Assembly: GCF_000739085.1 (NCBI RefSeq)
Contig: NZ_CP009110.1
Coordinates: 6,634,001 to 6,698,000 of the forward strand
Direction: 5' to 3'
Origin: Amycolatopsis methanolica 239
Lineage (GTDB): Bacteria > Actinomycetota > Actinomycetes > Mycobacteriales > Pseudonocardiaceae
DNA: 64,000 bases
In this document: positions 1 to 64,000 of the stretch, one piece after another
Layout: the number at the start of each line of letters is the position of its first letter
How positions within the stretch are numbered: the first letter of the stretch is position 1
The notes under the pieces: generated by a model
What the model was told of the DNA's origin: nothing
What the model saw: the letters and a program-made list of their open reading frames with translations, nothing else
Databases searched by the model: none
Translations under genes and position numbers: made by a program

Positions 1-289
1 TGGTGATGCCGTGGGCCAGCGCCAGCACCAGCAGGAACACGCCGATGCGTCCCACGATCGCCGTTGGCGTGGTGCCGCCGGGGAAGTCGATCGTCGAGAT
101 GAGCGCGAGCACGCCCAGCGTCGCGATGTGGAACAGCACCGCGACCAGCCGGGCCATGGACGCCCCCGATTCCGATTCGCCCTGCCCGTTCGCCAGGTAC
201 CGCTTCCCGCTGTGGTAGACGAACTGACCGTCGACCAGGACGATCAGCGCGCCTATCACGAGGAAGGCCACATAGGCGTTCGTGTCCAT
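1..289 (-). CDS. Small integral membrane protein, C-terminus outside window
   Basis: The reading frame starts at an ATG (MDTNAYVAFLVIGALIVLVD...) and runs off the left edge, giving about 96 visible residues. There is a hydrophobic segment at residues 6-20, a polar loop around 25-42, a second hydrophobic stretch at about 48-63 and a third at about 80-95. This suggests three or more membrane helices with the N-terminus at the first helix. No enzymatic motif is visible and I do not recognise the family. It lies downstream of selB on the same strand with about 70 bp between, so it could be transcribed with the selenocysteine genes, but nothing shows a functional link. Confidence 0.6.
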   Translation of the reverse strand, partial: MDTNAYVAFLVIGALIVLVDGQFVYHSGKRYLANGQGESESGASMARLVAVLFHIATLGVLALISTIDFPGGTTPTAIVGRIGVFLLVLALAHGIT

Positions 290-361
290 GACGAGCTCCT
301 CTCCTCACCGTGAGTCGAGTACCCGTCACGCTTCCGAGCGAAACCCGCGTGTCGTGGCAGC

Positions 362-2059
362 TCAGCGCAGGTGACGCCGCGAATCCGGGGTGCGGGCGGT
401 GATCGCGCGGGCGTCGAGCAGCTCCAGCAACGGCACCGCGACCCGGCGCGTCGTGTCCAGCGCTCGCCGGGCCTCGCTGACCGTGAACGGCTGCGGCAGC
501 GTCCCCAGCACCTCGGCGGCCCGCGGAACCGCGTCCGGGCCGAGGAACACCCCGTCGGCGATCCGGGTCAGCCGCCCGGCCCGCACCGCCGCCGCCAGTT
601 CCCGCGTGCTCAGCCCCAGCTCGGCGAGGTCGTCGGCCTCGGGCGCGCGGAACGGCTGCGACCGGAACCGCTCGTCCAGCCGCGCCAGCGCGGACAGCAC
701 CGGCGCGGGCAACCCCGCGCCCGGCCGCCGCACGAGGCCGTCGGCGATCACCAATCCGGTGCCCTCCAGCGCGGCCGGCACCAGCTCGGCCGTGGGCAGG
801 CCGGTTGCCTGGCGCAGCGCCTCCACCGGCATCCCGGCCGCGACGGGGTTACGAGATGACCACTCGTCGAACCGCGACAGCGCCTCCTCGCGCGCCCGCG
901 CGATGGCCGCGTCGTCCACGATCCACTCGCCGATCCGCTTGCCCGTCAAGGGAAATCCCATCGCCCGCAGCTCGCTCGCGCGGGCGATCGGCGGCGGCGC
1001 CACCCGCCCGGCTGCCAGCTCGGCCGCCCGCGCACGCGCCGCGCCACGACGCCGCAGCGGCGGCGGCCGCACGTCCAGCACCGTGACCCCGGCCGCGATC
1101 CGGTGCTCGCCGGGGTCCCGCAGCAGCCCGGCATCCCCGATGCGCAGCGGCAACGGTTCCCGCAACCGCAGGCGCGCCGCGTCCGTCCCCAATGGACGGA
1201 CGTGCACCGGGACCGCCGCCGCGCCGAGGTGCAGCACCAGCTCCCGGTGCAGCTCCCCCTGCGCGCGCACCGCGACGTCCACCTCCGAGGTGTGCACCCA
1301 CGCCCCGGGCGTCAGCAGCGCGTCCCCGCGCCGCACCCGGTCGCGGTCCACCCCGCGCAGGTTCACCGCGACCCGCGCCACCGCGGTCACCTCGGTCTCC
1401 GCCGCGCCGAGCGACTGCAGCCCGCGCACGCTCACCCGCTCCCCGGCCAGCTCCAGCTCGTCCCCGGCGCGCAGGGTGCCGCCGGCGAGCGTCCCGGTCA
1501 CCACCGTGCCCGCGCCGCGCACCGTGAACGCCCGGTCCACCCACAGCCGCACGTCCGCCGCCGGATCCGGGCCGGGCAGCCGGTCGACGAGCGCGCACAG
1601 CGCCCGGCGCACCGGCGCCAGGTCCGCGCCGCGCCCGATCGCCACCGCGTCGCAGCTCCCGAGTACCGCCAGCTGGGAAAGCGCTTCCGCCGTCGCAGGC
1701 CAGGGATCGGCGAGGTCGGCCTTGGTCACCACGAGCAGCGCGTGCCGGACGCCGAGCGCGTCGAGCGCCGCCAGGTGCTCCGCCGACTGCGGCATCCACC
1801 CCTCGTCCGCGGCGACGACGAACACCACGGCGGGCACCGGGCCGACCCCGGCGAGCATGTTCGGCACGAACCGCTCGTGCCCCGGCACGTCCACGAACGC
1901 GAGCCGCCGCCCGTCGATCTCCGTCCAGGCGAACCCCAGCTCGATCGTCAGCCCGCGGCGCTGCTCCTCCGCCAGCCGGTCGGGCCAGGTGCCGGTGAGC
2001 CGCTCGACCAGCGTCGACTTGCCGTGATCGACGTGGCCCGCGGTCGCTACGACGTACAC
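362..2059 (-). CDS. selB: Selenocysteine-specific translation elongation factor SelB
   Basis: SelB is the GTPase that brings Sec-tRNA(Sec) to UGA codons marked by a SECIS element. This 565-residue protein has the EF-Tu-like G domain at its N-terminus: G1 GHVDHGKST at residues 8-16, the switch II sequence DVPGHE near residue 60 and a TKADL nucleotide-specificity motif. Beta-barrel domains follow, and then a C-terminal region of winged-helix repeats that would bind SECIS RNA. I chose the GTG at 2059 because GTGTACGTCGTA begins directly at the G-domain strand. The gene overlaps the end of selA by 13 bp, which points to translational coupling. The length is normal for bacterial SelB. Confidence 0.95.
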   Translation of the reverse strand: MYVVATAGHVDHGKSTLVERLTGTWPDRLAEEQRRGLTIELGFAWTEIDGRRLAFVDVPGHERFVPNMLAGVGPVPAVVFVVAADEGWMPQSAEHLAALDALGVRHALLVVTKADLADPWPATAEALSQLAVLGSCDAVAIGRGADLAPVRRALCALVDRLPGPDPAADVRLWVDRAFTVRGAGTVVTGTLAGGTLRAGDELELAGERVSVRGLQSLGAAETEVTAVARVAVNLRGVDRDRVRRGDALLTPGAWVHTSEVDVAVRAQGELHRELVLHLGAAAVPVHVRPLGTDAARLRLREPLPLRIGDAGLLRDPGEHRIAAGVTVLDVRPPPLRRRGAARARAAELAAGRVAPPPIARASELRAMGFPLTGKRIGEWIVDDAAIARAREEALSRFDEWSSRNPVAAGMPVEALRQATGLPTAELVPAALEGTGLVIADGLVRRPGAGLPAPVLSALARLDERFRSQPFRAPEADDLAELGLSTRELAAAVRAGRLTRIADGVFLGPDAVPRAAEVLGTLPQPFTVSEARRALDTTRRVAVPLLELLDARAITARTPDSRRHLR

Positions 2060-3327
2060 GCGTGCACCGCCGCGAGCAGCAGTTCGTCTTCGTCCGGACC
2101 GACCGTGCGCAGGTCCAGCAGGCACCGGCCGTGCTCGACCCGGCCCACCACGGACGGCGTCCCGGTGCGCAGCGGCTCCGCTAACGACTCCGGCAGGCTC
2201 ACCGCCACCGAGGGCAGCTCCACGCCGGGCGCGCCGCCACCACCGACGGCCGAACGGCATGACACCACGCTCGCGCCGGGAATCCGCTCGGCCAGCGCGT
2301 CCGCCCGGCGGCGCAGTTCCACCGGATCGGCGACGAGGGCCCGCGCGACCGGCGGTTCGGGCCCGCGCAGGGTCGCCTCCAGCGCGGCGAGTGTCAGTTT
2401 GTCGACCCGCAGCGCGCGGGCGGCGGGGTGCCTGCGCAGCCGGTCCACCAGCTCGGCCGAGCCCAGCAGCAGCCCGGCCTGCGGGCCGCCGAGCAGCTTG
2501 TCGCCGCTCGCGGTCACCAGATCGGCGCCGTCGCGCAGGGCCGTGGCCGTGTCCGGCTCGTCCGGCAGGACCGGGTGCGGCGCCAGCAGCCCGGACCCGA
2601 TGTCGACGACCAGCGGCGCGTCCAGCGTCGCGAGTTCGCGCACGGACGCCTCCGCCGTGAAGCCGGTGACCCGGAAGTTCGACGGGTGCACCTTCAGCAC
2701 GAAACCGGTGTCCGGGCCGAGCGCCGCGGAGTAGTCGCGCAGGCTGGTCCGGTTCGTGGTGCCGACCTCGCGCAGCCGCGCGCCGGTGGACGCCAGCAGC
2801 TCCGGGATGCGGAACCCGTCGCCGATCTCGACCAGCTCGCCGCGGCTGATCACGATCTCCTTGCCGGGCGCCAGCACGAGCGCGACCAGGAGCAGCGCCG
2901 CGGCGTTGTTGTTCACCACGTGCACCCCGCCCGCGGCCGGCACCGCCTCGGCGAGCGCGGCCAGCGCGCCCCGGCCGCGGCGGGCCCGGCGGCCGGTGGC
3001 GAGGTCGAACTCGACGTCGGTGCTGCGCCCCGCGGTGGCCACGGCGTCCAGCGCGGCCTGCGACAACGGGGCCCGGCCGAGGTTGGTGTGCACGACGACC
3101 CCGGTCGCGTTCACCACCGGCCGCAGCGTGGTCGCGGACGACGGCAGCGCCGCGATGGCCTGCTCGGCGACCTGCTCCGGCTCGATCTCCCCGGCGCGCG
3201 CCCGGTCCTGCGCCGCCACGACCGCGGCCTTGACCAGGGCGCGGCCGAGCACGCGCTCCGCCTCGGCCAGGCGCGGGTGCGCGAGCAGCACGTCGGTCCG
3301 CGGCACGCGGCGACGGGGGTCTGTCAC
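2047..3327 (-). CDS. selA: L-seryl-tRNA(Sec) selenium transferase SelA
   Basis: SelA is a PLP enzyme that converts seryl-tRNA(Sec) to selenocysteinyl-tRNA(Sec) using selenophosphate. The 426-residue protein has the family pattern: an N-terminal helical tRNA-binding region, the motif NATGVVVHTNLGRAPLS, and the PLP-lysine segment SGDKLLGGPQAGL. The start is the GTG at 3327, preceded by a strong purine-rich ribosome binding site (GGAGCGAGGAG). A longer frame upstream would run through the tRNA-Sec gene and is rejected. It is followed by selB with a 13-bp overlap and preceded by tRNA-Sec on the same strand, so selC, selA and selB probably form one transcription unit. Confidence 0.95.
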   Translation of the reverse strand: MTDPRRRVPRTDVLLAHPRLAEAERVLGRALVKAAVVAAQDRARAGEIEPEQVAEQAIAALPSSATTLRPVVNATGVVVHTNLGRAPLSQAALDAVATAGRSTDVEFDLATGRRARRGRGALAALAEAVPAAGGVHVVNNNAAALLLVALVLAPGKEIVISRGELVEIGDGFRIPELLASTGARLREVGTTNRTSLRDYSAALGPDTGFVLKVHPSNFRVTGFTAEASVRELATLDAPLVVDIGSGLLAPHPVLPDEPDTATALRDGADLVTASGDKLLGGPQAGLLLGSAELVDRLRRHPAARALRVDKLTLAALEATLRGPEPPVARALVADPVELRRRADALAERIPGASVVSCRSAVGGGGAPGVELPSVAVSLPESLAEPLRTGTPSVVGRVEHGRCLLDLRTVGPDEDELLLAAVHACTS

Positions 3328-3345
3328 TCCTCGCTCCTCCCTGGG

Positions 3346-3440
3346 TGGCGGAGGCGGACGGGAATCGAACCCGCCGGCGACAGCGGCTGCCGCCCAACGG
3401 TTTTGAAGACCGCGCCGGTCACCAGACCGGATACGCCTCC
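3346..3440 (-). tRNA. selC: tRNA-Sec (anticodon TCA)
   Basis: The minus strand folds as a 95-nt selenocysteine tRNA. The acceptor arm GGAGGCG pairs with CGCCTCC, the anticodon loop CTTCAAA carries TCA (UGA reader), the variable arm is long, and the T arm reads GGTTCGATTCC. The gene ends with an encoded G-CCA. Its length, above that of any canonical tRNA, is typical of bacterial tRNA-Sec. It lies 18 bp upstream of selA in the same orientation. The family's extended acceptor stem is assumed here rather than modelled pair by pair. Confidence 0.95.
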
Positions 3441-3506
3441 TCGGGGGACACCCCATGATCGCAACTTCATGCGGCTCGCGCAGCGCGAATACGGCACGAT
3501 GAGGGC

Positions 3507-4499
3507 ATGGGCCATCGACTGACGCAGTACGCGCACGGCGGCGGGTGCGCGTGCAAGATCCCGCCGGGCGCGCTGGAGGACGTGGTGCGCGGACTGGTCG
3601 GCAGGCAGCCGACCGATCCGGCAGGCGAACTGCTGGTCGGCCTTGACGACGGCGACGACGCGGCCGCGGTGCGGATCTCCGACGGGCTCGCGTTGATCGC
3701 CACCACCGACTTCTTCACGCCCGTTGTGGACGACGCCTACGACTGGGGGCGCATCGCGGCGGCCAACGCGTTGTCCGACGTCTACGCGATGGGTGGCCGC
3801 CCGGTCGTGGCGGTGAACCTGCTTGGCTGGCCGCGGGACGTGCTGCCGTTCGAGCTGGCTGCGGAGGCGCTGCGCGGCGGGGCGGACATCTGCGCCGACG
3901 CCGGGTGCCACCTGGCGGGCGGGCACAGCGTCGACGACCCGGAGCCGAAGTACGGGCTCGCGGTGACCGGTATCGGCTATCCGGATCGCCTGCTGCGCAA
4001 CGATTCCGCCCGGCCCGGGATGGCGTTGTCGCTGACCAAGCCGCTGGGCATCGGGGTGCTGAACTCGCGGCACAAGGCGACCGGCGAGCGCTTTCCGGAG
4101 GCGATCGAGGTGATGACCACGCTGAACGCCCCGGCCGCCAGGGCCGCGCTGGACGCCGGCATCACCGCGGCCACCGACGTGACCGGTTTCGGCCTGCTCG
4201 GGCACCTGTACAAGATGGCGCGCGCCAGCGGGGTGACCGCCGTCGTGGACGCCGCCGCGGTGTCCTATGTGGAGGGCGCACGGGCGGCACTGGCGGCGGG
4301 CCACGTCAGCGGCGGCACGCGACGCAACCTGGACTGGGTGCGGCCGCACACCGACCTGTCCGCGGTGGCCGAGGACGAGGCCCTGCTCCTGGCCGACGCC
4401 CAGACCTCGGGCGGCCTCCTGCTGGCAGGCGAAATCCCCGGCGCCCCGGTGATCGGCGAGTTCGTCCCGCGAGGGGAGCACGTCGTGGTGGTGCGCTGA
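3507..4499 (+). CDS. selD: Selenide, water dikinase SelD (cysteine form)
   Basis: SelD makes selenophosphate from selenide and ATP and supplies SelA. The 330-residue protein begins MGHRLTQYAHGGGCACK. The catalytic pair equivalent to Cys17 and Lys20 of E. coli SelD is Cys14 and Lys17, so this is the Cys form and not the Sec form. It has the AIRS/PurM-like fold signatures, for example GRPVVAVNLLGWP, GGHSVDDPEPKYGLAVTG and DVTGFGLLGHL. The gene is divergent from tRNA-Sec/selA with 66 bp between them, so both promoters lie in that gap. With selA, selB and selC it completes the selenocysteine toolkit. Confidence 0.95.
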   Translation: MGHRLTQYAHGGGCACKIPPGALEDVVRGLVGRQPTDPAGELLVGLDDGDDAAAVRISDGLALIATTDFFTPVVDDAYDWGRIAAANALSDVYAMGGRPVVAVNLLGWPRDVLPFELAAEALRGGADICADAGCHLAGGHSVDDPEPKYGLAVTGIGYPDRLLRNDSARPGMALSLTKPLGIGVLNSRHKATGERFPEAIEVMTTLNAPAARAALDAGITAATDVTGFGLLGHLYKMARASGVTAVVDAAAVSYVEGARAALAAGHVSGGTRRNLDWVRPHTDLSAVAEDEALLLADAQTSGGLLLAGEIPGAPVIGEFVPRGEHVVVVR

Positions 4500-4514
4500 T
4501 CTAACCTGATCGCC

Positions 4515-6662
4515 GTGGGGGACGACGAGCTGATCGCGGGCGTCCTGTTCGGTGACGACGCGCGCGGCCTGCTCGCCGAGGAGCGGATCCCGCTGCGCGA
4601 GGCGCACGAGACGTTGTCCGCGGACCCGGAACTGCGCGAACGGCTGACCACCGGCCGCGCCACCTTCCTGCGCGACCCCGCCTTCGAAGGCGTGATCACG
4701 TCGAGGCTGCCCGAGCACCGGCTCGTCGACCTCCGCCTCGCCGCCGCCTTCGCCGTCGTGTTCGGCTACCACCTGCTGCTGGTCCGGGCGTGGCCCCAGC
4801 TGCCGTGGGGGTTCGCCGCGTTCGCGGTGGCCGCGTACCTCGCCGTGCTCGCGATCGCCTGCCGCATCGGGTACCGCTGGATCGCGCCGCTGCGGGGGCT
4901 GTTCCGCCGCGTCGGCGCGTTGCCCGTCGAGGACCTGTGGCGGGTGTACGCGGTCGAGCAGATCGTGTGGCCGGCGCTGGTCCGCTACGTCGAGGAGAAG
5001 CGGACTCCGCCGGACAGCACCGAGTTCACCTACCGCGCGGTGGACGGCCTCTACCGCGAATCCCCCAGCGCGACGCCGGTCATCACGGGCGCCGGGGAGC
5101 GGTTGCGCACCGCCGTCGCGCGGTCGGAGACCGGGGCGATCGCGCTCGCCGGGCACCGGGGCGTCGGCAAGACCACCGCGATCCGGTTCGTCGCGGGCGG
5201 GGTGCTCGGCGACCCGGACCGGCCGCCGCTCGCGGTGGTCGCGTCCGCGCCCGCCCGCTACGACGCCCGCGACTTCGTCCTCTACCTGCACGCCCTGCTG
5301 TGCAAGGAGGTCATCACCCGCACCCACGGCGCCGGGCAGCCACAGCGGTGGGCGACCTTCGCACGCCTGGCGGCGCCGGTCCGGCGACGCGAACGGGCCG
5401 CGCACGTGGTCCGTTCCCTGCTCGCCCACCTCGTCGCGATCGCGGTGCCGGTGCTGCTCGGCGCGTGGGCGTGGGGACGGCCGCCACTGGAGTTCGTCAC
5501 CGATCCGCCGCCGCTGTTCCGCGACCTGACCGGCTGGCGGATCGCCGTGCTGGTGCTCGCCGGGCTCGTCGCGCTGACCGTCGTCACCGACCTCGGCGCG
5601 TTCGCCTGGCGGGCGGTGCGCGGGCTGCGCCCGGTGCGGCCGGCCGACCCGCGCCTGCGTGAGCTGCGCGCGGTCGCCGGGCAGCAGCTGCGCCGCATCC
5701 GGTTCCTGCAGACCTACACCACCGGCTGGTCCGGCAAGCTCACCCTGCCGATGAAGAGCGAGGCCGGCTGGACCCGCTCCACGCAGAGCGCGGAACAGCA
5801 GCTCAGCTACCCCGAGGTCGTCGACGAGTTCCGCGCCTTCGCCGAACACGCGGCGGAGGTGCTGCGGGCCACCGGCGTGACCGAGCGGGTGGTCATCGCG
5901 ATCGACGAGCTGGACAAGATCGCCGAGCCGGAGAAGGCGCAGGAGCTGATCAACGACATCAAGGGCGTCTTCGACGTGCCCGGATGCCTGTTCCTGGTGT
6001 CGGTGTCGGACGACGCGATCGTCTCCTTCGAGCGCCGCGGCATCCCCGCACGCGACGCGTTCGACAGCGCCTTCTCCGAGATGGTGCGGCTGGACAACTT
6101 CACCCCGGACGACACGCGGAACTGGATCAGCCGCCGCGTCCTCGGGCTGCCGGAGCAGTTCGTCTGCCTGTGCCACTGCCTGTCCGGTGGCCTGCCCCGC
6201 GACCTGCGGCGCACGGTCGTCGAACTGCTCGACGTGCCTGCCGGGCAGCCGCTGAGCGCCGTCGTCGAGGTGCTGGTCCGGCGCGAGCTGGACCGCAAGG
6301 CGCACGCCTTCACCGGGGCCGCGCGCGGCATCGAACCCTCGCCGGAGCGGTCCGGCCTCATCGCGGACCTGGTGGCGATCCCGACTGTGCGCGGGCCCGG
6401 GGAGCTGCGCGCGCTGGCGGCGAAGATCGATGCGGGCGACGGGCTCGCCGCGCTGCGCACGCAGGCCGCCGCGTACCTGCTGTTCAGCGCGACGATCCTG
6501 GAGGTGTTCACCGACGACCTCACCCGCGACCGGCTGTACCGCGTGCCCGGCGGCGAGCCACAGCTGCTCGCGCTGGCCCGGCAGCAGATGGCGTTCGACC
6601 CGCGGGTGTCGATGGACCTGACCGCGTCCTTCCGCGCCGCCCGCGGGCTCGCGGTGGAATAG
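4515..6662 (+). CDS. KAP-type membrane-associated P-loop NTPase
   Basis: This 715-residue protein starts at GTG 4515, 15 bp after selD. Two hydrophobic segments lie at about residues 75-92 and 95-122. A Walker A motif, GHRGVGKTT, lies near residue 213, and a second pair of membrane helices near 300-322 and 343-365 is inserted between Walker A and Walker B. Walker B is VVIAIDELDKI near 460. Transmembrane helices inserted within a P-loop domain are the hallmark of KAP-family NTPases, whose roles are mostly unknown in bacteria (some act in phage defence). The close spacing to selD suggests co-transcription, but a role in selenium metabolism is not supported by sequence. Confidence 0.75.
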   Translation: MGDDELIAGVLFGDDARGLLAEERIPLREAHETLSADPELRERLTTGRATFLRDPAFEGVITSRLPEHRLVDLRLAAAFAVVFGYHLLLVRAWPQLPWGFAAFAVAAYLAVLAIACRIGYRWIAPLRGLFRRVGALPVEDLWRVYAVEQIVWPALVRYVEEKRTPPDSTEFTYRAVDGLYRESPSATPVITGAGERLRTAVARSETGAIALAGHRGVGKTTAIRFVAGGVLGDPDRPPLAVVASAPARYDARDFVLYLHALLCKEVITRTHGAGQPQRWATFARLAAPVRRRERAAHVVRSLLAHLVAIAVPVLLGAWAWGRPPLEFVTDPPPLFRDLTGWRIAVLVLAGLVALTVVTDLGAFAWRAVRGLRPVRPADPRLRELRAVAGQQLRRIRFLQTYTTGWSGKLTLPMKSEAGWTRSTQSAEQQLSYPEVVDEFRAFAEHAAEVLRATGVTERVVIAIDELDKIAEPEKAQELINDIKGVFDVPGCLFLVSVSDDAIVSFERRGIPARDAFDSAFSEMVRLDNFTPDDTRNWISRRVLGLPEQFVCLCHCLSGGLPRDLRRTVVELLDVPAGQPLSAVVEVLVRRELDRKAHAFTGAARGIEPSPERSGLIADLVAIPTVRGPGELRALAAKIDAGDGLAALRTQAAAYLLFSATILEVFTDDLTRDRLYRVPGGEPQLLALARQQMAFDPRVSMDLTASFRAARGLAVE

Positions 6663-6689
6663 CGCCTGTCCGGCAACGGTTTCCCGGAT

Positions 6690-7094
6690 ATGGCCGACCT
6701 TGCCGAAGAAGTCCTGAAAGCCGCGAACACCATCGCCGTGGTGGGCCTGAGCCGCGACCCGGCGAAGGCCGCGCACTCGGTTCCGGCCGCGATGCAGGCC
6801 GCCGGATTCCGGGTGATCCCGGTGCACCCCTCCGCCGACCAGCTCCTCGGCGAGAAGGTCTACCGGAGCCTCGCCGACATCCCCGAGCCGGTGGACATCG
6901 TCGACGTCTTCCGGCCCGCGCGCGAGGCGCCGGAGGTGGCGGAACAGGCCGTCGCGATCGGGGCGAAAACGCTGTGGCTGCAGCAGGGCATCGTCTCGGC
7001 GGAGGCCCGGCGCATCGCCGAGTCCGGCGGGCTGAACTACGTCGAGGACCGCTGCATCGCGGTCGTGCGCGCCCTCGCCCGGATCCGGAAGTGA
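6690..7094 (+). CDS. CoA-binding domain protein (YccU-like)
   Basis: This 134-residue single-domain protein has the Rossmann fold of the CoA_binding_2 family. It shows the N-terminal strand-loop IAVVGLSRDPAKAAHSV, the segment GFRVIPVHPSADQLLGEKVY, then PVDIVDVFRP, KTLWLQQGIVS and a C-terminal DRCIAV segment. The family resembles the nucleotide-binding domain of succinyl-CoA synthetase alpha. Its members bind CoA in crystals, but most have no defined role. The start is ATG 6690, 28 bp after the KAP gene. The family is clear; the cellular function is unknown. Confidence 0.85.
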   Translation: MADLAEEVLKAANTIAVVGLSRDPAKAAHSVPAAMQAAGFRVIPVHPSADQLLGEKVYRSLADIPEPVDIVDVFRPAREAPEVAEQAVAIGAKTLWLQQGIVSAEARRIAESGGLNYVEDRCIAVVRALARIRK

Positions 7095-7095
7095 G

Positions 7096-7872
7096 TCAGG
7101 CGCAGCGCGCGGTCAGCCCGCCGTCGACCGGCAGGCAGACGCCGTTGACGTAGGCCGCCTCGTCCGAGGCCAGGAACACCGCGGCCGCGGCCACGTCCCA
7201 CGGGCTGCCCATCCGCCCCGTCGGGCTGGCCGCGTGCCGCCGCGCCAGCTCACCGGGGTCGGCCGCGATGCCGCGCGTGACCAGGGGCGTCTCGATCAGC
7301 CCGGGCAGGATCGCGTTGACCCGGATCCCGGCGGCCGCGTACCGCAGCGCCAGCGAGACCGTCAGCTGGTTCACCGCCGCCTTCGCCGCGCTGTAGGCCG
7401 GGTAGACGTAACCGGTGTCGCGGATCGCGGCGATCGACGACACGTTCACGATCGCGCCGCCGCCTGCCGCGAGCATCCGCGGCACCACGTGCTTGCAGGT
7501 CAGGAACACCGGCCGCAGGTTCACCGCCAGCGCGGCGTCCCACTCCGCCAGTGACAGGTCCGCCAGGTCCCCGACCCGCGTCGCGCCGACGTTGTTGTGC
7601 AGCACTGACGGCGGCCCGAGCTCGGACGCGGCCTCGACCGCCGCGGCGACCTGCGCTTCGTCCGTGACGTCCGCGGTCAGCGCCACCGCTTCACCGCCCG
7701 CCGCCGCGATCTCCGCGGCCGTGCGCGCCGCTTCCGAGGCCCGGATGTCGATCGCCGCGACCCGTGCCCCCTCCCGGGCGAAGGCGAGCGCGGCCGCCTT
7801 GCCGTTGCTCATCCCGTCACCGCTGGAACCCGCGCCGAAGACGAGCGCCACCTTGCCGGCCAGTCTCCCCAT
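7096..7872 (-). CDS. SDR-family NAD(P)-dependent oxidoreductase
   Basis: This 258-residue classical short-chain dehydrogenase/reductase has the cofactor loop GAGSSGDGMSNG near residues 13-24, an NNVG motif, the catalytic Ser in NVSSIAAI, the catalytic YPAYSAAK Tyr/Lys pair and the C-terminal NGVCLPVDGGLTA segment typical of the family. The acidic D after the second strand (VAAIDIR) favours NAD over NADP. It converges with the CoA-binding gene (1-bp gap) and is divergent from the regulator at 7966. Substrate cannot be told from sequence. Start ATG 7872 is the first Met before the glycine-rich loop. Confidence 0.9.
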   Translation of the reverse strand: MGRLAGKVALVFGAGSSGDGMSNGKAAALAFAREGARVAAIDIRASEAARTAAEIAAAGGEAVALTADVTDEAQVAAAVEAASELGPPSVLHNNVGATRVGDLADLSLAEWDAALAVNLRPVFLTCKHVVPRMLAAGGGAIVNVSSIAAIRDTGYVYPAYSAAKAAVNQLTVSLALRYAAAGIRVNAILPGLIETPLVTRGIAADPGELARRHAASPTGRMGSPWDVAAAAVFLASDEAAYVNGVCLPVDGGLTARCA

Positions 7873-7965
7873 GCCCCGCAGTATCGGCACACCAACGCCC
7901 GGGCCGGAACCGACGGACGTCGAAGACCACGCGGCGGCCGTTCCGAAAACCGGAGGAACGGCCTG

Positions 7966-9099
7966 GTGGATCATGGGTCCATGGTCGGGAGCGAACTGCA
8001 GCGGAGGGTCGACGCGCTCGCGGAGGACCTCGGCCGGTCGGTGGCGATCAACGACCCGTCGGTCCGGCTGCTGTGCGCGAGCAGGCACTTCGGCGACGAG
8101 GACGCCGTGCGAGTGCGGACGATGCTGCAGCGCAGCGCTGGCAGCGAGGCGATCGGCCACATCCTCGCCCAGGGCGTGACCCGCTGGACCGGCCCCGGCG
8201 TCATCCCGCCCCGGCCCGACCTGGACATGCTCGCCCGCGTCAGCATGCCGCTGCGCTGGCGCGGCACGCTCCTCGGCCTGCTGATGGTGATCGACCCGGA
8301 CGGCACCCTCACCGCCGCCGACCTGGACGCGGTCAAGGCCGCCGCCGAGCCCATGGCCGCCCTGCTCTACCGGGACTTCCTGGTGGCCGACTCGGAACGC
8401 GCGGCCCGCGAGGAGACCCTGCGACGCCTGCTCAGCGCGGACCCGGCCGAGCGCGCGGTCACGCACGACTTCCCCGACACCTCCACGGTCCTGATCGCCG
8501 AGGTCCTCTCGGGCGAATCCGCGCGGATCGAGGTGGCGCTGCGGACGTCGCTGGCGGCCGCCACGCGCGGCCGCGAACCGTCGTTCTACGTGCGCGGACG
8601 GCAGGGCGTGCTGCTCGGCGCCGCAGACGCCGCGGCGATCGTGAAGCAGGCCGAGGACGTCCTCGGCGCGGGCGCCCGCTGCGTCGCCGGCATCGGCACG
8701 TCCGCCGACGGACAGGCGTGGATCGCCCGGGACCGAGCCGCCGTCGCCGTCCGGGCCGCCGCGACGCTGCCCCGCTTCGACGGCATCGCCCACTGGGACG
8801 ACCTCGGCGCCTACGGCCTCCTCCTGCGCGTCCCGGCACCGGCCAGGGCGCACCTGCCCGAACCGCTGCTCGCGCTGGTCGCCAAGGACCCGGGCGGACG
8901 GCTCGTGGAAACCCTCGCCGCCTACCTCGACCACGCCGGATCGAGCCTGGACACCGCCGCCGCGCTGCACATCCACCGCACGTCGCTGTACTACCGGCTG
9001 CACCGGATCGAGGAGATCACCGGACTCGACCTCGCCGACGGCGAGCACCGGCTCACCCTGCACCTCGGCCTGAAACTGCTCCCCCTGGTGCGCGACTGA
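7966..9099 (+). CDS. GAF/PucR-type transcriptional regulator
   Basis: This is a 377-residue regulator. The N-terminal region (about 10-140) looks like a GAF-type sensor (SVAINDPSVRLLCAS ... PLRWRGTLLGLLMVID). The C-terminus carries the PucR/CdaR helix-turn-helix, with ETLAAYLDHAGSSLDTAAAL followed by HIHRTSLYYRLHRIEE. The GTG at 7966 is preferred over ATG 7981 because GGAGG lies 9 bp before it. It is divergent from the SDR gene and lies 119 bp upstream of the MFS transporter, so it is a likely local regulator of one or both. The effector is unknown. Confidence 0.85.
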   Translation: MDHGSMVGSELQRRVDALAEDLGRSVAINDPSVRLLCASRHFGDEDAVRVRTMLQRSAGSEAIGHILAQGVTRWTGPGVIPPRPDLDMLARVSMPLRWRGTLLGLLMVIDPDGTLTAADLDAVKAAAEPMAALLYRDFLVADSERAAREETLRRLLSADPAERAVTHDFPDTSTVLIAEVLSGESARIEVALRTSLAAATRGREPSFYVRGRQGVLLGAADAAAIVKQAEDVLGAGARCVAGIGTSADGQAWIARDRAAVAVRAAATLPRFDGIAHWDDLGAYGLLLRVPAPARAHLPEPLLALVAKDPGGRLVETLAAYLDHAGSSLDTAAALHIHRTSLYYRLHRIEEITGLDLADGEHRLTLHLGLKLLPLVRD

Positions 9100-9218
9100 C
9101 CTGCGCGTTTCGACAGGATGAGGAATCGCGGCCGGCAAAACCCGACCACCGTAGGTCGTCACCCGCCGGAGTTGCGCAGATACTCCCACCGGATCAACCG
9201 GCCCCGAAGGAGCAGCCG

Positions 9219-10514
9219 ATGAGTACCGCCGCGCAGACGTCCGCCGCCCCGGTGTCGGCCTCGCGGATCGCGATCGCCAGTTTCATCGGCACGGCCATCG
9301 AGTTCTACGACTTCTACCTCTACGGCACGGCCGCGGCGCTGGTGTTCGGGCACCAGTTCTTCCCCACGTTCTCCCCGCTCGCCGGCACGCTGGCCGCGTT
9401 CGCGACCTTCGGGGTCGGGTTCATCGCGCGGCCCGTCGGCGCGGTCGTGTTCGGGCACTTCGGCGACCGGATCGGGCGCAAGGCGATGCTCGTCGCATCG
9501 CTGCTGGTCATGGGCACCGGCACGGTCGCGATCGGCGCGCTGCCCACCTACAGCGCGATCGGCATCGGCGCGCCGATCCTGCTCGTGCTGTGCCGGTTCC
9601 TGCAGGGCTTCGGGCTCGGCGGCGAGTGGGGCGGCGCGGTGCTGCTGGCCACCGAGTACGCGCCACGCAACCGGCGCGGCCTGTGGTCGAGCTTCCCGCA
9701 GATGGGGCCCGCGATCGGGTTCATCATCGCGGGCGCCGCGTTCCTGGTGCTGGGCCGCACGATGTCGCAGGAGTCGTTCGACGACTGGGGCTGGCGGATC
9801 CCGTTCCTTGCCAGCTCGCTGCTGATCGTCATCGGCTACTACATCCGGATGAAGATCGCCGAGACGCCGGTGTTCGAGCGCGCGATGGCCGAGCACGACA
9901 AGGCGAAGGTGCCGATCGTCGAGGTCCTGCGGCGGCAGCCGAAGACCCTGTTCCTCAGCACGTGCGCGTTCATCCTGGCGCACACGCTCTTCTACACGAT
10001 CACCACGTTCTCGCTGTCCTACGGCACCACGGTGCTGGAGCTGGACAAGAACATGCTGCTGATCTGCGCCATGATCAGCGCGCTCGTGATGGGCCTCGCG
10101 ACCCCGCTGCTCGCGACGTGGTCGGACCGGATCGGCCGCCGCCGGGTCTGCCTCGGCGCCGCGGTGCTCGCGGTGGTCTGGGCGTTCCCGTTGTTCGCCC
10201 TGGTCAACACGGGCAACCCGGTGCTGATCGCGCTCGCGATGGCCGTCGGGATGATCGCGTTCGCGGCGTTGTTCGCGCCGATGGGCGCGTTCCTGCCGGA
10301 GCTGTTCGCGACCCGCTACCGCTACACCGGCGCGTCGATCGCGTACAACGCCAGCGGCGTGATCGGCGGTGGCGTGAGCCCGATCCTGGCGACGCAACTC
10401 ATCGCCGCGACGGGTTCGTCCCTGCCGGTTTCCGGGTACGTCGCCGGGATAGCGGTGATTTGCGCGGTGTGCGTCTGGTTCCTGCGTGAGACCCGGGGCA
10501 ACGAACTCGAGTGA
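9219..10514 (+). CDS. MFS transporter, metabolite:H+ symporter (MHS) family
   Basis: This 431-residue protein has twelve hydrophobic segments and begins MSTAAQTSAAPVSASRIAIA. It has the MHS-family signature FIGTAIEFYDFYLYGTAAAL in helix 1, GHFGDRIGRKAMLV in the loop between helices 2 and 3, the FLQGFGLGGEWGGAVLL motif, and WSDRIGRRRVCL in the second half. MHS transporters import organic acids, proline/betaine or shikimate with protons; the substrate here is not assignable. GAAGGAGCAGCCG before ATG 9219 is a good ribosome binding site. It follows the PucR-type regulator, which may control it. Confidence 0.9.
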   Translation: MSTAAQTSAAPVSASRIAIASFIGTAIEFYDFYLYGTAAALVFGHQFFPTFSPLAGTLAAFATFGVGFIARPVGAVVFGHFGDRIGRKAMLVASLLVMGTGTVAIGALPTYSAIGIGAPILLVLCRFLQGFGLGGEWGGAVLLATEYAPRNRRGLWSSFPQMGPAIGFIIAGAAFLVLGRTMSQESFDDWGWRIPFLASSLLIVIGYYIRMKIAETPVFERAMAEHDKAKVPIVEVLRRQPKTLFLSTCAFILAHTLFYTITTFSLSYGTTVLELDKNMLLICAMISALVMGLATPLLATWSDRIGRRRVCLGAAVLAVVWAFPLFALVNTGNPVLIALAMAVGMIAFAALFAPMGAFLPELFATRYRYTGASIAYNASGVIGGGVSPILATQLIAATGSSLPVSGYVAGIAVICAVCVWFLRETRGNELE

Positions 10515-10589
10515 GATCGACGCGCGTTGTTCGCCCGGGCGTCGCCTGACGGTCGGCACCGCCACACGCGGAACGGACAAAGTGCGCAC

Positions 10590-11498
10590 ATGTCTGACAT
10601 CACTCGAAGGGGTGCGCTCGGCCTCGGCGGCGCGGGTGCGGTGACGTTGATGACCGCGAGCGGGGCGCAGGCCCAGCCCAGGGACGGCGCGGTGATCGGC
10701 CGCGCCGCCGGCGACACGCTGCACGTGACCACGTTCAACATCCGCCTGGACACGAAGGCCGCGCCGGGCACACCGGACTCGTGGACCGACCGGCGGCCGG
10801 TGCTCGCGCGGTTCCTGGAGATCGAGCAGCCCACCGTGCTGGGCATCCAGGAGGGCCTGTACCACCAGGTCAAGGAGATCGCGGCCGACCTGCCCAAGCA
10901 CTACGAGTGGATCGGCCTCGGCCGCGAGGGCGGCGGGCGCGGCGAGTTCATGGCGATCTACTACGACACGCGCCGGGTCGAGCCGCTCGACTTCGACCAC
11001 TTCTGGCTGTCGGACACACCGTACGTGATCGGGTCGAAGTCGTGGGGCAACAACGTCGTCCGCATGGTGACCTGGGTGCGCTTCCGCGATGCCCGCACCG
11101 GCAAGGAGTTCGTGCACGTCAACACGCACTTCGACCACCAGTCGGAAAACGCGCGGCAGCGCGGCGCGGCACTGGTGCGCGACCGGATCGCCGGCTTCGA
11201 CCCGGCCCTGCCGGTGGTGCTGACCGGCGACTTCAACACCCCGGCCGACTCGGTGTCGTACCGGACGCTGACCGAGGGTGGCCTGTCCGACACCTGGCGC
11301 ACGGCCGCGAAGCAGCTCACGCCGGAGTGGGGCACGTTCCCGAACTACCGCGACCCGGTGCTCGGCGCGAACCGCATCGACTGGGTGCTGGCGAACCCGC
11401 GGGTGTCGGTGCTGGCGGCGGCGATCAACACGTTCCGCGTGGACGGCCGCTACCCGTCCGACCACGTGCCGGTGCAGGCGCTGGTGCGGCTGCTCTGA
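10590..11498 (+). CDS. Secreted endonuclease/exonuclease/phosphatase (EEP) family protein
   Basis: The 302-residue protein opens with MSDITRRGALGLGG, a twin-arginine-type signal (TRRGAL followed by a hydrophobic stretch and an AQA cleavage site near residue 28). The mature part has the EEP fold motifs TFNIRLD, a catalytic Glu in GIQEGLY, HVNTHFDHQS, LTGDFNTPADS, RIDWVL and the final SDHVPV. These are the metal and phosphate-binding residues of DNase I/sphingomyelinase-like enzymes. Export by Tat and the RIDWVL ending suit an extracellular phosphodiesterase or phosphatase. I start at ATG 10590 and not the longer frame because the twin-arginine motif should be near the N-terminus. Confidence 0.85.
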   Translation: MSDITRRGALGLGGAGAVTLMTASGAQAQPRDGAVIGRAAGDTLHVTTFNIRLDTKAAPGTPDSWTDRRPVLARFLEIEQPTVLGIQEGLYHQVKEIAADLPKHYEWIGLGREGGGRGEFMAIYYDTRRVEPLDFDHFWLSDTPYVIGSKSWGNNVVRMVTWVRFRDARTGKEFVHVNTHFDHQSENARQRGAALVRDRIAGFDPALPVVLTGDFNTPADSVSYRTLTEGGLSDTWRTAAKQLTPEWGTFPNYRDPVLGANRIDWVLANPRVSVLAAAINTFRVDGRYPSDHVPVQALVRLL

Positions 11499-11606
11499 AA
11501 TCCGCCGGCGGGCGGGCCGCGTACCGGCAGGCGCTCGCACTCGGGATGAGCGAGGCGCAGGCCGCCCACCTGCGCCTCGCCGAACTGGGCCGAGGCGTTG
11601 CGGCGC

Positions 11607-12044
11607 TCAGCCGGCCGTCTCGCGTGGCGCCATCTCCGAGATGATTCCCAGCTGCTGCAACGCGCCGAGCATGTCGTAGTTGACCCACATCTCCACGATC
11701 CGGTCGTCGGCCCACTTGGCGCACATCATGCCGGTCATCACGTACGTCTTGCCGGTCGCGGGCAGGCCGCGGAACTCCGCCCGCGACGTGCCGCCCATCG
11801 TGAACCGCACCGCGCACAGGTCGCCGTCCACGAGCACGTCGTGGATGTCCATGTGCAGGTCCGGGTTGGCGGTGCGCAGGTCGCCGACCTGGCGCTGGAA
11901 CCCGGCGACGCCGTCCACCTCGAAGCTGGGGTCGTGGAACGTGCAGTGCGGCGCGCACAGCTCTTCGCAGGCGTCGAGTTCGCCCTGGTTCCACATCAGG
12001 TCCAGCACCCGGCGCAACCGTTCGCGCCGCTCGTCGGAAGTCAT
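11607..12044 (-). CDS. SnoaL-like / ester cyclase family protein
   Basis: This 145-residue NTF2-fold protein has the pattern of SnoaL-like polyketide cyclases: MWNQGELDACEELCAPHCTF, FQRQVGDLRTANPDLHMDI, and the strand set VDGDLCAVRFTMGGT and WADDRIVEMWVNYDMLGALQQLG. Members range from true ester cyclases to proteins of unknown function, and no polyketide genes lie nearby, so an enzymatic role is not inferred. Start ATG 12044 has GGAGGCACCTC just upstream. It converges with the EEP gene. Confidence 0.8.
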   Translation of the reverse strand: MTSDERRERLRRVLDLMWNQGELDACEELCAPHCTFHDPSFEVDGVAGFQRQVGDLRTANPDLHMDIHDVLVDGDLCAVRFTMGGTSRAEFRGLPATGKTYVMTGMMCAKWADDRIVEMWVNYDMLGALQQLGIISEMAPRETAG

Positions 12045-12157
12045 GAGGTGCCTCCTTCCGGCCGCGCCTGGGCGGGCGGCGCCCGCTGACTACTGCCGCG
12101 GCCGCGATCCGCAGTCGACACCCGGCGCGCGCGGCGCGGACAGAGGCTTAGGGCTCT

Positions 12158-12967
12158 TTATCGCGCGGCGCCGACGCGGCGGCCGTAGGGCGAGCGGTGG
12201 TGGCCGATGCGGTGCACGGCCAGCGCGAGGAGGCCGAGGCTGAGGGCGGCGAGCACGATGTAGCTGAGCGTCGCGCCGATGCCGTCCCACGCGGCGTGCA
12301 GCGCCACGGCGACGACGAACGTCGCGGCGAAGCGGCCCATCCAGCGGGACCGTCCGCGGTGCCGGACGGCGGCCCACAACGCGGCGGCGGTCAGCCCGGT
12401 CCACGCCATGTGGGTGGCCGGGCTGAGCACGCCGCGGATCAGCAGCGTCTGGTCGACGGCGTTGATGTCGCCCTGGGACTGGAGGAACGCGACGAGGGCG
12501 TAGCCCATCGTTTCGAGCGCCGCGAAGCCCGCCCCGGACGCGACGCCGAGCAGGAGCCCGGTCGCCGCGCGACGATCGCGGACGACCAGGAGGACCACGG
12601 CGGGCGCGATGAGCTTCGCGGTCTCCTCGATGACGCCGACCCCGGCCATCTGGAACGGACCGAGGTCCTTGAGGACGTCGTACTCCAGCGCGCCGGCCGT
12701 GACGACCCCGACGACGCCCCCGACCACCGCGACGAGCCCGACGAGAACCGGATCGACCCCGAAGGAGAGCCGGCGCCCCCACACGAAGACGACGAAGGTG
12801 GCCGGCCCGACGACCGCGCCGAGCAGGATCAGGGAGGGCACCAGGTTGGGGTTCTCGGTGGCCAGCACAACCCGCCGGACGAGCTCGAACAACCCGAGCC
12901 CCACGACGAGCACGAGCCCCCACGCCCACCGCCAGGTCACCTTCCATGTCGCGGTCCGCGTCCGCAT
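12158..12967 (-). CDS. PrsW-family intramembrane metalloprotease
   Basis: This 269-residue protein has about eight hydrophobic segments. The PrsW/CPBP-like active-site motifs are all present: the EE pair in VIEETAKLIAP, then ALETMGYALV, SPATHMAWTGL and VVAVALHAAWDG near the C-terminus. PrsW in Bacillus cleaves the anti-sigma factor RsiW. No sigma/anti-sigma pair is visible here, so the substrate is unknown. Start ATG 12967 follows GGAGGTGCC. The gene is bounded downstream by the SnoaL-like gene on the same strand. Confidence 0.85.
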   Translation of the reverse strand: MRTRTATWKVTWRWAWGLVLVVGLGLFELVRRVVLATENPNLVPSLILLGAVVGPATFVVFVWGRRLSFGVDPVLVGLVAVVGGVVGVVTAGALEYDVLKDLGPFQMAGVGVIEETAKLIAPAVVLLVVRDRRAATGLLLGVASGAGFAALETMGYALVAFLQSQGDINAVDQTLLIRGVLSPATHMAWTGLTAAALWAAVRHRGRSRWMGRFAATFVVAVALHAAWDGIGATLSYIVLAALSLGLLALAVHRIGHHRSPYGRRVGAAR

Positions 12968-13026
12968 GGCACCTCCGCTCAGGCCGGTGACCAGAAATCG
13001 GCCCGACGCGAGGCGGCGTTACCCGG

Positions 13027-13302
13027 TCAGGCTCGAGGCAGGTGAACGGCCACCTCGGCCAGCGCGTCCAGGACGGCTTCGCCCATCTGGATCAGCAAGG
13101 CCGCCAGCGGCGTGATGTCACCGTTGCCGTGGAGCTTCTCCAGCCGCCCGGATTGACGGTCCAGCGAAGTGCACGGCGTACGCAGGGAGAATTCGCGGAT
13201 TTCGCCGTGCGAATGAAACAGGCAAGAGGCATCTCGCTTCGTGGCTTTCCGCATGCCGCGCTTTCCGCATGCCGCGCAGTCCCAGGCGCTGTCACGCCTC
13301 AT
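13027..13302 (-). CDS. Small hypothetical protein with Cys-rich N-terminus
   Basis: This is a 91-residue frame from ATG 13302. The N-terminus has a CAACGK motif (Cys at about 9 and 12), followed by a basic stretch (MRKATKRD), a further Cys and HSH, and an amphipathic C-terminal helix ending VLDALAEVAVHLPRA. The paired Cys could bind zinc. Codon use is less G/C-biased at third positions than neighbouring genes, which fits the accessory island that starts here. I do not recognise a family. A GAGG element 8 bp before the ATG gives modest support for translation. Confidence 0.45.
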   Translation of the reverse strand: MRRDSAWDCAACGKRGMRKATKRDASCLFHSHGEIREFSLRTPCTSLDRQSGRLEKLHGNGDITPLAALLIQMGEAVLDALAEVAVHLPRA

Positions 13303-13379
13303 CCGGACGTCCTCGGCCGGTGGAACGCTTCGTTCTGGGGATTCATCCGGAAGGGCGCGGTGGTCACCTTGATGACCGT

Positions 13380-14292
13380 CGCGCTGGCGGCGCCTACGCC
13401 GGTACTCGCGGTCATGCACTGATCGACCGGGAGTTGTATCTGCCCGGGCCGTGGACGCCGATGAAGATCGTTGCCGGCGGGCGAGGATCCCGGAAGGCAC
13501 CGAATTCCAGACCAGGCCATGCCAGGCGATGGTGATGCTGGCCCGGGCGTTCGAGGCAGAGGTGCCGTTCGCGTGGATCACTGCCGATGAGGCATACGGG
13601 CAGGTCAAGTACTCGCGGTTGTGGCTGGAAGCCCACGATGCCGCGCACGTCCTAGCCACCAAGGTCAACGACACCTTGGTCACCACCGGTGGTCGAGAAG
13701 CCCGGGCCGATGAGCTGATCGCAGAGCTTCCCGCCCGGTCCTGGCGGCGTCTATCGGTCGGCGCCGGAGCGCACGGGCCACGGGAGTACGACGGGGCGCG
13801 GGTGCCGATCCGGCTCGGCTGGCAGCCTGGGCGGGGACACTGGCCGCTGGCCCGCCGCAAGCTCACCGACCCAGCCGGGATCGCCTACTACGTTTGCTAT
13901 GGACCTCGCCGCTCGACGCTGCTGGATCTGGCCTGGATCGCCGGGGCGCGGTGGCGGATCGAGGAGTGCTTCCAGCAAGCCAAAAACGAAGCCGGACTCG
14001 ACCACTACCAGGTCCGATCCTGGCGAGCATGGTACGCCCACATCACGCTGTCCATGCTCGCCCACGCCTGGCTCGCGGTCTCCCGATCCCTTGCCGCAAA
14101 AGGGGAACCAACGCCGGTGAACCGGGCATGATCGACTTCACGTTACCGGAGATCCGGCGCCTGCTCATCAAACTCGTCCTGCGTGCCGTCGACACCGCCG
14201 ACCACATCTGGTCCTGGTCACACTTCCGCCGCCGACGACAACACCAAGCCCGCCTCAGCCACTACAAACGCCGCGGCTACCCACTCACCTAA
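13380..14292 (+). pseudogene. IS701-family transposase remnant, 5'-truncated and frameshifted
   Basis: Three consecutive reading frames together give the C-terminal two thirds of an IS701-type DDE transposase. The first carries AYAGTRGHALIDRELYLPG (ending near 13455). The second carries the catalytic region WITADEAYGQVKYSRLWLE and RWRIEECFQQAKNEAGLDHY (13455-14100). The third carries MIDFTLPEIRRLLIKLVLRA to a stop at 14292. One frameshift lies near 13455, and the second lies in an A/G run near 14095 (gcaaaaggggaacc). The N-terminal third is absent upstream of about 13380, so the element is dead. Confidence 0.85.
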
Positions 14293-14395
14293 CTGCCGCT
14301 GCAGTACTGGTCGTCGCGCCCTCGCGAGGCTGGATCGCATCGGCGAGTACCCACTGGCCGACGCGATGAGAGGGTGGCGGCGCTGCCGATCGTGA

Positions 14396-14725
14396 ATGCG
14401 ACCCAGGCGAGGCGCTTGCCGGTGGTTGTGCGGTCCCTACGGCGAGGGCACCGTCAAAGACGCCCCTGACGACGGCCAGACGCTCTCCGGCATCTCCGCC
14501 CCGTCGATCGTGGCGACCCGGCTCGAACAGCTCGCTCCACAACCTGGCCACCGTGTTCTGGAAGCTGGTGCTGCGACCGGCTACAACGCCGCGCTGCCGG
14601 GTCGACTCGTCGGGCCTGGCGGGCATGTGTGGACCGTCGATGTTGACGCGCACCGCGGGTCGATCTCACGGTCGTTCGCCTTCGAGCGCGAGGCCAACGG
14701 CCTGACGTGGTTGAGGTCCCTGTAG
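14396..14725 (+). pseudogene. Protein-L-isoaspartate methyltransferase-like fragment
   Basis: Residues 28-75 of this 109-residue frame carry the start of an SAM-dependent PCMT-like methyltransferase: ISAPSIVATRLEQLAPQPGH, RVLEAGAATGYNAAL and VGPGGHVWTVDVDA (motif I and the acidic end of strand 2). The flanking residues do not match the family and the catalytic C-terminal half is missing, so this is a fragment. The remaining sequence of 14726-15138 has no convincing gene on either strand. Confidence 0.6.
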
Positions 14726-15138
14726 AGACCGTCGATGTGACGGAACCGCTGCGAAATACGCTGCTCGCAAAGACAGGCGAAGCCAGCGTCGAGGACTGAC
14801 CCGACGCTGGGGTGGGAGCGGGCCGGATTCTTGGTGTGGCTGTTCCAATCGGCACAGTGACGGACTCATCGACGGCTACGCCCCAGCGGCGGTTCTTCTC
14901 TTCCGCGTGGGAGCGTATGCATCCATTGCGATCCTCGGCGTGGCGAACGTCGGTGTCGGCTTGTCCGAGCAGCCCCTCGTCGCCGACCAGGATTGGATTT
15001 CATCGGCGACTACGCAAACAGGGATGTATTTGACGGGGCCTGCTTGGTCCGCGTCGAAGGGGGTGGCTCTGCGTGATCGGGTTGACGTGGGTCCCCGCCA
15101 GGCTGGTGCCCGTGGGGCGGGGACCCACGCTTCGGGTT
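14726..15138. other. Non-coding stretch with a perfect inverted repeat
   Basis: This interval lies between the methyltransferase fragment and the hydrolase gene. Short open frames occur on both strands but none shows a known motif or a ribosome binding site. The only clear structure is the 13-bp perfect inverted repeat at 15087-15128. It is probably decayed island DNA. Confidence 0.5.
15087..15128 (-). terminator. Inverted repeat downstream of the beta-lactamase-fold gene
   Basis: GTGGGTCCCCGCC at 15087-15099 is repeated inverted as GGCGGGGACCCAC at 15116-15128, giving a 13-bp perfect stem with a 16-nt loop. It begins 11 bp beyond the stop codon of the minus-strand hydrolase gene. No T-run follows, so it is a candidate hairpin terminator or mRNA-stabilising structure only. 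Confidence 0.45.
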
Positions 15139-16314
15139 TCAGAGTGCGGCGTAGAGCGCGGTTTCGAAGTCGATGTAGGTCTGCCATGCCTCGTGTTCGC
15201 TGATGAAGGGCAGCGAGTTGGTGTAGATCGAGGCGCAGATGCCAGTGGTGCGGTCTATGAAGAAGTGCGTGTTGAACAGCCCCGCCCACGCCCCGGTGCC
15301 CGCTTTACGGCGGCCGGGCTGGTCGACGGTGTTGAGCAACAGGCCGTAGCCCCATTTCCAGCCCGGGCCCACCCGCAGCGTATCGGTGATCGGCGGATCG
15401 GCTGTGGGAATCTCGGCGGGGAAGTCCAGGTCGCCGATCTGGTTGCGGAACGCGGCGTCCACGGTGTCTTCGCGCAGGATGCGCTCGCCGTCGAGTTCGC
15501 CGCCGCGCAGCAGGGCGCGTTCGAAGCGGATGTAGTCGCGCGGCGTGGAGAACAGGCCGTGCCCGCCGGCCCACCAGTCCGGCTCCGGGTTGAGAATGTT
15601 TCCCGCTGAGGCCCACGCCCCGTCCTCGCCCTTGACGTGGACGGTGACGCAGTTGTTCTTCCGGCCGTCGTCGAGCTTGAACATCGTGTCCGTCATGCCC
15701 AGCGGTCCGGTGATGCTGTTCCTGATCACGACGTCGAGGGTGGTGCCCGCGACCGCTTCGAGCACCTTGCCTAGCCAGTCGGTGTTGATGCCGTACACGT
15801 ACGTCGTTCCCGGATCGGCAACCAGCGGCGCCTTGAACGCCTCGGCCGAGCCCGGAACCACGTTGGGCACGCCCGTGACCTGTTCGTACTTGACCAGGTC
15901 AGCGTTCCAGAACCAGTAGCCCAGCCCCGAGGTGTGGGTCAGCAGCTGCTTGACCGTGGCCCGGCGGGCCGGTGCACGCAGCTTCGGGGTGTCGCCATCC
16001 CAGCCTTCCAGCACCTGGATGTCGGCGAACTCGGGGCAGTAGGTGTCGACCGGGGCGTCCAGGTCCAGCGTGCCGCTCTCGACCTGTTGCAGCGCCGCGG
16101 CAGTGCAGATCATCTTGGTCATCGACATGACCCGGAACTGGGTGGATGTGGTAACCGGGTCGTCGCTCTCACCCGCGATCCGGACTCCGGCGCTGCCCTC
16201 GTAAAGGTTGCCGTCACGGTCGGCGGCGATCGCCGCGACGTGCGGCACCTTGCCGGATTTGACCGCGTCTCGCAGCACCTTGTCGATCGAGTTCCCGTCG
16301 ATGGCTTTGCCCAT
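15139..16314 (-). CDS. Serine hydrolase of the beta-lactamase (class C/EstB) fold
   Basis: This 391-residue protein has the class C beta-lactamase/esterase signature: the nucleophile motif SMTK in RVMSMTKMICTAAALQQ, VKQLLTHTSGLGYWFW, the YxN-like YGINTDW, and C-terminal GAWAGLFNTHFFIDRTTG. No signal peptide is seen, so it is probably cytoplasmic, which favours an EstB-like esterase over a periplasmic beta-lactamase. It begins at ATG 16314, preceded by GGAGGTCAGCG. It is divergent from the esterase gene at 16539 and lies in the island between transposon remnants. Substrate is unknown. Confidence 0.85.
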   Translation of the reverse strand: MGKAIDGNSIDKVLRDAVKSGKVPHVAAIAADRDGNLYEGSAGVRIAGESDDPVTTSTQFRVMSMTKMICTAAALQQVESGTLDLDAPVDTYCPEFADIQVLEGWDGDTPKLRAPARRATVKQLLTHTSGLGYWFWNADLVKYEQVTGVPNVVPGSAEAFKAPLVADPGTTYVYGINTDWLGKVLEAVAGTTLDVVIRNSITGPLGMTDTMFKLDDGRKNNCVTVHVKGEDGAWASAGNILNPEPDWWAGGHGLFSTPRDYIRFERALLRGGELDGERILREDTVDAAFRNQIGDLDFPAEIPTADPPITDTLRVGPGWKWGYGLLLNTVDQPGRRKAGTGAWAGLFNTHFFIDRTTGICASIYTNSLPFISEHEAWQTYIDFETALYAAL

Positions 16315-16538
16315 CGCTGACCTCCGTTGGTCCGTGGCACCTCGCTGTGCCTGATGAGCCGCCCATCTTGGTCACCGCCCTCACACGCCACCACCGGCGT
16401 TTGGTCGCAGGTTGGCGGGTTCTGCCCGCCAGATGTCGGATCCGCTCCGAATCGGCCGCCAACAGGGTGAACGATGCTTCCCCACCATCCCCCGGCGGGG
16501 CTACCGTGCAGTTCCCCGCACGACCGGAAAGGCTGGCC

Positions 16539-17501
16539 ATGACCACCACTGCGAGGCCTGGGTTCGATCCCGAGCTGAAAGCGGGACTGGCCATCGTGGG
16601 AGGTGTCTTCCCGCCGACGATCACACCGGACTTGATCGCGTTCATGCGCAAGTCCTACGCCTCGCCGCCAATAGCCGACACGCTCCGGCGACGTGGCATC
16701 GTCCGCCGCGACGAGGTGATCGCCGGACATCATGGTGACGCGATCGAGGTGTCCGTGTTGACCCCTGCTCAGGCGAACGGGCCGCGGCCGTGCGTGCTCT
16801 TTCTCCATTCCGGCGGCCTGATCTTCGGCGACCGCTTCAGCGGCGCCGATCTCGTTCTCGATTGGGTCGACCAACTCGGTACGGTGCTCGTCGCGGTCGA
16901 GTACCGGCTGGCCCCCGAGTTCCCCGACCCGGTCCCGCGCGAGGATTGCTATGCCGCCGCCGAATGGGTCGCCGCGTCAGCCGAGCACCTCGGCGTCCGG
17001 CCGGATCGTCTGTTCGTCGCCGGGGCCAGCTCGGGAGGTGGTTTGGCCGCCGGGCTCGCGCTCGCAGCGCGCGACCGCGGCGGGCCGCACCTGTGCGGAC
17101 AGGTTCTGGACTACCCCATGCTCGACGATCGCGGCCTGACCCGCTCCACCCACCAGTTCGACGGGATCGGTGTGTGGGACCGGGTCAGCAACGAGACGGG
17201 ATGGACCGCGCTTCTCGGCGACGCGCGAGGCGGTGCCGACGTTTCGCCCTACGCTGCTCCGGCGCGCGCCACCGATCTGCGTGGTCTGCCCCCGGCCTTC
17301 ATCGACGTCGGTTCCGCCGAGATCTTCCGCGATGAAGCGATCGCCTACGCCGACGCGATTTGGAACGCTGGCGGCGACGCGGAACTGCACGTGTGGCCCG
17401 GTGGTTTCCACGCCTTCGACATCTTCGCTCCCCACACGGTCCTGGCCCAGGGCATGATCCGCACCCGCAACGCCTGGGTCGAGAAGATCCTCGTCGACTA
17501 G
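16539..17501 (+). CDS. Alpha/beta hydrolase fold-3 (hormone-sensitive-lipase-like) esterase
   Basis: This 320-residue protein has the oxyanion motif HSGGLIFGD (the HGGG-type motif, with Ser in place of the first Gly), VAVEYRLAPEFPDPV, the nucleophile elbow GASSGGG, and the later catalytic Asp and His in PPAFIDVGSAEIFRDE and GGFHAFDIFAP. This is the HSL-family arrangement for short-chain carboxylesters. The frame is open further upstream, but ATG 16539 follows GGAAAGGCTGGCC and precedes the first conserved region. A PucR-type regulator follows at 42 bp. Confidence 0.85.
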   Translation: MTTTARPGFDPELKAGLAIVGGVFPPTITPDLIAFMRKSYASPPIADTLRRRGIVRRDEVIAGHHGDAIEVSVLTPAQANGPRPCVLFLHSGGLIFGDRFSGADLVLDWVDQLGTVLVAVEYRLAPEFPDPVPREDCYAAAEWVAASAEHLGVRPDRLFVAGASSGGGLAAGLALAARDRGGPHLCGQVLDYPMLDDRGLTRSTHQFDGIGVWDRVSNETGWTALLGDARGGADVSPYAAPARATDLRGLPPAFIDVGSAEIFRDEAIAYADAIWNAGGDAELHVWPGGFHAFDIFAPHTVLAQGMIRTRNAWVEKILVD

Positions 17502-17543
17502 ACCGTGAACACCGCAACGATGTGACCGACCGGATGGTGAACC

Positions 17544-18599
17544 TTGCAGGAGCTGCTCGGACGGATCTCGGCCCTGGACCCCCGGGCCAGCCTCAGCCTG
17601 CGGGTCATCGCCTGCTTCGACGAACTCATCGTCGGCAACGTCAACACGCGTGCCCTGCTCTCCGCCGCAGCTTCACTGGCCGGCTGCAACGCCGGCTTCA
17701 GCCAGCAGCTTCCGCCCCGCGCGATGCGGGTCACCACCAAGGGCGCCATCGTGCCTGGTCCGTTCTCTCCTGCAGCAGGATCCTCGGTCTGCGAAGGCGG
17801 AGTCACCGCGTGGCTGGAACGCGACGGCGCGCAGCACGTCAACGACGCCATTATCCTCGAACGCCTCCTCCTGGCGCTGCGGTTGCGGCATGGACACGGC
17901 CGCCGGGACTCCGACCACCGCCGCGAACTCGGACTGCTCCTCGATACCGAGGCTCCGATCGCAGACCGGCACACCGTCGCGTCCCGCCTCAACCTCAGCC
18001 TTACTGGCCGCTACCGCGTCCTGGCTGCCCCGCTGTTCGCCGTGTGGCATTCTCATCCCACCTGCGTCGAAGACGTCGTCGCCACACCCTACGGCTCGAT
18101 CCACGCCCTCGTCGTCCCCGAAAGCCACGACCCCGTCGACGCGAGCCCATGCGGAATTGGCCTGCCGACCGGCGTGGACAAGCTGGACCGGTCTTTCCGC
18201 ACCGCCATCGTCGCGCTACGCCTGTGCCTGCCGCCACACACCCCGGTCGTCACCGCCGACACCTACGGCGCACTCATCGGCCTGCTCGCCGACCTGCCCG
18301 ACCGCGCCGCAGTTCCCGACCTCGACGCACTCGACTCGGTCATGGCTCACCCGTGGGGACCGGCCACCGTCGACGTACTGATCCAGGCCGGGTCCGTGCG
18401 CCAGGCGGCGCGACTGGCCGGAGTGCATCACAGCACGCTCCAAACCCGCGTCGACACCATTACCGAGATCATCGGTTTCGACCCTCTTGACGGCCTCGGT
18501 CGAAGCCGCCTCGGTACCGCCTACCTCTGCTGGCGACTCCGGAACTCCCGCGTCCTCGACCTGCCCCCACCAACCGGAGGCCGGAGCGGAGGCGACTAA
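17544..18599 (+). CDS. PucR-type helix-turn-helix transcriptional regulator
   Basis: This 351-residue protein's C-terminal 80 residues hold the PucR-type HTH (DVLIQAGSVRQAARLAGVHH then STLQTRVDTITEIIGFDPLD). The N-terminal part (RISALDPRASLSLRVIACFDEL) resembles GAF-like regulators of the same class. The start is a TTG at 17544; an in-frame stop lies two codons upstream and no ATG/GTG is close, so this start is the only option nearby. It probably controls the adjacent esterase. The IS5 remnant begins at the stop codon. Confidence 0.7.
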   Translation: MQELLGRISALDPRASLSLRVIACFDELIVGNVNTRALLSAAASLAGCNAGFSQQLPPRAMRVTTKGAIVPGPFSPAAGSSVCEGGVTAWLERDGAQHVNDAIILERLLLALRLRHGHGRRDSDHRRELGLLLDTEAPIADRHTVASRLNLSLTGRYRVLAAPLFAVWHSHPTCVEDVVATPYGSIHALVVPESHDPVDASPCGIGLPTGVDKLDRSFRTAIVALRLCLPPHTPVVTADTYGALIGLLADLPDRAAVPDLDALDSVMAHPWGPATVDVLIQAGSVRQAARLAGVHHSTLQTRVDTITEIIGFDPLDGLGRSRLGTAYLCWRLRNSRVLDLPPPTGGRSGGD

Positions 18600-19069
18600 G
18601 AGCGTGTCTCATTTGGCGAGTTTCTTGTAGCGGGTGATGGCGGCGCCGAGGGTGAGGAAGCCAGGAAGTGGCTGGGTTTGTGTTCGTGGCGGGTAGTCAG
18701 GCGCCGGTAGCCGGTCGGCCAGGCGATCGTCCGTTCGATGACCCACCGGTGTTTGCCGGGCTTGTTGCCGGATTCGATGCCCTTTGCGGGCGATGCGCGG
18801 GATGATCCCGTGCCGGCGGAGCCAGTCGCGCAGCGCGGGAATGTCGTAGGCCTTGTCCGCGTGCGGCTTGATCGGTTTCCGTCGCCGGGGTCCGCGCCGG
18901 GAGCGGATCGCCGGCAGCGCGTTGACCAGGGGCTTGAGCGCGTAGCTGTCGTGGGTGTTAGCCGCGGAGATACCGACAGTCAGGGGTAGGCCGGCTCGGT
19001 CGGACAGAGCGTGGATCTTCGAGCCGGGTTTGCCGCGGTCGACCGGGCTCGGGCCGGTCCGTTCGCCCC

Positions 19070-19077
19070 CTTTTTCG
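19070..19077. repeat. 8-bp target-site duplication (left) of the ISL3 element
   Basis: CTTTTTCG directly precedes the left inverted repeat GGCTCTGTTG and is repeated directly after the right inverted repeat at 20486-20493. Eight base pairs is the usual ISL3 duplication length. Confidence 0.9.
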
Positions 19078-20485
19078 GGCTCTGTTGGTCTATGTGTGGG
19101 TGCGGTCGGGTAGTTCGGGGCGGTAGCCGCCGAGGGCGAGGAGCGCGAGGGAGATCAGGGCGTCGGGGTGTTTGAACCCGAAGGCCAGCCTCGTCAGCAG
19201 CCGGATCTTGGTGTTGGTTGATTCGATCAGCGCGTTGGACAGGCCGTGGTCCAGACTCGCGTGGATGGCGGCGAGTTCGGATCTGATGGTGCGCGCGAGC
19301 TTGACGAACTCGGGTATCCGGCATCGTGGGGCCCAGGACAGCCAGCGTTGCAACGCTTCTTTGCCGGTTTCGCCGCCGACTGCGAAAACGTGCCGGAGTC
19401 CTTCTTTGAGCAGGTAAGCACGGTAGAGGCGAGAGTCCGTTTTCGCGATCCAGGCAAGCTTGTGGCGTTGGTGATCGGTGAGGTTTTCCGGGTTCTTCCA
19501 CAGTGCCCACCGTGCTCGCTTCATGGTTTGCGCGGCACCTGCCGAGGCGGTGCGGCCGCGTCGGTCCTTCTGGCTGCCGCCGGGCTGGCGGCGCGCGGTA
19601 TTCCACGCCTGGCGCCGGACCTTGTCCAGGGCGTCGGTGGCCCACACGACCACATGGAACGGGTCAGCGCACCGGATGGCGTCCGGGCAGTACTGGGCCA
19701 CGGTGTGGGCGATCCACGCGGCCCCGTCCGCTGATACGTGGGTGATCCGGGCGCAGCGGTCCGGTCCGAGTAACTCGAAGAACGCGGCCAGCGTGGCTTT
19801 GTCGTTGCCCGGCGCTGCCCAGACCAGTCTGCCGGTGTCGTGATCGACCACCACGGTGAGATACCGGTGATTCTTCTTGTAGCTGATCTCGTCGATCCCG
19901 ATCCGGCGCAGCCCGGCCAGCCGATCAACCTGGGCGTCGATATCGGCCCGGACCCGGGTGATGATTGCCCCGACGGTCGGCCAGGCGATCCGCATCAGCT
20001 GCCGGACCGAGGTTCTCGACGACTGGGTCGCCAGCCACGCCACGGTGTCATCGAAGGCGCGAGTGTGCCCGGCACCATGGCGAGCCCACGGCACCGCGGC
20101 CACCACCACACCGTGCTCGCGGCACTGCACCCGCGGCGCGTCCGCCTCGACAAACGCCTGCACGGTGCCCAGATCCAGGGCACGCCACCGCCGCCGGCCC
20201 CGCCCAGCGTCATAGCGCGGACACCGCCGAGAGCACGCCCCGCACCGGTGTCGATCCCGCCGCCGCAACCGTACCCGGGCCACCAGTACCTGCTCGGCCT
20301 CGTCTAACTCCACTGATTCCACAACCGCGGGATGCACACCCAGCAGCCGACACCATACCCTGGCAGAGGGCACGTCGTTCTCCGTCTGTTCGTTTCTGTT
20401 CCTCGACAGCTCAGAAACCTAGACCCAGCAACGACGTGCCCCTTCTACCAGGTCAAACCCGGCCCACACATAGATCAACAGAGCC
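19078..20485 (-). mobile_element. Complete ISL3-family insertion sequence (1408 bp)
   Basis: The ends are near-perfect inverted repeats: left GGCTCTGTTGGTCTATGTGT and right, read inward, GGCTCTGTTGATCTATGTGT, extending to 24 bp with one mismatch. Eight-bp duplications (CTTTTTCG) flank both ends. The single transposase gene (19090-20373) is intact. The insertion split an IS5-type transposase exactly within its RRKKG / GERTGPSPVD region. Intact ends, duplication and ORF indicate a recent insertion that may still be mobile. Confidence 0.95.
19090..20373 (-). CDS. ISL3-family transposase
   Basis: This 427-residue DDE transposase has an N-terminal zinc-binding region (CGACSRRCPRYD, then CREHG), an HTH (SSRTSVRQLMRIAWPTVGAI) and the catalytic core: RIGIDEISYKKNHRYLTVVV with the first Asp, HVSADGAAW and FHVVVWATDALDKVRRQAWN with the second, and NALIESTNTKIRLLTRLAFG with the Glu. 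All parts are in one frame and of normal length. It starts at ATG 20373 and ends 12 bp from the IS end. Confidence 0.95.
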   Translation of the reverse strand: MPSARVWCRLLGVHPAVVESVELDEAEQVLVARVRLRRRDRHRCGACSRRCPRYDAGRGRRRWRALDLGTVQAFVEADAPRVQCREHGVVVAAVPWARHGAGHTRAFDDTVAWLATQSSRTSVRQLMRIAWPTVGAIITRVRADIDAQVDRLAGLRRIGIDEISYKKNHRYLTVVVDHDTGRLVWAAPGNDKATLAAFFELLGPDRCARITHVSADGAAWIAHTVAQYCPDAIRCADPFHVVVWATDALDKVRRQAWNTARRQPGGSQKDRRGRTASAGAAQTMKRARWALWKNPENLTDHQRHKLAWIAKTDSRLYRAYLLKEGLRHVFAVGGETGKEALQRWLSWAPRCRIPEFVKLARTIRSELAAIHASLDHGLSNALIESTNTKIRLLTRLAFGFKHPDALISLALLALGGYRPELPDRTHT

Positions 20486-20493
20486 CTTTTTCG
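20486..20493. repeat. 8-bp target-site duplication (right) of the ISL3 element
   Basis: CTTTTTCG immediately follows the right inverted repeat, matching 19070-19077. Confidence 0.9.
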
Positions 20494-20612
20494 CCTGACG
20501 GATGCTCCGTCCAGGACTGCGCGCGACCAATCGATCATGCCTTTGCCGCCCAGCTCGTCCAGCACTGCCTCGTGCAGCTGCCGCCAGCACACCAAGATGC
20601 GCCTCTACTGGG

Positions 20613-20925
20613 TCGAACGCGCCGGCTGACAAGTCCAACCCCGGCAACCAAACCCGGAAACCCCGCAAACCCCGCAGCCGACCCGGACAACCCTCCCTGA
20701 ACAGGTAAAACGTCGGTCACAGGTTGCGGGGTTTCACTCCCGGCGGCTCACCCTCCAAACCCGCCGATGCCGTCAAACCCCGCGTGCAAATCCCCAGCTC
20801 CAGGGCCACTTTGCGGGGTTCGCGGGGTGTGAAACGCACTTCCGGCACTCCGCCCAGATATTCCGCCGACCACCCCCGTACCCGCCCCCGTGATGCCCGC
20901 GGGGGGGTGACAGTCCGTAGCTGCC
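20613..20925. repeat. Non-coding stretch with repeated AACCCCGC motifs (iteron-like)
   Basis: No gene is supported. The interval contains at least six copies of AACCCCGC or its complement: a direct double copy AAACCCCGCAAACCCCGCAG at 20658-20677, GGTTGCGGGGTTTCAC at 20722, TCAAACCCCGCGTGC at 20773, and TTTGCGGGGTTCGCGGGGTG at 20810. It lies directly upstream of the excisionase-like gene and integrase. It could be a protein-binding region (replication or excision) of a former integrative element. Confidence 0.5.
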
Positions 20926-21267
20926 GTGGACGACGTCCGCTGGCGTAACCGAGTGGCCACCACGCTTGCCAAGCTCGCCCGCAGCATCGCCGAACGCGAG
21001 GCTGCGCCGTCCGCACCACCGGTCCGCGCCCTGCTTCGCACGGGCGAGGTCGAATCCGTCCGCATCGGCCGGCTTCGCCGCGTCCCAGTCTCCGCCATCC
21101 GCGAATACGCATCCCGCCTCGTCAACGGGCACCGCCGAAACCGCCGCCTGAGAAAGGAAACTCCTTGCCTCGCAAGCGCACCGAAGGAACCCGCGCGCCG
21201 AATGGCGCAAGCAGCATCTACCTCGGCAATGACGGCTACTGGCACGGACGGGTCACAGTCGGCGTGA
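20926..21267 (+). CDS. Excisionase/AlpA-like DNA-binding protein, possibly degenerate
   Basis: This 113-residue frame starts at GTG 20926. Residues 33-67 (VRALLRTGEVESVRIGRL, RRVPVSAIREYASRLV) match the recognition half of MerR/AlpA-type excisionases, whose usual motif is (Y)xLLRTGEL(x)SVRIGRxRRVP. The expected first helix-turn (LTxEEAAxxL) is not visible, so the N-terminus may be altered by an upstream frameshift. The gene overlaps the start of the integrase at 21165, which is the usual xis-int arrangement. Confidence 0.5.
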   Translation: MDDVRWRNRVATTLAKLARSIAEREAAPSAPPVRALLRTGEVESVRIGRLRRVPVSAIREYASRLVNGHRRNRRLRKETPCLASAPKEPARRMAQAASTSAMTATGTDGSQSA

Positions 21268-22508
21268 AGGACAACGGTAAGCCGGACCGCCGGCATGTTC
21301 AGGCCAAGACGGAGGCCGAGGTCATCAAGAAGGTCCGGAAGCTCGAACGAGAGCGCGACGCGGGCACGGTCCGGAGGCCCGGCCAGGAATGGACGGTCGA
21401 GAAATGGGTGATGCATTGGTACGCAACGATCGCGGTGCCGAACGTCCGCTACAAGACCCGCAGCTACTACTGGACTGCGGTCGACAAGTACATCGTTCCG
21501 GGGATCGGCGCGCACAAGCTGACGCGGCTCGAACCCGAGCACATCGAACGGTTCTATGCGCGCCTGCGGAAGGAAGGTGCCAAGTCGGCAACCCTGCAAC
21601 AGGTCCACATCGCTCTGCGCGCATCCCTCAACGCAGCCGAGCGACGGAACCGGATCACGCGCAATCCGATCCGCGCCGTGCGGTCACCGAAGATCGAAGA
21701 GACCGAGATCGAGCCTCTGACTGTGGACGACGCGCGGGCAATCCTGCGCGTTGCCCATGATCGGCGAAACGGCGTGCGCTGGGGCCATCGCCCTCGCGCT
21801 GGGACTGCGGCAGGGCGAGGCGATCGGCCTCAAGTGGACCGACCTCAAGGTCCAGTGGCACCACGGTTGTGGTGTGGCGGAGCCGTGCGAGAAGAAGCGT
21901 CCGGAAGACTGTCCGTTTGCCCAGGTCACGGGAATGCTCACGGTCCGGCGAGCGTTGCAACGGCAGACGTGGCAGCACGGCTGCGACCCGGACAAGAAGT
22001 GTGGTCGCAAGCGGGGCGCTGACTGTCCGGCACGACACAGTGGCGGCCTCGTCGTGGTGGAACCCAAGTCCCGCGCCGGTCGGCGCGTGCTGAGTGTGCC
22101 GCCGCCGCTGGTGCTCGCCCTGCTCGAACACCGGAAGGCGCAGAGCGGCAGCGAGCCGCCGACGTCTGGCAGGACGACGGGTGGATGTTCGCCCAGCCGA
22201 CTGGCCGGCCGGCCGACCCGCGAGCCGACTACGGCGAGTGGAAGGACGTCCTGAAGGCAGCCGGGGTGCGCGAGGCGCGGCTCCACGACGCCCGGCACAC
22301 CGCGGCGACGTTCCTGCTCGTGCTCGGCGTCGCCCAGCGGGCGGTCATGGACGTGATGGGCTGGTCGAAAATCGACACGGCCCAGCGGTACCAGCATGTG
22401 CCCGACGAGCTACGGCAGAGCATCGCGACGCAGCTCGGTGGACTGCTCTGGACAGGCCCAGACGACGGTGACGGCGACGAACCGACAGCCGCTTCGGTGC
22501 CGGCCTGA
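21165..22508 (+). pseudogene. Tyrosine recombinase/integrase with two frameshifts
   Basis: It begins at TTG 21165 behind GAAAGGAAACTCC. Frame one carries the AP2-like N-terminal region (SSIYLGNDGYWHGRVTVGVK), the SAM-like core-binding domain and the start of the catalytic domain (IEPLTVDDARAILRVAHDRR). Near 21780 a run GCTGGGGCC appears to have one extra G. The next frame continues AIALALGLRQGEAIGLKWTD (first catalytic Arg). A second shift near 22140-22150 moves to the frame with LHDARHTAATFLLVLGVAQR (His-x-x-Arg) and GWSKIDTAQRYQHV (catalytic Tyr). All catalytic residues survive if the shifts are ignored. A cysteine-rich insertion (CGVAEPCEKKRPEDC) is common in actinobacterial integrases. 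It ends 80 bp from tRNA-Thr. Confidence 0.85.
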
Positions 22509-22540
22509 ACGAACAACTGAGATGGAAACTGAGACGAGCC

Positions 22541-22581
22541 CTGACCAGGGTGTTCCCACCACAGGGAAACACCCTGGTCAG
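22541..22581. terminator. Strong bidirectional hairpin between integrase and tRNA-Thr
   Basis: CTGACCAGGGTGTT at 22541-22554 and AACACCCTGGTCAG at 22568-22581 form a perfect 14-bp stem with a 13-nt spacer. It sits 7 bp beyond the 3' end of the minus-strand tRNA-Thr and after the integrase, so it can act for both. There is no T-run. Confidence 0.6.
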
Positions 22582-22587
22582 CTGGGG

Positions 22588-22660
22588 AGCCGACTAGGGG
22601 GCTCGAACCCCTGACCTGCTGTTTACAAGACAGCTGCTCTACCAGCTGAGCTAAGTCGGC
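22588..22660 (-). tRNA. tRNA-Thr (anticodon TGT), probable integration site
   Basis: The minus strand folds as a 73-nt tRNA with acceptor GCCGACT/AGTCGGC, D arm GCTC-AGCTGGTA-GAGC, anticodon stem GCTGT/ACAGC with loop CTTGTAA (TGT), and T arm AGGGG-TTCGAGC-CCCCT. No CCA is encoded. The integrase pseudogene ends facing its 3' end, which is the classic layout of an integrative element inserted in a tRNA 3' end. I did not find a second copy of the 3' half elsewhere in the window. Confidence 0.93.
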
Positions 22661-22811
22661 CTGATCGGGGTCATCCTAGCAACCGCTGCCGGGCCCCCCG
22701 GATTCGTGGATGATCGGCGAAGTGGCGCACGCCACGGTTGCCCCTTTGCAACGACCGGCGTGATCCAGGCGATGGGCACCCGGGAGGCCAAATCAAGGAG
22801 GTGACGGCCGT

Positions 22812-24332
22812 ATGAACAGCACCCAGCGCGTCCGGGGCCCGGTGACCCGCAGACGCGGCTGGCACATCCTCGAAGCGCCGGAGGACCCGGGCGTCGAGAA
22901 GGCGAACCGGCGGCGGCGGGCGACCGAGCCGCGTCGCCGGGCCTGGCACATCCTGGAAGCGCCGACCGGTGAGCAGCCGGCGCCGGACGCGACCACCGAA
23001 CTCGGTCCCGCCCTGCCGGACGAGGCGACGGTCAACTTCGTCCTCGACCTGGTCCTCCGGATCGGCGAGGTGCAGATGGCCAGCGGCGCCGGCGCGTCCG
23101 ACGTGACCGCGACCATCCTGTCGCTCACCGCGGCCTTCGGTCTCCCGCACTGCGAGGTGGACGTCATCTTCACGTCCATCACCGTCACCTGTCACCGGGG
23201 CACCGACGCGAACCCGATCACGGCCCTGCGCGTCGTCCGCTCGCGCAGCCTCGACTACACCCGCCTGTCGCAGACGGAGATGCTGGTCCAGCAGATCCTC
23301 CGCGGCAACCTCAGCGCGGAAGAGGCCTACACCGAGCTGCACAAGATCACCACCGCGCCGCACCCGTACCCGCGCTGGTTCGCCACGCTGGCCTGGGGCG
23401 GCATGGCCTTCTTCATCACCCTGCTGCTCAGCGGCACCGTGGACGTCGCGGTCGGCGCGCTGATCATCTCCGCCCTCATCGACCGGCTCGGGCGCCTCCT
23501 CAACCGCGTCGCGCTGCCGTTCTTCTTCCAGCAGGCCGTCGGCGGGCTGGTCGCGACGGGGCTGGCCACCTTCGCCGTCAACACCGGCCTCGTGCCGACC
23601 CGGTTCTCCACACTGGTCGCCGCCGCGGCGATCACCGTGCTCCTCTCCGGTCTGTCCACGGTGTCCGCGGTGCAGGACGCGATCACCGGGTACAACGTGA
23701 CCGCCGCGGGCCGCACGATGGAAACGATCCTGATGTCCGCCGGCCTGATCACCGGCGTCGCGCTCGCACTGAACATCGCCAAAGCGCTCGGCTTCACCCC
23801 GGCGGAACCGGTGCTGCCCGCGCAGACCGCCGACAGCCTGCTGGTGATCGTGCCGGCGGGCGCGGCCGCGGCGGCCTGCTTCGCCATCGCCTCCTACTCG
23901 ACGCTGCGGTCGATGCTCGTGGCCGCCGCCGCTGGCGCGATCGGCGCCGGCGTCTACGGCGCGTTGGTGATCGTCGGCCGGTTCGACGTCATCACCTCCT
24001 CCGCCGTCGCGGCCGTCGTGGTCGGCTTCTCCGGCGGCGTTCTGGCCCGTCGCCTGAAGGTGACGCCGCTGGTCGTGGCGGTGTCGGGAATCACGCCCCT
24101 GCTGCCAGGTCTGTCCACGTACCGTGGCCTGTATGAGCTGGCCACGCAGAGCAACGGCAACCTCTCCACGCTGATCAAAGCCGCGGCGATCGGGCTTGCG
24201 CTGGCCGCCGGCGTGGTACTCGGGGAGTACCTCGCGCAGCCGGTCCGCACCGGTCTCGGCCGGCTCGAACGGAAGCTCGCCGGCCCCCGGATGGCGGGCC
24301 CGCTGCGGACGACCGACCGGCGACTGGAGTAG
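22812..24332 (+). CDS. ThrE-family threonine/serine exporter
   Basis: This 506-residue protein combines the two halves of the ThrE family. A soluble N-terminal domain (about 65-190) has EVQMASGAGASDVTATILSL and LPHCEVDVIFTSI. About ten membrane helices follow from residue 195 to 490, including GLSTVSAVQDAITGYNVTA and ISGITPLLPGLSTYRGLY-like segments. The family exports threonine and serine by proton antiport in Corynebacterium. The first 55 residues are unusual: they contain the motif RRxWHILEAP twice (about 14-23 and 43-52). Start ATG 22812 has AAGGAGGTGACGG before it. Confidence 0.88.
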   Translation: MNSTQRVRGPVTRRRGWHILEAPEDPGVEKANRRRRATEPRRRAWHILEAPTGEQPAPDATTELGPALPDEATVNFVLDLVLRIGEVQMASGAGASDVTATILSLTAAFGLPHCEVDVIFTSITVTCHRGTDANPITALRVVRSRSLDYTRLSQTEMLVQQILRGNLSAEEAYTELHKITTAPHPYPRWFATLAWGGMAFFITLLLSGTVDVAVGALIISALIDRLGRLLNRVALPFFFQQAVGGLVATGLATFAVNTGLVPTRFSTLVAAAAITVLLSGLSTVSAVQDAITGYNVTAAGRTMETILMSAGLITGVALALNIAKALGFTPAEPVLPAQTADSLLVIVPAGAAAAACFAIASYSTLRSMLVAAAAGAIGAGVYGALVIVGRFDVITSSAVAAVVVGFSGGVLARRLKVTPLVVAVSGITPLLPGLSTYRGLYELATQSNGNLSTLIKAAAIGLALAAGVVLGEYLAQPVRTGLGRLERKLAGPRMAGPLRTTDRRLE

Positions 24333-24414
24333 CCGCCGCTGAGCCACCGCGCGGTGGATCTTGGGCCGCCGTCGCGAGATAGTGTTCGAGCGGACGACAA
24401 GGGAGCATGGCCAC

Positions 24415-25857
24415 GTGAGCGAACCAGGGATCGGCACGGCTTCGGCGGACTTCGTCGTGGTCGCCAACCGGCTGCCCGTCGACCTCGAACGGACGGCCGA
24501 CGGCAACCAGCGCTGGACCGCGAGTCCGGGCGGCTTGGTGTCGGCGCTGGAGCCGTTCCTGCGTTCGCGCAAGGGCGCCTGGGTGGGCTGGCCGGGCGTG
24601 CCGGGTGTCGACGTCGACCCGTTCAGCGACGAAGGCATGGTCCTCTACCCCGTCTCGCTGTCGACCGAAGAGGTCCGCGACTACTACGAGGGCTTCTCCA
24701 ACGCCACGCTGTGGCCGCTCTACCACGACGTGGTCGCGCCGCCGGTGTTCGACCGTGGCTGGTGGGAGAGCTACGTCCAGGTCAACCGCCGCTTCGCCGA
24801 GGCCAGCGCGCAGGTCTCGGCCGAAGGCGCCACCGTGTGGGTGCAGGACTACCAGCTGCAGCTGGTGCCGAGCATGCTCCGCGAGCTGCGCCCCGATCTA
24901 CGCATCGGTTTCTTCCTGCACATCCCGTTCCCGCCCGTCGAGCTGTTCATGCAGCTCCCGTGGCGCGCGGAGATCGTGCGCGGCCTGATCGGCGCCGACC
25001 TGGTCGGCTTCCACCGGCCCGGCGGCGCGCAGAACTTCCTGTGGCTGGCCCGCACGCTGCTCGGGCTGGAGCCCAGCCGCGGCGCGGTCGGCGTGCGGTC
25101 CCGGCCGGGCATGATGCAGGTCGGCAACCGCACGGTCCGGGTCGGCGCGTTCCCGATCTCGATCGACGCGGCCGGCCTGGACACGCTCGCCCGCACCAAG
25201 GAGGTCGCGGAGCGGGCCGCCCAGATCCGCCGCGACCTGGGCAACCCGAAGACCGTCCTGCTCGGGGTCGACCGCCTGGACTACACCAAGGGCATCGACC
25301 TGCGGCTGCAGGCGCTGCACGAGCTGCTCCAGGAGGGCCGGGTCCAGCCCGAGGACGTCACCTTCGTCCAGCTGGCCACCCCGAGCCGGGAACGCGTCGA
25401 GCACTACCAGCGGATGCGCACCGAGATCGAGCAGATGGTGGGCCGCATCAACGGCGAGTTCGCCCGCGTCGGTCACCCGGTGGTGCACTACCTGCACCAG
25501 TCGGTCGACCGCAAGGAGCTGGCCGCGTTCTACAGTGCGGCCGACGTCATGGTCGTCACCCCACTACGCGATGGGATGAATCTCGTCTGTAAGGAGTACG
25601 TCGCGTGCCGTCACGATCTCGGCGGCTCGCTCGTGCTGTCCGAGTTCGCCGGCGCCGCCGCCGAGCTGACCAGCGCTTTTCTCGTCAACCCACATGATCT
25701 CGACGGGGTTAAGAACGCGTTGGAGGCGGCCATTACGCTCGACCCTGCCGAGGGCAGACGCCGGATGCGCGCGTTGCGGCGTCAGGTCCTCACCCACGAC
25801 GTCGACAGGTGGGCACGGTCGTTCCTTGAGGCACTCGGGTCCGAACCGGCCGCCTGA
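24415..25857 (+). CDS. otsA: Trehalose-6-phosphate synthase OtsA
   Basis: OtsA joins UDP-glucose (or ADP-glucose) and glucose-6-phosphate to give trehalose-6-phosphate. This 480-residue GT20 enzyme shows [49 protein letters not shown] and [16 protein letters not shown], covering both substrate sites. GTG 24415 is chosen because GGGAGCATGG lies just upstream and it fits the usual short N-terminus; a longer frame from 24361 has no ribosome binding site. The next gene encodes the phosphatase step 47 bp downstream on the same strand. Confidence 0.95.
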
Positions 25858-25904
25858 GTGGCCCACCTGCAGCTACACGCTTTTGAGCTCCTTAAGGAGG
25901 AGTG

Positions 25905-28436
25905 GTGACCGCCGAGTCCCTGCCCGCTGAGCTGCGCCGTGCGATCGTGCAGATCGCTCGCACGCCGCGTTTGCTGGTCGCTTGCGACTACGACGGGACC
26001 TTGGCTCCGATCGTGACCAACCCGGACGAGGCGCGCCCGCTGCCCGAGTCGGTGGGCGCGCTGCGCTCGCTGGCCGGGCTGCACGAGACGACCACCGCGG
26101 TCATCTCCGGCCGCGCGCTGCGCGACCTCGCCATCCTGTCGCGACTGCCGCACGAGGTGCACCTGGTCGGCAGCCACGGTTCCGAATTCGACATCGGCTT
26201 CGTGCACGAGCTCGACGCCCAGGCCCGCGACCTGCACCGCAGGGTCGAGCAGGAGCTGGAGCGCATCGCCGGCGACGTGCCGGGCGTGAGCCTGGAGGTC
26301 AAGCCGGCCAGCATCGCGGTGCACGTCCGCCGCGCCGACCGCGACGCGGCCCGCCGCGTGCTCGACGAAGTCCACAGTGGACCGTGCACGTGGGAGGGTG
26401 TGACGACCACCGACGGCAAGGAGGTCGTCGAGCTGGCCGTCGTGCAGACCGACAAGGGCCGCGCGCTGGACACCCTGCGCCACCAGGTCGGCGCCACCGC
26501 GGCGATCTTCCTCGGCGACGACGTCACCGACGAGAAGGCGTTCGCGCGGCTGTCCGGCCCCGACGTCGGCGTCAAGGTCGGCGACGGCGAGACCCTGGCC
26601 GCCTACCGGGTGCCCGGCACCGAGGACGTCGCGACGGTTCTGGCGTTCATGCTGGAGGAGCGCCGCAACTGGCTCTACGGCGAGCAGGCGCCGCCGATCG
26701 AGCGGCTGTCCATGCTGTCCAACGAGCGCGCGGTCGCGCTGGTCACCCCGGACGCCCGGCTGACCTGGATGTGCCACCCCGGCCCGGACGCGCCCGCGGT
26801 GTTCGCCGACCTGCTCGGCGGCACCAGCGCGGGCCACTTCTCGATCAAGCCGCACCACAACGGCCTGCCGCTGGGCCAGCGGTACCTGCCGAACACGATG
26901 ACGGTCGAGACCCGCTGGTCGCGGCTGCTGGTAACGGACTACCTGGAGCCGGAGGGCCCGCCGCACCGCACCGACCTGGTGCGCGTGATCTCCGGGACCG
27001 CCGCCGCGTCCGTGGTGTTCGCGCCGCGGCCGGAGTTCGGCGGTGTCCCCGTCCGGCTGGTGCCCGACCCCCAGGGGCTGCGCGTGCTGGGCACGTCGGA
27101 GCCGATCGTGCTGCGTTCGCCGGGCGTGGCGTGGGAGATCACCTCCGACGGCCTGCACGACACCGCCACCGCGCTGGTCCAGCCCACCCAGGACGAGCCG
27201 GTCGTGCTCGAACTGCGGTGCGGCACCACGGACCTCACCGCACACGAGCTGTCCGAACCGGAGCGGCGGGCGCGGGCGGGCGCCTACTGGAGCGACTGGG
27301 CGACCACGCTGAAGCTGCCGAACGTGGAGCCGGAGCTGGTCGCGCGCTCGGCGCTGACGCTGCGCGGGCTGTGCAACGCCGACACCGGTGCGGTGCTCGC
27401 GGCGGCCACGACGTCGCTGCCGGAGGAGATCGGCGGCGTGCGGAACTGGGACTACCGCTACTGCTGGATCCGCGACGCGGCGTTCACCGTACGGGAGCTG
27501 GTCGGGCTGGGCTCGCTCGCCGAGGCCGAGGGCTACCTGCGGTGGCTGCACGGCGTGCTGTCGACGCTGGCCGGGCCGGAGCGGCTGCACCCGCTGTACA
27601 CGATCAACGGCACCCAGCTGGGCGCCGAGGCCGTGATCGACTCGCTGCCCGGCTACGCGGGTTCGCGGCCGGTGCGCGTCGGCAACCTGGCGAACCACCA
27701 GGTGCAGCTGGACGTGTTCGGCCCGGTCGTCGAGCTGGTGGCCGAGCTGGCGCAGGTGCGCGGCGAGCTGCGGGACGAGGACTGGCAGCTGGTGCGCGCG
27801 ATGGCCGAGGCCGTCACGCGGCGCTGGTCGGAGCCCGACCACGGCATCTGGGAGGAGCGGCACGTGCCGCGCCACCGAGTGTACTCGCGCGTCATGTGCT
27901 GGGTGACCGTCGACCGCGCCATCAAGCTCGGCGAGGTGTACGGGCGCGAGATCCCGGCCGGGTGGCACGACCTGCGCGAGGAGATCGCGAACGACGTGCT
28001 GACCAACGGCTGGAACGACGAGGTCCAGGCGTTCACCACGGCCTACGACGGCACCGACCTGGACGCGGCTTCGCTTTTCGTCGGGCTGGCCGGGCTGATC
28101 GACCCGTCGGACGAGCGGTTCCAGCACACGGTGACCGCGATCGAGGCCGAGCTGCGCAGCGGTTCCACGGTGTATCGCTACCGCCGCGACGACGGCCTGC
28201 CGGGCAGCGAGGGCGGGTTCCACCTGTGCGCCGCGTGGCTGATCGAGGCGTACCTGCTGACCGGCCGCCGCACCGAGGCGGAGGAGCTGTTCGAGCAGCT
28301 GGTCGACACGGCGGGCCCGACAGGCCTGCTGCCCGAGCAGTACGACCCGGTGGCGGAGCGCTCGCTGGGCAACCACCCGCAGGCGTACTCGCACCTCGGG
28401 CTGATCCGCTGCGCCAAGCTGCTCTCCGGCGCGTAG
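25905..28436 (+). CDS. otsB: Fused trehalose-6-phosphate phosphatase (OtsB) and GH15 glycoside hydrolase
   Basis: This is a two-domain, 843-residue protein. Residues 20-250 are a HAD-type OtsB domain with DYDGTLAP (nucleophile Asp28, Asp30), an ISGR motif, GSHGSEFD and GDDVTDEKAF near 204. From about 265 to the end is a GH15 domain (glucoamylase/actinobacterial trehalase family) with NWDYRYCWIRDAAFTV near 515, and LLPEQYDP near the C-terminus carrying a probable catalytic Glu. OtsB removes phosphate to give trehalose; GH15 enzymes of actinobacteria can hydrolyse trehalose. Joining the two is unexpected. GTG 25905 is preferred to 25902 because AAGGAGG ends at 25900. Confidence 0.9.
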   Translation: MTAESLPAELRRAIVQIARTPRLLVACDYDGTLAPIVTNPDEARPLPESVGALRSLAGLHETTTAVISGRALRDLAILSRLPHEVHLVGSHGSEFDIGFVHELDAQARDLHRRVEQELERIAGDVPGVSLEVKPASIAVHVRRADRDAARRVLDEVHSGPCTWEGVTTTDGKEVVELAVVQTDKGRALDTLRHQVGATAAIFLGDDVTDEKAFARLSGPDVGVKVGDGETLAAYRVPGTEDVATVLAFMLEERRNWLYGEQAPPIERLSMLSNERAVALVTPDARLTWMCHPGPDAPAVFADLLGGTSAGHFSIKPHHNGLPLGQRYLPNTMTVETRWSRLLVTDYLEPEGPPHRTDLVRVISGTAAASVVFAPRPEFGGVPVRLVPDPQGLRVLGTSEPIVLRSPGVAWEITSDGLHDTATALVQPTQDEPVVLELRCGTTDLTAHELSEPERRARAGAYWSDWATTLKLPNVEPELVARSALTLRGLCNADTGAVLAAATTSLPEEIGGVRNWDYRYCWIRDAAFTVRELVGLGSLAEAEGYLRWLHGVLSTLAGPERLHPLYTINGTQLGAEAVIDSLPGYAGSRPVRVGNLANHQVQLDVFGPVVELVAELAQVRGELRDEDWQLVRAMAEAVTRRWSEPDHGIWEERHVPRHRVYSRVMCWVTVDRAIKLGEVYGREIPAGWHDLREEIANDVLTNGWNDEVQAFTTAYDGTDLDAASLFVGLAGLIDPSDERFQHTVTAIEAELRSGSTVYRYRRDDGLPGSEGGFHLCAAWLIEAYLLTGRRTEAEELFEQLVDTAGPTGLLPEQYDPVAERSLGNHPQAYSHLGLIRCAKLLSGA

Positions 28437-28474
28437 GTCACGGTTCGGACGAAGGCCCCTCGGCTGCCGGATTC

Positions 28475-28735
28475 CAGGGGTCGTTGCAACACAACTGATC
28501 AACTGGCTCGGGTCAGGGGCTTGGTCAAGCGCTCGGCTGGGGTGTCCCAGCCGAGCGTTTTGCGTAGGCGGTCGTTGAGTTCGGCGGCGACGAACGCGAG
28601 GTGTTCGGCGCTGTGGCCGGCCATCTCAGCGCCTTGGTCCCAGGTCAGGGACTGGGCGAGGTGGCCAGGCAGCGTCGCGACGGTGCTGCGGCCGGGGCTG
28701 CCGGCGATTTCGGCGCCGCGGGAGCCCCTGACACG
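28475..28735 (-). pseudogene. IS30-family transposase remnant with internal deletion
   Basis: The minus strand reads through to a TGA at 28499. It has VATLPGHLAQSLTWDQGAEM, from the middle of an IS30 catalytic domain, directly joined to AFVAAELNDRLRKTLGWDTP and AERLTKPLTRAS, the C-terminus. About 60-80 residues that normally lie between (the second Asp and Glu region) are missing, as is everything N-terminal. GGTCGTTGCAACAC at 28479-28492 resembles an IS30-type end. The fragment abuts the 3' end of radA. Confidence 0.8.
28530..28561 (+). terminator. Hairpin plus T-run downstream of otsB fusion gene
   Basis: CGCTCGGCTGGG (28530-28541) pairs perfectly with CCCAGCCGAGCG (28546-28557) and is followed by TTTT. 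It lies inside the IS30 remnant but is oriented to terminate plus-strand transcription from the trehalose genes about 95 bp upstream. Confidence 0.6.
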
Positions 28736-28739
28736 GGAG

Positions 28740-30098
28740 TCAGGCGTAGTTGGCCGCGTGCAGGGCCGCCGCCACCGAGTCCACCTCCAGCACCCGGATC
28801 CCGTCCGGCAGCTTCCCCGGGTCGGGCGGCACCAGCGCGTGCGTGAACCCCATCCGCGCGGCCTCCGCCAGCCGCCGCCCGGCGCCGGTGACCCGTCGGA
28901 CCTCCCCGGCGAGCCCGACCTCGCCGACGACCACCAGCCGCGGCGACAACGCCACGTCCCGCACCGACGACCACAGCGCCAGCAACACGGACAGGTCCAC
29001 GGCGGGCTCGGTGACCTTCATCCCGCCGACCGTCGCCGAATAGACGTCCCGGTCGCCCAGCTTGATCCCGCCGCGCTTCTCCAGCACGGCGAGGATCATC
29101 GCCACCCGCGCGGAGTCCAGGCCGCTCACGGCCCGCCTCGGCTGCGGCGCGCCGGCACTCGACACGAGCGCCTGCACCTCGCACAGCAGCGGCCGCTTGC
29201 CCTCGACCGTGACCGTCACCGCGGTGCCCGGCACCGCGTCCTCCCGCCGGTTCAGGAACAGCCCGGACGGGTCCGGCACCCCGACGATGCCGTCCTCGCG
29301 CAGTTCGAAGCACCCGATCTCGTCCGCGGGCCCGAACCGGTTCTTCACCCCGCGCACCATCCGCAGCGTCGAGTGCCGGTCGCCCTCGAAGTGCAGCACC
29401 ACGTCGACCAGGTGCTCCAGCACGCGCGGCCCGGCGACCGAGCCGTCCTTCGTGACGTGCCCCACGAGCACGACCGGCAGCCCGCGCTCCTTAGCCAGCG
29501 CGACCAGGCCGGCGGTGACGGCCCTGACCTGCGTCACGCCGCCCGGCGCACCCTCCACCTGGGGCGAGGCCATCGTCTGCACCGAGTCGACGATCAGCAC
29601 ACCCGGCTTGACCGCGTCGACGTGCCCGAGGATCGCCGACAGATCGCTTTCCGCCGCCAGGAACACGCCCTCGTGCACGTTCTTCGTCCGCTCGGCGCGC
29701 AGGCGCACCTGTCCCGCGGACTCCTCGCCGGTGACGTACAGCGCGGGCCCGGACCCGCCGCGGGCCCACTGGTAGGCCACCTCGAGCAGGAGGGTGGACT
29801 TGCCGACGCCCGGCTCACCGGCCAGCAGCACGACCGCGCCGGGCACGAGCCCGCCGCCGAGCACGCGGTCCAGCTCGCCGACGCCGGTGGTGCGGGCGCG
29901 CGCGGCCTCGATGTCGACCTGGCCGATCGGCCGCGCCGGCGCGCTGGGCGCGCCCGCTGCCACGCGGGCTATCGGCGGGCGCGCGTCGCCGCGCTCCTCG
30001 ATGGTTCCCCACGCCTGGCACTCCGGGCAGCGGCCGACCCACTTGGCGGCCTCGTACCCGCACTCACCGCAGCGGTAGCTGGTGCCCTTCTTGACCAT
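28740..30098 (-). CDS. radA: DNA repair protein RadA
   Basis: RadA is a RecA-like branch-migration ATPase for recombinational repair. This 452-residue protein has the N-terminal zinc finger (YRCGECG and RCPECQAWG), Walker A GEPGVGKSTLLLEV, Walker B-like VLIVDSVQTM, the RadA-specific KNRFGPADEIG motif and the C-terminal Lon-type domain (SATVGGMKVTEPAVDLSVLL). In mycobacteria radA is followed by disA. Here the gene ends directly at an IS30 remnant and disA is not present. It is read from a start 34 bp after the lpqE-like gene's stop, in the same direction. Confidence 0.95.
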   Translation of the reverse strand: MVKKGTSYRCGECGYEAAKWVGRCPECQAWGTIEERGDARPPIARVAAGAPSAPARPIGQVDIEAARARTTGVGELDRVLGGGLVPGAVVLLAGEPGVGKSTLLLEVAYQWARGGSGPALYVTGEESAGQVRLRAERTKNVHEGVFLAAESDLSAILGHVDAVKPGVLIVDSVQTMASPQVEGAPGGVTQVRAVTAGLVALAKERGLPVVLVGHVTKDGSVAGPRVLEHLVDVVLHFEGDRHSTLRMVRGVKNRFGPADEIGCFELREDGIVGVPDPSGLFLNRREDAVPGTAVTVTVEGKRPLLCEVQALVSSAGAPQPRRAVSGLDSARVAMILAVLEKRGGIKLGDRDVYSATVGGMKVTEPAVDLSVLLALWSSVRDVALSPRLVVVGEVGLAGEVRRVTGAGRRLAEAARMGFTHALVPPDPGKLPDGIRVLEVDSVAAALHAANYA

Positions 30099-30131
30099 GG
30101 TCGGTCACGCTAGCTGGCACCACCGACAGTT

Positions 30132-30791
30132 CTAGTGACCGCCGGCTTCCGCCTCGGCGGACGGCTGGCAGTTCAGCTCGACCGTGGGCGCCTGGATCGG
30201 CAGGTTCACGGTGACCGGGCCGGCGTCGCGGAAGGTGAAGGTGACCGGGATGGTCTGGCCGGGCCACACGACCTGCTTGATGCCCTGCAGGACGACCTCG
30301 GCGTGACCGATCCGGGTCGGCTGCCCGGTGGGGCCCGCGGTCGGCGACGCGGACGCCGACGAGGTGGGCGAGGTCTGGGTCGAGCTCGGCGCGGCGGAGC
30401 TGGACTCCGGCTGCTGCACGGACTCGGCTTCGGTGGCCGGGCCGATCAGGAGCTTGCTGCCCGCGACGATGGCCTTCTGGCCCTCGACGGTGGCGCTCGC
30501 CGCGTTCGCGCTGCTCACGGAGACCAGCTCGTCGTCGGTGGTGCCGTCGTTGGCGATCACCAGCGTGAGCGGGGCGCTCGACCCGGTCGCATAGGCCTGC
30601 TGGCAGTCGTTGCGGTTCACCAGGCCGGCGTCCCGCAGGACGAGCTTGCCCGCCTGGGCCATCGCGCCGTTGACCGCGGGCAGCATGGTGTTGGTCTGGG
30701 TGATCTGCCCGGCCCCGCACCCGGCCAGAGCCAGGGCGGCACCCACGGCGACCACGCTCGCGCCGACCACACGACGTTTCTGCAGCCTCAC
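30132..30791 (-). CDS. lpqE: LpqE-like lipoprotein
   Basis: The 219-residue protein starts MRLQKRRVVGASVVAVGAAL and has a lipobox LAGC with Cys near residue 25, so it is exported and lipid-anchored. A globular part with DDELVSVSS and LLIGPATEAE is followed by a low-complexity Ser/Thr/Pro linker (about 128-155). The C-terminal domain (GHAEVVLQGIKQVVWPGQTI) resembles the PCu(A)C-like fold. The position next to radA and divergent from carD matches lpqE (Rv3584) of M. tuberculosis. Function is unknown there as well. Confidence 0.8.
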   Translation of the reverse strand: MRLQKRRVVGASVVAVGAALALAGCGAGQITQTNTMLPAVNGAMAQAGKLVLRDAGLVNRNDCQQAYATGSSAPLTLVIANDGTTDDELVSVSSANAASATVEGQKAIVAGSKLLIGPATEAESVQQPESSSAAPSSTQTSPTSSASASPTAGPTGQPTRIGHAEVVLQGIKQVVWPGQTIPVTFTFRDAGPVTVNLPIQAPTVELNCQPSAEAEAGGH

Positions 30792-31060
30792 GGTCTCAGT
30801 CCCTCCTAGAAGCTATACCGGCCAGATCCTATCTGCGGCCGGAAAGCCCGCCACCGAGGGTGCGCCGAGGGGGCCGGAAACCGTCCACAATGGATCAGAG
30901 AATCAATGTCGACAGGGTTCCCCGCCACCTGCATGAGCATGCACTTTATCGGTTTGTCAACCCCCCGGATGGCCCCTGACCTGCGACGACGATCTCAGCC
31001 CGCTAGGTGGGCCCCCTCGCCGCGTGCTAGGATGGAGGCAGCGAAAGGGGCAGAGGACAC

Positions 31061-31552
31061 ATGGTTTTCAAGGTCGGAGAGACCGTCGTCTACCCGCACC
31101 ACGGTGCCGCACTCATCGAAGCGATCGAGACCCGCGTGATCAAGGGCGAGGAGAAGCAGTACCTCGTCCTCAAAGTCGCACAAGGAGACCTCACGGTTCG
31201 CGTGCCCGCTGACAACGCCGAGATCGTCGGCGTGCGGGACGTCGTGGGCCAGGATGGTCTGAACCGGGTTTTCGACGTGCTGCGAGCGCCGCACACCGAG
31301 GAGCCCACGAACTGGTCTCGTCGGTACAAGGCCAACCTCGAGAAGCTCGCCTCGGGCGACGTGAACAAGGTGGCCGAAGTGGTGCGCGACCTCTGGCGGC
31401 GCGAGAAGGACCGCGGCCTGTCCGCCGGCGAGAAGCGCATGCTGGCCAAGGCGCGGCAGATACTGGTCAGTGAGCTCGCCCTGGCGGAGGGCACCGACGA
31501 GGGCAAGGCGGAGACGCTGCTCGACGAGGTCCTGGAGACAGCGACCGTCTAG
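31061..31552 (+). CDS. carD: RNA polymerase-binding transcription factor CarD
   Basis: CarD binds the RNA polymerase beta subunit and stabilises open complexes at rRNA and many other promoters; it is essential in mycobacteria. The 163-residue protein has the N-terminal Tudor-like RID ([20 protein letters not shown]) and the C-terminal DNA-binding helical domain with [18 protein letters not shown] and the conserved minor-groove Trp region ([19 protein letters not shown]). Start ATG follows GGGGCAGAGGACAC. The leader of about 269 bp upstream is shared with lpqE and holds a likely -10 box TAGGAT near 31028. Confidence 0.97.
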
Positions 31553-31650
31553 AGCACAGGCTGACCTCGCGAGATGAGCCGGGCAGACGTGCTCATCTAC
31601 TGCGTGTGCCCCATGAGACACAGCTCGTCCCGCGAAGTGAGACCCCGGCG

Positions 31651-32286
31651 ATGAAGGTCGCGGCAGTCCTCATCGCCGACCCCGATGGGCCGGATCCGTG
31701 CGCCCTCGTGCGCGGTGCGCCGCTGTTGCGGCACGCCGTGGACGGCCTGCTGGAGTCCGGATGCGCGGACCGCCTGACCGTGGCGGTTCCCAAACCCGTG
31801 CTCGGGGATTGTGAAGTGATCGTACGGGCAGCACCCGGCGCCGGTTCCCGGTGCCGGGTGCTGGTCTGTGGTCCTGATCGCGCCGGATCCGTCCGGGCGG
31901 CCGTCGAGGCCGCCGGGGATTCCGACGTCGTGCTGGTGCACGACGTCGCGCGTCCGTTCGTGCCTCCCGCCACCGTCCGCGCGGTGGCCGAGGCGGTGTT
32001 CGCCGGGGCAGAGGCGATCATCCCGGTCCTACCCGTGACCGACACCGTCAAACTCGTTTCCGGCGACGTGATCGCCGGCACCTCGGACCGGGACCACCTA
32101 CGCGTCGTGCAGACCCCCGTCGGCTACCGGCCCGAGGTGCTCCGCGAGCTCTGCGCACGCGGCGCGGACCCGCTGTCGGACCTACCCGGTAGCGTGCGCA
32201 CCGTGGCCGGGCACCCCACCGCGCTCCGGCTCACCACGGCCTTCGACGTGGCCGTCGCGGAAGCACTACTCGAGGAGCAGGGTTGA
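31651..32286 (+). CDS. ispD: Divergent IspD-like cytidylyltransferase
   Basis: This 211-residue protein sits where ispD lies in actinobacteria (carD-ispD-ispF). The middle matches IspD well: [30 protein letters not shown] and [20 protein letters not shown]. The N-terminus does not. IspD enzymes start with a CTP-binding loop of the form PAAGxGxRMGxxxPKxFxxL, but here it reads [20 protein letters not shown], so the loop Arg and Lys are missing. The C-terminal Lys of KITTPxD is Arg here ([16 protein letters not shown]). The start ATG 31651 is preferred over GTG 31606, which would add 15 residues unlike the family. It may be a weak, altered or inactive MEP cytidylyltransferase. Confidence 0.7.
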
Positions 32287-32750
32287 GGGTCGGGACCGGG
32301 GTCGACGTCCATCCGATCGAGGCGGGCCGCGAGTGCTGGATCGCAGGGCTGCTGTGGGAGGGCGCCGACGGCTGCGCGGGCCACTCAGACGGCGACGTGG
32401 CCGCCCACGCGCTGTGCGACGCGATGCTGTCCGCGGCCGGGCTCGGCGACCTGGGCGCGGTGTTCGGCACCAGCGACCCCCGCTGGGCAGGCGCCCACGG
32501 CGCGGAGTTCGTGGCCGAGGCGCGTCGGCTGGTCGAGACGGCAGGCTGGCGGCTGGGCAACGCGTCGGTGCAGGTCATCGGCAACGCGCCGCGCATCGGC
32601 AAGCGGCGCGAAGAGGCCCAGGACGTGCTGAGCAAGGCCGCGGGCGGCGCGGTCAGCGTCAGCGGCACCACCACCGACGGGCTCGGCCTGACCGGCCGCG
32701 GCGAGGGCATCGCCGCGGTCGCCACCGCGCTGCTGCTGCCGGCGGAATAA
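32283..32750 (+). CDS. ispF: 2-C-methyl-D-erythritol 2,4-cyclodiphosphate synthase IspF
   Basis: IspF makes MEcPP in the non-mevalonate isoprenoid pathway. This 155-residue protein has the metal site GVDVHP (Asp and His), [32 protein letters not shown] and the C-terminal [17 protein letters not shown]. It begins at a TTG that overlaps the ispD stop by 4 bp (TTGA), so the two are translationally coupled. Length and motifs are normal, in contrast with the neighbouring IspD. Confidence 0.95.
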
Positions 32751-32791
32751 GTCACACGAATCCCGAGGTCGTCCCCGGTAGCCTGTGGTCT

Positions 32792-33478
32792 GTGACGATT
32801 CAGGCGGTGATGTTCGACTTCTCCGGCACCCTCTTCCGGCTCGAACAGAACTCCAGCTGGCTGTCCGACCTTACGACCCCCGACGGCGCCCCGCTCGACG
32901 TCGAGGCGCAAACCGAGCTGATGCGCCGCATGACCGCCCCGACCGGGCAGGTCGTCGAGCTGTCCGAGGAGTACCAGCACGCGTGGGAGAACCGGGACCT
33001 CGATCCGGCCCTGCACCGCAAGATCTACCTCGAGGTGCTGCGCAAGTCCGGCGTCGCGCACGCCCACCAGGCCGAGGCGCTCTACAACCGCCTGATCGAT
33101 CCCGCCGAGTGGACGCCGTATCCCGACACCGAGGCCGCGCTGAAGGACACCGCGGCCAAGGGCGTCAAGGTCGGCGTGCTGAGCAACATCGCCTTCGACA
33201 TCCGGCCCGCGTTCGCGATGCGCGGCTTGACCGACTTCGTCGACGAGTTCCTGCTCTCCTTCGAGGAGGGCTACATCAAGCCGCAGCCCGAGGTCTTCCG
33301 GCTGCTGGTCGACAAGCTCGGGGTCGCGCCGGAGGACACGCTCATGGTCGGCGACAGCGAGGAGGCCGACGGCGGAGCGAAGGCACTCGGCTGCGCGTTC
33401 GCCCTCGTCGACCCACTGCCGACCGCCGAACGCCCGGACGGCCTGCTCACGGCCCTGCGCACGCACGGGGTGCTCTGA
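32792..33478 (+). CDS. HAD-superfamily hydrolase
   Basis: This 228-residue protein is a haloacid dehalogenase-type hydrolase with [12 protein letters not shown] (the nucleophile Asp; the second Asp of DxD is replaced by Ser), a helical cap, [13 protein letters not shown] (motif II Ser), [10 protein letters not shown] (motif III Lys) and [17 protein letters not shown] (motif IV). The DFS variant in motif I also occurs in other HAD proteins but removes the usual acid/base Asp, so phosphatase activity is uncertain. It starts at GTG 32792 and lies between ispF and cysS in the same direction. Confidence 0.8.
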
Positions 33479-33509
33479 GCGGCGTCAAGGTGACCCGTAC
33501 CATTTCAGG

Positions 33510-34901
33510 GTGGCCCTTCATCTGTACGACACCGCGAGCAGGAGCGTGCGGGAGTTCCACCCCGCCCGTAGCGGAACGGCGTCCATGTACGTGTGTGGGG
33601 CCACCGTGCAGGGCATTCCCCACATCGGGCACGTCCGCGGCGCCCTGAACTACGACGTCCTGCGCCGCTGGCTGATCCACAGTGGACTGGACGTGTTGTT
33701 CGTGCGGAACGTCACGGACATCGACGACAAGATCCTCACCAAGGCCGCCGACGCCGGACGGCCGTGGTGGGAGTGGGCGGCGACGCACGAACGCGCGTTC
33801 GAGGAGGCCTACACCGTCCTCGGCTGCCTCCCGCCCTCAATCGCGCCGCGCGCCACCGGGCACGTCACGCAGATGGTGGAGCTGATGCAGCGCCTCATCG
33901 ATGCCGGGCACGCCTACGCGGCGGGCGGTGACGTGTACTTCGCCGTGTCCACGTTCCCCGAGTACGGCGCGCTGTCCCGGCAGAAGCTGGACGAGGTGCA
34001 GCAGGGCGAGACGCTGGCCGAGGGCAAGCGCGACCCGCGGGACTTCACGCTGTGGAAGAGCGCCAAGCCGGGCGAGCCGTCGTGGCCGACCCCGTGGGGC
34101 GACGGGCGGCCGGGCTGGCACCTGGAGTGCTCCGCGATGGCGACCACGTACCTGGGCGCCGAGTTCGACATCCACGGCGGCGGCGTCGACCTGGTGTTCC
34201 CGCACCACGAGAACGAGCGCGCCCAGTCGCAGGCGGCGGGCGACCCGTTCGCGCGGTTCTGGCTGCACAACGCGTGGGTGACGCTGTCCGGCGAGAAGAT
34301 GTCGAAGTCGCTGGGCAACGTGGTGTCGATCGAGGCGATGCTGCGCGACTACCGGGCCGCCGAGCTGCGGTACTACCTGGTGCAGCCGCACTACCGGTCG
34401 ACCATCGAGTACTCCGACGGCGCGTTGTCCGAGGCGGCCCAGGGCTACCGGCGGATCGAAGGCTTCCTGCGCCGGGCGGTGCAGCGGACGGGCACGGTCG
34501 AGCCGGGCGAGCTGGCGCCCGAGTTCGTCGCCGCGATGGACGACGACCTGTCCACGCCGGCAGCGGTCGCGGCCGTGCACAACCTGGTCCGCGAGGGCAA
34601 CGCTGCACTGGACTCCGGCGATGACGCCAAGGCGCGCGCGGCCGCCGGCTCGGTGCGCGCGATGATGGGTGTGCTCGGGCTGGACCCGCTGGCACCGGAA
34701 TGGGCGGAGAGCTCGGCGGCGGAGACGCCGGCGAGGGCCGCACTGGCCGAGTTGGTCGAGGCGATGCTCGTGGAGCGCCAGGAGGCGCGTGCCACGCGTG
34801 ACTTCGCCAGGGCCGACGCCGTGCGCGACCGCCTGCTCAAGGCGGGGATCACGGTCGAAGATACTCCCGATGGTCCGGTGTGGACCGTGAAAGAAGCTTA
34901 A
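33510..34901 (+). CDS. cysS: Cysteinyl-tRNA synthetase CysS
   Basis: CysS charges tRNA-Cys. The 463-residue enzyme has the zinc ligand Cys in [10 protein letters not shown], the HIGH motif [29 protein letters not shown] and HHENERAQS (remaining zinc ligands), and EKMSKSLGN. It starts at GTG 33510, where the family N-terminus begins ([14 protein letters not shown]). The gene after it starts on the base after its stop, so cysS and rlmB are cotranscribed. The MshC paralogue of mycothiol synthesis is excluded by the position and motif set. Confidence 0.96.
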
Positions 34902-35858
34902 ATGGCAGGCAATTCCAAGCGCCGGGGTGCGGTTCGCAAAGAGGGCACCAAGAAGGGCGCCGTCGTCGGCTCCGGTGGTCAGCGCCGCCGCGGGCTGGAG
35001 GGCAAGGGCCCGACGCCGCGCGCGGAGATGCGTCCCGGGCACCCGAAGCAGAAGCGTGCCGCGGCGGCTGCCGCGCGCGCCGAGAAGGCTCGCGACCGCC
35101 GCGAAGGGCCGGAGATCATCGCCGGCCGCAACCCGGTGGTCGAGGCCCTGCGCGCGGGCGTGCCGGGCACCACGCTGTTCGTGGCGCTGAACATCGACGC
35201 CGACGACCGGGTCACCGAAGCGGTGCGGCTGGCGGCGGACAAGGGCATCTCGATCCTGGAGATCCCGCGCGAGGAGCTGGACCGCAAGACCAACCGCGCG
35301 GTGCACCAGGGGCTCGGGCTGCAGGTGCCGCCGTTCGAGTACAGCCACCCGGACGACCTGCTGGCGATCGCGAAGGACTCGGGTGAGCCGCCGCTGCTGG
35401 TGGCGCTCGACGGCGTGACCGACCCGCGGAACCTGGGCGCGGTGGTGCGTTCGGCGGCGGCGTTCGGGGCGCACGGCGTGCTGCTGCCGCAGCGTCGCAG
35501 CGCGGGCATCACGGCCGTGGCGTGGCGGACGAGTGCCGGCACCGCGGCGAAGATGCCGATCGCGATCGCGACCAACCTGACCCGGCAGCTGAAGCTGTGG
35601 GCAGAGGAGGGCCTGATGATCGCGGGCCTGGACGCGGACGGCTCGGTCGGGATCGACGACCTGTCCCTGGCGACGGATCCGCTGGTGGTCGTGGTGGGCT
35701 CCGAGGGGCGCGGCCTGTCCCGCCTGGTGCGGGAGACCTGCGACGAGACGGTGTCCATTCCGATGGCCGCGGGGGTGGAGTCGCTGAACGCCTCCGTCGC
35801 GGCGGCGGTGCTGCTGGCGGAGGTCGCGCGGCGGCGACGCGTGGCGGGGCGCATCTGA
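34902..35858 (+). CDS. rlmB: 23S rRNA 2'-O-ribose methyltransferase (TrmH/SpoU, RlmB type)
   Basis: This 318-residue protein has a basic, low-complexity N-terminal tail (about 1-68, rich in K, R and A), then the RlmB substrate-binding domain ([31 protein letters not shown]) and the SpoU catalytic knot: [40 protein letters not shown] and [20 protein letters not shown]. The basic tail is a common feature of actinobacterial members and probably binds rRNA. A strong terminator follows at 35871. Its position after cysS matches Rv3579c. Confidence 0.92.
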
Positions 35859-35870
35859 TCGTGGCTGCTT

Positions 35871-35903
35871 GAGCGGCGCCGGGCTCCGGCGCCGCTCCTT
35901 TTT
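35871..35903 (+). terminator. Rho-independent terminator after rlmB
   Basis: GAGCGGCGCCGG pairs perfectly with CCGGCGCCGCTC around a 3-nt loop, followed by CTTTTT. It ends the carD-ispD-ispF-HAD-cysS-rlmB run. Confidence 0.93.
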
Positions 35904-36024
35904 GTGGCGTGCAGCGGGGAACTTCACACACCCGCCGCGGAAGCGGTGAGTTTCACTCCTTCGGGCCAACCCGGTCGGCTAAGGTCAGTGCGCTGATCCG
36001 CTTGCACAGGGGGACCCCAGGTCG

Positions 36025-37458
36025 ATGTCGTTCGCTTCACCGTTGTTCCTCTGGTACTTCCTTCCGGCGACGTTGCTCGCCGTGCTGGTGCTGCCGAGGA
36101 GCTGGCGGAACGGCATCATCGCGGTCGCCAGCCTGGTCTTCTACGCCAGCGGCGCGGGCGCGTTCACCCTGCTGCTCCTGGCGTGCATGGTGGTCAACTT
36201 CGCGGCGGGCACCGCGCTGGAGCCAAACCCGTGGGAGCCGCGGTCGAGCCGGAAGCGGTCGTTGCTGATCGCGGTCATCTGCTTCGACGTCGGCATCCTG
36301 GTGGTCTGGAAGTACGCCGGGTTCGCGACGCAGCAGATCGACTACTTCACCCAGCTCTTCGGTGGTTCGTTCCCGGTGGCGCACCTGGCGTTGCCGATCG
36401 GCATTTCGTTCTTCACGTTCCACCACATTTCCTATGTGGTCGACATCTACCGGGGTGAGCGGCGGGCGCTGCGCAACCCGGTGTCGTTCGTGACCTACAT
36501 CGCGATGTTCCCGCAGCTCGTGGCGGGCCCGATCGTGCGGTACCGGGAGATCGCGGACCAGTTGCCGCAGCACCGGTCGCACCGGATGGACGACATCGCG
36601 GCGGGCTTCCCGCGGTTCGCGCTGGGGCTGTGCAAGAAGGCGATCATCGCCGACTCGCTGAGCCCGATGGTGGAGGCGTGCTTCGCGACGCCCGGCGACG
36701 AGATGACGTTCGCGATCGCGTGGCTCGGCGCGGTCGGGTACACACTGCAGCTGTACTTCGACTTCTCCGGCTACTCGGACATGGCGATCGGGCTGGGGCG
36801 GATGCTCGGGTTCCGGCTGCCGGAAAACTTCGCGCGGCCGTACTCGTCGGTGACGGTGACCGAGTTCTGGCGGCGCTGGCACATGTCGCTGAGCCGCTGG
36901 TTCCGCGACTACGCGTACATCCCGCTCGGCGGCAACCGCGCCGGCGCGGCGAAGACGTACCGTAACCTGTGCATCGTGTTCGTGCTGACGGGCTTCTGGC
37001 ACGGCGCGAACTGGACGTTCCTGGTGTGGGGTTGTTACCACGGGCTGCTGCTGATCATCGAGCGCCGGTTCGGCTGGGACCGGACCCCGGCCGCGGTGGC
37101 CGCGCGGGTGGGCCGCCGGGTGCTGACGCTGGTGCTCGTGGTGTTCGGCTGGGTGTTCTTCAAGTCGGCCGACATCAGGCACGCGTTCACGATGATCGGG
37201 CACATGCTGGTCCCCGACTTCGACGGCCTGACAGACGTCGTCGAGGCGGCGCTGACGAACCAGCGGGTGGTCATCCTGATCGCCGCGCTGGCGATCTTCG
37301 CACTGCCCGCCAACCCGGTCGCCGGGCCACTGCTGGAGTCCGCCCGAACCCGCGGCGCGGTGGGCCTGCGGATCGGCGTGATGACGGCGGGCGCGCTGTA
37401 CGCCGCGATCCTGGTCGCGAACGGCACGTTCAGCCCGTTCCTGTACTACCAGTTCTGA
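36025..37458 (+). CDS. MBOAT-family membrane O-acyltransferase (AlgI-like)
   Basis: This 477-residue protein has about ten membrane helices and matches AlgI-type MBOAT enzymes, which pass acetyl groups across the membrane to a surface polymer. Key segments are WKYAGFATQQIDYF, LPIGISFFTFHHISYVVDIY, MFPQLVAGPIVRY, YFDFSGYSDMAIGLGRMLGF, FWRRWHMSLSRWFRDYAYIP and the catalytic His in GFWHGANWTFLVWG. It is monocistronic here. The AlgX/AlgJ-like partner expected for such enzymes is encoded at 53372. The modified polymer is unknown. Confidence 0.92.
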   Translation: MSFASPLFLWYFLPATLLAVLVLPRSWRNGIIAVASLVFYASGAGAFTLLLLACMVVNFAAGTALEPNPWEPRSSRKRSLLIAVICFDVGILVVWKYAGFATQQIDYFTQLFGGSFPVAHLALPIGISFFTFHHISYVVDIYRGERRALRNPVSFVTYIAMFPQLVAGPIVRYREIADQLPQHRSHRMDDIAAGFPRFALGLCKKAIIADSLSPMVEACFATPGDEMTFAIAWLGAVGYTLQLYFDFSGYSDMAIGLGRMLGFRLPENFARPYSSVTVTEFWRRWHMSLSRWFRDYAYIPLGGNRAGAAKTYRNLCIVFVLTGFWHGANWTFLVWGCYHGLLLIIERRFGWDRTPAAVAARVGRRVLTLVLVVFGWVFFKSADIRHAFTMIGHMLVPDFDGLTDVVEAALTNQRVVILIAALAIFALPANPVAGPLLESARTRGAVGLRIGVMTAGALYAAILVANGTFSPFLYYQF

Positions 37459-37901
37459 GTGGAGCGCACCTGCTCCAGTGCGTTCCGGTACTGATCCGCG
37501 CTGAACCGGAAAGGACCGGCGTCCGGGTAGCTTTCGAGCTCTCGGTCTTGCGAGTCCTGCCGGCGGAAGTCGCGCCAGATGATGAGGTCGTCGTGCCGGG
37601 TGATCATCGCCGTGATGGCTCCACAGGCGAGATCACCGCACTCCGGGCAGCAGTAGAGCACCTGCCGCCCGTCCGGGAGGCTGGACGGACCGCGGAGCAG
37701 CAGACGGTCCACCTCCCGGCTCAGGGCACGCGGCGGAAGATCAGTGGCGAGCGCAGAAACCACGTCCTGCCCGTCGAAGAGTGACGACACGGGCCGGCCA
37801 TCGATCACGAAGTCCAGGAACTCCCGTCGCGTACGCGTGGCAGCAGGCACCAGAACGGCGCCGCCGCGCACGGATGGGATCAACCCGAAGTTCTGGAACA
37901 T
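37446..37901 (-). CDS. Hypothetical protein with CPECGDLAC motif
   Basis: This 151-residue protein starts at ATG 37901 (MFQNFGLIPSVRGGAVLVP). The centre has a four-Cys cluster, YCCPECGDLACGAIT, which may bind a metal, followed by MITRHDDLIIWRDFR and an aromatic C-terminus. It overlaps the end of the MBOAT gene by 13 bp on the opposite strand. I recognise it as a conserved actinobacterial hypothetical type but know no function. It is divergent from the small gene at 38017. Confidence 0.65.
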   Translation of the reverse strand: MFQNFGLIPSVRGGAVLVPAATRTRREFLDFVIDGRPVSSLFDGQDVVSALATDLPPRALSREVDRLLLRGPSSLPDGRQVLYCCPECGDLACGAITAMITRHDDLIIWRDFRRQDSQDRELESYPDAGPFRFSADQYRNALEQVRSTQNW

Positions 37902-38016
37902 CGGCTGGCTCCTTGTCTTGCCCTGCCGCTGCCCGCGACTTGACCAGTGGCTGTTTCCCCTGCTCAACGTTTCCCAGTACCACCGGGGTGAGGGGGATGC
38001 CGTGCCGGTGCGGATC

Positions 38017-38309
38017 ATGTTCGTCCAGCTGAAGACCGGCTTCGACACCGATCGAGGGCCGTCGTGGATCGGGTGGGTGCGGTTTTCCCGCACGTGGCAA
38101 ACTGCCTACTTCCACGGCCGGACGCTGCGGCGGTGGACCGGTCTGCCGAGCGCCAACTTCGTCGACGTCGAGACGGACGAGCTGTTCTGGCTCTCCGGAC
38201 CGAAACGCGACCGGACGAACACTCGCTACGGCCCCGAGTTTTCGGGGGTCCAAGAGGACGCCCGGAAGGCCTCCGTGGTGAGCCGCTGCCGGGGCGGGAG
38301 GACGGTTAG
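38017..38309 (+). pseudogene. Small conserved protein, C-terminus probably frameshifted
   Basis: From ATG 38017 the frame gives MFVQLKTGFDTDRGPSWIGW, FSRTWQTAYFHGRTLRR, then FVDVETDELFWLSGPKRDR. This matches a small conserved actinobacterial protein of unknown function, sometimes mislabelled as DXP synthase. The family usually ends with a sequence like GEPLPGRE. That ending (GEPLPGREDG, stop at 38307-38309) occurs here in another frame, while the original frame stays open to 38511 antisense to the GNAT gene. A single indel near 38260-38275 would explain both. If the frame is not shifted, the product is a 164-residue protein with a foreign tail. Confidence 0.55.
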
Positions 38310-38809
38310 CGCCGCCCGCGCGCGGTGCGGAACGTGCGGAAGCCCCGGCGGTGGTAGTTCGGCAGGGCGTGCGGGTGGTCGAGGTCCGAGGTGTGCAGCC
38401 ACACGCGGCGAACGTCCGGGCCCGACTGCCACGCCTGCTCGACCGCGAGGGTCAGTGCGTAGCCGCCGATGCCCTTACCCACGTACTCCGGCACCAGGCC
38501 GAACGTGGTGATCTCCACTTCGCCGTCGCCGTGGGACTGGTAGTCCGCCAGGCCGGCGATCTCGCCCAGGTGGCGGATCAGCACGCAATGGCGGCCCTCG
38601 CGGGCCAGGTACCACTCCCAGTCGTCGTCGGACCAGCGGGAGCTCGGCCAGTTGTACGGCTCGCCGATCCGCACCGTCGTCGGGCGGACCAGTGGGGCGT
38701 CGGCGGGGATGGGCTCCACCGCGACCCCGGGCACGGGCGGCGCCGGGCGCAGGTCGGCGGGGCTGGTCATCTCGAGGTGGGTGACGATCTCTTCCACCCG
38801 GCCCAGCAT
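38306..38809 (-). CDS. GNAT-family N-acetyltransferase
   Basis: This 167-residue protein has the GNAT fold: substrate side WYLAREGRHCVLIRHLGEIA, then the acetyl-CoA-binding strand and P-loop EITTFGLVPEYVGKGIGGYA, and the late VWLHTSDLDHPHALPNYHRR region with the Tyr used as general acid in many members. It starts at ATG 38809 (MLGRVEEIVTHLEMTSPADL). It lies 25 bp after the aldolase gene on the same strand and may be read through from the catabolic operon, but there is no functional reason to link them. The acceptor is unknown. Confidence 0.85.
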   Translation of the reverse strand: MLGRVEEIVTHLEMTSPADLRPAPPVPGVAVEPIPADAPLVRPTTVRIGEPYNWPSSRWSDDDWEWYLAREGRHCVLIRHLGEIAGLADYQSHGDGEVEITTFGLVPEYVGKGIGGYALTLAVEQAWQSGPDVRRVWLHTSDLDHPHALPNYHRRGFRTFRTARGRR

Positions 38810-38834
38810 GCCGACCGCACCCACCACACGCGAC

Positions 38835-39494
38835 CTATTTCTGGCCGTACCCGCGCAGTTTCTCCACCACGTGCGCGATTTCCTCAAACGGCAGCAGCCG
38901 CGGGTTGCCCGCGGAACGGGCGAGCAGCCACACCTGGCAGAGCCACTCCAACTGCTCGGCCCGGCTGTACGCCGCCGCCAGACCGTCGCCGTACGTGATG
39001 GTTCCGTGGTTGCCCAGCAGGCAGCCCCGGCGACCCTCCAGCGCGGCGAGCATCGACTCCGCCAGCTCCTCCGTGCCGTACGTCGCGTAGCGGGCGACCC
39101 GCGCGGACGGGCCGATCGTTGCCAGCATGTAGTGCACCGCGGGCACCTCGTCGACCAAAGTGGACACCGCGGTCGCGTGCACCGAATGCGTGTGCACGAT
39201 CCCGGTGATCGGCGCGCCGTCCGGGTCGGCCGCCTTCGTGTACACCGACAGGTGCATCGGCATCTCGCTGGTGGGCCGCAGCTTGCCCTCCACAATGGCC
39301 CCGTCGAGCGCGACCACCGGGATATCCTCCGGCGTCAGCACGCCGTAGTCCACCCCGGTCGGCGTCACCGCGATCAGCTCGCCCGAGCGAGCGGAGATGT
39401 TGCCGGAGGTGCCGACCACCAGCCCGTCGGCGGTCAACCGCCGCGCGTACTCGCACACCGCTCGCCGTTCGTCGGCCAGGATCACAGTCGCCAC
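38835..39494 (-). CDS. Class II aldolase/adducin family protein
   Basis: This 219-residue protein resembles L-fuculose-phosphate aldolase (FucA). It has LVVGTSGNISAR, VTPTGVDYGVLTPEDIPVV, EMPMHLSVY with the catalytic Glu, HTHSVHATAV with two zinc His, and the third His in LLGNHGTITYGDGLAAAY. The zinc site is complete, so it is likely active in cleaving a phosphorylated sugar to DHAP or a related product. It is the last gene of the six-gene operon and overlaps the FGGY kinase by 13 bp. The substrate is probably the product of that kinase. Confidence 0.88.
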   Translation of the reverse strand: MATVILADERRAVCEYARRLTADGLVVGTSGNISARSGELIAVTPTGVDYGVLTPEDIPVVALDGAIVEGKLRPTSEMPMHLSVYTKAADPDGAPITGIVHTHSVHATAVSTLVDEVPAVHYMLATIGPSARVARYATYGTEELAESMLAALEGRRGCLLGNHGTITYGDGLAAAYSRAEQLEWLCQVWLLARSAGNPRLLPFEEIAHVVEKLRGYGQK

Positions 39495-40930
39495 AACCCC
39501 CGCGCGGCGGTCAGCGACGCCTGGTAGTCCGCGTAACCGCTCTGGTAGAACTCGACATTTTCGGGCACCGGCGACACGGTCCGCGAGCTACTCGCCCACA
39601 GCTCCGCGTCGAACGGCTGGTTCAGCGCCTCGGCCGCGACCAGGACGGCACCCCGCGCCCCGACACCCGGATCGCTCGGGATCACGATCGGGCGACCGAG
39701 CACGTCGGCGAAGATCTGCGTCCACTCGGCGGAGCGCACCCCGCCGCCGCACGCGTACAACCGGCCGGACAGCCCGGCCGCGTCGAAGCAGTGCCGTGCC
39801 GCGTAGGCGATCGACTCGCACAGCGCACGCACCACGTCCGCCCGCCCGTGCTCCAGGCTCAGCCCGGCGAACTGCGCCCGCGCGGACGCGTCGACGAACG
39901 GCGCCCGCTCACCGGACGCGGACAGGAACGGCAGCGCCCGCACCCCGGCGGCCCCGGGCGGGCTCTGCGCGAGCAGCGTCCCGATCTCGGTGACCTCGAT
40001 GCCCAGCAGACGACAGATCCAGTCGATGCTCGCGGTACCGACCATCGCCGGCATCGCGTGCAGGTACTCGCCGGGCGTCGGCGTGGACAGGAACATCCCG
40101 GCCGGCTCACCCTCGCCGTCGAACTCGGCGTTGTCGGTGAGCACCTGGCAAGCCAGTGTGGTGCCGGCGGTGAGGATGCCGTCGCCCGGCGCGCGCACCC
40201 CGGCGCCGATCGCGCTGGCAGGCAGGTCGAACGGGCCTGCGGTGACCGGCAGCCCCTCGGGCAGCCCGAGGAGTTCGGCGCCACGGCGGTTCAGCTTGAA
40301 CACGGCCTTCGGCGGCGCCGGTTCGGCCAGCAGATTCCGCCGGTGGGACAGTCCGACTGCGGCGATCGCGCCCTCGTCGTAGCGGCGGGTCTTCGGGTCG
40401 AGGAACGGCAGGGACGCGTCGGACACGTCGACCGTGATCTCGCCGGTCAGCCGCTGCACCACGGCGTCGACGCAGTACCCGGCCACCGCGGCGCGGTCCA
40501 GCACCTCGGGTTCGTGGGTGTCCAGGTAGGACAGGACGGCGGCCGCGCAGCCGGGGAACATGCCCGAGCCGGTGCGCCGGAACACCTCCCGCGACACCCC
40601 GTCGGCCTGCCACTTGGCGAGCAGCGCGTTGGCCCGGCCGTCGAGCCAGGAGATGGCTGGCCGCACGGCGTTGCCGTCCTCGTCGCGGAGCCACACGCCG
40701 TCGCCCTGACCGGTCAGCGCCAGCGCGGTGACCGGGGCGTCCAGCTTCGCCGCGACCTCGCGCACGACGGTCGCGACCGTGCCGACGACCTGGTCGAGGT
40801 CCTGTTCGACCCGGCCGCCAGGCAGGTGGTGCACCTCGGACGGCGTGCAGGCCTGGTGCAGCGACACCCCGGCCTCGTCGAACACGACGGCCTTCGTCAG
40901 TGAAGTACCGATGTCGACGCCGATGATCAT
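39482..40930 (-). CDS. FGGY-family carbohydrate kinase (first of two in the locus)
   Basis: This 482-residue kinase has the two actin-like lobes of the FGGY family: IGVDIGTSLTKAVVFDE (phosphate loop), ALTGQGDGVWL, SWLDGRANALL, the sugar-site GPFDLPASAIGAG, ILTAGTTLACQVL, and the ATP-binding CGGGVRSAEWTQIFADVLGR. It starts at ATG 40930, overlapping the dehydrogenase stop by 4 bp (ATGA). Motifs resemble L-xylulose/3-keto-gulonate-type kinases more than glycerol kinase, but the substrate cannot be fixed. It sits directly before the aldolase. Confidence 0.88.
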   Translation of the reverse strand: MIIGVDIGTSLTKAVVFDEAGVSLHQACTPSEVHHLPGGRVEQDLDQVVGTVATVVREVAAKLDAPVTALALTGQGDGVWLRDEDGNAVRPAISWLDGRANALLAKWQADGVSREVFRRTGSGMFPGCAAAVLSYLDTHEPEVLDRAAVAGYCVDAVVQRLTGEITVDVSDASLPFLDPKTRRYDEGAIAAVGLSHRRNLLAEPAPPKAVFKLNRRGAELLGLPEGLPVTAGPFDLPASAIGAGVRAPGDGILTAGTTLACQVLTDNAEFDGEGEPAGMFLSTPTPGEYLHAMPAMVGTASIDWICRLLGIEVTEIGTLLAQSPPGAAGVRALPFLSASGERAPFVDASARAQFAGLSLEHGRADVVRALCESIAYAARHCFDAAGLSGRLYACGGGVRSAEWTQIFADVLGRPIVIPSDPGVGARGAVLVAAEALNQPFDAELWASSSRTVSPVPENVEFYQSGYADYQASLTAARGLWRL

Positions 40931-41958
40931 CGCAGCACTTCCGGGTTCGCGACGTTCGCCAGCTGCTCCCCACGGGCGTAACGGCCCACCTCGGCGGCGA
41001 CGATCCGCGCGGCCCGTTCCGCCGTCTGGCGGCTGGCACCCGCCAGGTGCGGCGTCGCGATGACGTTCGGCGCGTCCCGGAGGGCCCAGTCCGCGGGCGG
41101 CGGCTCGACGTCGTAGACGTCCAGCGCGAGCGCGCCCAGCCGCCCGGACTTCAGCAGGTCCGGCAGCGGCGCGTAGTCCAGCAGCCCACCGCGAGCGGAG
41201 TTGACCAGCACCGCACCATCGGGCAGCAGGGCAAGGCGCTCGGCGTTGATCAGGTGGCGCGTCTCGTCGGTCAGGCGGGCGTGCAGGCTGACCACCGCGC
41301 TGCGGCGGAGGAGGTCGTCCAGCTCGACCAGCTCGGCCCCGTCCGCCGCGATCTGCTCCGGCTTCGCGTACGGGTCGGCGACCAGCACCTTCGACCCGAA
41401 CGCGACCAGCACCTTGGCCACCCGCGAGCCGATCGCGCCGTAGCCGACCAGGCCGACTGTGGTGCCCTCCAGCTCCAGCCCGGCGTTCGGGTAGGCGTAG
41501 TAGTCGCCACGCCAGGTGCCGCCGAGCAGCTCGGCCGACGAGGTCGAGATGCGGCGCATGGCGGCGAGGATCATGCCGATCGCGAACTCGGCGGCGGCGG
41601 TCGCGTTGCGGCCAGGCGCGTAGGTGACCGCGACGCCGGCCTCGGTGGCGGCCGCGAGGTCGACGTTCACCGGCCCGCCCCGGCACACCGACACGAGCTT
41701 CAGCTCGGGTGCGGCGGCGAAGACCTTCTTGGTGAACGGCGCCATCTGGGTGACCGCGACCTCGGCCCCGGCCAGCGCCTCGATGACCTGCTCCTCGGTG
41801 CCGCTCGCCTCGTGCACCCCACCGACCGGGCCGAACGGCTCGACCGGCCAGGGCAGCGACAGCTCACTGAATTCGGGCTCGGTGGCCAGCTCGGCCCGGA
41901 CCGCGTCGGCAAGCAGGTTGTTGCCGACGAACTCGTCTCCCGCGCAGAGAACGCGCAC
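40927..41958 (-). CDS. D-isomer-specific 2-hydroxyacid dehydrogenase (SerA-like)
   Basis: This 343-residue protein has the family pattern: substrate residues in VSVCRGGPVNVDLAAATEAG, the glycine-rich NAD loop VGLVGYGAIGSRVAKVL with an Asp at the end of strand 2 (VADPYAK), the catalytic Arg in LVNSARGGLLDY, Glu in VYDVEPPPAD and His in IATPHLAGAS. It lacks the ACT domain of SerA. It probably oxidises or reduces a sugar-acid intermediate of the local pathway. It lies 28 bp after the RpiB-type gene and overlaps the kinase. Confidence 0.88.
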   Translation of the reverse strand: MRVLCAGDEFVGNNLLADAVRAELATEPEFSELSLPWPVEPFGPVGGVHEASGTEEQVIEALAGAEVAVTQMAPFTKKVFAAAPELKLVSVCRGGPVNVDLAAATEAGVAVTYAPGRNATAAAEFAIGMILAAMRRISTSSAELLGGTWRGDYYAYPNAGLELEGTTVGLVGYGAIGSRVAKVLVAFGSKVLVADPYAKPEQIAADGAELVELDDLLRRSAVVSLHARLTDETRHLINAERLALLPDGAVLVNSARGGLLDYAPLPDLLKSGRLGALALDVYDVEPPPADWALRDAPNVIATPHLAGASRQTAERAARIVAAEVGRYARGEQLANVANPEVLR

Positions 41959-41986
41959 TTCTGGCTCCTCCTTGAACCGCCGGGCC

Positions 41987-42451
41987 TCAGCCGGCCGCGT
42001 GGACCTGTTCGTATTCGGTGATGTGTGCGACCTTGGCCGCGCTCGGCGAACCCGGGTCGAACGTGTACCCCAGCCACTCGGTGACGATCTTCTTCGCCAG
42101 CTCGGCCCCGATCACCCGGGCGCCGAAGGTGATGATCTGGCAGTTGTTCGACTTCACCGACCGCTCGGCCGAGTATGAATCGTGCGCGACCGTCGCACGC
42201 ACCCCCGGCACCTTGTTCGCCGAGATCGCCACACCGATGCCGGTGCCGCAGACCAGGACGCCCCGGTCGGCCTCGCCGTTGGCGATCTTCTCCGCGGCGG
42301 CCAGGCCGAAGATCGGGTACGCGCGGTCGTCGTCCGGGCTGTCCACGCCCAGGTCGATCACCTCGGTGACCCGCTCGTCCTTCGCCAGCAGGTCCCGCAC
42401 CTCGTTCTTCAGCAGCACGCCCGCGTTGTCCGCGGCCACCACGACCCGCAT
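41987..42451 (-). CDS. RpiB/LacAB-family sugar-phosphate isomerase (DerI-like candidate)
   Basis: This 154-residue protein has the RpiB fold with VVVAADNAGVLLKNEVRDLL, DDRAYPIFGLAAAEKIANGE, the catalytic Cys in LVCGTGIGVAISANKVPGVR, and NNCQIITFGARVIGAELAKK. RpiB proteins interconvert ribose-5-P and ribulose-5-P. Relatives in tetrose pathways (DerI, EryI) isomerise erythrulose-4-P and erythrose-4-P. Coupling to a Dak-type kinase favours the latter. It overlaps the kinase by one base, so translation is coupled. Confidence 0.88.
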   Translation of the reverse strand: MRVVVAADNAGVLLKNEVRDLLAKDERVTEVIDLGVDSPDDDRAYPIFGLAAAEKIANGEADRGVLVCGTGIGVAISANKVPGVRATVAHDSYSAERSVKSNNCQIITFGARVIGAELAKKIVTEWLGYTFDPGSPSAAKVAHITEYEQVHAAG

Positions 42452-44139
42452 CAGTGCCCCTCCTTGCCCAGAACTTCCCCGATCGCCGTGACGATCAGGG
42501 CGAACGAGGTCGCGCCGGGATCGGCGTGCCCCTTGCTGCGCTGCGCCAGCCGGGCCGCGCGTCCCTTGGCGGGCACCAGGTCCGCGGTCTCCTCGGCGGC
42601 GAGCGTGGCCGCCTGCGCGGCCTCGCGCCACGCGTCCGGCAGCGCGGCGCCGGCCGCGGCCTGCTTGCGCAGCGCCTGCCGGAACGGCTCGATCGCATCG
42701 AGCATGGTCTTCTCGCCGAGCTCGGCCTTGCCCAGCTCGGTGAACGCGCGTACCGCGCCGTCGACCGCGTCCGCGACCACCGAGGTGGTGATGTCGTCCA
42801 CCCGCAGCCCCGCGCCGGTCTCGGCGAGCAGCACGCCGTACAGGGCGCCGGACGCACCACCGGCGGCGTCGGCGAGCGCGGTCCCGGCCGCCAGCAGGGT
42901 GTCGGCCACCGAAGACCCGGCGGCCTCCCGAGCGGCCGAGACGGCGGCCCGCATCCCGCGGGTCATGCCGAGGCCGTGGTCACCGTCGGCGGCGACCGCG
43001 TCCAGGCGGCCCAGCTCGGACTCGTTGTCCTCGATGCGGCGCATGGCCGCGGTCAGCAGGCGGTCGACGAGCTCGACCCCCTCACCCTCCGGCCTGGCCA
43101 GCTGCTTGTCCACTGTGGACGACAGCTCGACCGGCCCCAGGATCGCCCCGCCGCTGCGGTAAGCCGGGGTGTCGCACGGCGCGCCGTACAGCTCGGCCAG
43201 CTCGTCGTCCAGCACCAGCACCGACAGCGAGACCCCGGCCATGTCCAGCGAGGTGACGAACTCGCCGACCTCGGTGTGCACCGGGGTCAGCCCGGCGTCG
43301 GCGAGGCGCTCGTGGATCCGGGTGTAGGTCACGAACATCTCTTCGTACTTGGTCCGGCCGAGGCCGTTGACCAGCACTGCGACGCGGCCGTCGCCCCGCG
43401 GCAGCTCGGGTAGCAGGCCGTCGACCAGCTCGTCGGCCAGCTCCGCCGCACCGAGGCGGCCGACGGTGCGCACCCCCGGCTCGCCGTGGATGCCGAGGCC
43501 CAGCTCCATCTCGGACTCGCCCACGGTGAACAGCGGCTGGTCGGCACCCGGGAGCGTGCAGCCGCCGAAGGCGACGCCGAACGTGCGGGTGTGCGCGTTG
43601 GCCTTGACCGCCGCCGCGTGCACCGCGTCGAGGTCGTCACCCCGCTCGGCAGCAGCGCCCGCGACCTTGAAGACGATGAAGTCGCCGGCTACCCCGCGGC
43701 GCTTCTCCGGCGCGTCCGCCGGTCCGCTCGCGATGTCGTCGGTGACCAGGATGGTGCGACTCTCGATGCCCTCCGCGGCCAGGCGGCGCGCGGCGAGGCC
43801 GAAGTGCAGGACGTCACCGGCGTAGTTGCCGTAGGCGAACAGCACCCCCGCGCCACCCTCGGCGGCGCGGGCCGTGCGGTAGACCTGCTCGGCGCTCGGG
43901 CTGGTGAACACGTCACCGACCACCGCCGCGTCGGCGAGGCCGGGCCCGACCAGGCCGGCGAAGGCCGGGTAGTGGCCGCAGCCGCCGCCGATGACCACGG
44001 CGACCTTGCCCCGCCGGGGCACGTTCCGGCCGAGCACGCCGTACGCGCCGGGCACCTTGCGGACCTCGCGGCCGTACGCGGTGACGAAGCCGTCCAGCCA
44101 GTCCCGCTTGAACGTCGCGGCCGTTCCCAGCGTGGTCAT
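42451..44139 (-). CDS. Fused DhaK-DhaL (Dak-type) ketose kinase, erythrulose kinase candidate
   Basis: This 562-residue ATP-dependent kinase has an N-terminal DhaK domain (1-330) with IGGGCGHYPAFAGLVG, FAYGNYAGDVLHFGLAA, and FGVAFGGCTLPG followed by GIHGEPGVR. The latter holds the His that binds the keto substrate as a hemiaminal. The C-terminal DhaL domain (about 360-560) has AVAADGDHGLGMTRGMRAAV with the Asp/Mg site, and GGASGALYGVLLAETG. Such fusions phosphorylate dihydroxyacetone, or in actinobacterial tetritol pathways D- or L-erythrulose (DerK/LerK). With an RpiB isomerase next door, erythrulose is the stronger guess. It overlaps the HAD gene by 4 bp. Confidence 0.9.
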   Translation of the reverse strand: MTTLGTAATFKRDWLDGFVTAYGREVRKVPGAYGVLGRNVPRRGKVAVVIGGGCGHYPAFAGLVGPGLADAAVVGDVFTSPSAEQVYRTARAAEGGAGVLFAYGNYAGDVLHFGLAARRLAAEGIESRTILVTDDIASGPADAPEKRRGVAGDFIVFKVAGAAAERGDDLDAVHAAAVKANAHTRTFGVAFGGCTLPGADQPLFTVGESEMELGLGIHGEPGVRTVGRLGAAELADELVDGLLPELPRGDGRVAVLVNGLGRTKYEEMFVTYTRIHERLADAGLTPVHTEVGEFVTSLDMAGVSLSVLVLDDELAELYGAPCDTPAYRSGGAILGPVELSSTVDKQLARPEGEGVELVDRLLTAAMRRIEDNESELGRLDAVAADGDHGLGMTRGMRAAVSAAREAAGSSVADTLLAAGTALADAAGGASGALYGVLLAETGAGLRVDDITTSVVADAVDGAVRAFTELGKAELGEKTMLDAIEPFRQALRKQAAAGAALPDAWREAAQAATLAAEETADLVPAKGRAARLAQRSKGHADPGATSFALIVTAIGEVLGKEGH

Positions 44140-44813
44140 GAGCGCACCAGCTCCCCGGCGAGGTAGGCGAGCAGCAGCTTCCGGACGTCGTGGTTGGACT
44201 CCGCGACCTGCGCGGCCAGCTCCAGCGCGTCCGGCTTCGGCGGGTAGGCCGGGTTGGGCAGTGCGATGACGGTCAGCCCGGCGGCCGCGGCAGCGCGGAT
44301 GCCGTTGCTGGAGTCCTCGACCCCCAGGCACTCCTCGCCGCGGAAGCCCAGCCGGGACGCCGCCTCGGCGTAGACGTCCGGGCTCGGCTTGCCGCGCGGC
44401 ACCTCGGCGCTGGACACGGTGGCCGAGAACTCCCCCGTCAGCCCGTGAGTCTCCAGCACCGCGTCGATCACCCGGCGCGCCGCCGAGGACGCGAGCGCGA
44501 CCGGGACGCGGGCCGCCACGTCGCGCACCATCGCGTCGGCGCCGTCGAGCAGCGGGGCCTCGCCGTCGGCGATCGACTTGATCATCCCGTCGACCACGGC
44601 CTTCTCGACCTGCTCCGGGGTCTCCGGGGTCCCGCTGCGCTCCGCCAGGTACGCGGCCCACTCGGGCGCGCTCATGCCCTGGACGGTGGCGGTGTCGGCG
44701 GCCGTCCACTCGACACCGTAGGCCGCCGCGTAGGCGACCCAGTTCTCCTCCCAGAGGTGTTCACTCTCGACCAGGACACCGTCGAGGTCGAACACCACCG
44801 CGGCGAAACCCAT
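44136..44813 (-). CDS. HAD-family phosphatase/phosphomutase (beta-PGM-like)
   Basis: This 225-residue protein has the classic HAD motifs FDLDGVLVESEHLWEENW (DxD), ALASSAARRVIDAVL (motif II), PRGKPSPDVYAEAASRLGF (motif III Lys) and GVEDSSNGIRAAAAAGLTV (motif IV), with a C1 helical cap. It resembles sugar-phosphate phosphatases and beta-phosphoglucomutases. It is the first gene of the leftward operon, 23 bp downstream of an operator-like palindrome. It may dephosphorylate a dead-end sugar phosphate. Confidence 0.87.
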   Translation of the reverse strand: MGFAAVVFDLDGVLVESEHLWEENWVAYAAAYGVEWTAADTATVQGMSAPEWAAYLAERSGTPETPEQVEKAVVDGMIKSIADGEAPLLDGADAMVRDVAARVPVALASSAARRVIDAVLETHGLTGEFSATVSSAEVPRGKPSPDVYAEAASRLGFRGEECLGVEDSSNGIRAAAAAGLTVIALPNPAYPPKPDALELAAQVAESNHDVRKLLLAYLAGELVRS

Positions 44814-44836
44814 GCAACAACCCCTTTCACGCCGTT

Positions 44837-44853
44837 GATGTTAAATTAACACC
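44837..44853. promoter_or_regulatory. Operator-like palindrome 1 (candidate DeoR-family site)
   Basis: GATGTTAAATTAACACC contains the perfect palindrome TGTTAA-A-TTAACA. It lies between the divergent HAD operon (start 44813) and the histidine phosphatase gene (start 44882). Read on the minus strand it is GGTGTTAATTTAACATC, sharing GTGTTAATTT with the site at 46302. An AT-rich island in very GC-rich DNA, it is well placed to control both directions. Confidence 0.75.
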
Positions 44854-44881
44854 GCTGCCGAGATTTGTCACGGGAGGTCCA

Positions 44882-45487
44882 ATGGGAACGCGGTTGCTGC
44901 TGGTCCGCCACGGCGAGACCGAATGGCACGCGGAGAACCGCTACGCCGGCACCAGCGAGGTGGGCCTCACCGAGCGGGGCCGCAGGCAGGCCGAAGGGCT
45001 CGCGGCATACCTGAACAGCGCCGGCGAGCCGGTCACCGCGCTCTACCGGTCGCCGCAGGGGCGCGCGCAGGTCACCGCCGAGCCGTCCGCGCGGGCGCTC
45101 GGCCTCGAGCCCGTCGTGCTCGACGAGCTGCGCGAGGTGCACTTCGGGATCGCCGAGGGCAAGGTGCTGTCCGAGCTGGATCCGCAGGTCGTGGCCGCGT
45201 TCCGGGCGGATCCGGTGGCCGGCGCGTTCCCCGGGGCCGAGCCGACGGCCGAGGCCGCGCGCCGGGGAGCGGCGGCGCTGCGCGGCATCGCGAAGCGCGA
45301 GAACGGCGGGCGGGTGCTGGTCGTCGCACACAACACGCTGATCCGGGTCACGCTCTGCGAACTGCTCGGCATCCCGGTCCGCGACTACCGCCGCGTGTTC
45401 CCGCGCCTGGAGAACGCGGCCATCACCGAGATCGGGATCGACGGCGACGCGACGAGCCTGCGGCGCTTCAACCTGCCCACGTCCTAG
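44882..45487 (+). CDS. Histidine phosphatase family protein
   Basis: This 201-residue protein is of the phosphoglycerate mutase-like branch: catalytic LLLVRHGETEWHAENRYAG, the first Arg region YRSPQGRAQVTAEPSARALG, the catalytic Glu in LREVHFGIAEGKVL, and VVAHNTLIRVTLCELLG with the second His. It acts on a small phosphorylated metabolite or as a cofactor-independent phosphatase. It heads the rightward set, 28 bp after the operator-like palindrome, and is followed 10 bp later by the DeoR gene. Confidence 0.88.
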   Translation: MGTRLLLVRHGETEWHAENRYAGTSEVGLTERGRRQAEGLAAYLNSAGEPVTALYRSPQGRAQVTAEPSARALGLEPVVLDELREVHFGIAEGKVLSELDPQVVAAFRADPVAGAFPGAEPTAEAARRGAAALRGIAKRENGGRVLVVAHNTLIRVTLCELLGIPVRDYRRVFPRLENAAITEIGIDGDATSLRRFNLPTS

Positions 45488-45496
45488 CCTTGTCCC

Positions 45497-46285
45497 GTGG
45501 AAGACAAGTCCAGCGGGAGCGCGCGCTCCCGTAACATCCGGCAGCAGCGCATCACCGACTACGTCGTGAAGAAGGGCCAGGCGTCCGCCGCGGAGCTGGC
45601 CGAGCTGACCGGCGTGAGCGTGATGACGGTGCACCGCGACCTGGACGAACTGGCCCGGCGCGGCCTGCTGCGCAAGTACCGCGGCGGGGTCTCCGCGCAG
45701 CCGTCGACGGTGTTCGAGAGCAACACCGAGTACCGGCTCAACGCCCACGTCGAGGCGAAGGCGGCGATCGCCGAGAAGGCGTTGTCGCTGGTCGAGCCCG
45801 GGATGTCGATCCTGCTGGACGACTCGACCACCGCGCTCGCACTGGCCAAGCTGCTGCACCAGGTCACGCCGCTTACCGTGGCGACGAACTACCTGCGGAT
45901 CATCGAGGTGCTCAAGCAGGTCGACGACGTGCGCCTGATCGGGCTCGGCGGCGACTATTCCGCGACCCACGACTCGTTCCTCGGCATGCCCTGCCTGGAG
46001 GCCGTCGAGCGGCTCACCGTTGACGTGACGTTCGTGTCGACCTCGGCGATGAACGCGGAGATGACGTTCCACCAGGAGCCCGAGATCGTCATGGTCAAGC
46101 GGGCGATGCTGGCCAGCGCGGAGATCCGGGTGCTGCTCATGGACTCCAGCAAGATGCCGCGCACCGCGCTGCACCGCCTGGCCGAGATCGAGGACTTCCA
46201 CCACCTCGTGGTCGACTCAGCCGTGTCCGCATACCTGCTCGACCAGTACGAGGACCAGACGAACGTGCTCGTCGCCGAGGTCTGA
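45497..46285 (+). CDS. DeoR/GlpR-family transcriptional regulator
   Basis: This 262-residue protein starts at GTG 45497. The N-terminal winged HTH (about 18-72) has RQQRITDYVVKKGQASAAEL and GVSVMTVHRDLDELARRGLL. The C-terminal domain is the DeoR sensor fold related to ribose-5-phosphate isomerase, with LDDSTTALALAKLL and VLLMDSSKM. DeoR repressors are released by a phosphorylated sugar intermediate. It is the obvious regulator of the surrounding operons through the two GTGTTAATTT boxes. Confidence 0.92.
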   Translation: MEDKSSGSARSRNIRQQRITDYVVKKGQASAAELAELTGVSVMTVHRDLDELARRGLLRKYRGGVSAQPSTVFESNTEYRLNAHVEAKAAIAEKALSLVEPGMSILLDDSTTALALAKLLHQVTPLTVATNYLRIIEVLKQVDDVRLIGLGGDYSATHDSFLGMPCLEAVERLTVDVTFVSTSAMNAEMTFHQEPEIVMVKRAMLASAEIRVLLMDSSKMPRTALHRLAEIEDFHHLVVDSAVSAYLLDQYEDQTNVLVAEV

Positions 46286-46301
46286 TCGCATCACACTCTT
46301 G

Positions 46302-46318
46302 CGTGTTAATTTCACGTG
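46302..46318. promoter_or_regulatory. Operator-like box 2 (candidate DeoR-family site) before MFS-kinase operon
   Basis: CGTGTTAATTTCACGTG shares ten identical bases, GTGTTAATTT, with site 1 read in the same sense. It is an imperfect palindrome with a CGTG/CACG outer arm. It lies about 40 bp upstream of the MFS transporter start. A -10-like TGATAACT at 46324-46331 follows it, so a bound repressor would cover the promoter. Confidence 0.7.
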
Positions 46319-46358
46319 CTCCATGATAACTTGGGTTTCGCACACTCATGGAGGCGTG

Positions 46359-47690
46359 ATGACGCAGACGGCAACATCGAGGTTGTCCCAGCCGGACAGG
46401 GGGTTCGGGGGGCTTCTCGCCAGGTGGGGGCTACCGGCCCCGTTGTTCCTCGGGTACGTCGGCCTGTTGCTGTTCATGGTCGGCGACGGCGTGGAGTCCG
46501 GGTTCATCGCACCGTTCATGGCCGACCACGGCGCCGGGGACGAAATTCACGCGTCCTATGTGATCACCGCGTACGGCGTGGCCGTGATGCTCGCGTCCTG
46601 GCTGTCCGGCGCGTTGTCGGAGCTGTGGGGGCCGCGCCGGGTCATGTGGATCGGCCTGGCGATCTGGCTCGTGTTCGACGTGCTGTTCCTCGCCGTGGCG
46701 GTGCCCAGCGAGAACTACCCGCTGATGCTGATCACCTACGGCATCCGCGGCTTCGGGTACCCGATGTTCGCGTTCGGGTTCCTGGTGTGGATCACGGCGG
46801 TGGCCCCGGTCGCGCGGCTCGGCGCGGCGGTCGGCTGGTTCTACTTCGCGTTCACCGGCGGCCTGCCCACGCTCGGCTCGCTGGTCGCGAGCTTCACCAA
46901 CCCGGCGCTCGGCCACTACGGCACGCTGTGGCTGTCGGTCGGCATCCTGGCCGCGGGCGGTCTGCTGTGCGTGCTCGGGGTTCGGGAGCGCACCGGGTTC
47001 ACGCGGCTCGCGCCGGAGGGCGTCAAGCCGGTGCAGAGCCTGGTGTCCAGCGTGTCGATCGCGTGGAAGAACCCGCGCGTGGGCGTCGGGATGATCGTGC
47101 GGATCATCAACACCGCGCCGGAGTTCGGCATGCTGGTGTTCTTCCCGACGATCTTCGCCGACCAGATCGGGTTCGGCGAGGGCCGATGGCTGCTGCTGGT
47201 GTCGGTCATCTACGGCACGAACATCTTCTTCAACCTGATCTTCGGTGTGGCTTCGGACAGGATCGGCTGGCAGCGCACGATCTTCTGGTTCGGCGCGATC
47301 GGCTGCGCGATCTCGATCCTGCTGCTGTACTTCGTGCCGACGTCGCTGGGCGCGGACTACTACTGGGTGGCTCTGCTCGTGGGCGCGCTGTACGGGGCGA
47401 CGCTGGCCGGGTTCGTGCCGATCTCGGCGCTTTTGCCCTCGCTCGCGCCGGAGAACAAGGGCGGCGCGATGGCGTTGCTGAACCTGGGCGCCGGTGCCGC
47501 CGCGTTCGTCGGACCGGCGATCGTCTCGCTGTTCCTCGGCCCGGCGGGCGCGGCCGGCGTGGTGATCATCTTCGCCGCGCTGTACATCGTGGCGGCTGTG
47601 CTCACCCGGTTCCTGAAGCTGCCGGAGGCCACGCGGAAGGCCATCGACGAGGACGTCAGCTTGCAGGACGTGACGGCGGTCCGCCCGTGA
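46359..47690 (+). CDS. MFS transporter of the RbtT/DalT (polyol permease) type
   Basis: This 443-residue protein has about twelve helices. It shows PLFLGYVGLLLFMVGDGVES, YVITAYGVAVMLASWLSGAL, SELWGPRRVMWIGL, ITYGIRGFGYPMFAFGFLVW, VASDRIGWQRTIFWFG and PISALLPSLAPENKGGAMAL. These are characteristic of the ribitol/arabinitol permease family. Start ATG 46359 follows GGAGGCGTG. Its stop overlaps the next kinase by 4 bp (GTGA), so uptake and phosphorylation are coupled. A polyol or keto-sugar is the likely cargo. Confidence 0.88.
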   Translation: MTQTATSRLSQPDRGFGGLLARWGLPAPLFLGYVGLLLFMVGDGVESGFIAPFMADHGAGDEIHASYVITAYGVAVMLASWLSGALSELWGPRRVMWIGLAIWLVFDVLFLAVAVPSENYPLMLITYGIRGFGYPMFAFGFLVWITAVAPVARLGAAVGWFYFAFTGGLPTLGSLVASFTNPALGHYGTLWLSVGILAAGGLLCVLGVRERTGFTRLAPEGVKPVQSLVSSVSIAWKNPRVGVGMIVRIINTAPEFGMLVFFPTIFADQIGFGEGRWLLLVSVIYGTNIFFNLIFGVASDRIGWQRTIFWFGAIGCAISILLLYFVPTSLGADYYWVALLVGALYGATLAGFVPISALLPSLAPENKGGAMALLNLGAGAAAFVGPAIVSLFLGPAGAAGVVIIFAALYIVAAVLTRFLKLPEATRKAIDEDVSLQDVTAVRP

Positions 47691-49078
47691 CGGTTGTCGG
47701 TGTCGACGTCGCGACCGCGGGGGTGCGTGCCTTCGCGGTCGGCGGCGACGGCTCGGTGCGGGCGACGGCTGCCGAGCCGTTGCCCGCACCGGTCCGGGAC
47801 GAGTCCGGCCGCAGCGAGCAGGACGCGCGGGCGTGGTGGCCCGCGGCGGAGTCGGTGCTGCGGCGGGTGGCCGCGGAGATGGCCGAGCCGGTGCGGGCGG
47901 TCGCGGTGTCGGCCACCTCGGGCACGATCGTCGCGGTCGACTGCCGGGGCGAGCCGCTGGGCCCGGCGCTGATGTACGACGACCGGCGCGGCGCGGACGA
48001 CAACGCGAAGGCGGCGGAGGTGGGCGCGCAGCGGTGGCACGAGCTGGGGATGAGCGTGTCGCCGACGGCGGCGCTGGGCCGGATCAACTGGCTGCGCCGC
48101 GCCTACCCGGATGCCGCCGGTGTCCGGCACACGCCCGACCTGATCGGTGAGAAGCTCCTCGGCCGTCCGGTGGCGACCGACTCCTCGCATGCCCTGAAGA
48201 GCGGGTACGACCCGTTGCGCGAGGAGTGGGCGGCCGAGGTGTTCGACTTCGGGGTGGACTGGCTCCCCGAAGTCGTGCGGCCGACGGCCGTGCTGGGCGA
48301 GTTGCCCCGCCCGGTCGCCGGCCTGCCCCAGGGCTGCCTGGTGGTGGCCGGCATGACCGACGGTTGTGCCGGCCAGCTGGCGACGGGCGCCGTGACGCCG
48401 GGCCGTTTCGCAGGCATCCTCGGCACGACCTACGTGTTGAAGGGCGTGACCGAACACCTGGTGCGAGACCCGTCCGGGGCGATGTACAGCCACCGCCACC
48501 CGGACGGCTGGTGGCTGCCCGGCGGAGCGTCGAACACCGGCGGCGAGGCGGTGGCCGGTGTGCCCAACCTCGCCACGCTGGACGAAGAGGCAGCACGGCG
48601 CGGCCCGGCGCGAGTGGTGGCCTACCCCCTGAAGCGCGCGGGTGAGCGCTTCCCGTTCGTCACGCCCGACGCCCGGGGCTTCGTACTGGGCGAGCCGCGG
48701 GACGAGGTGGAGCTGCACCGCGCCCGCCTGGAGGGCGTCGCCTTCGTGGAGAGGCTGGCGTTGGAGCGGTTGCGTGGGCTGGGGGTGCCCGTGACCGGCC
48801 CGCTGGTGGCCGCGGGCGGGGGCAGCAAGAGTCCGTTGTGGACCCGCATCCGGGCGACGGTCAGCGGAATGGAACTGCGAGTGTCACCCCAAGCCGAAAC
48901 CGGCTACGGAGCAGCGATGCTCGCAGCCGCAGCGGTACTGCCGGGGGGACTGACCGAAGCGGCGGCAATGATCGGCGGAGAAGAATCGGTAGTTGAGCCG
49001 GACGCGGCGGAACAAGAGCCGATGGAAGAGAACTACCAGCGGTTCAAAGAGGAATTGAAGAACCAGGGCTGGCTTTAG
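47687..49078 (+). CDS. FGGY-family carbohydrate kinase (second of two in the locus)
   Basis: This 463-residue kinase starts at GTG 47687. Motifs are VGVDVATAGVRAFAVGGDG, AVSATSGTIVAVD, YDDRRGADDNAK, the FGGY-signature region GCLVVAGMTDGCAGQLATGA and the ATP site VAAGGGSKSPLWTRIRATVS. It is shorter and only distantly like the kinase at 39482, so the locus phosphorylates either two substrates or two positions. Being coupled to the transporter it probably acts on the incoming sugar or polyol. Confidence 0.88.
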   Translation: MTVVGVDVATAGVRAFAVGGDGSVRATAAEPLPAPVRDESGRSEQDARAWWPAAESVLRRVAAEMAEPVRAVAVSATSGTIVAVDCRGEPLGPALMYDDRRGADDNAKAAEVGAQRWHELGMSVSPTAALGRINWLRRAYPDAAGVRHTPDLIGEKLLGRPVATDSSHALKSGYDPLREEWAAEVFDFGVDWLPEVVRPTAVLGELPRPVAGLPQGCLVVAGMTDGCAGQLATGAVTPGRFAGILGTTYVLKGVTEHLVRDPSGAMYSHRHPDGWWLPGGASNTGGEAVAGVPNLATLDEEAARRGPARVVAYPLKRAGERFPFVTPDARGFVLGEPRDEVELHRARLEGVAFVERLALERLRGLGVPVTGPLVAAGGGSKSPLWTRIRATVSGMELRVSPQAETGYGAAMLAAAAVLPGGLTEAAAMIGGEESVVEPDAAEQEPMEENYQRFKEELKNQGWL

Positions 49079-49290
49079 CGGCACACCCGGAAGCCGGGGC
49101 AAGCTGGGTCAGGCGAACCGGAAGCCAGAGGTGCTTTGACAGCCTAACCCGAATACCGGGGCTAGCCTGACAGGCAGAACCGGAAGCCAGGGCTAGCCTG
49201 ACAGGAAGAATCGGACGCCCGGGGCAGGCCCGACTGGCAGAACCGGAGGCCGGGGCGGTTCTAGCAAGCAAATCCGGAAGGCAATCTCTT
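49079..49290. repeat. Degenerate tandem repeat of about 32 nt, 6-7 copies
   Basis: The stretch after the kinase stop consists of imperfect direct copies of a unit close to AACCGGAAGCCAGGGCTAGC followed by CTGACAGGCAG. Copies start near 49085, 49119, 49146, 49180, 49211, 49242 and 49271. The middle copies (49146-49240) are best conserved. No ORF with known motifs covers it. Confidence 0.75.
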
Positions 49291-49352
49291 TCGGCCTAGC
49301 CACCGAAACGCAAGCCAGCGACGCAACGAAACCGACTACCCCAACCAGACCT

Positions 49353-49470
49353 CCCCCGCCCCCGATCCACAGCCGATCTTTAGTCGCCGACCAGGCGTGT
49401 CAAGGTACTCTTTCCCGCCTTGACACACCTGCTCGGCGACTGAAACACAATCAGGCATCGGGGGCGGGGG
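49353..49470. repeat. Large imperfect inverted repeat / hairpin (118 bp)
   Basis: The outer arms CCCCCGCCCCCGAT (49353-49366) and ATCGGGGGCGGGGG (49457-49470) are perfectly complementary. Inside, AGTCGCCGA (49382) pairs with TCGGCGACT (49433), and CAGGCGTGTCAAGG pairs with CCTTGACACACCTG with one mismatch around a 12-nt loop. It has the form of an intergenic palindromic repeat or a structured RNA. Confidence 0.8.
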
Positions 49471-49491
49471 TGGTCGTAAGGTGACCTTGCC

Positions 49492-49528
49492 AGCGCCGTG
49501 AGGCGCTTTTCCCGCGCGACAGCGCGGG
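49492..49528 (+). terminator. Tandem terminator hairpins
   Basis: AGCGCC-gtga-GGCGCT followed by TTTT (49492-49510), then CCCGCGC-gaca-GCGCGGG followed by TTTAAA (49511-49534). They end plus-strand transcription from the transporter-kinase operon and the repeat region. Confidence 0.75.
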
Positions 49529-49618
49529 TTTAAAGATCAAGAGATGTCCTCGCCGGACGGGCAGGCTCCGGGATGACAGAAAAGCACTTCACCTCACCTT
49601 GGGTGGGTGGCTGGGTGC

Positions 49619-49664
49619 AAAAAAAGAAGCGCCGGCGCGCAAAAACGCGCCGACGCCTCTTCAA
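49619..49664 (-). terminator. Rho-independent terminator of the coiled-coil gene
   Basis: On the minus strand AAGAGGCGTCGGCGCGT pairs (with one or two mismatches) with GCGCGCCGGCGCTTCTT around a short T-rich loop and is followed by TTTTTTT. It starts 9 bp after the stop of the 49673 gene. The plus-strand A-run and T-run symmetry suggests it may act in both directions. Confidence 0.85.
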
Positions 49665-49672
49665 AAACCCCG

Positions 49673-50731
49673 TCAGGCGACCGGCGTCCGGTCGTCCGCG
49701 GGAACGAGCGTTTCCAGTGCTTCCTGCAGGGCCGAGTGGGTGGCGGTGAGGCGCTCGGTGACCTCGCGGCGGAACTCGAACGCCTCGGTGCGCGCGTGCT
49801 GCGCCTCGGAGAGCTGGCGCTCCGCGTCGGCGACCAGGGTGCTCGCCCGGGTCTCCGCCTCGGAGGTCTGCTTCGCCAGGCGCGACTCCGTCTCGGCGGT
49901 GATCTTCGCCAGCCGGGTCTCGGTCTCCTCGGTGTCCTTGGCGATCTTCGCCTCGGTGTCGGCGACCAGCTTGGCCAGGCGCTCCTCGGTCTCCCGGGTG
50001 TCCTTCGCCAGGCGCTCCTCGACCTCCTGGGTCTTCCGGGCCAGCGCCGTCTCGACCTCTTCGGTCTTGCGGGCCAGCGCGGTCTCGACCTCTTCGGTCT
50101 TGCGGGCCAGCGCCTCGCCGGTCTCCTGTTCGGCCTTCGCACGCGCTTCGGCGGCTTCGGCGTCCAGGCGGGCGCGCTCCTCGGCGGCCTCCTCGTTCAG
50201 GCGCGCGATCTCGGCGCGGGCCTGCTCCATGAGGTTTTCGTGCTCAGTGGTGAGCGCGGTGTGCCGCTCCTGGAACTCCAGCTCGAGGTCGTCGCGTCGC
50301 TTGGCGAGCTCGGCCTCGCGCTCGGCGACCATCTTGTCGGCGGCCTTGCGGGTGTCCAGGTCGTACTTTTCGGCCGCGGCGCGGATGTCGTCGGCCTGCG
50401 CTTCGGCGCGGTTCTTGAGCTCGGCGATCTCCTCTTCAGCGAGCGTCATCATCGTGCGGACGCGCTCGGTCATCGTCGCGGCGCTCGACGGGTCACTCGC
50501 CATCCGCGACAGCGCCTGCTTGGCCTCGCTCAGCTCCTGCTGGGCGTAGGACAGGGCACGGGTCAGCTCGGCGACCGACGAGAGGGCCTCGTCGCGGGAG
50601 ACGGCCGTCTCCTTGAGCTCGGCGTTCAGCTGGGCGAACTTCTCGTCCACCGGCGGCCGGTCGTAGCCGCGGAACACGAGCGGGAACAGGGGATTACCAG
50701 CGATGGGATCTTGGGACTCGGCAGGAGGCAT
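49673..50731 (-). CDS. DivIVA-like long coiled-coil protein with 11-residue repeats
   Basis: This 352-residue acidic protein begins with a short globular head (NPLFPLVFRGYDRPPVDEKF). The RGYDRxxVD motif is like that of actinobacterial DivIVA-domain proteins. Residues 30-335 are almost wholly heptad/hendecad coiled coil rich in A, E, K and R. In the middle, ALARKTEEVET occurs three times in a row and then degenerates (LAKDTRETEER, LAKDTEETETR, LAKITAETESR). Related proteins (Scy, FilP, Wag31 types) organise polar growth. Function here is inferred from architecture only. Confidence 0.7.
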   Translation of the reverse strand: MPPAESQDPIAGNPLFPLVFRGYDRPPVDEKFAQLNAELKETAVSRDEALSSVAELTRALSYAQQELSEAKQALSRMASDPSSAATMTERVRTMMTLAEEEIAELKNRAEAQADDIRAAAEKYDLDTRKAADKMVAEREAELAKRRDDLELEFQERHTALTTEHENLMEQARAEIARLNEEAAEERARLDAEAAEARAKAEQETGEALARKTEEVETALARKTEEVETALARKTQEVEERLAKDTRETEERLAKLVADTEAKIAKDTEETETRLAKITAETESRLAKQTSEAETRASTLVADAERQLSEAQHARTEAFEFRREVTERLTATHSALQEALETLVPADDRTPVA

Positions 50732-50866
50732 GCGGGCACCTTAGTGCTATTGGACCTGGGTTTCCATACTTTCGGGTGACACATTATCGAAGATCAACTG
50801 AATCCGGTCCGCGCCTCCCGCCAAACGGCTGGGATACGGTTCGGCGGTACTCGCGAGGAGGGGCCG

Positions 50867-52099
50867 GTGCAACTGCAGGAGATCGTGGCCGACCTGGCCG
50901 AACACTGGCCGCTCTACGTCTCGATGCCGTTCATCGCCGCGCTCATCGGCTACGTGACCAAGCGTGTGGCCATCGAGATGATGTTCCGGCCGATCGAGTT
51001 CATCGGGATCCGGCCGTTCCTCGGCTGGCAGGGCGTGCTGCCTGCCAACGCCGAGCGCATGGCGGCCACCGCCACCGACATGCTCACGAACAACCTGGTC
51101 GACCCGAAAGAGATCTTCGCCAGGCTCGACCCGGACCAGCTCGCCAAGGAGATCGAGCAACCGCTCCTGCAGGTGGTCGAGGAGATCACCGAAGAGGTCA
51201 TGGAGCAGTACCAGCCGCGCCTGTGGGAGGCACTGCCGAGCGGCGCGAAGGAACTGCTGCTGCGCCGCGTCCAGGCCGAGGCCCCCAAGGTGATCGCGAA
51301 GATCATGCGGGAGCTGTCGGACAACATCGAGGACGTCCTCGACCTCAAGAACATGGTCATCACCAACCTGGTGCGCGACAAGAGCCTCCTCAACCGGCTC
51401 ATCCGGGACATCTCACGACCCGAGATGCGGTTCATCGCGAATTCCGGGCTGGTGTTCGGCTTCGCCCTCGGGTGCGTCCAGCTGCTCGTGTGGGCGCTGA
51501 CCAAGTCGCCGATCGTGATGCCGCTGTTCGGCCTCGGCATCGGCTGGTTCACCGACTGGCTCGCCCTCAAGATGATCTTCCTGCCGCGTGAGCCGCGCGA
51601 GTTCTTCGGCCTCTACACCTGGCAGGGCGTGTTCCAGAAGCGCCGCGACCAGGTGGCCGCCGACTACGGCGACATGATCGCCCGCGAGATCATCACCATC
51701 CCGAACCTGCTGGAAGCCATCCTCAAGGGCCCGAAGGCCGACCGGCTGTTCCACCTGATCGGCCGCGAGGTGCAGCGGACCATCGACGTGCAGGCCGGCG
51801 TCGTGAAACCGCTCGTCGCGGCCGCGGTGGGCACGCGCAAGTGGCAGGAGATGAAGCAGGCCGCGGCGCTCAAGGCGGCGGAGCGGGTGCCGGACACCAT
51901 CCGGTACGCCGAGGAGTACGCGGTCAACGCCCTGGACGTGCGGAACACGATCGTCGACCGCATGCGGCAGCTGTCCCCGATCGAGTTCGAGGAGCTGCTG
52001 CGGCCCGCGTTCCGGCAGGACGAGTGGAAGTTGATCGCCGTCGGTGCGATCATCGGCGGGCTCGTGGGTGAGCTCCAGGCGATCCTGCTCCTCCACTAA
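50867..52099 (+). CDS. DUF445 family membrane protein, copy 1
   Basis: This 410-residue protein starts at GTG 50867 behind GAGGAGGGGCC. It has one hydrophobic segment near residues 17-32 (MPFIAALIGYVTKRVAIEMM), two around 195-245 (VFGFALGCVQLLVWALT, PLFGLGIGWFTDWLALKMIF), and a C-terminal helix (LIAVGAIIGGLVGELQAILL). Between them are long soluble helical regions. The motif GYVTNxxAIxMMFRP is the DUF445 hallmark and occurs twice, around both membrane regions. Function is unknown. A second copy follows. Confidence 0.88.
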   Translation: MQLQEIVADLAEHWPLYVSMPFIAALIGYVTKRVAIEMMFRPIEFIGIRPFLGWQGVLPANAERMAATATDMLTNNLVDPKEIFARLDPDQLAKEIEQPLLQVVEEITEEVMEQYQPRLWEALPSGAKELLLRRVQAEAPKVIAKIMRELSDNIEDVLDLKNMVITNLVRDKSLLNRLIRDISRPEMRFIANSGLVFGFALGCVQLLVWALTKSPIVMPLFGLGIGWFTDWLALKMIFLPREPREFFGLYTWQGVFQKRRDQVAADYGDMIAREIITIPNLLEAILKGPKADRLFHLIGREVQRTIDVQAGVVKPLVAAAVGTRKWQEMKQAAALKAAERVPDTIRYAEEYAVNALDVRNTIVDRMRQLSPIEFEELLRPAFRQDEWKLIAVGAIIGGLVGELQAILLLH

Positions 52100-52132
52100 T
52101 CTCGCGGCCAGGATCTACGAGGGGGTGGCCGG

Positions 52133-53356
52133 ATGGACGGGGTGCTGGCCGACTTCGCGCAGCACTGGCCGCTCTACACCGCGATCCCGTTCATCGCCGC
52201 GCTCATCGGTTACGTCACCAAGCGCGTCGCCATCGAAATGATGTTCCGCCCGCTGGAGTTCGTGGGTATCCGCCCGATCTTCGGCTGGCAGGGCGTGGTG
52301 CCCAAGCACGGCGGCCGGATGGCGGCCATCGCCACCGACCTGCTCACCGCGAACCTGATCGACCTCGGCGAGGTGATCGGCCGCGTCCAGGCGGACCGCC
52401 TGGTGCGGGAGATCGAGCAGCCGCTGCTGCGGGCCATCGACGACCTGGCCCGCGACGTGATGGCCAAGCACCACCCGCGGCTGTGGGAGTCGCTGCCGCC
52501 GATGGCGCAGGACCTGATCGTCAAACAACTCCAGGCCGGCTCGCCGAAGCTGGTTCGCGAGCTGCTGGACGAGGTCCGCGCCAACCTCGACGGCGTGCTC
52601 GACGTCAAGCACATGACCGTCGAGCGGCTCACCCGCGACCGCGCCCTGCTGGTGCGACTGATCCGCGAGACGTCCCGGCCGGAGATGGCGTTCATCGCCC
52701 GCTGCGGGATCTACTTCGGATTCGTCCTCGGCATCGTGCAGGCGGTGGTGTGGGCGCTGACGAAGAACCCGTGGGTGCTGCCGGTGTTCGGCGGCGCCAT
52801 CGGGCTGTTCACCGACTGGCTGGCGATCAAGATGATCTTCCTGCCGCGCCGTCCGGTGAAGATCGGGCCGATCACGCTGCAGGGCAAGTTCCAGCGCCGC
52901 AAGGCCGAAGTCGCCCGCCAGTACGGCGAGATCATCGCCCGCGAGGTGCTGACCGTCGCCAACCTCCTCGACGAGCTGCTGACCGGCCCGCGCGCCGACC
53001 GGCTCGCCGCGCTCGTGCGGCGCGTGGTGGCCAGGGCCGTCGACGAGCAGGTCGGCCTGATCCGGCCGCTGCTGTCCGCGGCGGTCGGCGGCGAGCGGCT
53101 ACGTGAGATGACCGCGACCGCGGCGGCCGGGTCGCTCGCGCAGATGCCGTACCTGCTCCGGCAGGCCGAGCCGTACCTGGTCGAGGCGATGGACCTGGCG
53201 AACATGGTCGAGCGGCGGATGCTCGCGCTCACGCCCGAGGAGTACGAGAACCTGCTGCGCCCGGCGTTCCGCCAGGAGGAGTGGAAGCTGATCGCGGTGG
53301 GCGGTGTGATCGGGTTCGTCGTCGGTGAGTTGCAGGTTTTGCTGATGCTTCACTAG
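52133..53356 (+). CDS. DUF445 family membrane protein, copy 2
   Basis: This 407-residue paralogue of the preceding gene shares its whole layout: FIAALIGYVTKRVAIEMMFR near the N-terminus, FGGAIGLFTDWLAIKMIFLP in the middle, and LLRPAFRQEEWKLIAVGGVI at the C-terminus. It starts at ATG 52133, 33 bp after copy 1. The two diverge mostly in the soluble helices. Tandem retention suggests a hetero-oligomer or separate roles; neither is shown by sequence. Confidence 0.88.
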   Translation: MDGVLADFAQHWPLYTAIPFIAALIGYVTKRVAIEMMFRPLEFVGIRPIFGWQGVVPKHGGRMAAIATDLLTANLIDLGEVIGRVQADRLVREIEQPLLRAIDDLARDVMAKHHPRLWESLPPMAQDLIVKQLQAGSPKLVRELLDEVRANLDGVLDVKHMTVERLTRDRALLVRLIRETSRPEMAFIARCGIYFGFVLGIVQAVVWALTKNPWVLPVFGGAIGLFTDWLAIKMIFLPRRPVKIGPITLQGKFQRRKAEVARQYGEIIAREVLTVANLLDELLTGPRADRLAALVRRVVARAVDEQVGLIRPLLSAAVGGERLREMTATAAAGSLAQMPYLLRQAEPYLVEAMDLANMVERRMLALTPEEYENLLRPAFRQEEWKLIAVGGVIGFVVGELQVLLMLH

Positions 53357-53371
53357 GTGAACGGTTAACGT

Positions 53372-54688
53372 GTGCGCGTGGCGCACGAACCGCAGCAGCT
53401 CCCCGCGGTGCACGAGGCGTGGCTTCCCCGCGAGCACTCCCTGCACCGGCCCCGGCACGGCGGCCGTCAGCTCACCGCGTTGATCAGCGCGATCGTGTTC
53501 TTCACGACCCCGGCGCTGCTGTGGGTGTTCGGCGCGCGCCCCGCCGAGATCGAGAACCGGCACCTGGCGAGTTTCCCCAGCCTCGGCGACGGCTGGGCGT
53601 TCTTCACCAGCCTGCCCGGCTGGGCCACCGACCAGCTCACCTTCCGCAGCGCCGCGATCGACGCCGCGGACTGGATCAGCCGCACGTTCTTCGGCGAGAC
53701 CCCACCACGGGACCAGGCAGGCACCACCGAGACCGGTCCCCTGCCCGGCAGCCCGCCGCCGACCCAGACGCAGGGCACGGACGACCAGCCCACCACCTCC
53801 GGACCGCTCGACCAGGCCGGCTACCGGCAGGTCATCGAGGGCCGCGACGGCTGGCTGTACTTCGGCTACGACGCCGAAGCCAAGTGCTCCCCGGTCCGGA
53901 TGCTGTCCGACACGCTGGAGCGGATGAACCGGCTGCGCACGATCATCGAGGCGTCCGGGCGCAAATTTGTCTGGGTGGTGGCGCCGGACAAGTCCACGAT
54001 GGTCCCGGAGAACCTGCCGTCCAGCTACCCCGGCCGGGAGTGCCACCGGGCCGCGGAGGCGCCAACCTGGCAGCAGATCGACGCGGCTGGCGCGGTGGAC
54101 CTGCGGCCCGCCCTGACCCAGGAGGCGCGGCGCGTCAACCGCCCCGTCTACCCGTCCAACGACACGCACTGGACCGACGAGGGCTCGCTCGTGATGACCC
54201 GCGCGGCCGCCGAGGCCGTGCAGCCCGGCATCACCGCGACCTGGCAGAGCAAGCAGGTCGGCGCCTACACCGTCGCCGCGGACCTGCCGCCGCTGCTCGG
54301 CAAGAAGGCCGACAAGACGAACGTGCTCTACGACCTGCGCCCCGACGGCATCGTCGACCGGGCCGGGCAGACCATCGCCGACATCGAGACGCCGTCGTAC
54401 CGGTTCGCCTCACCGATGTCCTCGACGGTGAACGAGAAGACCCTGTTCTACGGCGACTCGTTCACCAAGGCGTCCTCGCGCTACCTGGCGGCCGGGTTCG
54501 CGAACCTGACGATGCTCGCCTACTTCACCCCGAAGACGAGCCGGGACCAGGCGATCGGGATGTTCACCAACTCGGACGTGATCGTGCTGGAGACCGTGGA
54601 GCGCAGCGTCTCCAGCGGTCAGCTGCCGTTCCTCACCGACGAGTTCCTCACGGCGCTGCAGGCGCAACTGCAGGCGAGTCCTCGGTGA
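53372..54688 (+). CDS. AlgX/AlgJ-like SGNH-type acetyltransferase
   Basis: This 438-residue protein has one N-terminal membrane helix (LTALISAIVFFTTPALLWVF, about 33-52) and an extracytoplasmic domain. The latter has the AlgX/AlgJ pattern: VIEGRDGWLYFGYDAEAKC, FVWVVAPDKSTMVPENLP, the Asp-His pair in YPSNDTHWTDEGSLVM and the Ser in TLFYGDSFTKASSR. In alginate-type systems such proteins place acetyl groups on the polymer after an MBOAT protein exports them. The MBOAT gene at 36025 is the likely partner. The start is GTG 53372 or 53378. The last 41 bp overlap znuB antisense. Confidence 0.8.
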   Translation: MRVAHEPQQLPAVHEAWLPREHSLHRPRHGGRQLTALISAIVFFTTPALLWVFGARPAEIENRHLASFPSLGDGWAFFTSLPGWATDQLTFRSAAIDAADWISRTFFGETPPRDQAGTTETGPLPGSPPPTQTQGTDDQPTTSGPLDQAGYRQVIEGRDGWLYFGYDAEAKCSPVRMLSDTLERMNRLRTIIEASGRKFVWVVAPDKSTMVPENLPSSYPGRECHRAAEAPTWQQIDAAGAVDLRPALTQEARRVNRPVYPSNDTHWTDEGSLVMTRAAAEAVQPGITATWQSKQVGAYTVAADLPPLLGKKADKTNVLYDLRPDGIVDRAGQTIADIETPSYRFASPMSSTVNEKTLFYGDSFTKASSRYLAAGFANLTMLAYFTPKTSRDQAIGMFTNSDVIVLETVERSVSSGQLPFLTDEFLTALQAQLQASPR

Positions 54689-55526
54689 CGCGGGCCGCCC
54701 GGTCGCGCAGGTAGGCGACCAGGCGGCAGACCAGGTAGATGGTGAACGCGATCGCGGTGACGAACGCGCTCACCGGTGCGCCCGGCGCGAGCGACAGGAC
54801 GATCCCGCCCAGCGCGGCCGTCTCGGCGAACACGACGGCCAGCACGGTGGCCTTCCACGGGCTCGCGGTCAGCCGGGCGGCCGCGGCCGCCGGCGTCACC
54901 ATCATCGCCACCACCAGCAGCGCACCGACGATCTGCACCCCGAGCGCCGTCGCGACGCCGACCAGCACCGCGAACACGACGGACAGCGTGCGCGCCGGGA
55001 CCCCACGCGCGGCCGCGACGTGCGGGTCGACGCTGGCGAACAGCAGCGGCCGGTAGATGAAAGCCAGCACCGCCAGCACCACCAGCGCGGCGATGACCAG
55101 CACGATGAGGTTGGTCGTCTCGATCGACACGATCTGGCCGACCAGGATGCCGAACTTGTTGGCCGCGCGGCCCGGGTAGAACCACAGGAACAGCACGCCG
55201 AGGCCCAGGCCGAAGGACAGGATCGCGCCGATCACCGAGTCGCGATCGGACTCCCGCCCGCCGAGCAGGCCGAGCAGCAACGCGGCGATCACCGCGCCGG
55301 CCAGCGCCCCGAACTCGACGCCGACGCCGAGCAGCAGCGCGCCTGCCGCACCGGTGAAGGCCAGCTCGGCGGTGCCGTGCACGGCGAACGACATCCGGCG
55401 GGTCACGATCAGCGGTCCGAGCACACCGGCGACCAGCCCGAGCACGGCCGCGGCGAGCAGGGCGGTCTGCACGAACGGCAGCCCGAGCAGCTGCGCCGTC
55501 AGACCGAAGTCGAAGAACTTGTCCAT
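54648..55526 (-). CDS. znuB: Zinc/manganese ABC transporter permease
   Basis: This 292-residue protein has about eight membrane helices and is of the ABC-3 (ZnuB/MntB) family: LLAAAVLGLVAGVLGPLIVT, RRMSFAVHGTAELAFTGAAG (with the family's conserved His), GILVGQIVSIETTNLIVLVI, and VGALLVVAMMVTPAAAAARL. It is the last gene of the znuA-C-B operon, 22 bp after the ATPase. The 3' end overlaps the AlgX-like gene by 41 bp on the other strand. Confidence 0.88.
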   Translation of the reverse strand: MDKFFDFGLTAQLLGLPFVQTALLAAAVLGLVAGVLGPLIVTRRMSFAVHGTAELAFTGAAGALLLGVGVEFGALAGAVIAALLLGLLGGRESDRDSVIGAILSFGLGLGVLFLWFYPGRAANKFGILVGQIVSIETTNLIVLVIAALVVLAVLAFIYRPLLFASVDPHVAAARGVPARTLSVVFAVLVGVATALGVQIVGALLVVAMMVTPAAAAARLTASPWKATVLAVVFAETAALGGIVLSLAPGAPVSAFVTAIAFTIYLVCRLVAYLRDRAARVTEDSPAVAPAAP

Positions 55527-55548
55527 GTTCAGCGGGAACCTTCGGTGC

Positions 55549-56343
55549 TCACGAAACGCGCTCGTCCAGGTGGTGGGGTTCGTCCTCGCAGACCGCGCTG
55601 CGCGCGCCGGCCACGTGGATCTGGCCGCCGACGCGGACCACCTCCACGCGGGCCCGGTACAGCTCGGACAGCGTCTCGGAGGTCATCACGACCTCCGGCG
55701 GGCCGATCCGGAACCGGCCGTCGACCAGGTACAGCACCCGGTCCACATAGGGCAGGATCGGGTTGATCTCGTGGGTCACGAACAGCACCGCGGTGCCGGC
55801 TTCGCGGCGGCGGACATCGATCAGCTCGCTCACCGCGCGCTGATGCGCGAGGTCCAGCGACAGCAGCGGCTCGTCGCACAGCAGCACGTCCGGCTCGCCG
55901 ACCAGCGCCTGCGCGACCCGCAGCCGCTGCTGTTCACCACCGGAAAGCTTGCCAACCGGCTGCTTCGCGTAGGACTGGGCGCCGACCGCGGCCACGGCGG
56001 CGGACACCCGCCGCCGTCGCTCGGCGAGACCCCGCAGCCCGGTGCCCCACCGGTGGCCGTCGAGCCCCAGCCCGACCAGGTCGACCCCACGCAGCGTGAG
56101 CGCTTCGGACATCGCCCGCTGCTGCGGGACGTACCCGACCGGGTGGTCGCTGTTGATGCGCACGCTGCCGCGCGAGAGGTGCTGCAGACCGAGCAGCACC
56201 TTCAGCAGGCTGGTCTTGCCCGATCCGTTCGGGCCGAGCACGGCGACGAACTCGCCGGGCTCGACCGAGAGGTCCAGCCCGGACCACAGCGTGCGCGCAC
56301 CGAACGCGAGGGTCGCGCCGGAGATCTCAACCGCAGGGCTCAA
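55549..56343 (-). CDS. znuC: Zinc/manganese ABC transporter ATP-binding protein
   Basis: This 264-residue ABC ATPase has Walker A LGPNGSGKTSLLKVL, Q-loop YVPQQR, the signature KLSGGEQQRLRVAQAL, Walker B VLLCDEPLLSLD and the switch His in LFVTHEINP. The C-terminal extension is short. It begins at TTG 56343, overlapping the substrate-binding gene by 4 bp (TTGA). It powers the ZnuB-type channel. Confidence 0.88.
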   Translation of the reverse strand: MSPAVEISGATLAFGARTLWSGLDLSVEPGEFVAVLGPNGSGKTSLLKVLLGLQHLSRGSVRINSDHPVGYVPQQRAMSEALTLRGVDLVGLGLDGHRWGTGLRGLAERRRRVSAAVAAVGAQSYAKQPVGKLSGGEQQRLRVAQALVGEPDVLLCDEPLLSLDLAHQRAVSELIDVRRREAGTAVLFVTHEINPILPYVDRVLYLVDGRFRIGPPEVVMTSETLSELYRARVEVVRVGGQIHVAGARSAVCEDEPHHLDERVS

Positions 56344-57233
56344 GAGTTCAGGGCCTTCGCCAGGTCGTCGACTTCGCCGGTCATCCAGGCAATGTAGTCC
56401 GTCGTCCCGGCGGGCAGCGTCTCGGTCACGCCCACCACGGGGATGCCGGCTCGGTTCGCCTCGCCGACGACCTGCTCGGTGACCGGAGTGGTGGTCTGCT
56501 CGTTGTTGATCAGGGCCTTGACCTGCTTGCCGGTGATGAGCGAGTTGAACTCGGCCAGCGCGGCAGGCGGGACGTCGGTCTCCTCCTCGACGGCCTCGGA
56601 GAACTCCTCCGGGGTGGCGTCGGTGACCCCGGCGGCCTGGATCAGGTAGTGCGCGACGGGCTCGGTGACCAGGACCTTGGTGTCCGGGTGGCCGGCGCCG
56701 ATCTGCCCGGCCTTGCTGGTGAGCTGGTCCAGCTGAGCCTTGAAGTTCGTCGCGTTGGTGCTGAAAGTCTGCGCCGCCTCCGGCTTGATCTGGCCGAGCT
56801 GCGCGGCCACCAGATCGGCCACCTTGGCGACGGTGGCGAAGCTGTACCAGACGTGCTCGTTCTCGTCGCCGGTCGCGCCGATCTCGTACGCGTTGAGCTT
56901 GCGGGCGTTCGCCGCCTGGTCGGCGAGCTTGCCGAAGAAGTCGTCGTAGCCGCCGCCGTTAGCGAGGGTCAGCTGCGCGTTCTGCGCGGCGATGGCGTCC
57001 TCGGGGGTGGTCTCGTAGGAGTGCGGGTCGGCGCTCGGGTCGTCGATGATCGAGGTGACCGCCACCTGGTCGCCGCCGACCGCGGACAGCACGCTGCCCC
57101 AGACGTTGGTGGACGCGACGACGTTGATCTTGCCCCCGGTGTCGCTCGCGGTGTTAGTCCCACCACAAGCGGTGAGGCCGAGTACGAGGGCCGTCGCGGC
57201 GGACGCGAGACCGATCAGGCGGGGGAAACTCAT
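56340..57233 (-). CDS. znuA: Zinc/manganese ABC transporter substrate-binding lipoprotein
   Basis: This 297-residue cluster A-I binding protein has a signal with lipobox LTACGG. The metal ligands are in DDPSADPHSYETTPED (His), ENEHVWYSF (His), TEPVAHYLIQAAG (His) and an Asp/Glu near the end. There is no His-rich loop of the kind that marks high-affinity zinc binders, so Mn is also possible. ATG 57233 is chosen over GTG 57242 because AGGAG lies 8 bp before it. A candidate metal-regulator box lies 46 bp upstream of this ATG. Confidence 0.88.
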   Translation of the reverse strand: MSFPRLIGLASAATALVLGLTACGGTNTASDTGGKINVVASTNVWGSVLSAVGGDQVAVTSIIDDPSADPHSYETTPEDAIAAQNAQLTLANGGGYDDFFGKLADQAANARKLNAYEIGATGDENEHVWYSFATVAKVADLVAAQLGQIKPEAAQTFSTNATNFKAQLDQLTSKAGQIGAGHPDTKVLVTEPVAHYLIQAAGVTDATPEEFSEAVEEETDVPPAALAEFNSLITGKQVKALINNEQTTTPVTEQVVGEANRAGIPVVGVTETLPAGTTDYIAWMTGEVDDLAKALNS

Positions 57234-57278
57234 CGCGAGCACTCCTGAAGTACGAGGTGGGACGCATGGTCGGAACTA

Positions 57279-57295
57279 TTGGAAACGGTTTTCGA
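57279..57295. promoter_or_regulatory. Zur-like (or LacI-like) palindromic box upstream of znuACB
   Basis: TTGGAAACGGTTTTCGA on the plus strand reads TCGAAAACCGTTTCCAA towards znuA. It is close to the actinobacterial Zur pattern TGAAAAnCnTTTTCA. The central CG and TGGAAACG half also fit LacI-family operators, and a LacI gene lies next to it, so either regulator is possible. Confidence 0.55.
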
Positions 57296-57410
57296 GTTCA
57301 CCTTACCTGAACGGGTGACGATCGCACCGCCTCGGTTGCCCCCGCCTGAACGTCACGTTGCGCAGTGGCGCACGCCGCACGGACGGCGTTCGACTTCACG
57401 ACTCCGTTCT

Positions 57411-57425
57411 GAACCGTTACGGTTC
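57411..57425. promoter_or_regulatory. Palindrome at the LacI-gene start, possible autoregulatory operator
   Basis: GAACCG-TTA-CGGTTC is a perfect 6-bp inverted repeat ending 4 bp before the ATG of the LacI-family gene. No ribosome binding site is visible there, so a leaderless or repressor-covered start is possible. Confidence 0.5.
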
Positions 57426-57429
57426 CCCC

Positions 57430-58530
57430 ATGGGGCGTCCTATGCGCATGAGGCGACAGGCGACGTTGGCGTCGCTCGCCGCGGAGCTCGGCGTGTCTCG
57501 GACCACCGTGTCCAACGCCTACAACCGTCCGGACCAGCTGTCGCCGGAACTGCGCAAGCGGGTACTGGAGACCGCCCGGCGCCTGGGCTACCCCGGCCCC
57601 GACCCGGTGGCGCGGTCGCTGCGCACCCGCAAGGCGGGCGCCGTCGGCCTGCTGCTCACCGAGAACCTGTCCTACGCCTTCCGCGACCCCGCGGCGATCG
57701 GCGTGCTCGAAGGCCTCGCGCTGGCCTGCGAGGACGCCGGTGTCGGGCTGCACCTGGTGCCGGCCAGCCCCGGCCGGGACGACGTAGCCGCGGTGCACCG
57801 CGCCGGTGTCGACGGTTTCGTCGTCTACTCGGTACCGGACGACGACCCGCACCTGGGCGCCGTGCTGGCCCGCCCGGTGCCGACGGTGATCATCGACCAG
57901 CCGCGCATCGAGGGCGTCGACCGGGTGGGGCCGGACGACACCTCGGCGGTCACCGCGCTCGCCGAACACATCATCCAGCTCGGCCACCGGCAGATCGGCG
58001 TGCTGTGCATGCGGCTCGCACGCGACCGCAACGACGGGTTCGCCTACCTGGACCGGCAGCAGAGCGCGCACTTCCACGTGCAGCGCGCCCGGCTGGAGGC
58101 GCTGGCGAAGGCGTTCGCGAAGGTCGGGGTCGACTGGTCGACGGTGCCGGTCGTGGAGCGCTTCGAACACACCGTGGACGACGGCGCCGCCGCGGCCCGG
58201 CACCTGCTCGACGCGCACCCGCAGGTGACCGCCCTGATCTGCACGTCGGACATCCTCGCGCTCGGCGCGCTGGCGGAGGCGAACCGGCGCGGCCTGCGAG
58301 TGCCCGCGGACCTCACGGTGACCGGGTTCGACGGCATCGCCGAGGCGGAGCGCGCCGGCCTGACCACGGTGCACCAGCCGGTGCTGGAGAAGGGCCGCGC
58401 GGCCGGCAAGCTGCTGCTGTCCTCCGGCGACCACGTCAAGCCGCGGATCATCACGCTCAACACGCAGCTGCGGATCGGCACGACGTCCGCGCCGCCGCGC
58501 ACCCTGGAGCAGCACTGGTTCGGGCCGTGA
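57430..58530 (+). CDS. LacI-family transcriptional regulator
   Basis: This 366-residue protein has the N-terminal LacI HTH (ATLASLAAELGVSRTTVSNA followed by YNRPDQLSPELRKRV and the hinge) and a periplasmic-binding-like effector domain (AGAVGLLLTENLSYAFRDPA, VPTVIIDQPRIEGVDRVGPD, TALICTSDILALGALAEANR, VTGFDGIAEAERAGLTTVHQ). The regulated genes are not obvious: no sugar operon lies beside it, and znuACB is divergent. ATG 57430 puts the HTH near the N-terminus, as in the family. Confidence 0.9.
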   Translation: MGRPMRMRRQATLASLAAELGVSRTTVSNAYNRPDQLSPELRKRVLETARRLGYPGPDPVARSLRTRKAGAVGLLLTENLSYAFRDPAAIGVLEGLALACEDAGVGLHLVPASPGRDDVAAVHRAGVDGFVVYSVPDDDPHLGAVLARPVPTVIIDQPRIEGVDRVGPDDTSAVTALAEHIIQLGHRQIGVLCMRLARDRNDGFAYLDRQQSAHFHVQRARLEALAKAFAKVGVDWSTVPVVERFEHTVDDGAAAARHLLDAHPQVTALICTSDILALGALAEANRRGLRVPADLTVTGFDGIAEAERAGLTTVHQPVLEKGRAAGKLLLSSGDHVKPRIITLNTQLRIGTTSAPPRTLEQHWFGP

Positions 58531-58597
58531 TCTCTCTCATTGCGGGGGGTTGATGGGTCCGGTGGAATGAAATCCGGACACAACCCGGGAGGCATTC

Positions 58598-59095
58598 TTG
58601 ACCGCGATCGACACCCTGCTGCAGCGCAACACGCAACTGACCGACCCCGTGCTCGGCGACCGTTCCACCGCCAGCCCGTCGATGAAGATCGCGATCCTGA
58701 CCTGCATGGACGCGCGCATCCGCGTGTTCGAGATCTTCGGCCTGATCCAGGGCGAGGCGCACATCCTGCGCAACGCCGGCGGAGTGGTCACCGACGACGT
58801 CGTCCGGTCGCTGTCGCTGTCGCAGCGCAAGCTCGGCACCGAAGAGGTACTGATCATGCAGCACACGGGCTGCGGCCTGTCGACCGTCACCGAGGACGAA
58901 TTCAAGGACGAGCTGGAAGAGGCGGGCGGCGTCCGTCCGACGTGGGCGGTCGAGGCGTTCCGGGACGTGGAGGACAGCGTGCGCCGGTCGATGCGGCGCG
59001 TGCGGACCAGCCGGTACCTGCCGCACACGGACAAGGTGCGCGGCTTCGTCTACGACGTGTTCACCGGTAAGGTCACCGAAATCCAGGACAACTAG
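58598..59095 (+). CDS. Beta-carbonic anhydrase
   Basis: This 165-residue protein has the zinc and catalytic residues of beta-class carbonic anhydrases: CMDARIR (Cys, and the Asp-Arg dyad), HILRNAGGVVTDDVVRSL, and QHTGCGLSTVT (His and the second Cys). It starts at TTG 58598 behind GGGAGG with 6-bp spacing. The length and place next to mutY match the mycobacterial enzyme Rv3588c (CanB). The reaction is CO2/bicarbonate interconversion. Confidence 0.93.
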   Translation: MTAIDTLLQRNTQLTDPVLGDRSTASPSMKIAILTCMDARIRVFEIFGLIQGEAHILRNAGGVVTDDVVRSLSLSQRKLGTEEVLIMQHTGCGLSTVTEDEFKDELEEAGGVRPTWAVEAFRDVEDSVRRSMRRVRTSRYLPHTDKVRGFVYDVFTGKVTEIQDN

Positions 59096-59104
59096 TCTGG
59101 GCGC

Positions 59105-59983
59105 GTGCCCATCGACTCCGAACTGCTGATCGACTGGTTCGACTCGTGCGCCCGGGACCTGCCGTGGCGGCGTCCGGAGTGCACGGCCTGGGGTGTGCTG
59201 GTCAGCGAGATCATGCTGCAGCAGACGCCGGTCGCGCGGGTCGAGCCGATCTGGCACGAGTGGCTCGCGCGGTGGCCGGTGCCGTCGGCGCTTGCCGCGG
59301 CGAGCCAGGGCGAGGTGCTGCGGGCGTGGGGCAAGCTCGGCTACCCGCGCCGGGCGCTGCGGCTGCACGCGGCGGCCACGGCCATCGCCACCGAGCACGG
59401 TGACGTGGTTCCGTCCGATGTGGACACCCTGTTGTCGTTGCCCGGCATCGGGGCATACACGGCGCGGGCGGTGGCGGCGTTCGCGTACGGCAAGCGGGCG
59501 CCGGTGGTGGACACGAACGTGCGGCGCGTGGTGGCCAGGGCGGTCCACGGCGCGGGCGACGCGGGGCCGCCGTCGAACACGCGCGACATGGCCGACGTGT
59601 CGGCGATCCTGCCGCTGGACGAGGCGCGCGCCGCGCGGTTCTCGGCGGCGTTGATGGAACTGGGCGCGGTGGTGTGCACGGCGCGTTCGCCGCGTTGCGC
59701 GGACTGCCCGGTGTACGCGGACTGCGCCTGGCAGAAGGCCGGCCGCCCGGCGTACAACGGCCCCGCGAAGGCGACGCAGAAGTACGCCGGCACCGACCGG
59801 CACGTGCGCGGCCTGCTGCTGGACGTCCTGCGGGGCACCGCGGAACCGGTGTGGAAGGCGAGCCTGGACGTGGTCTGGCCGGACACCGGCCAACGGGACC
59901 GCTGCCTGGATTCGCTGCTGGTGGACGGTCTGGTGGAGCAGACCGCGGACGGCCGGTTCGCGCTGCCGGGCGAACACAAGTAG
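59105..59983 (+). CDS. mutY: A/G-specific adenine glycosylase MutY
   Basis: MutY removes adenine mispaired with 8-oxoguanine. The 292-residue protein has PWRRPECTAWGVLVSEIMLQ (catalytic Glu in the SEIMLQQT motif), the helix-hairpin-helix LPGIGAYTARAV, the catalytic Asp in VVDTNVRRVV, and the iron-sulfur cysteines in CTARSPRCADCPVYADC. The C-terminal region (about 215-292) is short, with a winged-helix-like end in place of the NUDIX-like domain of E. coli MutY. GTG 59105 begins 9 bp after the carbonic anhydrase gene. Confidence 0.95.
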   Translation: MPIDSELLIDWFDSCARDLPWRRPECTAWGVLVSEIMLQQTPVARVEPIWHEWLARWPVPSALAAASQGEVLRAWGKLGYPRRALRLHAAATAIATEHGDVVPSDVDTLLSLPGIGAYTARAVAAFAYGKRAPVVDTNVRRVVARAVHGAGDAGPPSNTRDMADVSAILPLDEARAARFSAALMELGAVVCTARSPRCADCPVYADCAWQKAGRPAYNGPAKATQKYAGTDRHVRGLLLDVLRGTAEPVWKASLDVVWPDTGQRDRCLDSLLVDGLVEQTADGRFALPGEHK

Positions 59984-59984
59984 G

Positions 59985-60730
59985 TCAGCGGCGGCTGTCG
60001 ATCTTCAGGTCCCCCGTGGTGACCTTCCCGATGTGGTCACTGGCGAGCAGGGCGGTGGTCCGAGCGCCGATGATCGGCGCCGTGACACCCGGGTTCCGCA
60101 GCGTCCAGGCGAGCGCGACCTGCGCGGGGGGGTGCACTCCAGCTCCGCGGCGACCTCCTGCACCACGTCGGCGATGGCTAGGTTGCGCTCGGTGACCAGG
60201 CCCAGATCGGCGTTGAAGCTCCTGCGGGTGCTCTCCCCGGAGCCGTCGTCGCGGCGGTACTTGCCGGTCAGCACCCGGCTCGCCAGCGGTAAGTACGGGA
60301 CCACCCCCAGGCCCAGCTCGCGTGCCATCGGGATCAGGTCGCGTTCCCCGGTGCGCTCCACCAGGCTGTACTCGATCTGCAGCGCGACGATCGCCGACCA
60401 GCCACGCCGGAACGTGGGAAATCGCCACGTGCAGGACCTTGCCCTGCCGGGCCGGCTCAGCGTCGTGCACTTCGTCGCCAGCACGAGGCTTTCCCGGTTG
60501 TCCCGGGTGAATTCCCCCAGCAGGCGCTCGGAGCTGCCGTCGGTGTAGGTGCCCGCGGTGTCGATGAAGTTGCCACCGCGCCCGACGTAGGTGTCGAACA
60601 ACTTGCGCACGTCGTCCGGCTCCGCGCCCCAGCCCCACTCCGTGCCGAAGGTCGCCGTGCCCAGCGCCAGCGGCGAGACCCGCAGGCCGGAGCGGCCCAG
60701 CAGGCGGTAGGTGTCGAGGGTGAGGGGCAT
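59985..60730 (-). pseudogene. Aldo/keto reductase pseudogene, internal deletion and frameshifts
   Basis: The frame from ATG 60730 has a good AKR start (YRLLGRSGLRVSPLALGTAT, GNFIDTAGTYTDGSSERLLG). After LVLATKCTTLSRPG the sequence jumps to GKVLHVAISHVPAWLV in another frame. Around 50-60 residues, including the catalytic Lys/His region (YIDLLYVH), are missing. It then returns to frame one for VALQIEYSLVERTGERDLIP, and shifts again at a G7 run (60124-60130) to QVALAWTLRNPGVTAPIIGA. The gene cannot give an active reductase. It converges with mutY, with one base between them. Confidence 0.88.
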
Positions 60731-60847
60731 CGTGTCCTCCAGTGCTCGTGATCCGTTGCCGTGGAACGAGTCTGTGGGCACGGCGAGCCGGGGTAAGGGA
60801 ACCGGTTTCCTGGGAACACCGTCCTACCCCGGCTGTTGGATTTGTCC

Positions 60848-61680
60848 GTGATCACTCGCGCCGTGGACCCCGCGCAGGAGCTGGCCACGTTCCTGCGCAA
60901 CCGCCGCGAACGGCTGGAGCCACGCGATGTCGGCCTGCCGCCGAGGCGGCGGGCCCGGCGGACCCCGGGCTTGCGCCGGGAAGAGGTCGCCGAGCTGGCG
61001 GGGATCAGCGTCACTCCGTCGTGCGGCTGGAGCAGGCCCGTGGGCTGCGACCATCGGCGGACGTCGTGGACGCGCTGGCCCAGGCTCTGCGCCTGGCCCC
61101 CGACGAGCGCACCTACCTGTTCGACCTGACCCGGCAGCGCCCACGCGAGGCCGGCGAACCCGCCATCGCCGCCGCGCCGCAGCTGGCCCGGCTGGTCGAG
61201 GACCTCGCCCCGCTGCCCGCGATGCTGATGAACCACCGCTACGACATCCTGGCTTGGAACGGCGAGATGGCGAAGCTCCTCCTCGTTTTCGACACCCTCC
61301 CGCCGTCGCAGCGCAACGCGATGTGGTTGTGCGTGCTGCACCCGAAGACGCGTGAGCTCTACGTCGACCGCGAACGCGTTGTGCGGGAGGGGATCGCCCA
61401 CCTGCGCGCGGCCTGGGCGGCAGCATCCGGACGACCGGGCGCTGACGGACCTGATCACCGAATGCACGAGGCGAGACGCGGACTTCGCGCGGTGGTGGGC
61501 GGAGCGGGACGTCAAGGTCGACGGCCGCGGCCACAAGGTGGTGCGGCATCCCGAAGCCGGGGACATCGCCCTGCAATTCGAAACGCTCCGCCACTTCGCG
61601 ACGCGGAACAACTGCTGGTGATCTACCGTCCCGCGGACGACGAGAGCCGGTCGGCGCTGGAACGCTTGAGCCGCTTGTGA
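60848..61680 (+). pseudogene. MmyB-like XRE-family regulator pseudogene, several frameshifts
   Basis: It begins at GTG 60848 with an XRE-type HTH (ARRTPGLRREEVAELAGISV). The frame shifts near 61018, where the next frame holds RLEQARGLRPSADVVDALAQ and the ligand-binding domain AMLMNHRYDILAWNGEMAKL. It shifts again near 61425 to DRALTDLITECTRRDADFAR and near 61585 to EQLLVIYRPADDESRSALER. The product would be truncated at about 94 residues. It is divergent from the aldo/keto reductase pseudogene, a pairing common for MmyB regulators and AKRs. Confidence 0.85.
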
Positions 61681-61687
61681 CGCGCGC

Positions 61688-62446
61688 CTACCGCCCCAGC
61701 ACGGCCGAGAGGAACGCCTCCACCGCGCCGCGGTAGATGTCGGGTTGCGAGTCGTGCACGACGTGGCCCGCGCCGGGGACCACGAGGTGCCGCCCGGACT
61801 GCGCGCGGCGCGCCATTTCCGCCTGCTGGCCGGGCGGCATGAGGGTGTGCTCGGCCTCCACGATCAGCATCGGGCACTTCACGGCCTCCACCGAGGACCA
61901 GTACTCGCGCCTGCCCCACTCGGCGGCGATCTCGTACAGGTCGTCGAGCGAGGCGATCAGGTGGTAGCCGTCCGCGCGCTCCTCCACGCATTCGGTGAAG
62001 TACTCGCCCGTCTCGCCGAAGAACTCCCGCACGTGCGCGAGCGACTGGAACGGCACCGGCCACGACTCGAAGTACCCGCGCCACGTCTCGACCGTCTTGC
62101 CGCGCTGGTCCGGCGCCATGTCCTCGACCACGACGGCGTGCACGAGCTCCGGCTCGGCGGCCGCGAGCGACCAGGCATGCAGGCCGCCCATCGAATGCCC
62201 GATCACCACGGCCGGTTCGCCCAGCGACCGCACCACCGCGGCGGCGTCGGCGACGAACTGTTCCGTCGTCCACGGCCCGCCCCGCGGCCCGCGCCCGTGC
62301 CCGCGGGCGTCGAGGCCCACGACGTGCCCGTACCGGCGCAGCCACTGGGCCACCCGCCACCACGTGCGCGCCCGGCCCATCAGCCCGTGCAGCAACACGA
62401 CCGGACGGCCGTCGCCGCCGAAGTCCACGACGCTCACGGCGCCCAT
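61688..62446 (-). CDS. Alpha/beta hydrolase
   Basis: This 252-residue alpha/beta-fold hydrolase has the oxyanion region VVLLHGLMGRARTWWRVAQW, GLDARGHGRG, the nucleophile elbow VIGHSMGGLHAWSLA, the acid Asp/Glu in LIVEAEHTLMPP and the His in VPGAGHVVHDS. It starts at ATG 62446, 4 bp after the AAA ATPase stop in the same direction. Its place between mutY and mhuD matches Rv3591c. Substrate is unknown. Confidence 0.9.
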   Translation of the reverse strand: MGAVSVVDFGGDGRPVVLLHGLMGRARTWWRVAQWLRRYGHVVGLDARGHGRGPRGGPWTTEQFVADAAAVVRSLGEPAVVIGHSMGGLHAWSLAAAEPELVHAVVVEDMAPDQRGKTVETWRGYFESWPVPFQSLAHVREFFGETGEYFTECVEERADGYHLIASLDDLYEIAAEWGRREYWSSVEAVKCPMLIVEAEHTLMPPGQQAEMARRAQSGRHLVVPGAGHVVHDSQPDIYRGAVEAFLSAVLGR

Positions 62447-62450
62447 TGAA

Positions 62451-63854
62451 TCAGCTTCCCAGCAGCGACCGGGTGAGCGAGTTCCGCGATTCCTGCATGC
62501 CCCGCAGCGCTGTCGTGAGCGCCTTGTCGCCGACCCGGATCCGCTCGCCGTCCGCGCCGTCGCGCATCTCGTGCAGCACCGCGCGGCGCAGCAGCTCCTT
62601 GACGTAGGACGCGGTGACGCCCTCGGTCTCGGCGATCACCGGTTCGAGGTCCGCCACCAGCTCCACCTCGCGCGCGTACAGCTCGAACAGCTTGCGCCGC
62701 CCCTCGGCGTCCGGCCGCGGGATCTCCACGGCCAGGTCGACCCGGCCCGGCCGGTCGCGCAGCGCGGCCTCCAGCGCCTCCGGCCGGTTGGTGGTCAGCA
62801 CGAACGTGACGTCCGCGTCCGCGCCGATCCCGTCCATGGCGTCGAGCAGGGTGAACAGCAGCGAGCCGCCCGCGCCGGGCATGGTGCGGTCCTCGGCGAC
62901 CAGGTCGACGTCCTCGACCACCAGGATCGACGGCTGCAACCGCCGGGCCAGCTCGGCGGCCTTGCTGATGAACCGCATCGCCGCGCCGGTGAGGATGATC
63001 ACCGTGCTGCCGGACAGGCGGCTCAGCAGGTACCGCACGGTGTGGGTCTTGCCGGTACCCGGCGGACCGTGCAGCAGCAGGCCCCGCTTGAGGTGCTGGC
63101 CCGCGGCGCGCAACCGGTCGGCGTGCTCGGCGATGCCGACGATGTGGTCCTCGATCGCGGGCAGCACCCCCTCGGGCAGCACGACCTGCTCGGCGGTCAG
63201 TGCCGGCCGTGGCAGGAACGTCAGCAGCTCGTTGCCCCGGTACTCGCTGCTGCCGAAGGCGAGCACCTGGCCGCGCAGCACGTCGTGCTCGCGGGCGAGC
63301 TGCTCGATGCGGTCGCGTGCCGCGCCTGCCGCCGCGCGGTCACCTGCCAGCACCTCGACCTTGGACAGCGCGGCCGGCCCGTGCTGCGGGTTCGGCCCGC
63401 GCAGCGCGACGACCACCGGTCCGCCGTCCGGAGCCGTCGTCAGCACCAGCCCGAACTGCACGACCTCCTCGGTCGCCTCCGGTCCGATCGCGACGGTCGC
63501 CATGTCGACCGCGCCCAGTTCGAAGGCGCCGTCCCGCCGCGCGGACGACAGCATCCCGGTCAGTTCCTCGTGCCCCCGGTTCGCGCCGGTGACGCCGAAC
63601 CACTCCGGCTCGCCACCGCGTTCGGCGAGGTAGGCCTCGACGCCGCGGTGCACGTTGGCGTGCTCCCACGGCGGGAAGTCCTGGCCCACCAGCACGATCT
63701 GCCGGAACCCGACGCCGAGGTGCCCGGTGATCCGGCTGATGAGCTCCTCGGCCGGGTTGTCCTCGTCGACCACGAGCGCGGCCGTCTGGACGAGTTTCCG
63801 CAGGTCCCCGGCGAGCCCCCGGGCCAGCTTGCGATCTTCCCCTGTGATCCCCAT
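62451..63854 (-). CDS. AAA ATPase with N-terminal sensor-like region
   Basis: This 467-residue protein has a C-terminal classical AAA module (about 215-440): Walker A GLLLHGPPGTGKTHTVRYLL, Walker B SILVVEDVDLVAEDRT, sensor 1 VTFVLTTNRPEALEAALRDR and the arginine-finger region RPGRVDLAVEIPRPD. The N-terminal 200 residues have no domain I recognise. The module is of the ClpV/FtsH-FIGNL type, but there is no protease domain or membrane helix, so it may act as a chaperone-like remodeller. It is divergent from mhuD and coupled to the hydrolase. Confidence 0.85.
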   Translation of the reverse strand: MGITGEDRKLARGLAGDLRKLVQTAALVVDEDNPAEELISRITGHLGVGFRQIVLVGQDFPPWEHANVHRGVEAYLAERGGEPEWFGVTGANRGHEELTGMLSSARRDGAFELGAVDMATVAIGPEATEEVVQFGLVLTTAPDGGPVVVALRGPNPQHGPAALSKVEVLAGDRAAAGAARDRIEQLAREHDVLRGQVLAFGSSEYRGNELLTFLPRPALTAEQVVLPEGVLPAIEDHIVGIAEHADRLRAAGQHLKRGLLLHGPPGTGKTHTVRYLLSRLSGSTVIILTGAAMRFISKAAELARRLQPSILVVEDVDLVAEDRTMPGAGGSLLFTLLDAMDGIGADADVTFVLTTNRPEALEAALRDRPGRVDLAVEIPRPDAEGRRKLFELYAREVELVADLEPVIAETEGVTASYVKELLRRAVLHEMRDGADGERIRVGDKALTTALRGMQESRNSLTRSLLGS

Positions 63855-63895
63855 TACGTCCCAGCATAGCGATTCGGGCTGGGTAGGCTGAGGGC

Positions 63896-64000
63896 ATGGC
63901 AGTCGTGAAGATCAATGCGATCGAGGTTCCCGAGGGCGCGGGCCCCGAATTGGAGAAGCGGTTCGCGAACCGGGCCCACTCGGTGGACGGGCAGCCCGGC
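63896..64000 (+). CDS. mhuD: Heme-degrading monooxygenase MhuD-like, partial (5' end only)
   Basis: The 35 visible residues, MAVVKINAIEVPEGAGPELE then KRFANRAHSVDGQPG, match the start of mycobacterial MhuD (Rv3592) and related antibiotic-biosynthesis-monooxygenase-fold proteins. MhuD breaks heme to mycobilin and releases iron. The catalytic Asn equivalent is N in RFANRAH, where M. tuberculosis MhuD has Asn at position 7 (KINAIE), also present here. The rest lies beyond the right edge. The gene order hydrolase-mhuD agrees with M. tuberculosis. Confidence 0.85.
   Translation, partial: MAVVKINAIEVPEGAGPELEKRFANRAHSVDGQPG

Follow-up and report, generated by a model that had tools for sequence, protein, structure and literature searches.

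A putative DeoR-controlled locus of Amycolatopsis methanolica that looks like an actinobacterial version of the rhizobial erythritol/ribitol/L-arabitol locus

Which substrate does a locus break down that combines two FGGY kinases and a fused Dak kinase with a class II aldolase, a 2-hydroxyacid dehydrogenase and two phosphatases? The question is raised by ten genes at positions 38835-49078 of the stretch of DNA analysed here (the window, 64 kb). An earlier note had described them as ten genes of named families in two directions, with overlapping starts and stops tying the leftward genes together; the gene coordinates given below bear this out, strands included. The general function that it proposed, carbohydrate or polyol catabolism, is upheld. 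The gene-neighbourhood search that it suggested found all ten genes in 19 of 100 related actinobacterial loci by tblastn (16 when counted by gene calls). Together with a common operator in both regulatory gaps, this indicates that the grouping is not due to chance.

The first of these gaps is the divergent promoter between a HAD phosphatase gene (HAD, 44136..44813, minus strand; PF00702) and a histidine phosphatase gene (HPH, 44882..45487, plus strand; PF00300). It holds the only exact match in the 7.24 Mb genome to the DeoR-type palindrome GTTAANTTAAC (operator 1, GTTAAATTAAC, 44840..44850). A copy with one mismatch (operator 2, GTTAATTTCAC, 46305..46315) lies between the gene of a DeoR-family regulator (DEOR, 45497..46285, plus strand; PF08220 and PF00455) and that of the permease (MFS, 46359..47690, plus strand), and is the only other site in the window at up to two mismatches. 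Since the palindrome is unique in the genome and its near copy precedes the permease gene, the ten genes look like one regulon as far as sequence goes. The position of the operator in the HAD/HPH promoter is kept in related loci, and 75 sites were found in 1.93 Mb: 65 were flanked by cluster genes on both sides, 10 on one side, and none lay elsewhere. In 41 of the 100 loci, including 18 of the 20 stretches of one search set and the Saccharopolyspora loci, a search allowing one mismatch gave no site. DEOR is EryR-like, being 45% identical to the Sinorhizobium DeoR protein matched to EryR; inspection by eye upstream of Sinorhizobium eryR did not reveal the operator. The operator allows a motif search for further members of the regulon.

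The locus looks, from its sequence, like an actinobacterial version of the rhizobial erythritol/ribitol/L-arabitol locus; its dehydrogenase is unusual, and the product would have two alternative ways into central metabolism. The Sinorhizobium meliloti/fredii locus contains mptABCDE, eryABCD, rbtABC, lalA, fucA1 and eryR-tpiB-rpiB. Common to it and the window are an EryA-type kinase, an RbtA-type 2-hydroxyacid dehydrogenase (HADH), a FucA1-type aldolase and an RbtB-type second FGGY kinase, as well as a phosphatase (RbtC in Sinorhizobium), an EryR-like DeoR regulator and RpiB. Thus the window system is not without precedent, and the earlier statement that known tetritol loci do not combine two FGGY kinases, an aldolase and a hydroxyacid dehydrogenase does not hold. 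As to whether an identical gene set is already assigned to a pathway, a homologous locus is known but it is not identical: EryB (GlpD-like), EryC, TpiB, LalA and the ABC transporter Mpt have no counterpart in the window, which has in addition DhaKL, a HAD from a different subgroup, a histidine phosphatase and an MFS permease of the RbtT type. RbtC, a HAD of the Hydrolase_6 Pfam type, is not found in the window, where HAD (without a Hydrolase_6 match) and HPH are proposed to take its role. From the computed gene content, common operator, homology and module co-occurrence, we consider it fairly probable that the locus, a homologue of that of Sinorhizobium, serves the DeoR-controlled uptake and breakdown of small sugar alcohols (erythritol/threitol, ribitol or L-arabitol).

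Across the 100 loci, FGGY1 (39482..40930, minus strand; PF00370/PF02782) and HADH (40927..41958, minus strand; PF02826/PF00389), whose genes overlap by 4 nt, form a core that is joined to module A (the HAD phosphatase, the fused Dak kinase DHAKL and the isomerase RPIB), to module B (the second FGGY kinase FGGY2 and another phosphatase) or to both. In the tree, a node with support 0.95 joins FGGY1 to EryA and leaves out E. coli XylB, LyxK, GlpK, AraB, FucK, RhaB, LsrK and YgcE, and a QGDG motif common to FGGY1 and EryA is missing from these eight kinases. The two are just 32-34% identical, and the best curated model for FGGY1 is XylB (228 bits, under the cut-off of 380); no NCBIfam equivalog scores above cut-off for FGGY1, FGGY2, the aldolase or HADH. 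Kinases of the FGGY1 clade also occur without HADH (loci L139 and L182); in L182, an FGGY1-type kinase (49%) stands together with EryB-like (31%), TpiB-like (36%) and RPIB (55%) relatives, an erythritol-type set.

With the Sinorhizobium genes taken as rbtA, HADH has 45% identity and forms a clade (0.93) that excludes E. coli SerA, PdxB and GhrB; the name RbtA for this type of gene is deduced from the order of gene names in the paper. The earlier note had seen no polyol dehydrogenase. This stands for the usual families, as profile searches found no SDR, MDR or GlpD-like gene among the ten, but not for dehydrogenases as such: the missing enzyme is probably HADH, acting after phosphorylation. To our knowledge, no enzyme of the 2-hydroxyacid dehydrogenase fold acts on a polyol phosphate. 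HADH would be a dehydrogenase whose fold does not hint at its likely substrate. If it does oxidise polyol phosphates, direct tests can be made of what rbtA, rbtB and rbtC do biochemically. In S. meliloti, the rbt genes are dispensable for erythritol, which speaks against oxidation of a C4 substrate by HADH in loci that carry module A only.

HADH keeps the signature RGGPVN...PGRN and also R256, E285 and H304, the complete R/E/H triad of 2-hydroxyacid dehydrogenases, so that a hydroxy-acid substrate is conceivable. FGGY1 would then phosphorylate an aldonate and HADH would be a genuine 2-hydroxyacid dehydrogenase, with the keto-acid phosphate being decarboxylated or cleaved to a ketose for the second kinases. 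The closest solved relative of HADH by sequence, 1wwk, is annotated as a phosphoglycerate dehydrogenase, and FGGY1 has a weak gluconokinase match (140 bits, cut-off 649). Beyond the ten genes, however, no enzyme gene was seen to accompany the core from genus to genus in a grouping of neighbours by similarity that left most of them without a family assignment, and hence no decarboxylase or dehydratase is visible. The aldolase (ALD, 38835..39494, minus strand; PF00596), which overlaps FGGY1 by 13 nt if the GTG start of the gene list is used and by 4 nt with the alternative start that we chose, is present in only 27 of the 80 loci with full flanks, each time with module A. Its best NCBIfam models are the ketose-1-phosphate aldolases PRK06833 (fuculose-P, 202 bits) and RU1PAldHalo (ribulose-1-P, 199 bits), both under cut-off, compared with 100 bits for the 3-oxo-tetronate-4-P decarboxylase model. 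Furthermore, the rhizobial relatives lie within polyol loci and the permease belongs to the polyol-type RbtT/DalT/CsbX family (546 bits to TIGR00897, cut-off 375). We regard a sugar-acid pathway as improbable, and the aldonate and 2-ketogluconate routes are retained as a rival, not as the main reading.

For small sugar alcohols, we infer the substrates, the order of reactions, the HADH reaction and the chain length served by each module as follows. The polyol would be imported by the RbtT-type permease and phosphorylated by FGGY1, and HADH would oxidise the phosphorylated polyol, giving a ketose phosphate in which the phosphate sits at the ‘wrong’ end. Removal of this phosphate by HAD or HPH would give the free ketose, which a second kinase would re-phosphorylate at the other end: tetrulose by DHAKL, followed by RPIB to yield erythrose-4-P, and D-ribulose by FGGY2 to yield ribulose-5-P. 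Both products would enter the pentose phosphate pathway, and module A probably serves tetritols and module B pentitols. The occurrence of a core with interchangeable back ends across the 100 loci suggests this order. ALD may cleave leftover ketose-1-phosphate to DHAP and an aldehyde. It shares 39% identity with the gene of S. meliloti that was matched to fucA1, and is probably accessory; a ketose-1-phosphate aldolase as the main route was rejected because ALD occurs in a minority of the loci and S. meliloti can do without fucA1.

Among the 80 full-flank loci used for module counts, 28 carry both modules, 20 module A only and 30 module B only. Two loci with HADH and without FGGY1 (L054, L070) were counted as ‘neither’. 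L086 is absent from the gene-call counts because its HADH gene call is missing, although tblastn finds HADH; loci outside the 80 were otherwise omitted for short flanks. Gene calls missed FGGY2 in L043, L072, L073 and L078 and RPIB in L080, all five of which were recovered by tblastn, while DHAKL is missing from L129 in tblastn too. FGGY2 is accompanied by a phosphatase gene in 58 of 58 loci (HPH in 53, a further HAD in the other 5), module A carries its own HAD in 48 of 48, and HAD is never found without DHAKL or RPIB. Two superfamilies and several subgroups of HAD supply the phosphatase, which always stands beside a second kinase; this argues for dephosphorylation followed by re-phosphorylation. 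The earlier note had left a choice between a different substrate and two converging routes: two separable back ends are indeed seen, but a polyol that is phosphorylated first is likelier than a ketose or sugar acid.

The counts also bear on whether the two back ends have one C5 polyol as their common substrate, with DHAKL and FGGY2 as alternative ketopentose kinases, RPIB interconverting pentose phosphates and no use of tetritols. When the 28 loci that have both are set aside, the A-only and B-only loci look like substitutes for each other, and in S. meliloti the rbt genes serve C5 polyols, not erythritol. Against this, both modules are kept together in those 28 loci, of which 18 have all ten genes and 4 all except ALD, each of these 22 with at least one operator site. 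RPIB (41987..42451, minus strand; 28 nt from HADH) groups in the tree with the RpiB of Sinorhizobium ery loci (51% identity), not with E. coli RpiB, and the genome has two further RpiB-like genes (33% identity). RPIB also groups with a paralogue of the same genome that stands beside DhaKL, an SDR, a TIM-barrel protein and a split transketolase. In 11 RPIB loci of the order that lack HADH, DHAKL is found in 9 and a TpiB-like isomerase in 5. We judge the single-substrate alternative unlikely.

The grouping of RPIB with erythritol-locus RpiB and with the DhaKL-adjoining paralogue supports the earlier suggestion that the Dak kinase and RpiB recall tetrulose use. RPIB scores 182 bits to TIGR02133 (above the cut-off of 168) and 166 bits to NF051858, D-erythrulose-4-P isomerase (under the cut-off of 240). 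DHAKL (42451..44139, minus strand; PF02733 and PF02734) overlaps RPIB by 1 nt and HAD by 4 nt, and its GIHGEPG stretch aligns with GIHSEPG of a DhaK structure, in which the His serves to hold the ketose. Plain dihydroxyacetone or glycerol use was rejected as the main reading, since two other Dak loci of the genome (L135, L136) look like ordinary DhaK and DhaL and the window DHAKL is tied to RPIB, HAD and HADH. The L135 locus carries a DhaM-like gene with EIIA-man and HPr domains.

In module B, FGGY2 (47687..49078, plus strand; overlapping MFS by 4 nt) groups with RbtB (support 1.00) in the D-ribulokinase (SePSK) family. Its best solved relative is SePSK (5htn, 160 bits), whose D8, T11, S72 and D221 align with identical residues, assuming chain numbering shifted by two; RbtB itself scores 327 bits to AtXK-1 and 300 bits to SePSK. 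The response of AtXK-1 to D-ribulose is limited, so membership of this clade is no proof of D-ribulose activity. The phosphatases could instead act on imported polyol phosphates if ribitol teichoic acid, glycerophospho-polyols or another phosphodiester supplied the polyol. GDPD-family genes lie near nine module-B loci (L044, L045, L047, L050, L051, L053, L091, L104, L113), adjoined in L045 and L050 by an inositol-monophosphatase-family gene, and Ugp-type ABC transporters occur in 9 of the 80 full-flank loci. Two GDPD queries and a phosphatase query, on the other hand, had no match in the 30 kb of the window that were searched, nor in any of the 19 loci with all ten genes, and an imported polyol phosphate would make FGGY1 unneeded; we hold this origin to be very unlikely. 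A distant GDPD (30-36%) is found some 4 kb or more past FGGY1 in L064, L066 and L069, which have all of the ten genes except ALD.

Classical ribitol operons consist of ribitol dehydrogenase, D-ribulokinase and RbtT. The window shares with them the RbtT-family permease and the D-ribulokinase-family FGGY2, but has no ribitol dehydrogenase among the ten genes and would form a phosphorylated intermediate before oxidation. The Rhizobium leguminosarum operon (johnstonii 3841, pRL12; eryABCD-eryR-tpiB-rpiB), taken together with the Brucella type as cited, shares an EryA relative, the DeoR regulator and RpiB; the operon as depicted has no HADH, second FGGY or phosphatase gene, oxidation being by EryB and isomerisation by TpiB. 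A 2011 survey placed EryA and the D-ribulokinase RbtK in Alphaproteobacteria only (PMC3245297), and the window would extend the rhizobial erythritol/ribitol locus to another phylum. More tentatively, a ‘phosphate relocation’ route for polyols may be widespread in Amycolatopsis, Saccharopolyspora, Streptomyces, Nocardiopsis, Microbacteriaceae and rhizobia: a broad-specificity front end of kinase and switched HADH, then dephosphorylation and re-phosphorylation at the other end by exchangeable phosphatase and kinase back ends (DhaKL and RpiB for C4, FGGY2 for C5), under one DeoR operator. It would offer a testable function for FGGY, DhaKL and 2-hydroxyacid dehydrogenase genes that recur in many actinomycetes and for which no curated functional model is reached here. 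Among the papers listed, a literature search yielded nothing usable on Amycolatopsis phenotypes with adonitol or erythritol. The M. smegmatis tetritol pathways use EltD, LerK, LerI and DerI (Huang 2015, as described in PMC10733421). There, a tetrulose kinase and DerI play the roles expected for DHAKL and RPIB; the free polyol is oxidised first and L-erythrulose-1-P is isomerised, whereas the route in the window would begin with phosphorylation and have a phosphatase in place of the isomerase. Elsewhere in the same genome lies a locus that resembles the M. smegmatis kind (L137).

Gene calls and family models on the window bore out the ten genes and the gene order that the earlier note had claimed, namely: the class II aldolase ALD, the kinase FGGY1, the 2-hydroxyacid-dehydrogenase-fold enzyme HADH, the isomerase RPIB, the fused Dak1-Dak2 kinase DHAKL and HAD on the minus strand; and the histidine phosphatase HPH, DeoR, the permease MFS and the kinase FGGY2 on the plus strand. 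A 68-base gap (44814-44881) separates the two divergent arms. The window lies at 6634001-6698000 on a single 7.24 Mb contig, and its HADH is 98% identical to those of Amycolatopsis deserti and A. thermalba. Outside the ten-gene locus are two adjacent DUF445 genes (50867-52099 and 52133-53356) of about 410 aa each, with similar starts.

Among the plasmid matches listed, the nearest non-actinobacterial HADH genes are those of Sinorhizobium and Shinella. The rhizobial loci used for comparison, S. meliloti Ak57 pSymB and S. fredii NGR234, carry in order: an ABC transporter; homologues of FGGY1 (34%), HADH (45%) and ALD (39%, missing from NGR234); a GlpD-like gene; a class II aldolase-family protein of 351-357 aa; an FGGY2 homologue (35%); a HAD; a TIM-barrel protein; DeoR (45%); TPI; and RpiB (51%, 145 aa). 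Part of a published account (PMC3599248) states that such a locus serves erythritol, adonitol and L-arabitol, gives its proteins as EryA, RbtA, EryB, LalA, RbtB, RbtC, EryC, TpiB and EryR, describes lalA-rbtB-rbtC as a suboperon, and names fucA1 as the sole gene that NGR234 is without. By gene order, we infer that FGGY1 corresponds to EryA, HADH to RbtA, ALD to FucA1, FGGY2 to RbtB and HAD to RbtC. The EryA name for the rhizobial FGGY1 homologue is independently supported, since the kinase of the pRL12 eryABCD locus and the NGR234 protein share 55.8% identity.

In family trees built with FastTree, FGGY1 groups with EryA (support 0.95), FGGY2 with RbtB (1.00), HADH with RbtA as named from gene order (0.93), and RPIB with the ery-locus RpiB, away from E. 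coli RpiB (0.91). HADH retains R256, E285 and H304 and has the RGGPVN...PGRN signature in common with RbtA. The motif GQGDG is present in 11 of 13 aligned FGGY1 and 4 of 5 aligned EryA proteins, and is replaced by AQGDG in the FGGY1 of two loci (L042 and L131), the fifth EryA and a haloarchaeal protein; the eight E. coli FGGY proteins compared all lack QGDG. For both FGGY2 and RbtB, the closest solved structures are SePSK and AtXK-1. Part of a published account (PMC4880283) states that SePSK phosphorylates D-ribulose and that AtXK-1 shows little response.

The exception in the FGGY tree is a kinase (49%) from a gene cluster on a Shinella sp. WSC3-e plasmid (L139, 878-11474), which sits inside the FGGY1 clade with the motif GQSDG and no adjoining HADH. 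Its annotated neighbours are GlpD, a class II FBP aldolase, 2-oxoacid dehydrogenase E1 and E2, a lipoyl protein and lipoyl synthase. An archaeal FGGY1-like kinase (35%) is clustered with a class II aldolase (39%), GlpABC and an inositol-monophosphatase gene on a Halapricum desulfuricans plasmid (L143, 1303-8888).

A search of 246 genomes from the class found HADH relatives at E <= 1e-60 in 29, A. methanolica among them. A scan of named genomes confirmed at least 509 relatives, the best 80 of which, with 20 further stretches, made up a set of 100 loci. Similarity to the window was the basis of selection, Amycolatopsis is heavily represented, and the loci are not independent of one another. The earlier note had proposed a neighbourhood search for the same ten genes; the full set is indeed found in 19 of the 100 loci by tblastn (16 by gene calls), and 4 more miss ALD alone (tblastn). 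Where 8 kb or more of sequence flanks HADH on each side (80 loci), FGGY1 is present in 78 and DeoR in 72. Module A (scored as DHAKL or RPIB) occurs without module B in 20 of these loci and module B (scored as FGGY2 or HPH) without module A in 30; 28 carry both modules and 2 neither. HAD, DHAKL and RPIB are all present in 47 of the 48 module-A loci (46 by gene calls, one added by tblastn). FGGY2, found in 58 loci (54 by gene calls, four added by tblastn), is accompanied by HPH in 53 and by an additional HAD in the other 5, which is PF00702 in the one of these five that was scanned.

In L082, L083 and L090, which lack a histidine phosphatase, MFS and FGGY2 are adjoined by an SDR and a different HAD. 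GDPD-family genes lie near module-B loci in L044 (12454-13443), L045 (17850-19369), L047 (6647-7702), L050 (1932-3460), L091 (6120-6812), L051, L053, L104 and L113; an inositol-monophosphatase-family gene adjoins that of L045 and L050, and several of these loci also carry Ugp-type transporters. Some module-B loci may thus use phosphodiester-derived polyols.

In every counted module-A and module-B locus, a phosphatase adjoins the second kinase, and this slot is drawn from two superfamilies (histidine phosphatase and several HAD kinds, the rhizobial one being of another Pfam type), which favours dephosphorylation followed by re-phosphorylation. FGGY1 would phosphorylate the substrate, the phosphatase would strip that phosphate, and the second kinase would place one at the opposite end; removal and replacement of this kind probably best explains the phosphatase slot. 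DhaKL requires a ketose and RpiB a ketose phosphate, which argues that the HADH product is, directly or eventually, a ketose. Thirteen of 22 RPIB places listed for the taxonomic order were examined, and 2 have HADH; the other 11 carry DHAKL in 9 cases and a TpiB-like isomerase in 5, as in tetritol loci. One locus (L182, G303:C3, 2887-7434), from a genome of the same taxonomic order, holds an FGGY1-type kinase (49%), an EryB-like dehydrogenase, a TpiB-like isomerase and RPIB (55%) together, and looks like a Brucella-type erythritol set. Module A is therefore read as a putative C4 branch, and module B as a putative C5 branch since FGGY2 is of D-ribulokinase type. Opposed to this reading is the dispensability of the rbt genes for erythritol in S. 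meliloti, as stated in part of the same account (PMC3599248).

Motif search placed a palindrome, GTTAAATTAAC, in the gap between the divergent arms (44840) and a one-mismatch copy, GTTAATTTCAC, before the permease gene (46305), the sole sites at up to 2 mismatches in the 64 kb window. The only exact GTTAANTTAAC match in the whole genome is the 44840 site; the same pattern read backwards, used as a control, likewise occurs once, so that its rarity is owed partly to base composition. It is the placement of the palindrome, rather than its rarity, that carries weight. Across the 100 loci (1.93 Mb, of which gaps between cluster genes total 39 kb), 75 sites at up to 1 mismatch were found in 59 loci: 65 have a cluster gene on either side, 10 have one on a single side, and none lies elsewhere. 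None of 29 permuted palindromes gave more than 1 match between cluster genes in the same loci. A ribose-type ABC transporter of the Streptomyces griseus group is likewise preceded by a one-mismatch palindrome. Judged from sequence, the ten genes are a single predicted regulon with a putative operator.

Among the papers listed by a literature search largely confined to those outside subscription, none was recognised as a description of the ten-gene locus in Actinobacteria, and a 2011 survey, in part of its text (PMC3245297), confines EryA plus RbtK to Alphaproteobacteria. The type of system is already known; the novelty lies in the form it takes in Actinobacteria, in back ends that can be exchanged, in the putative operator and in the role proposed for HADH.

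Elsewhere in the A. methanolica genome (L137, G000:C1:2326000-2343000), a second DHAKL (52%) and RPIB (62%) pair at 5019-12909 is accompanied by an MFS transporter (by eye), a TIM-barrel isomerase-type protein, an SDR, a GntR regulator and a split transketolase, and has the look of a canonical tetritol or apiose-type locus.
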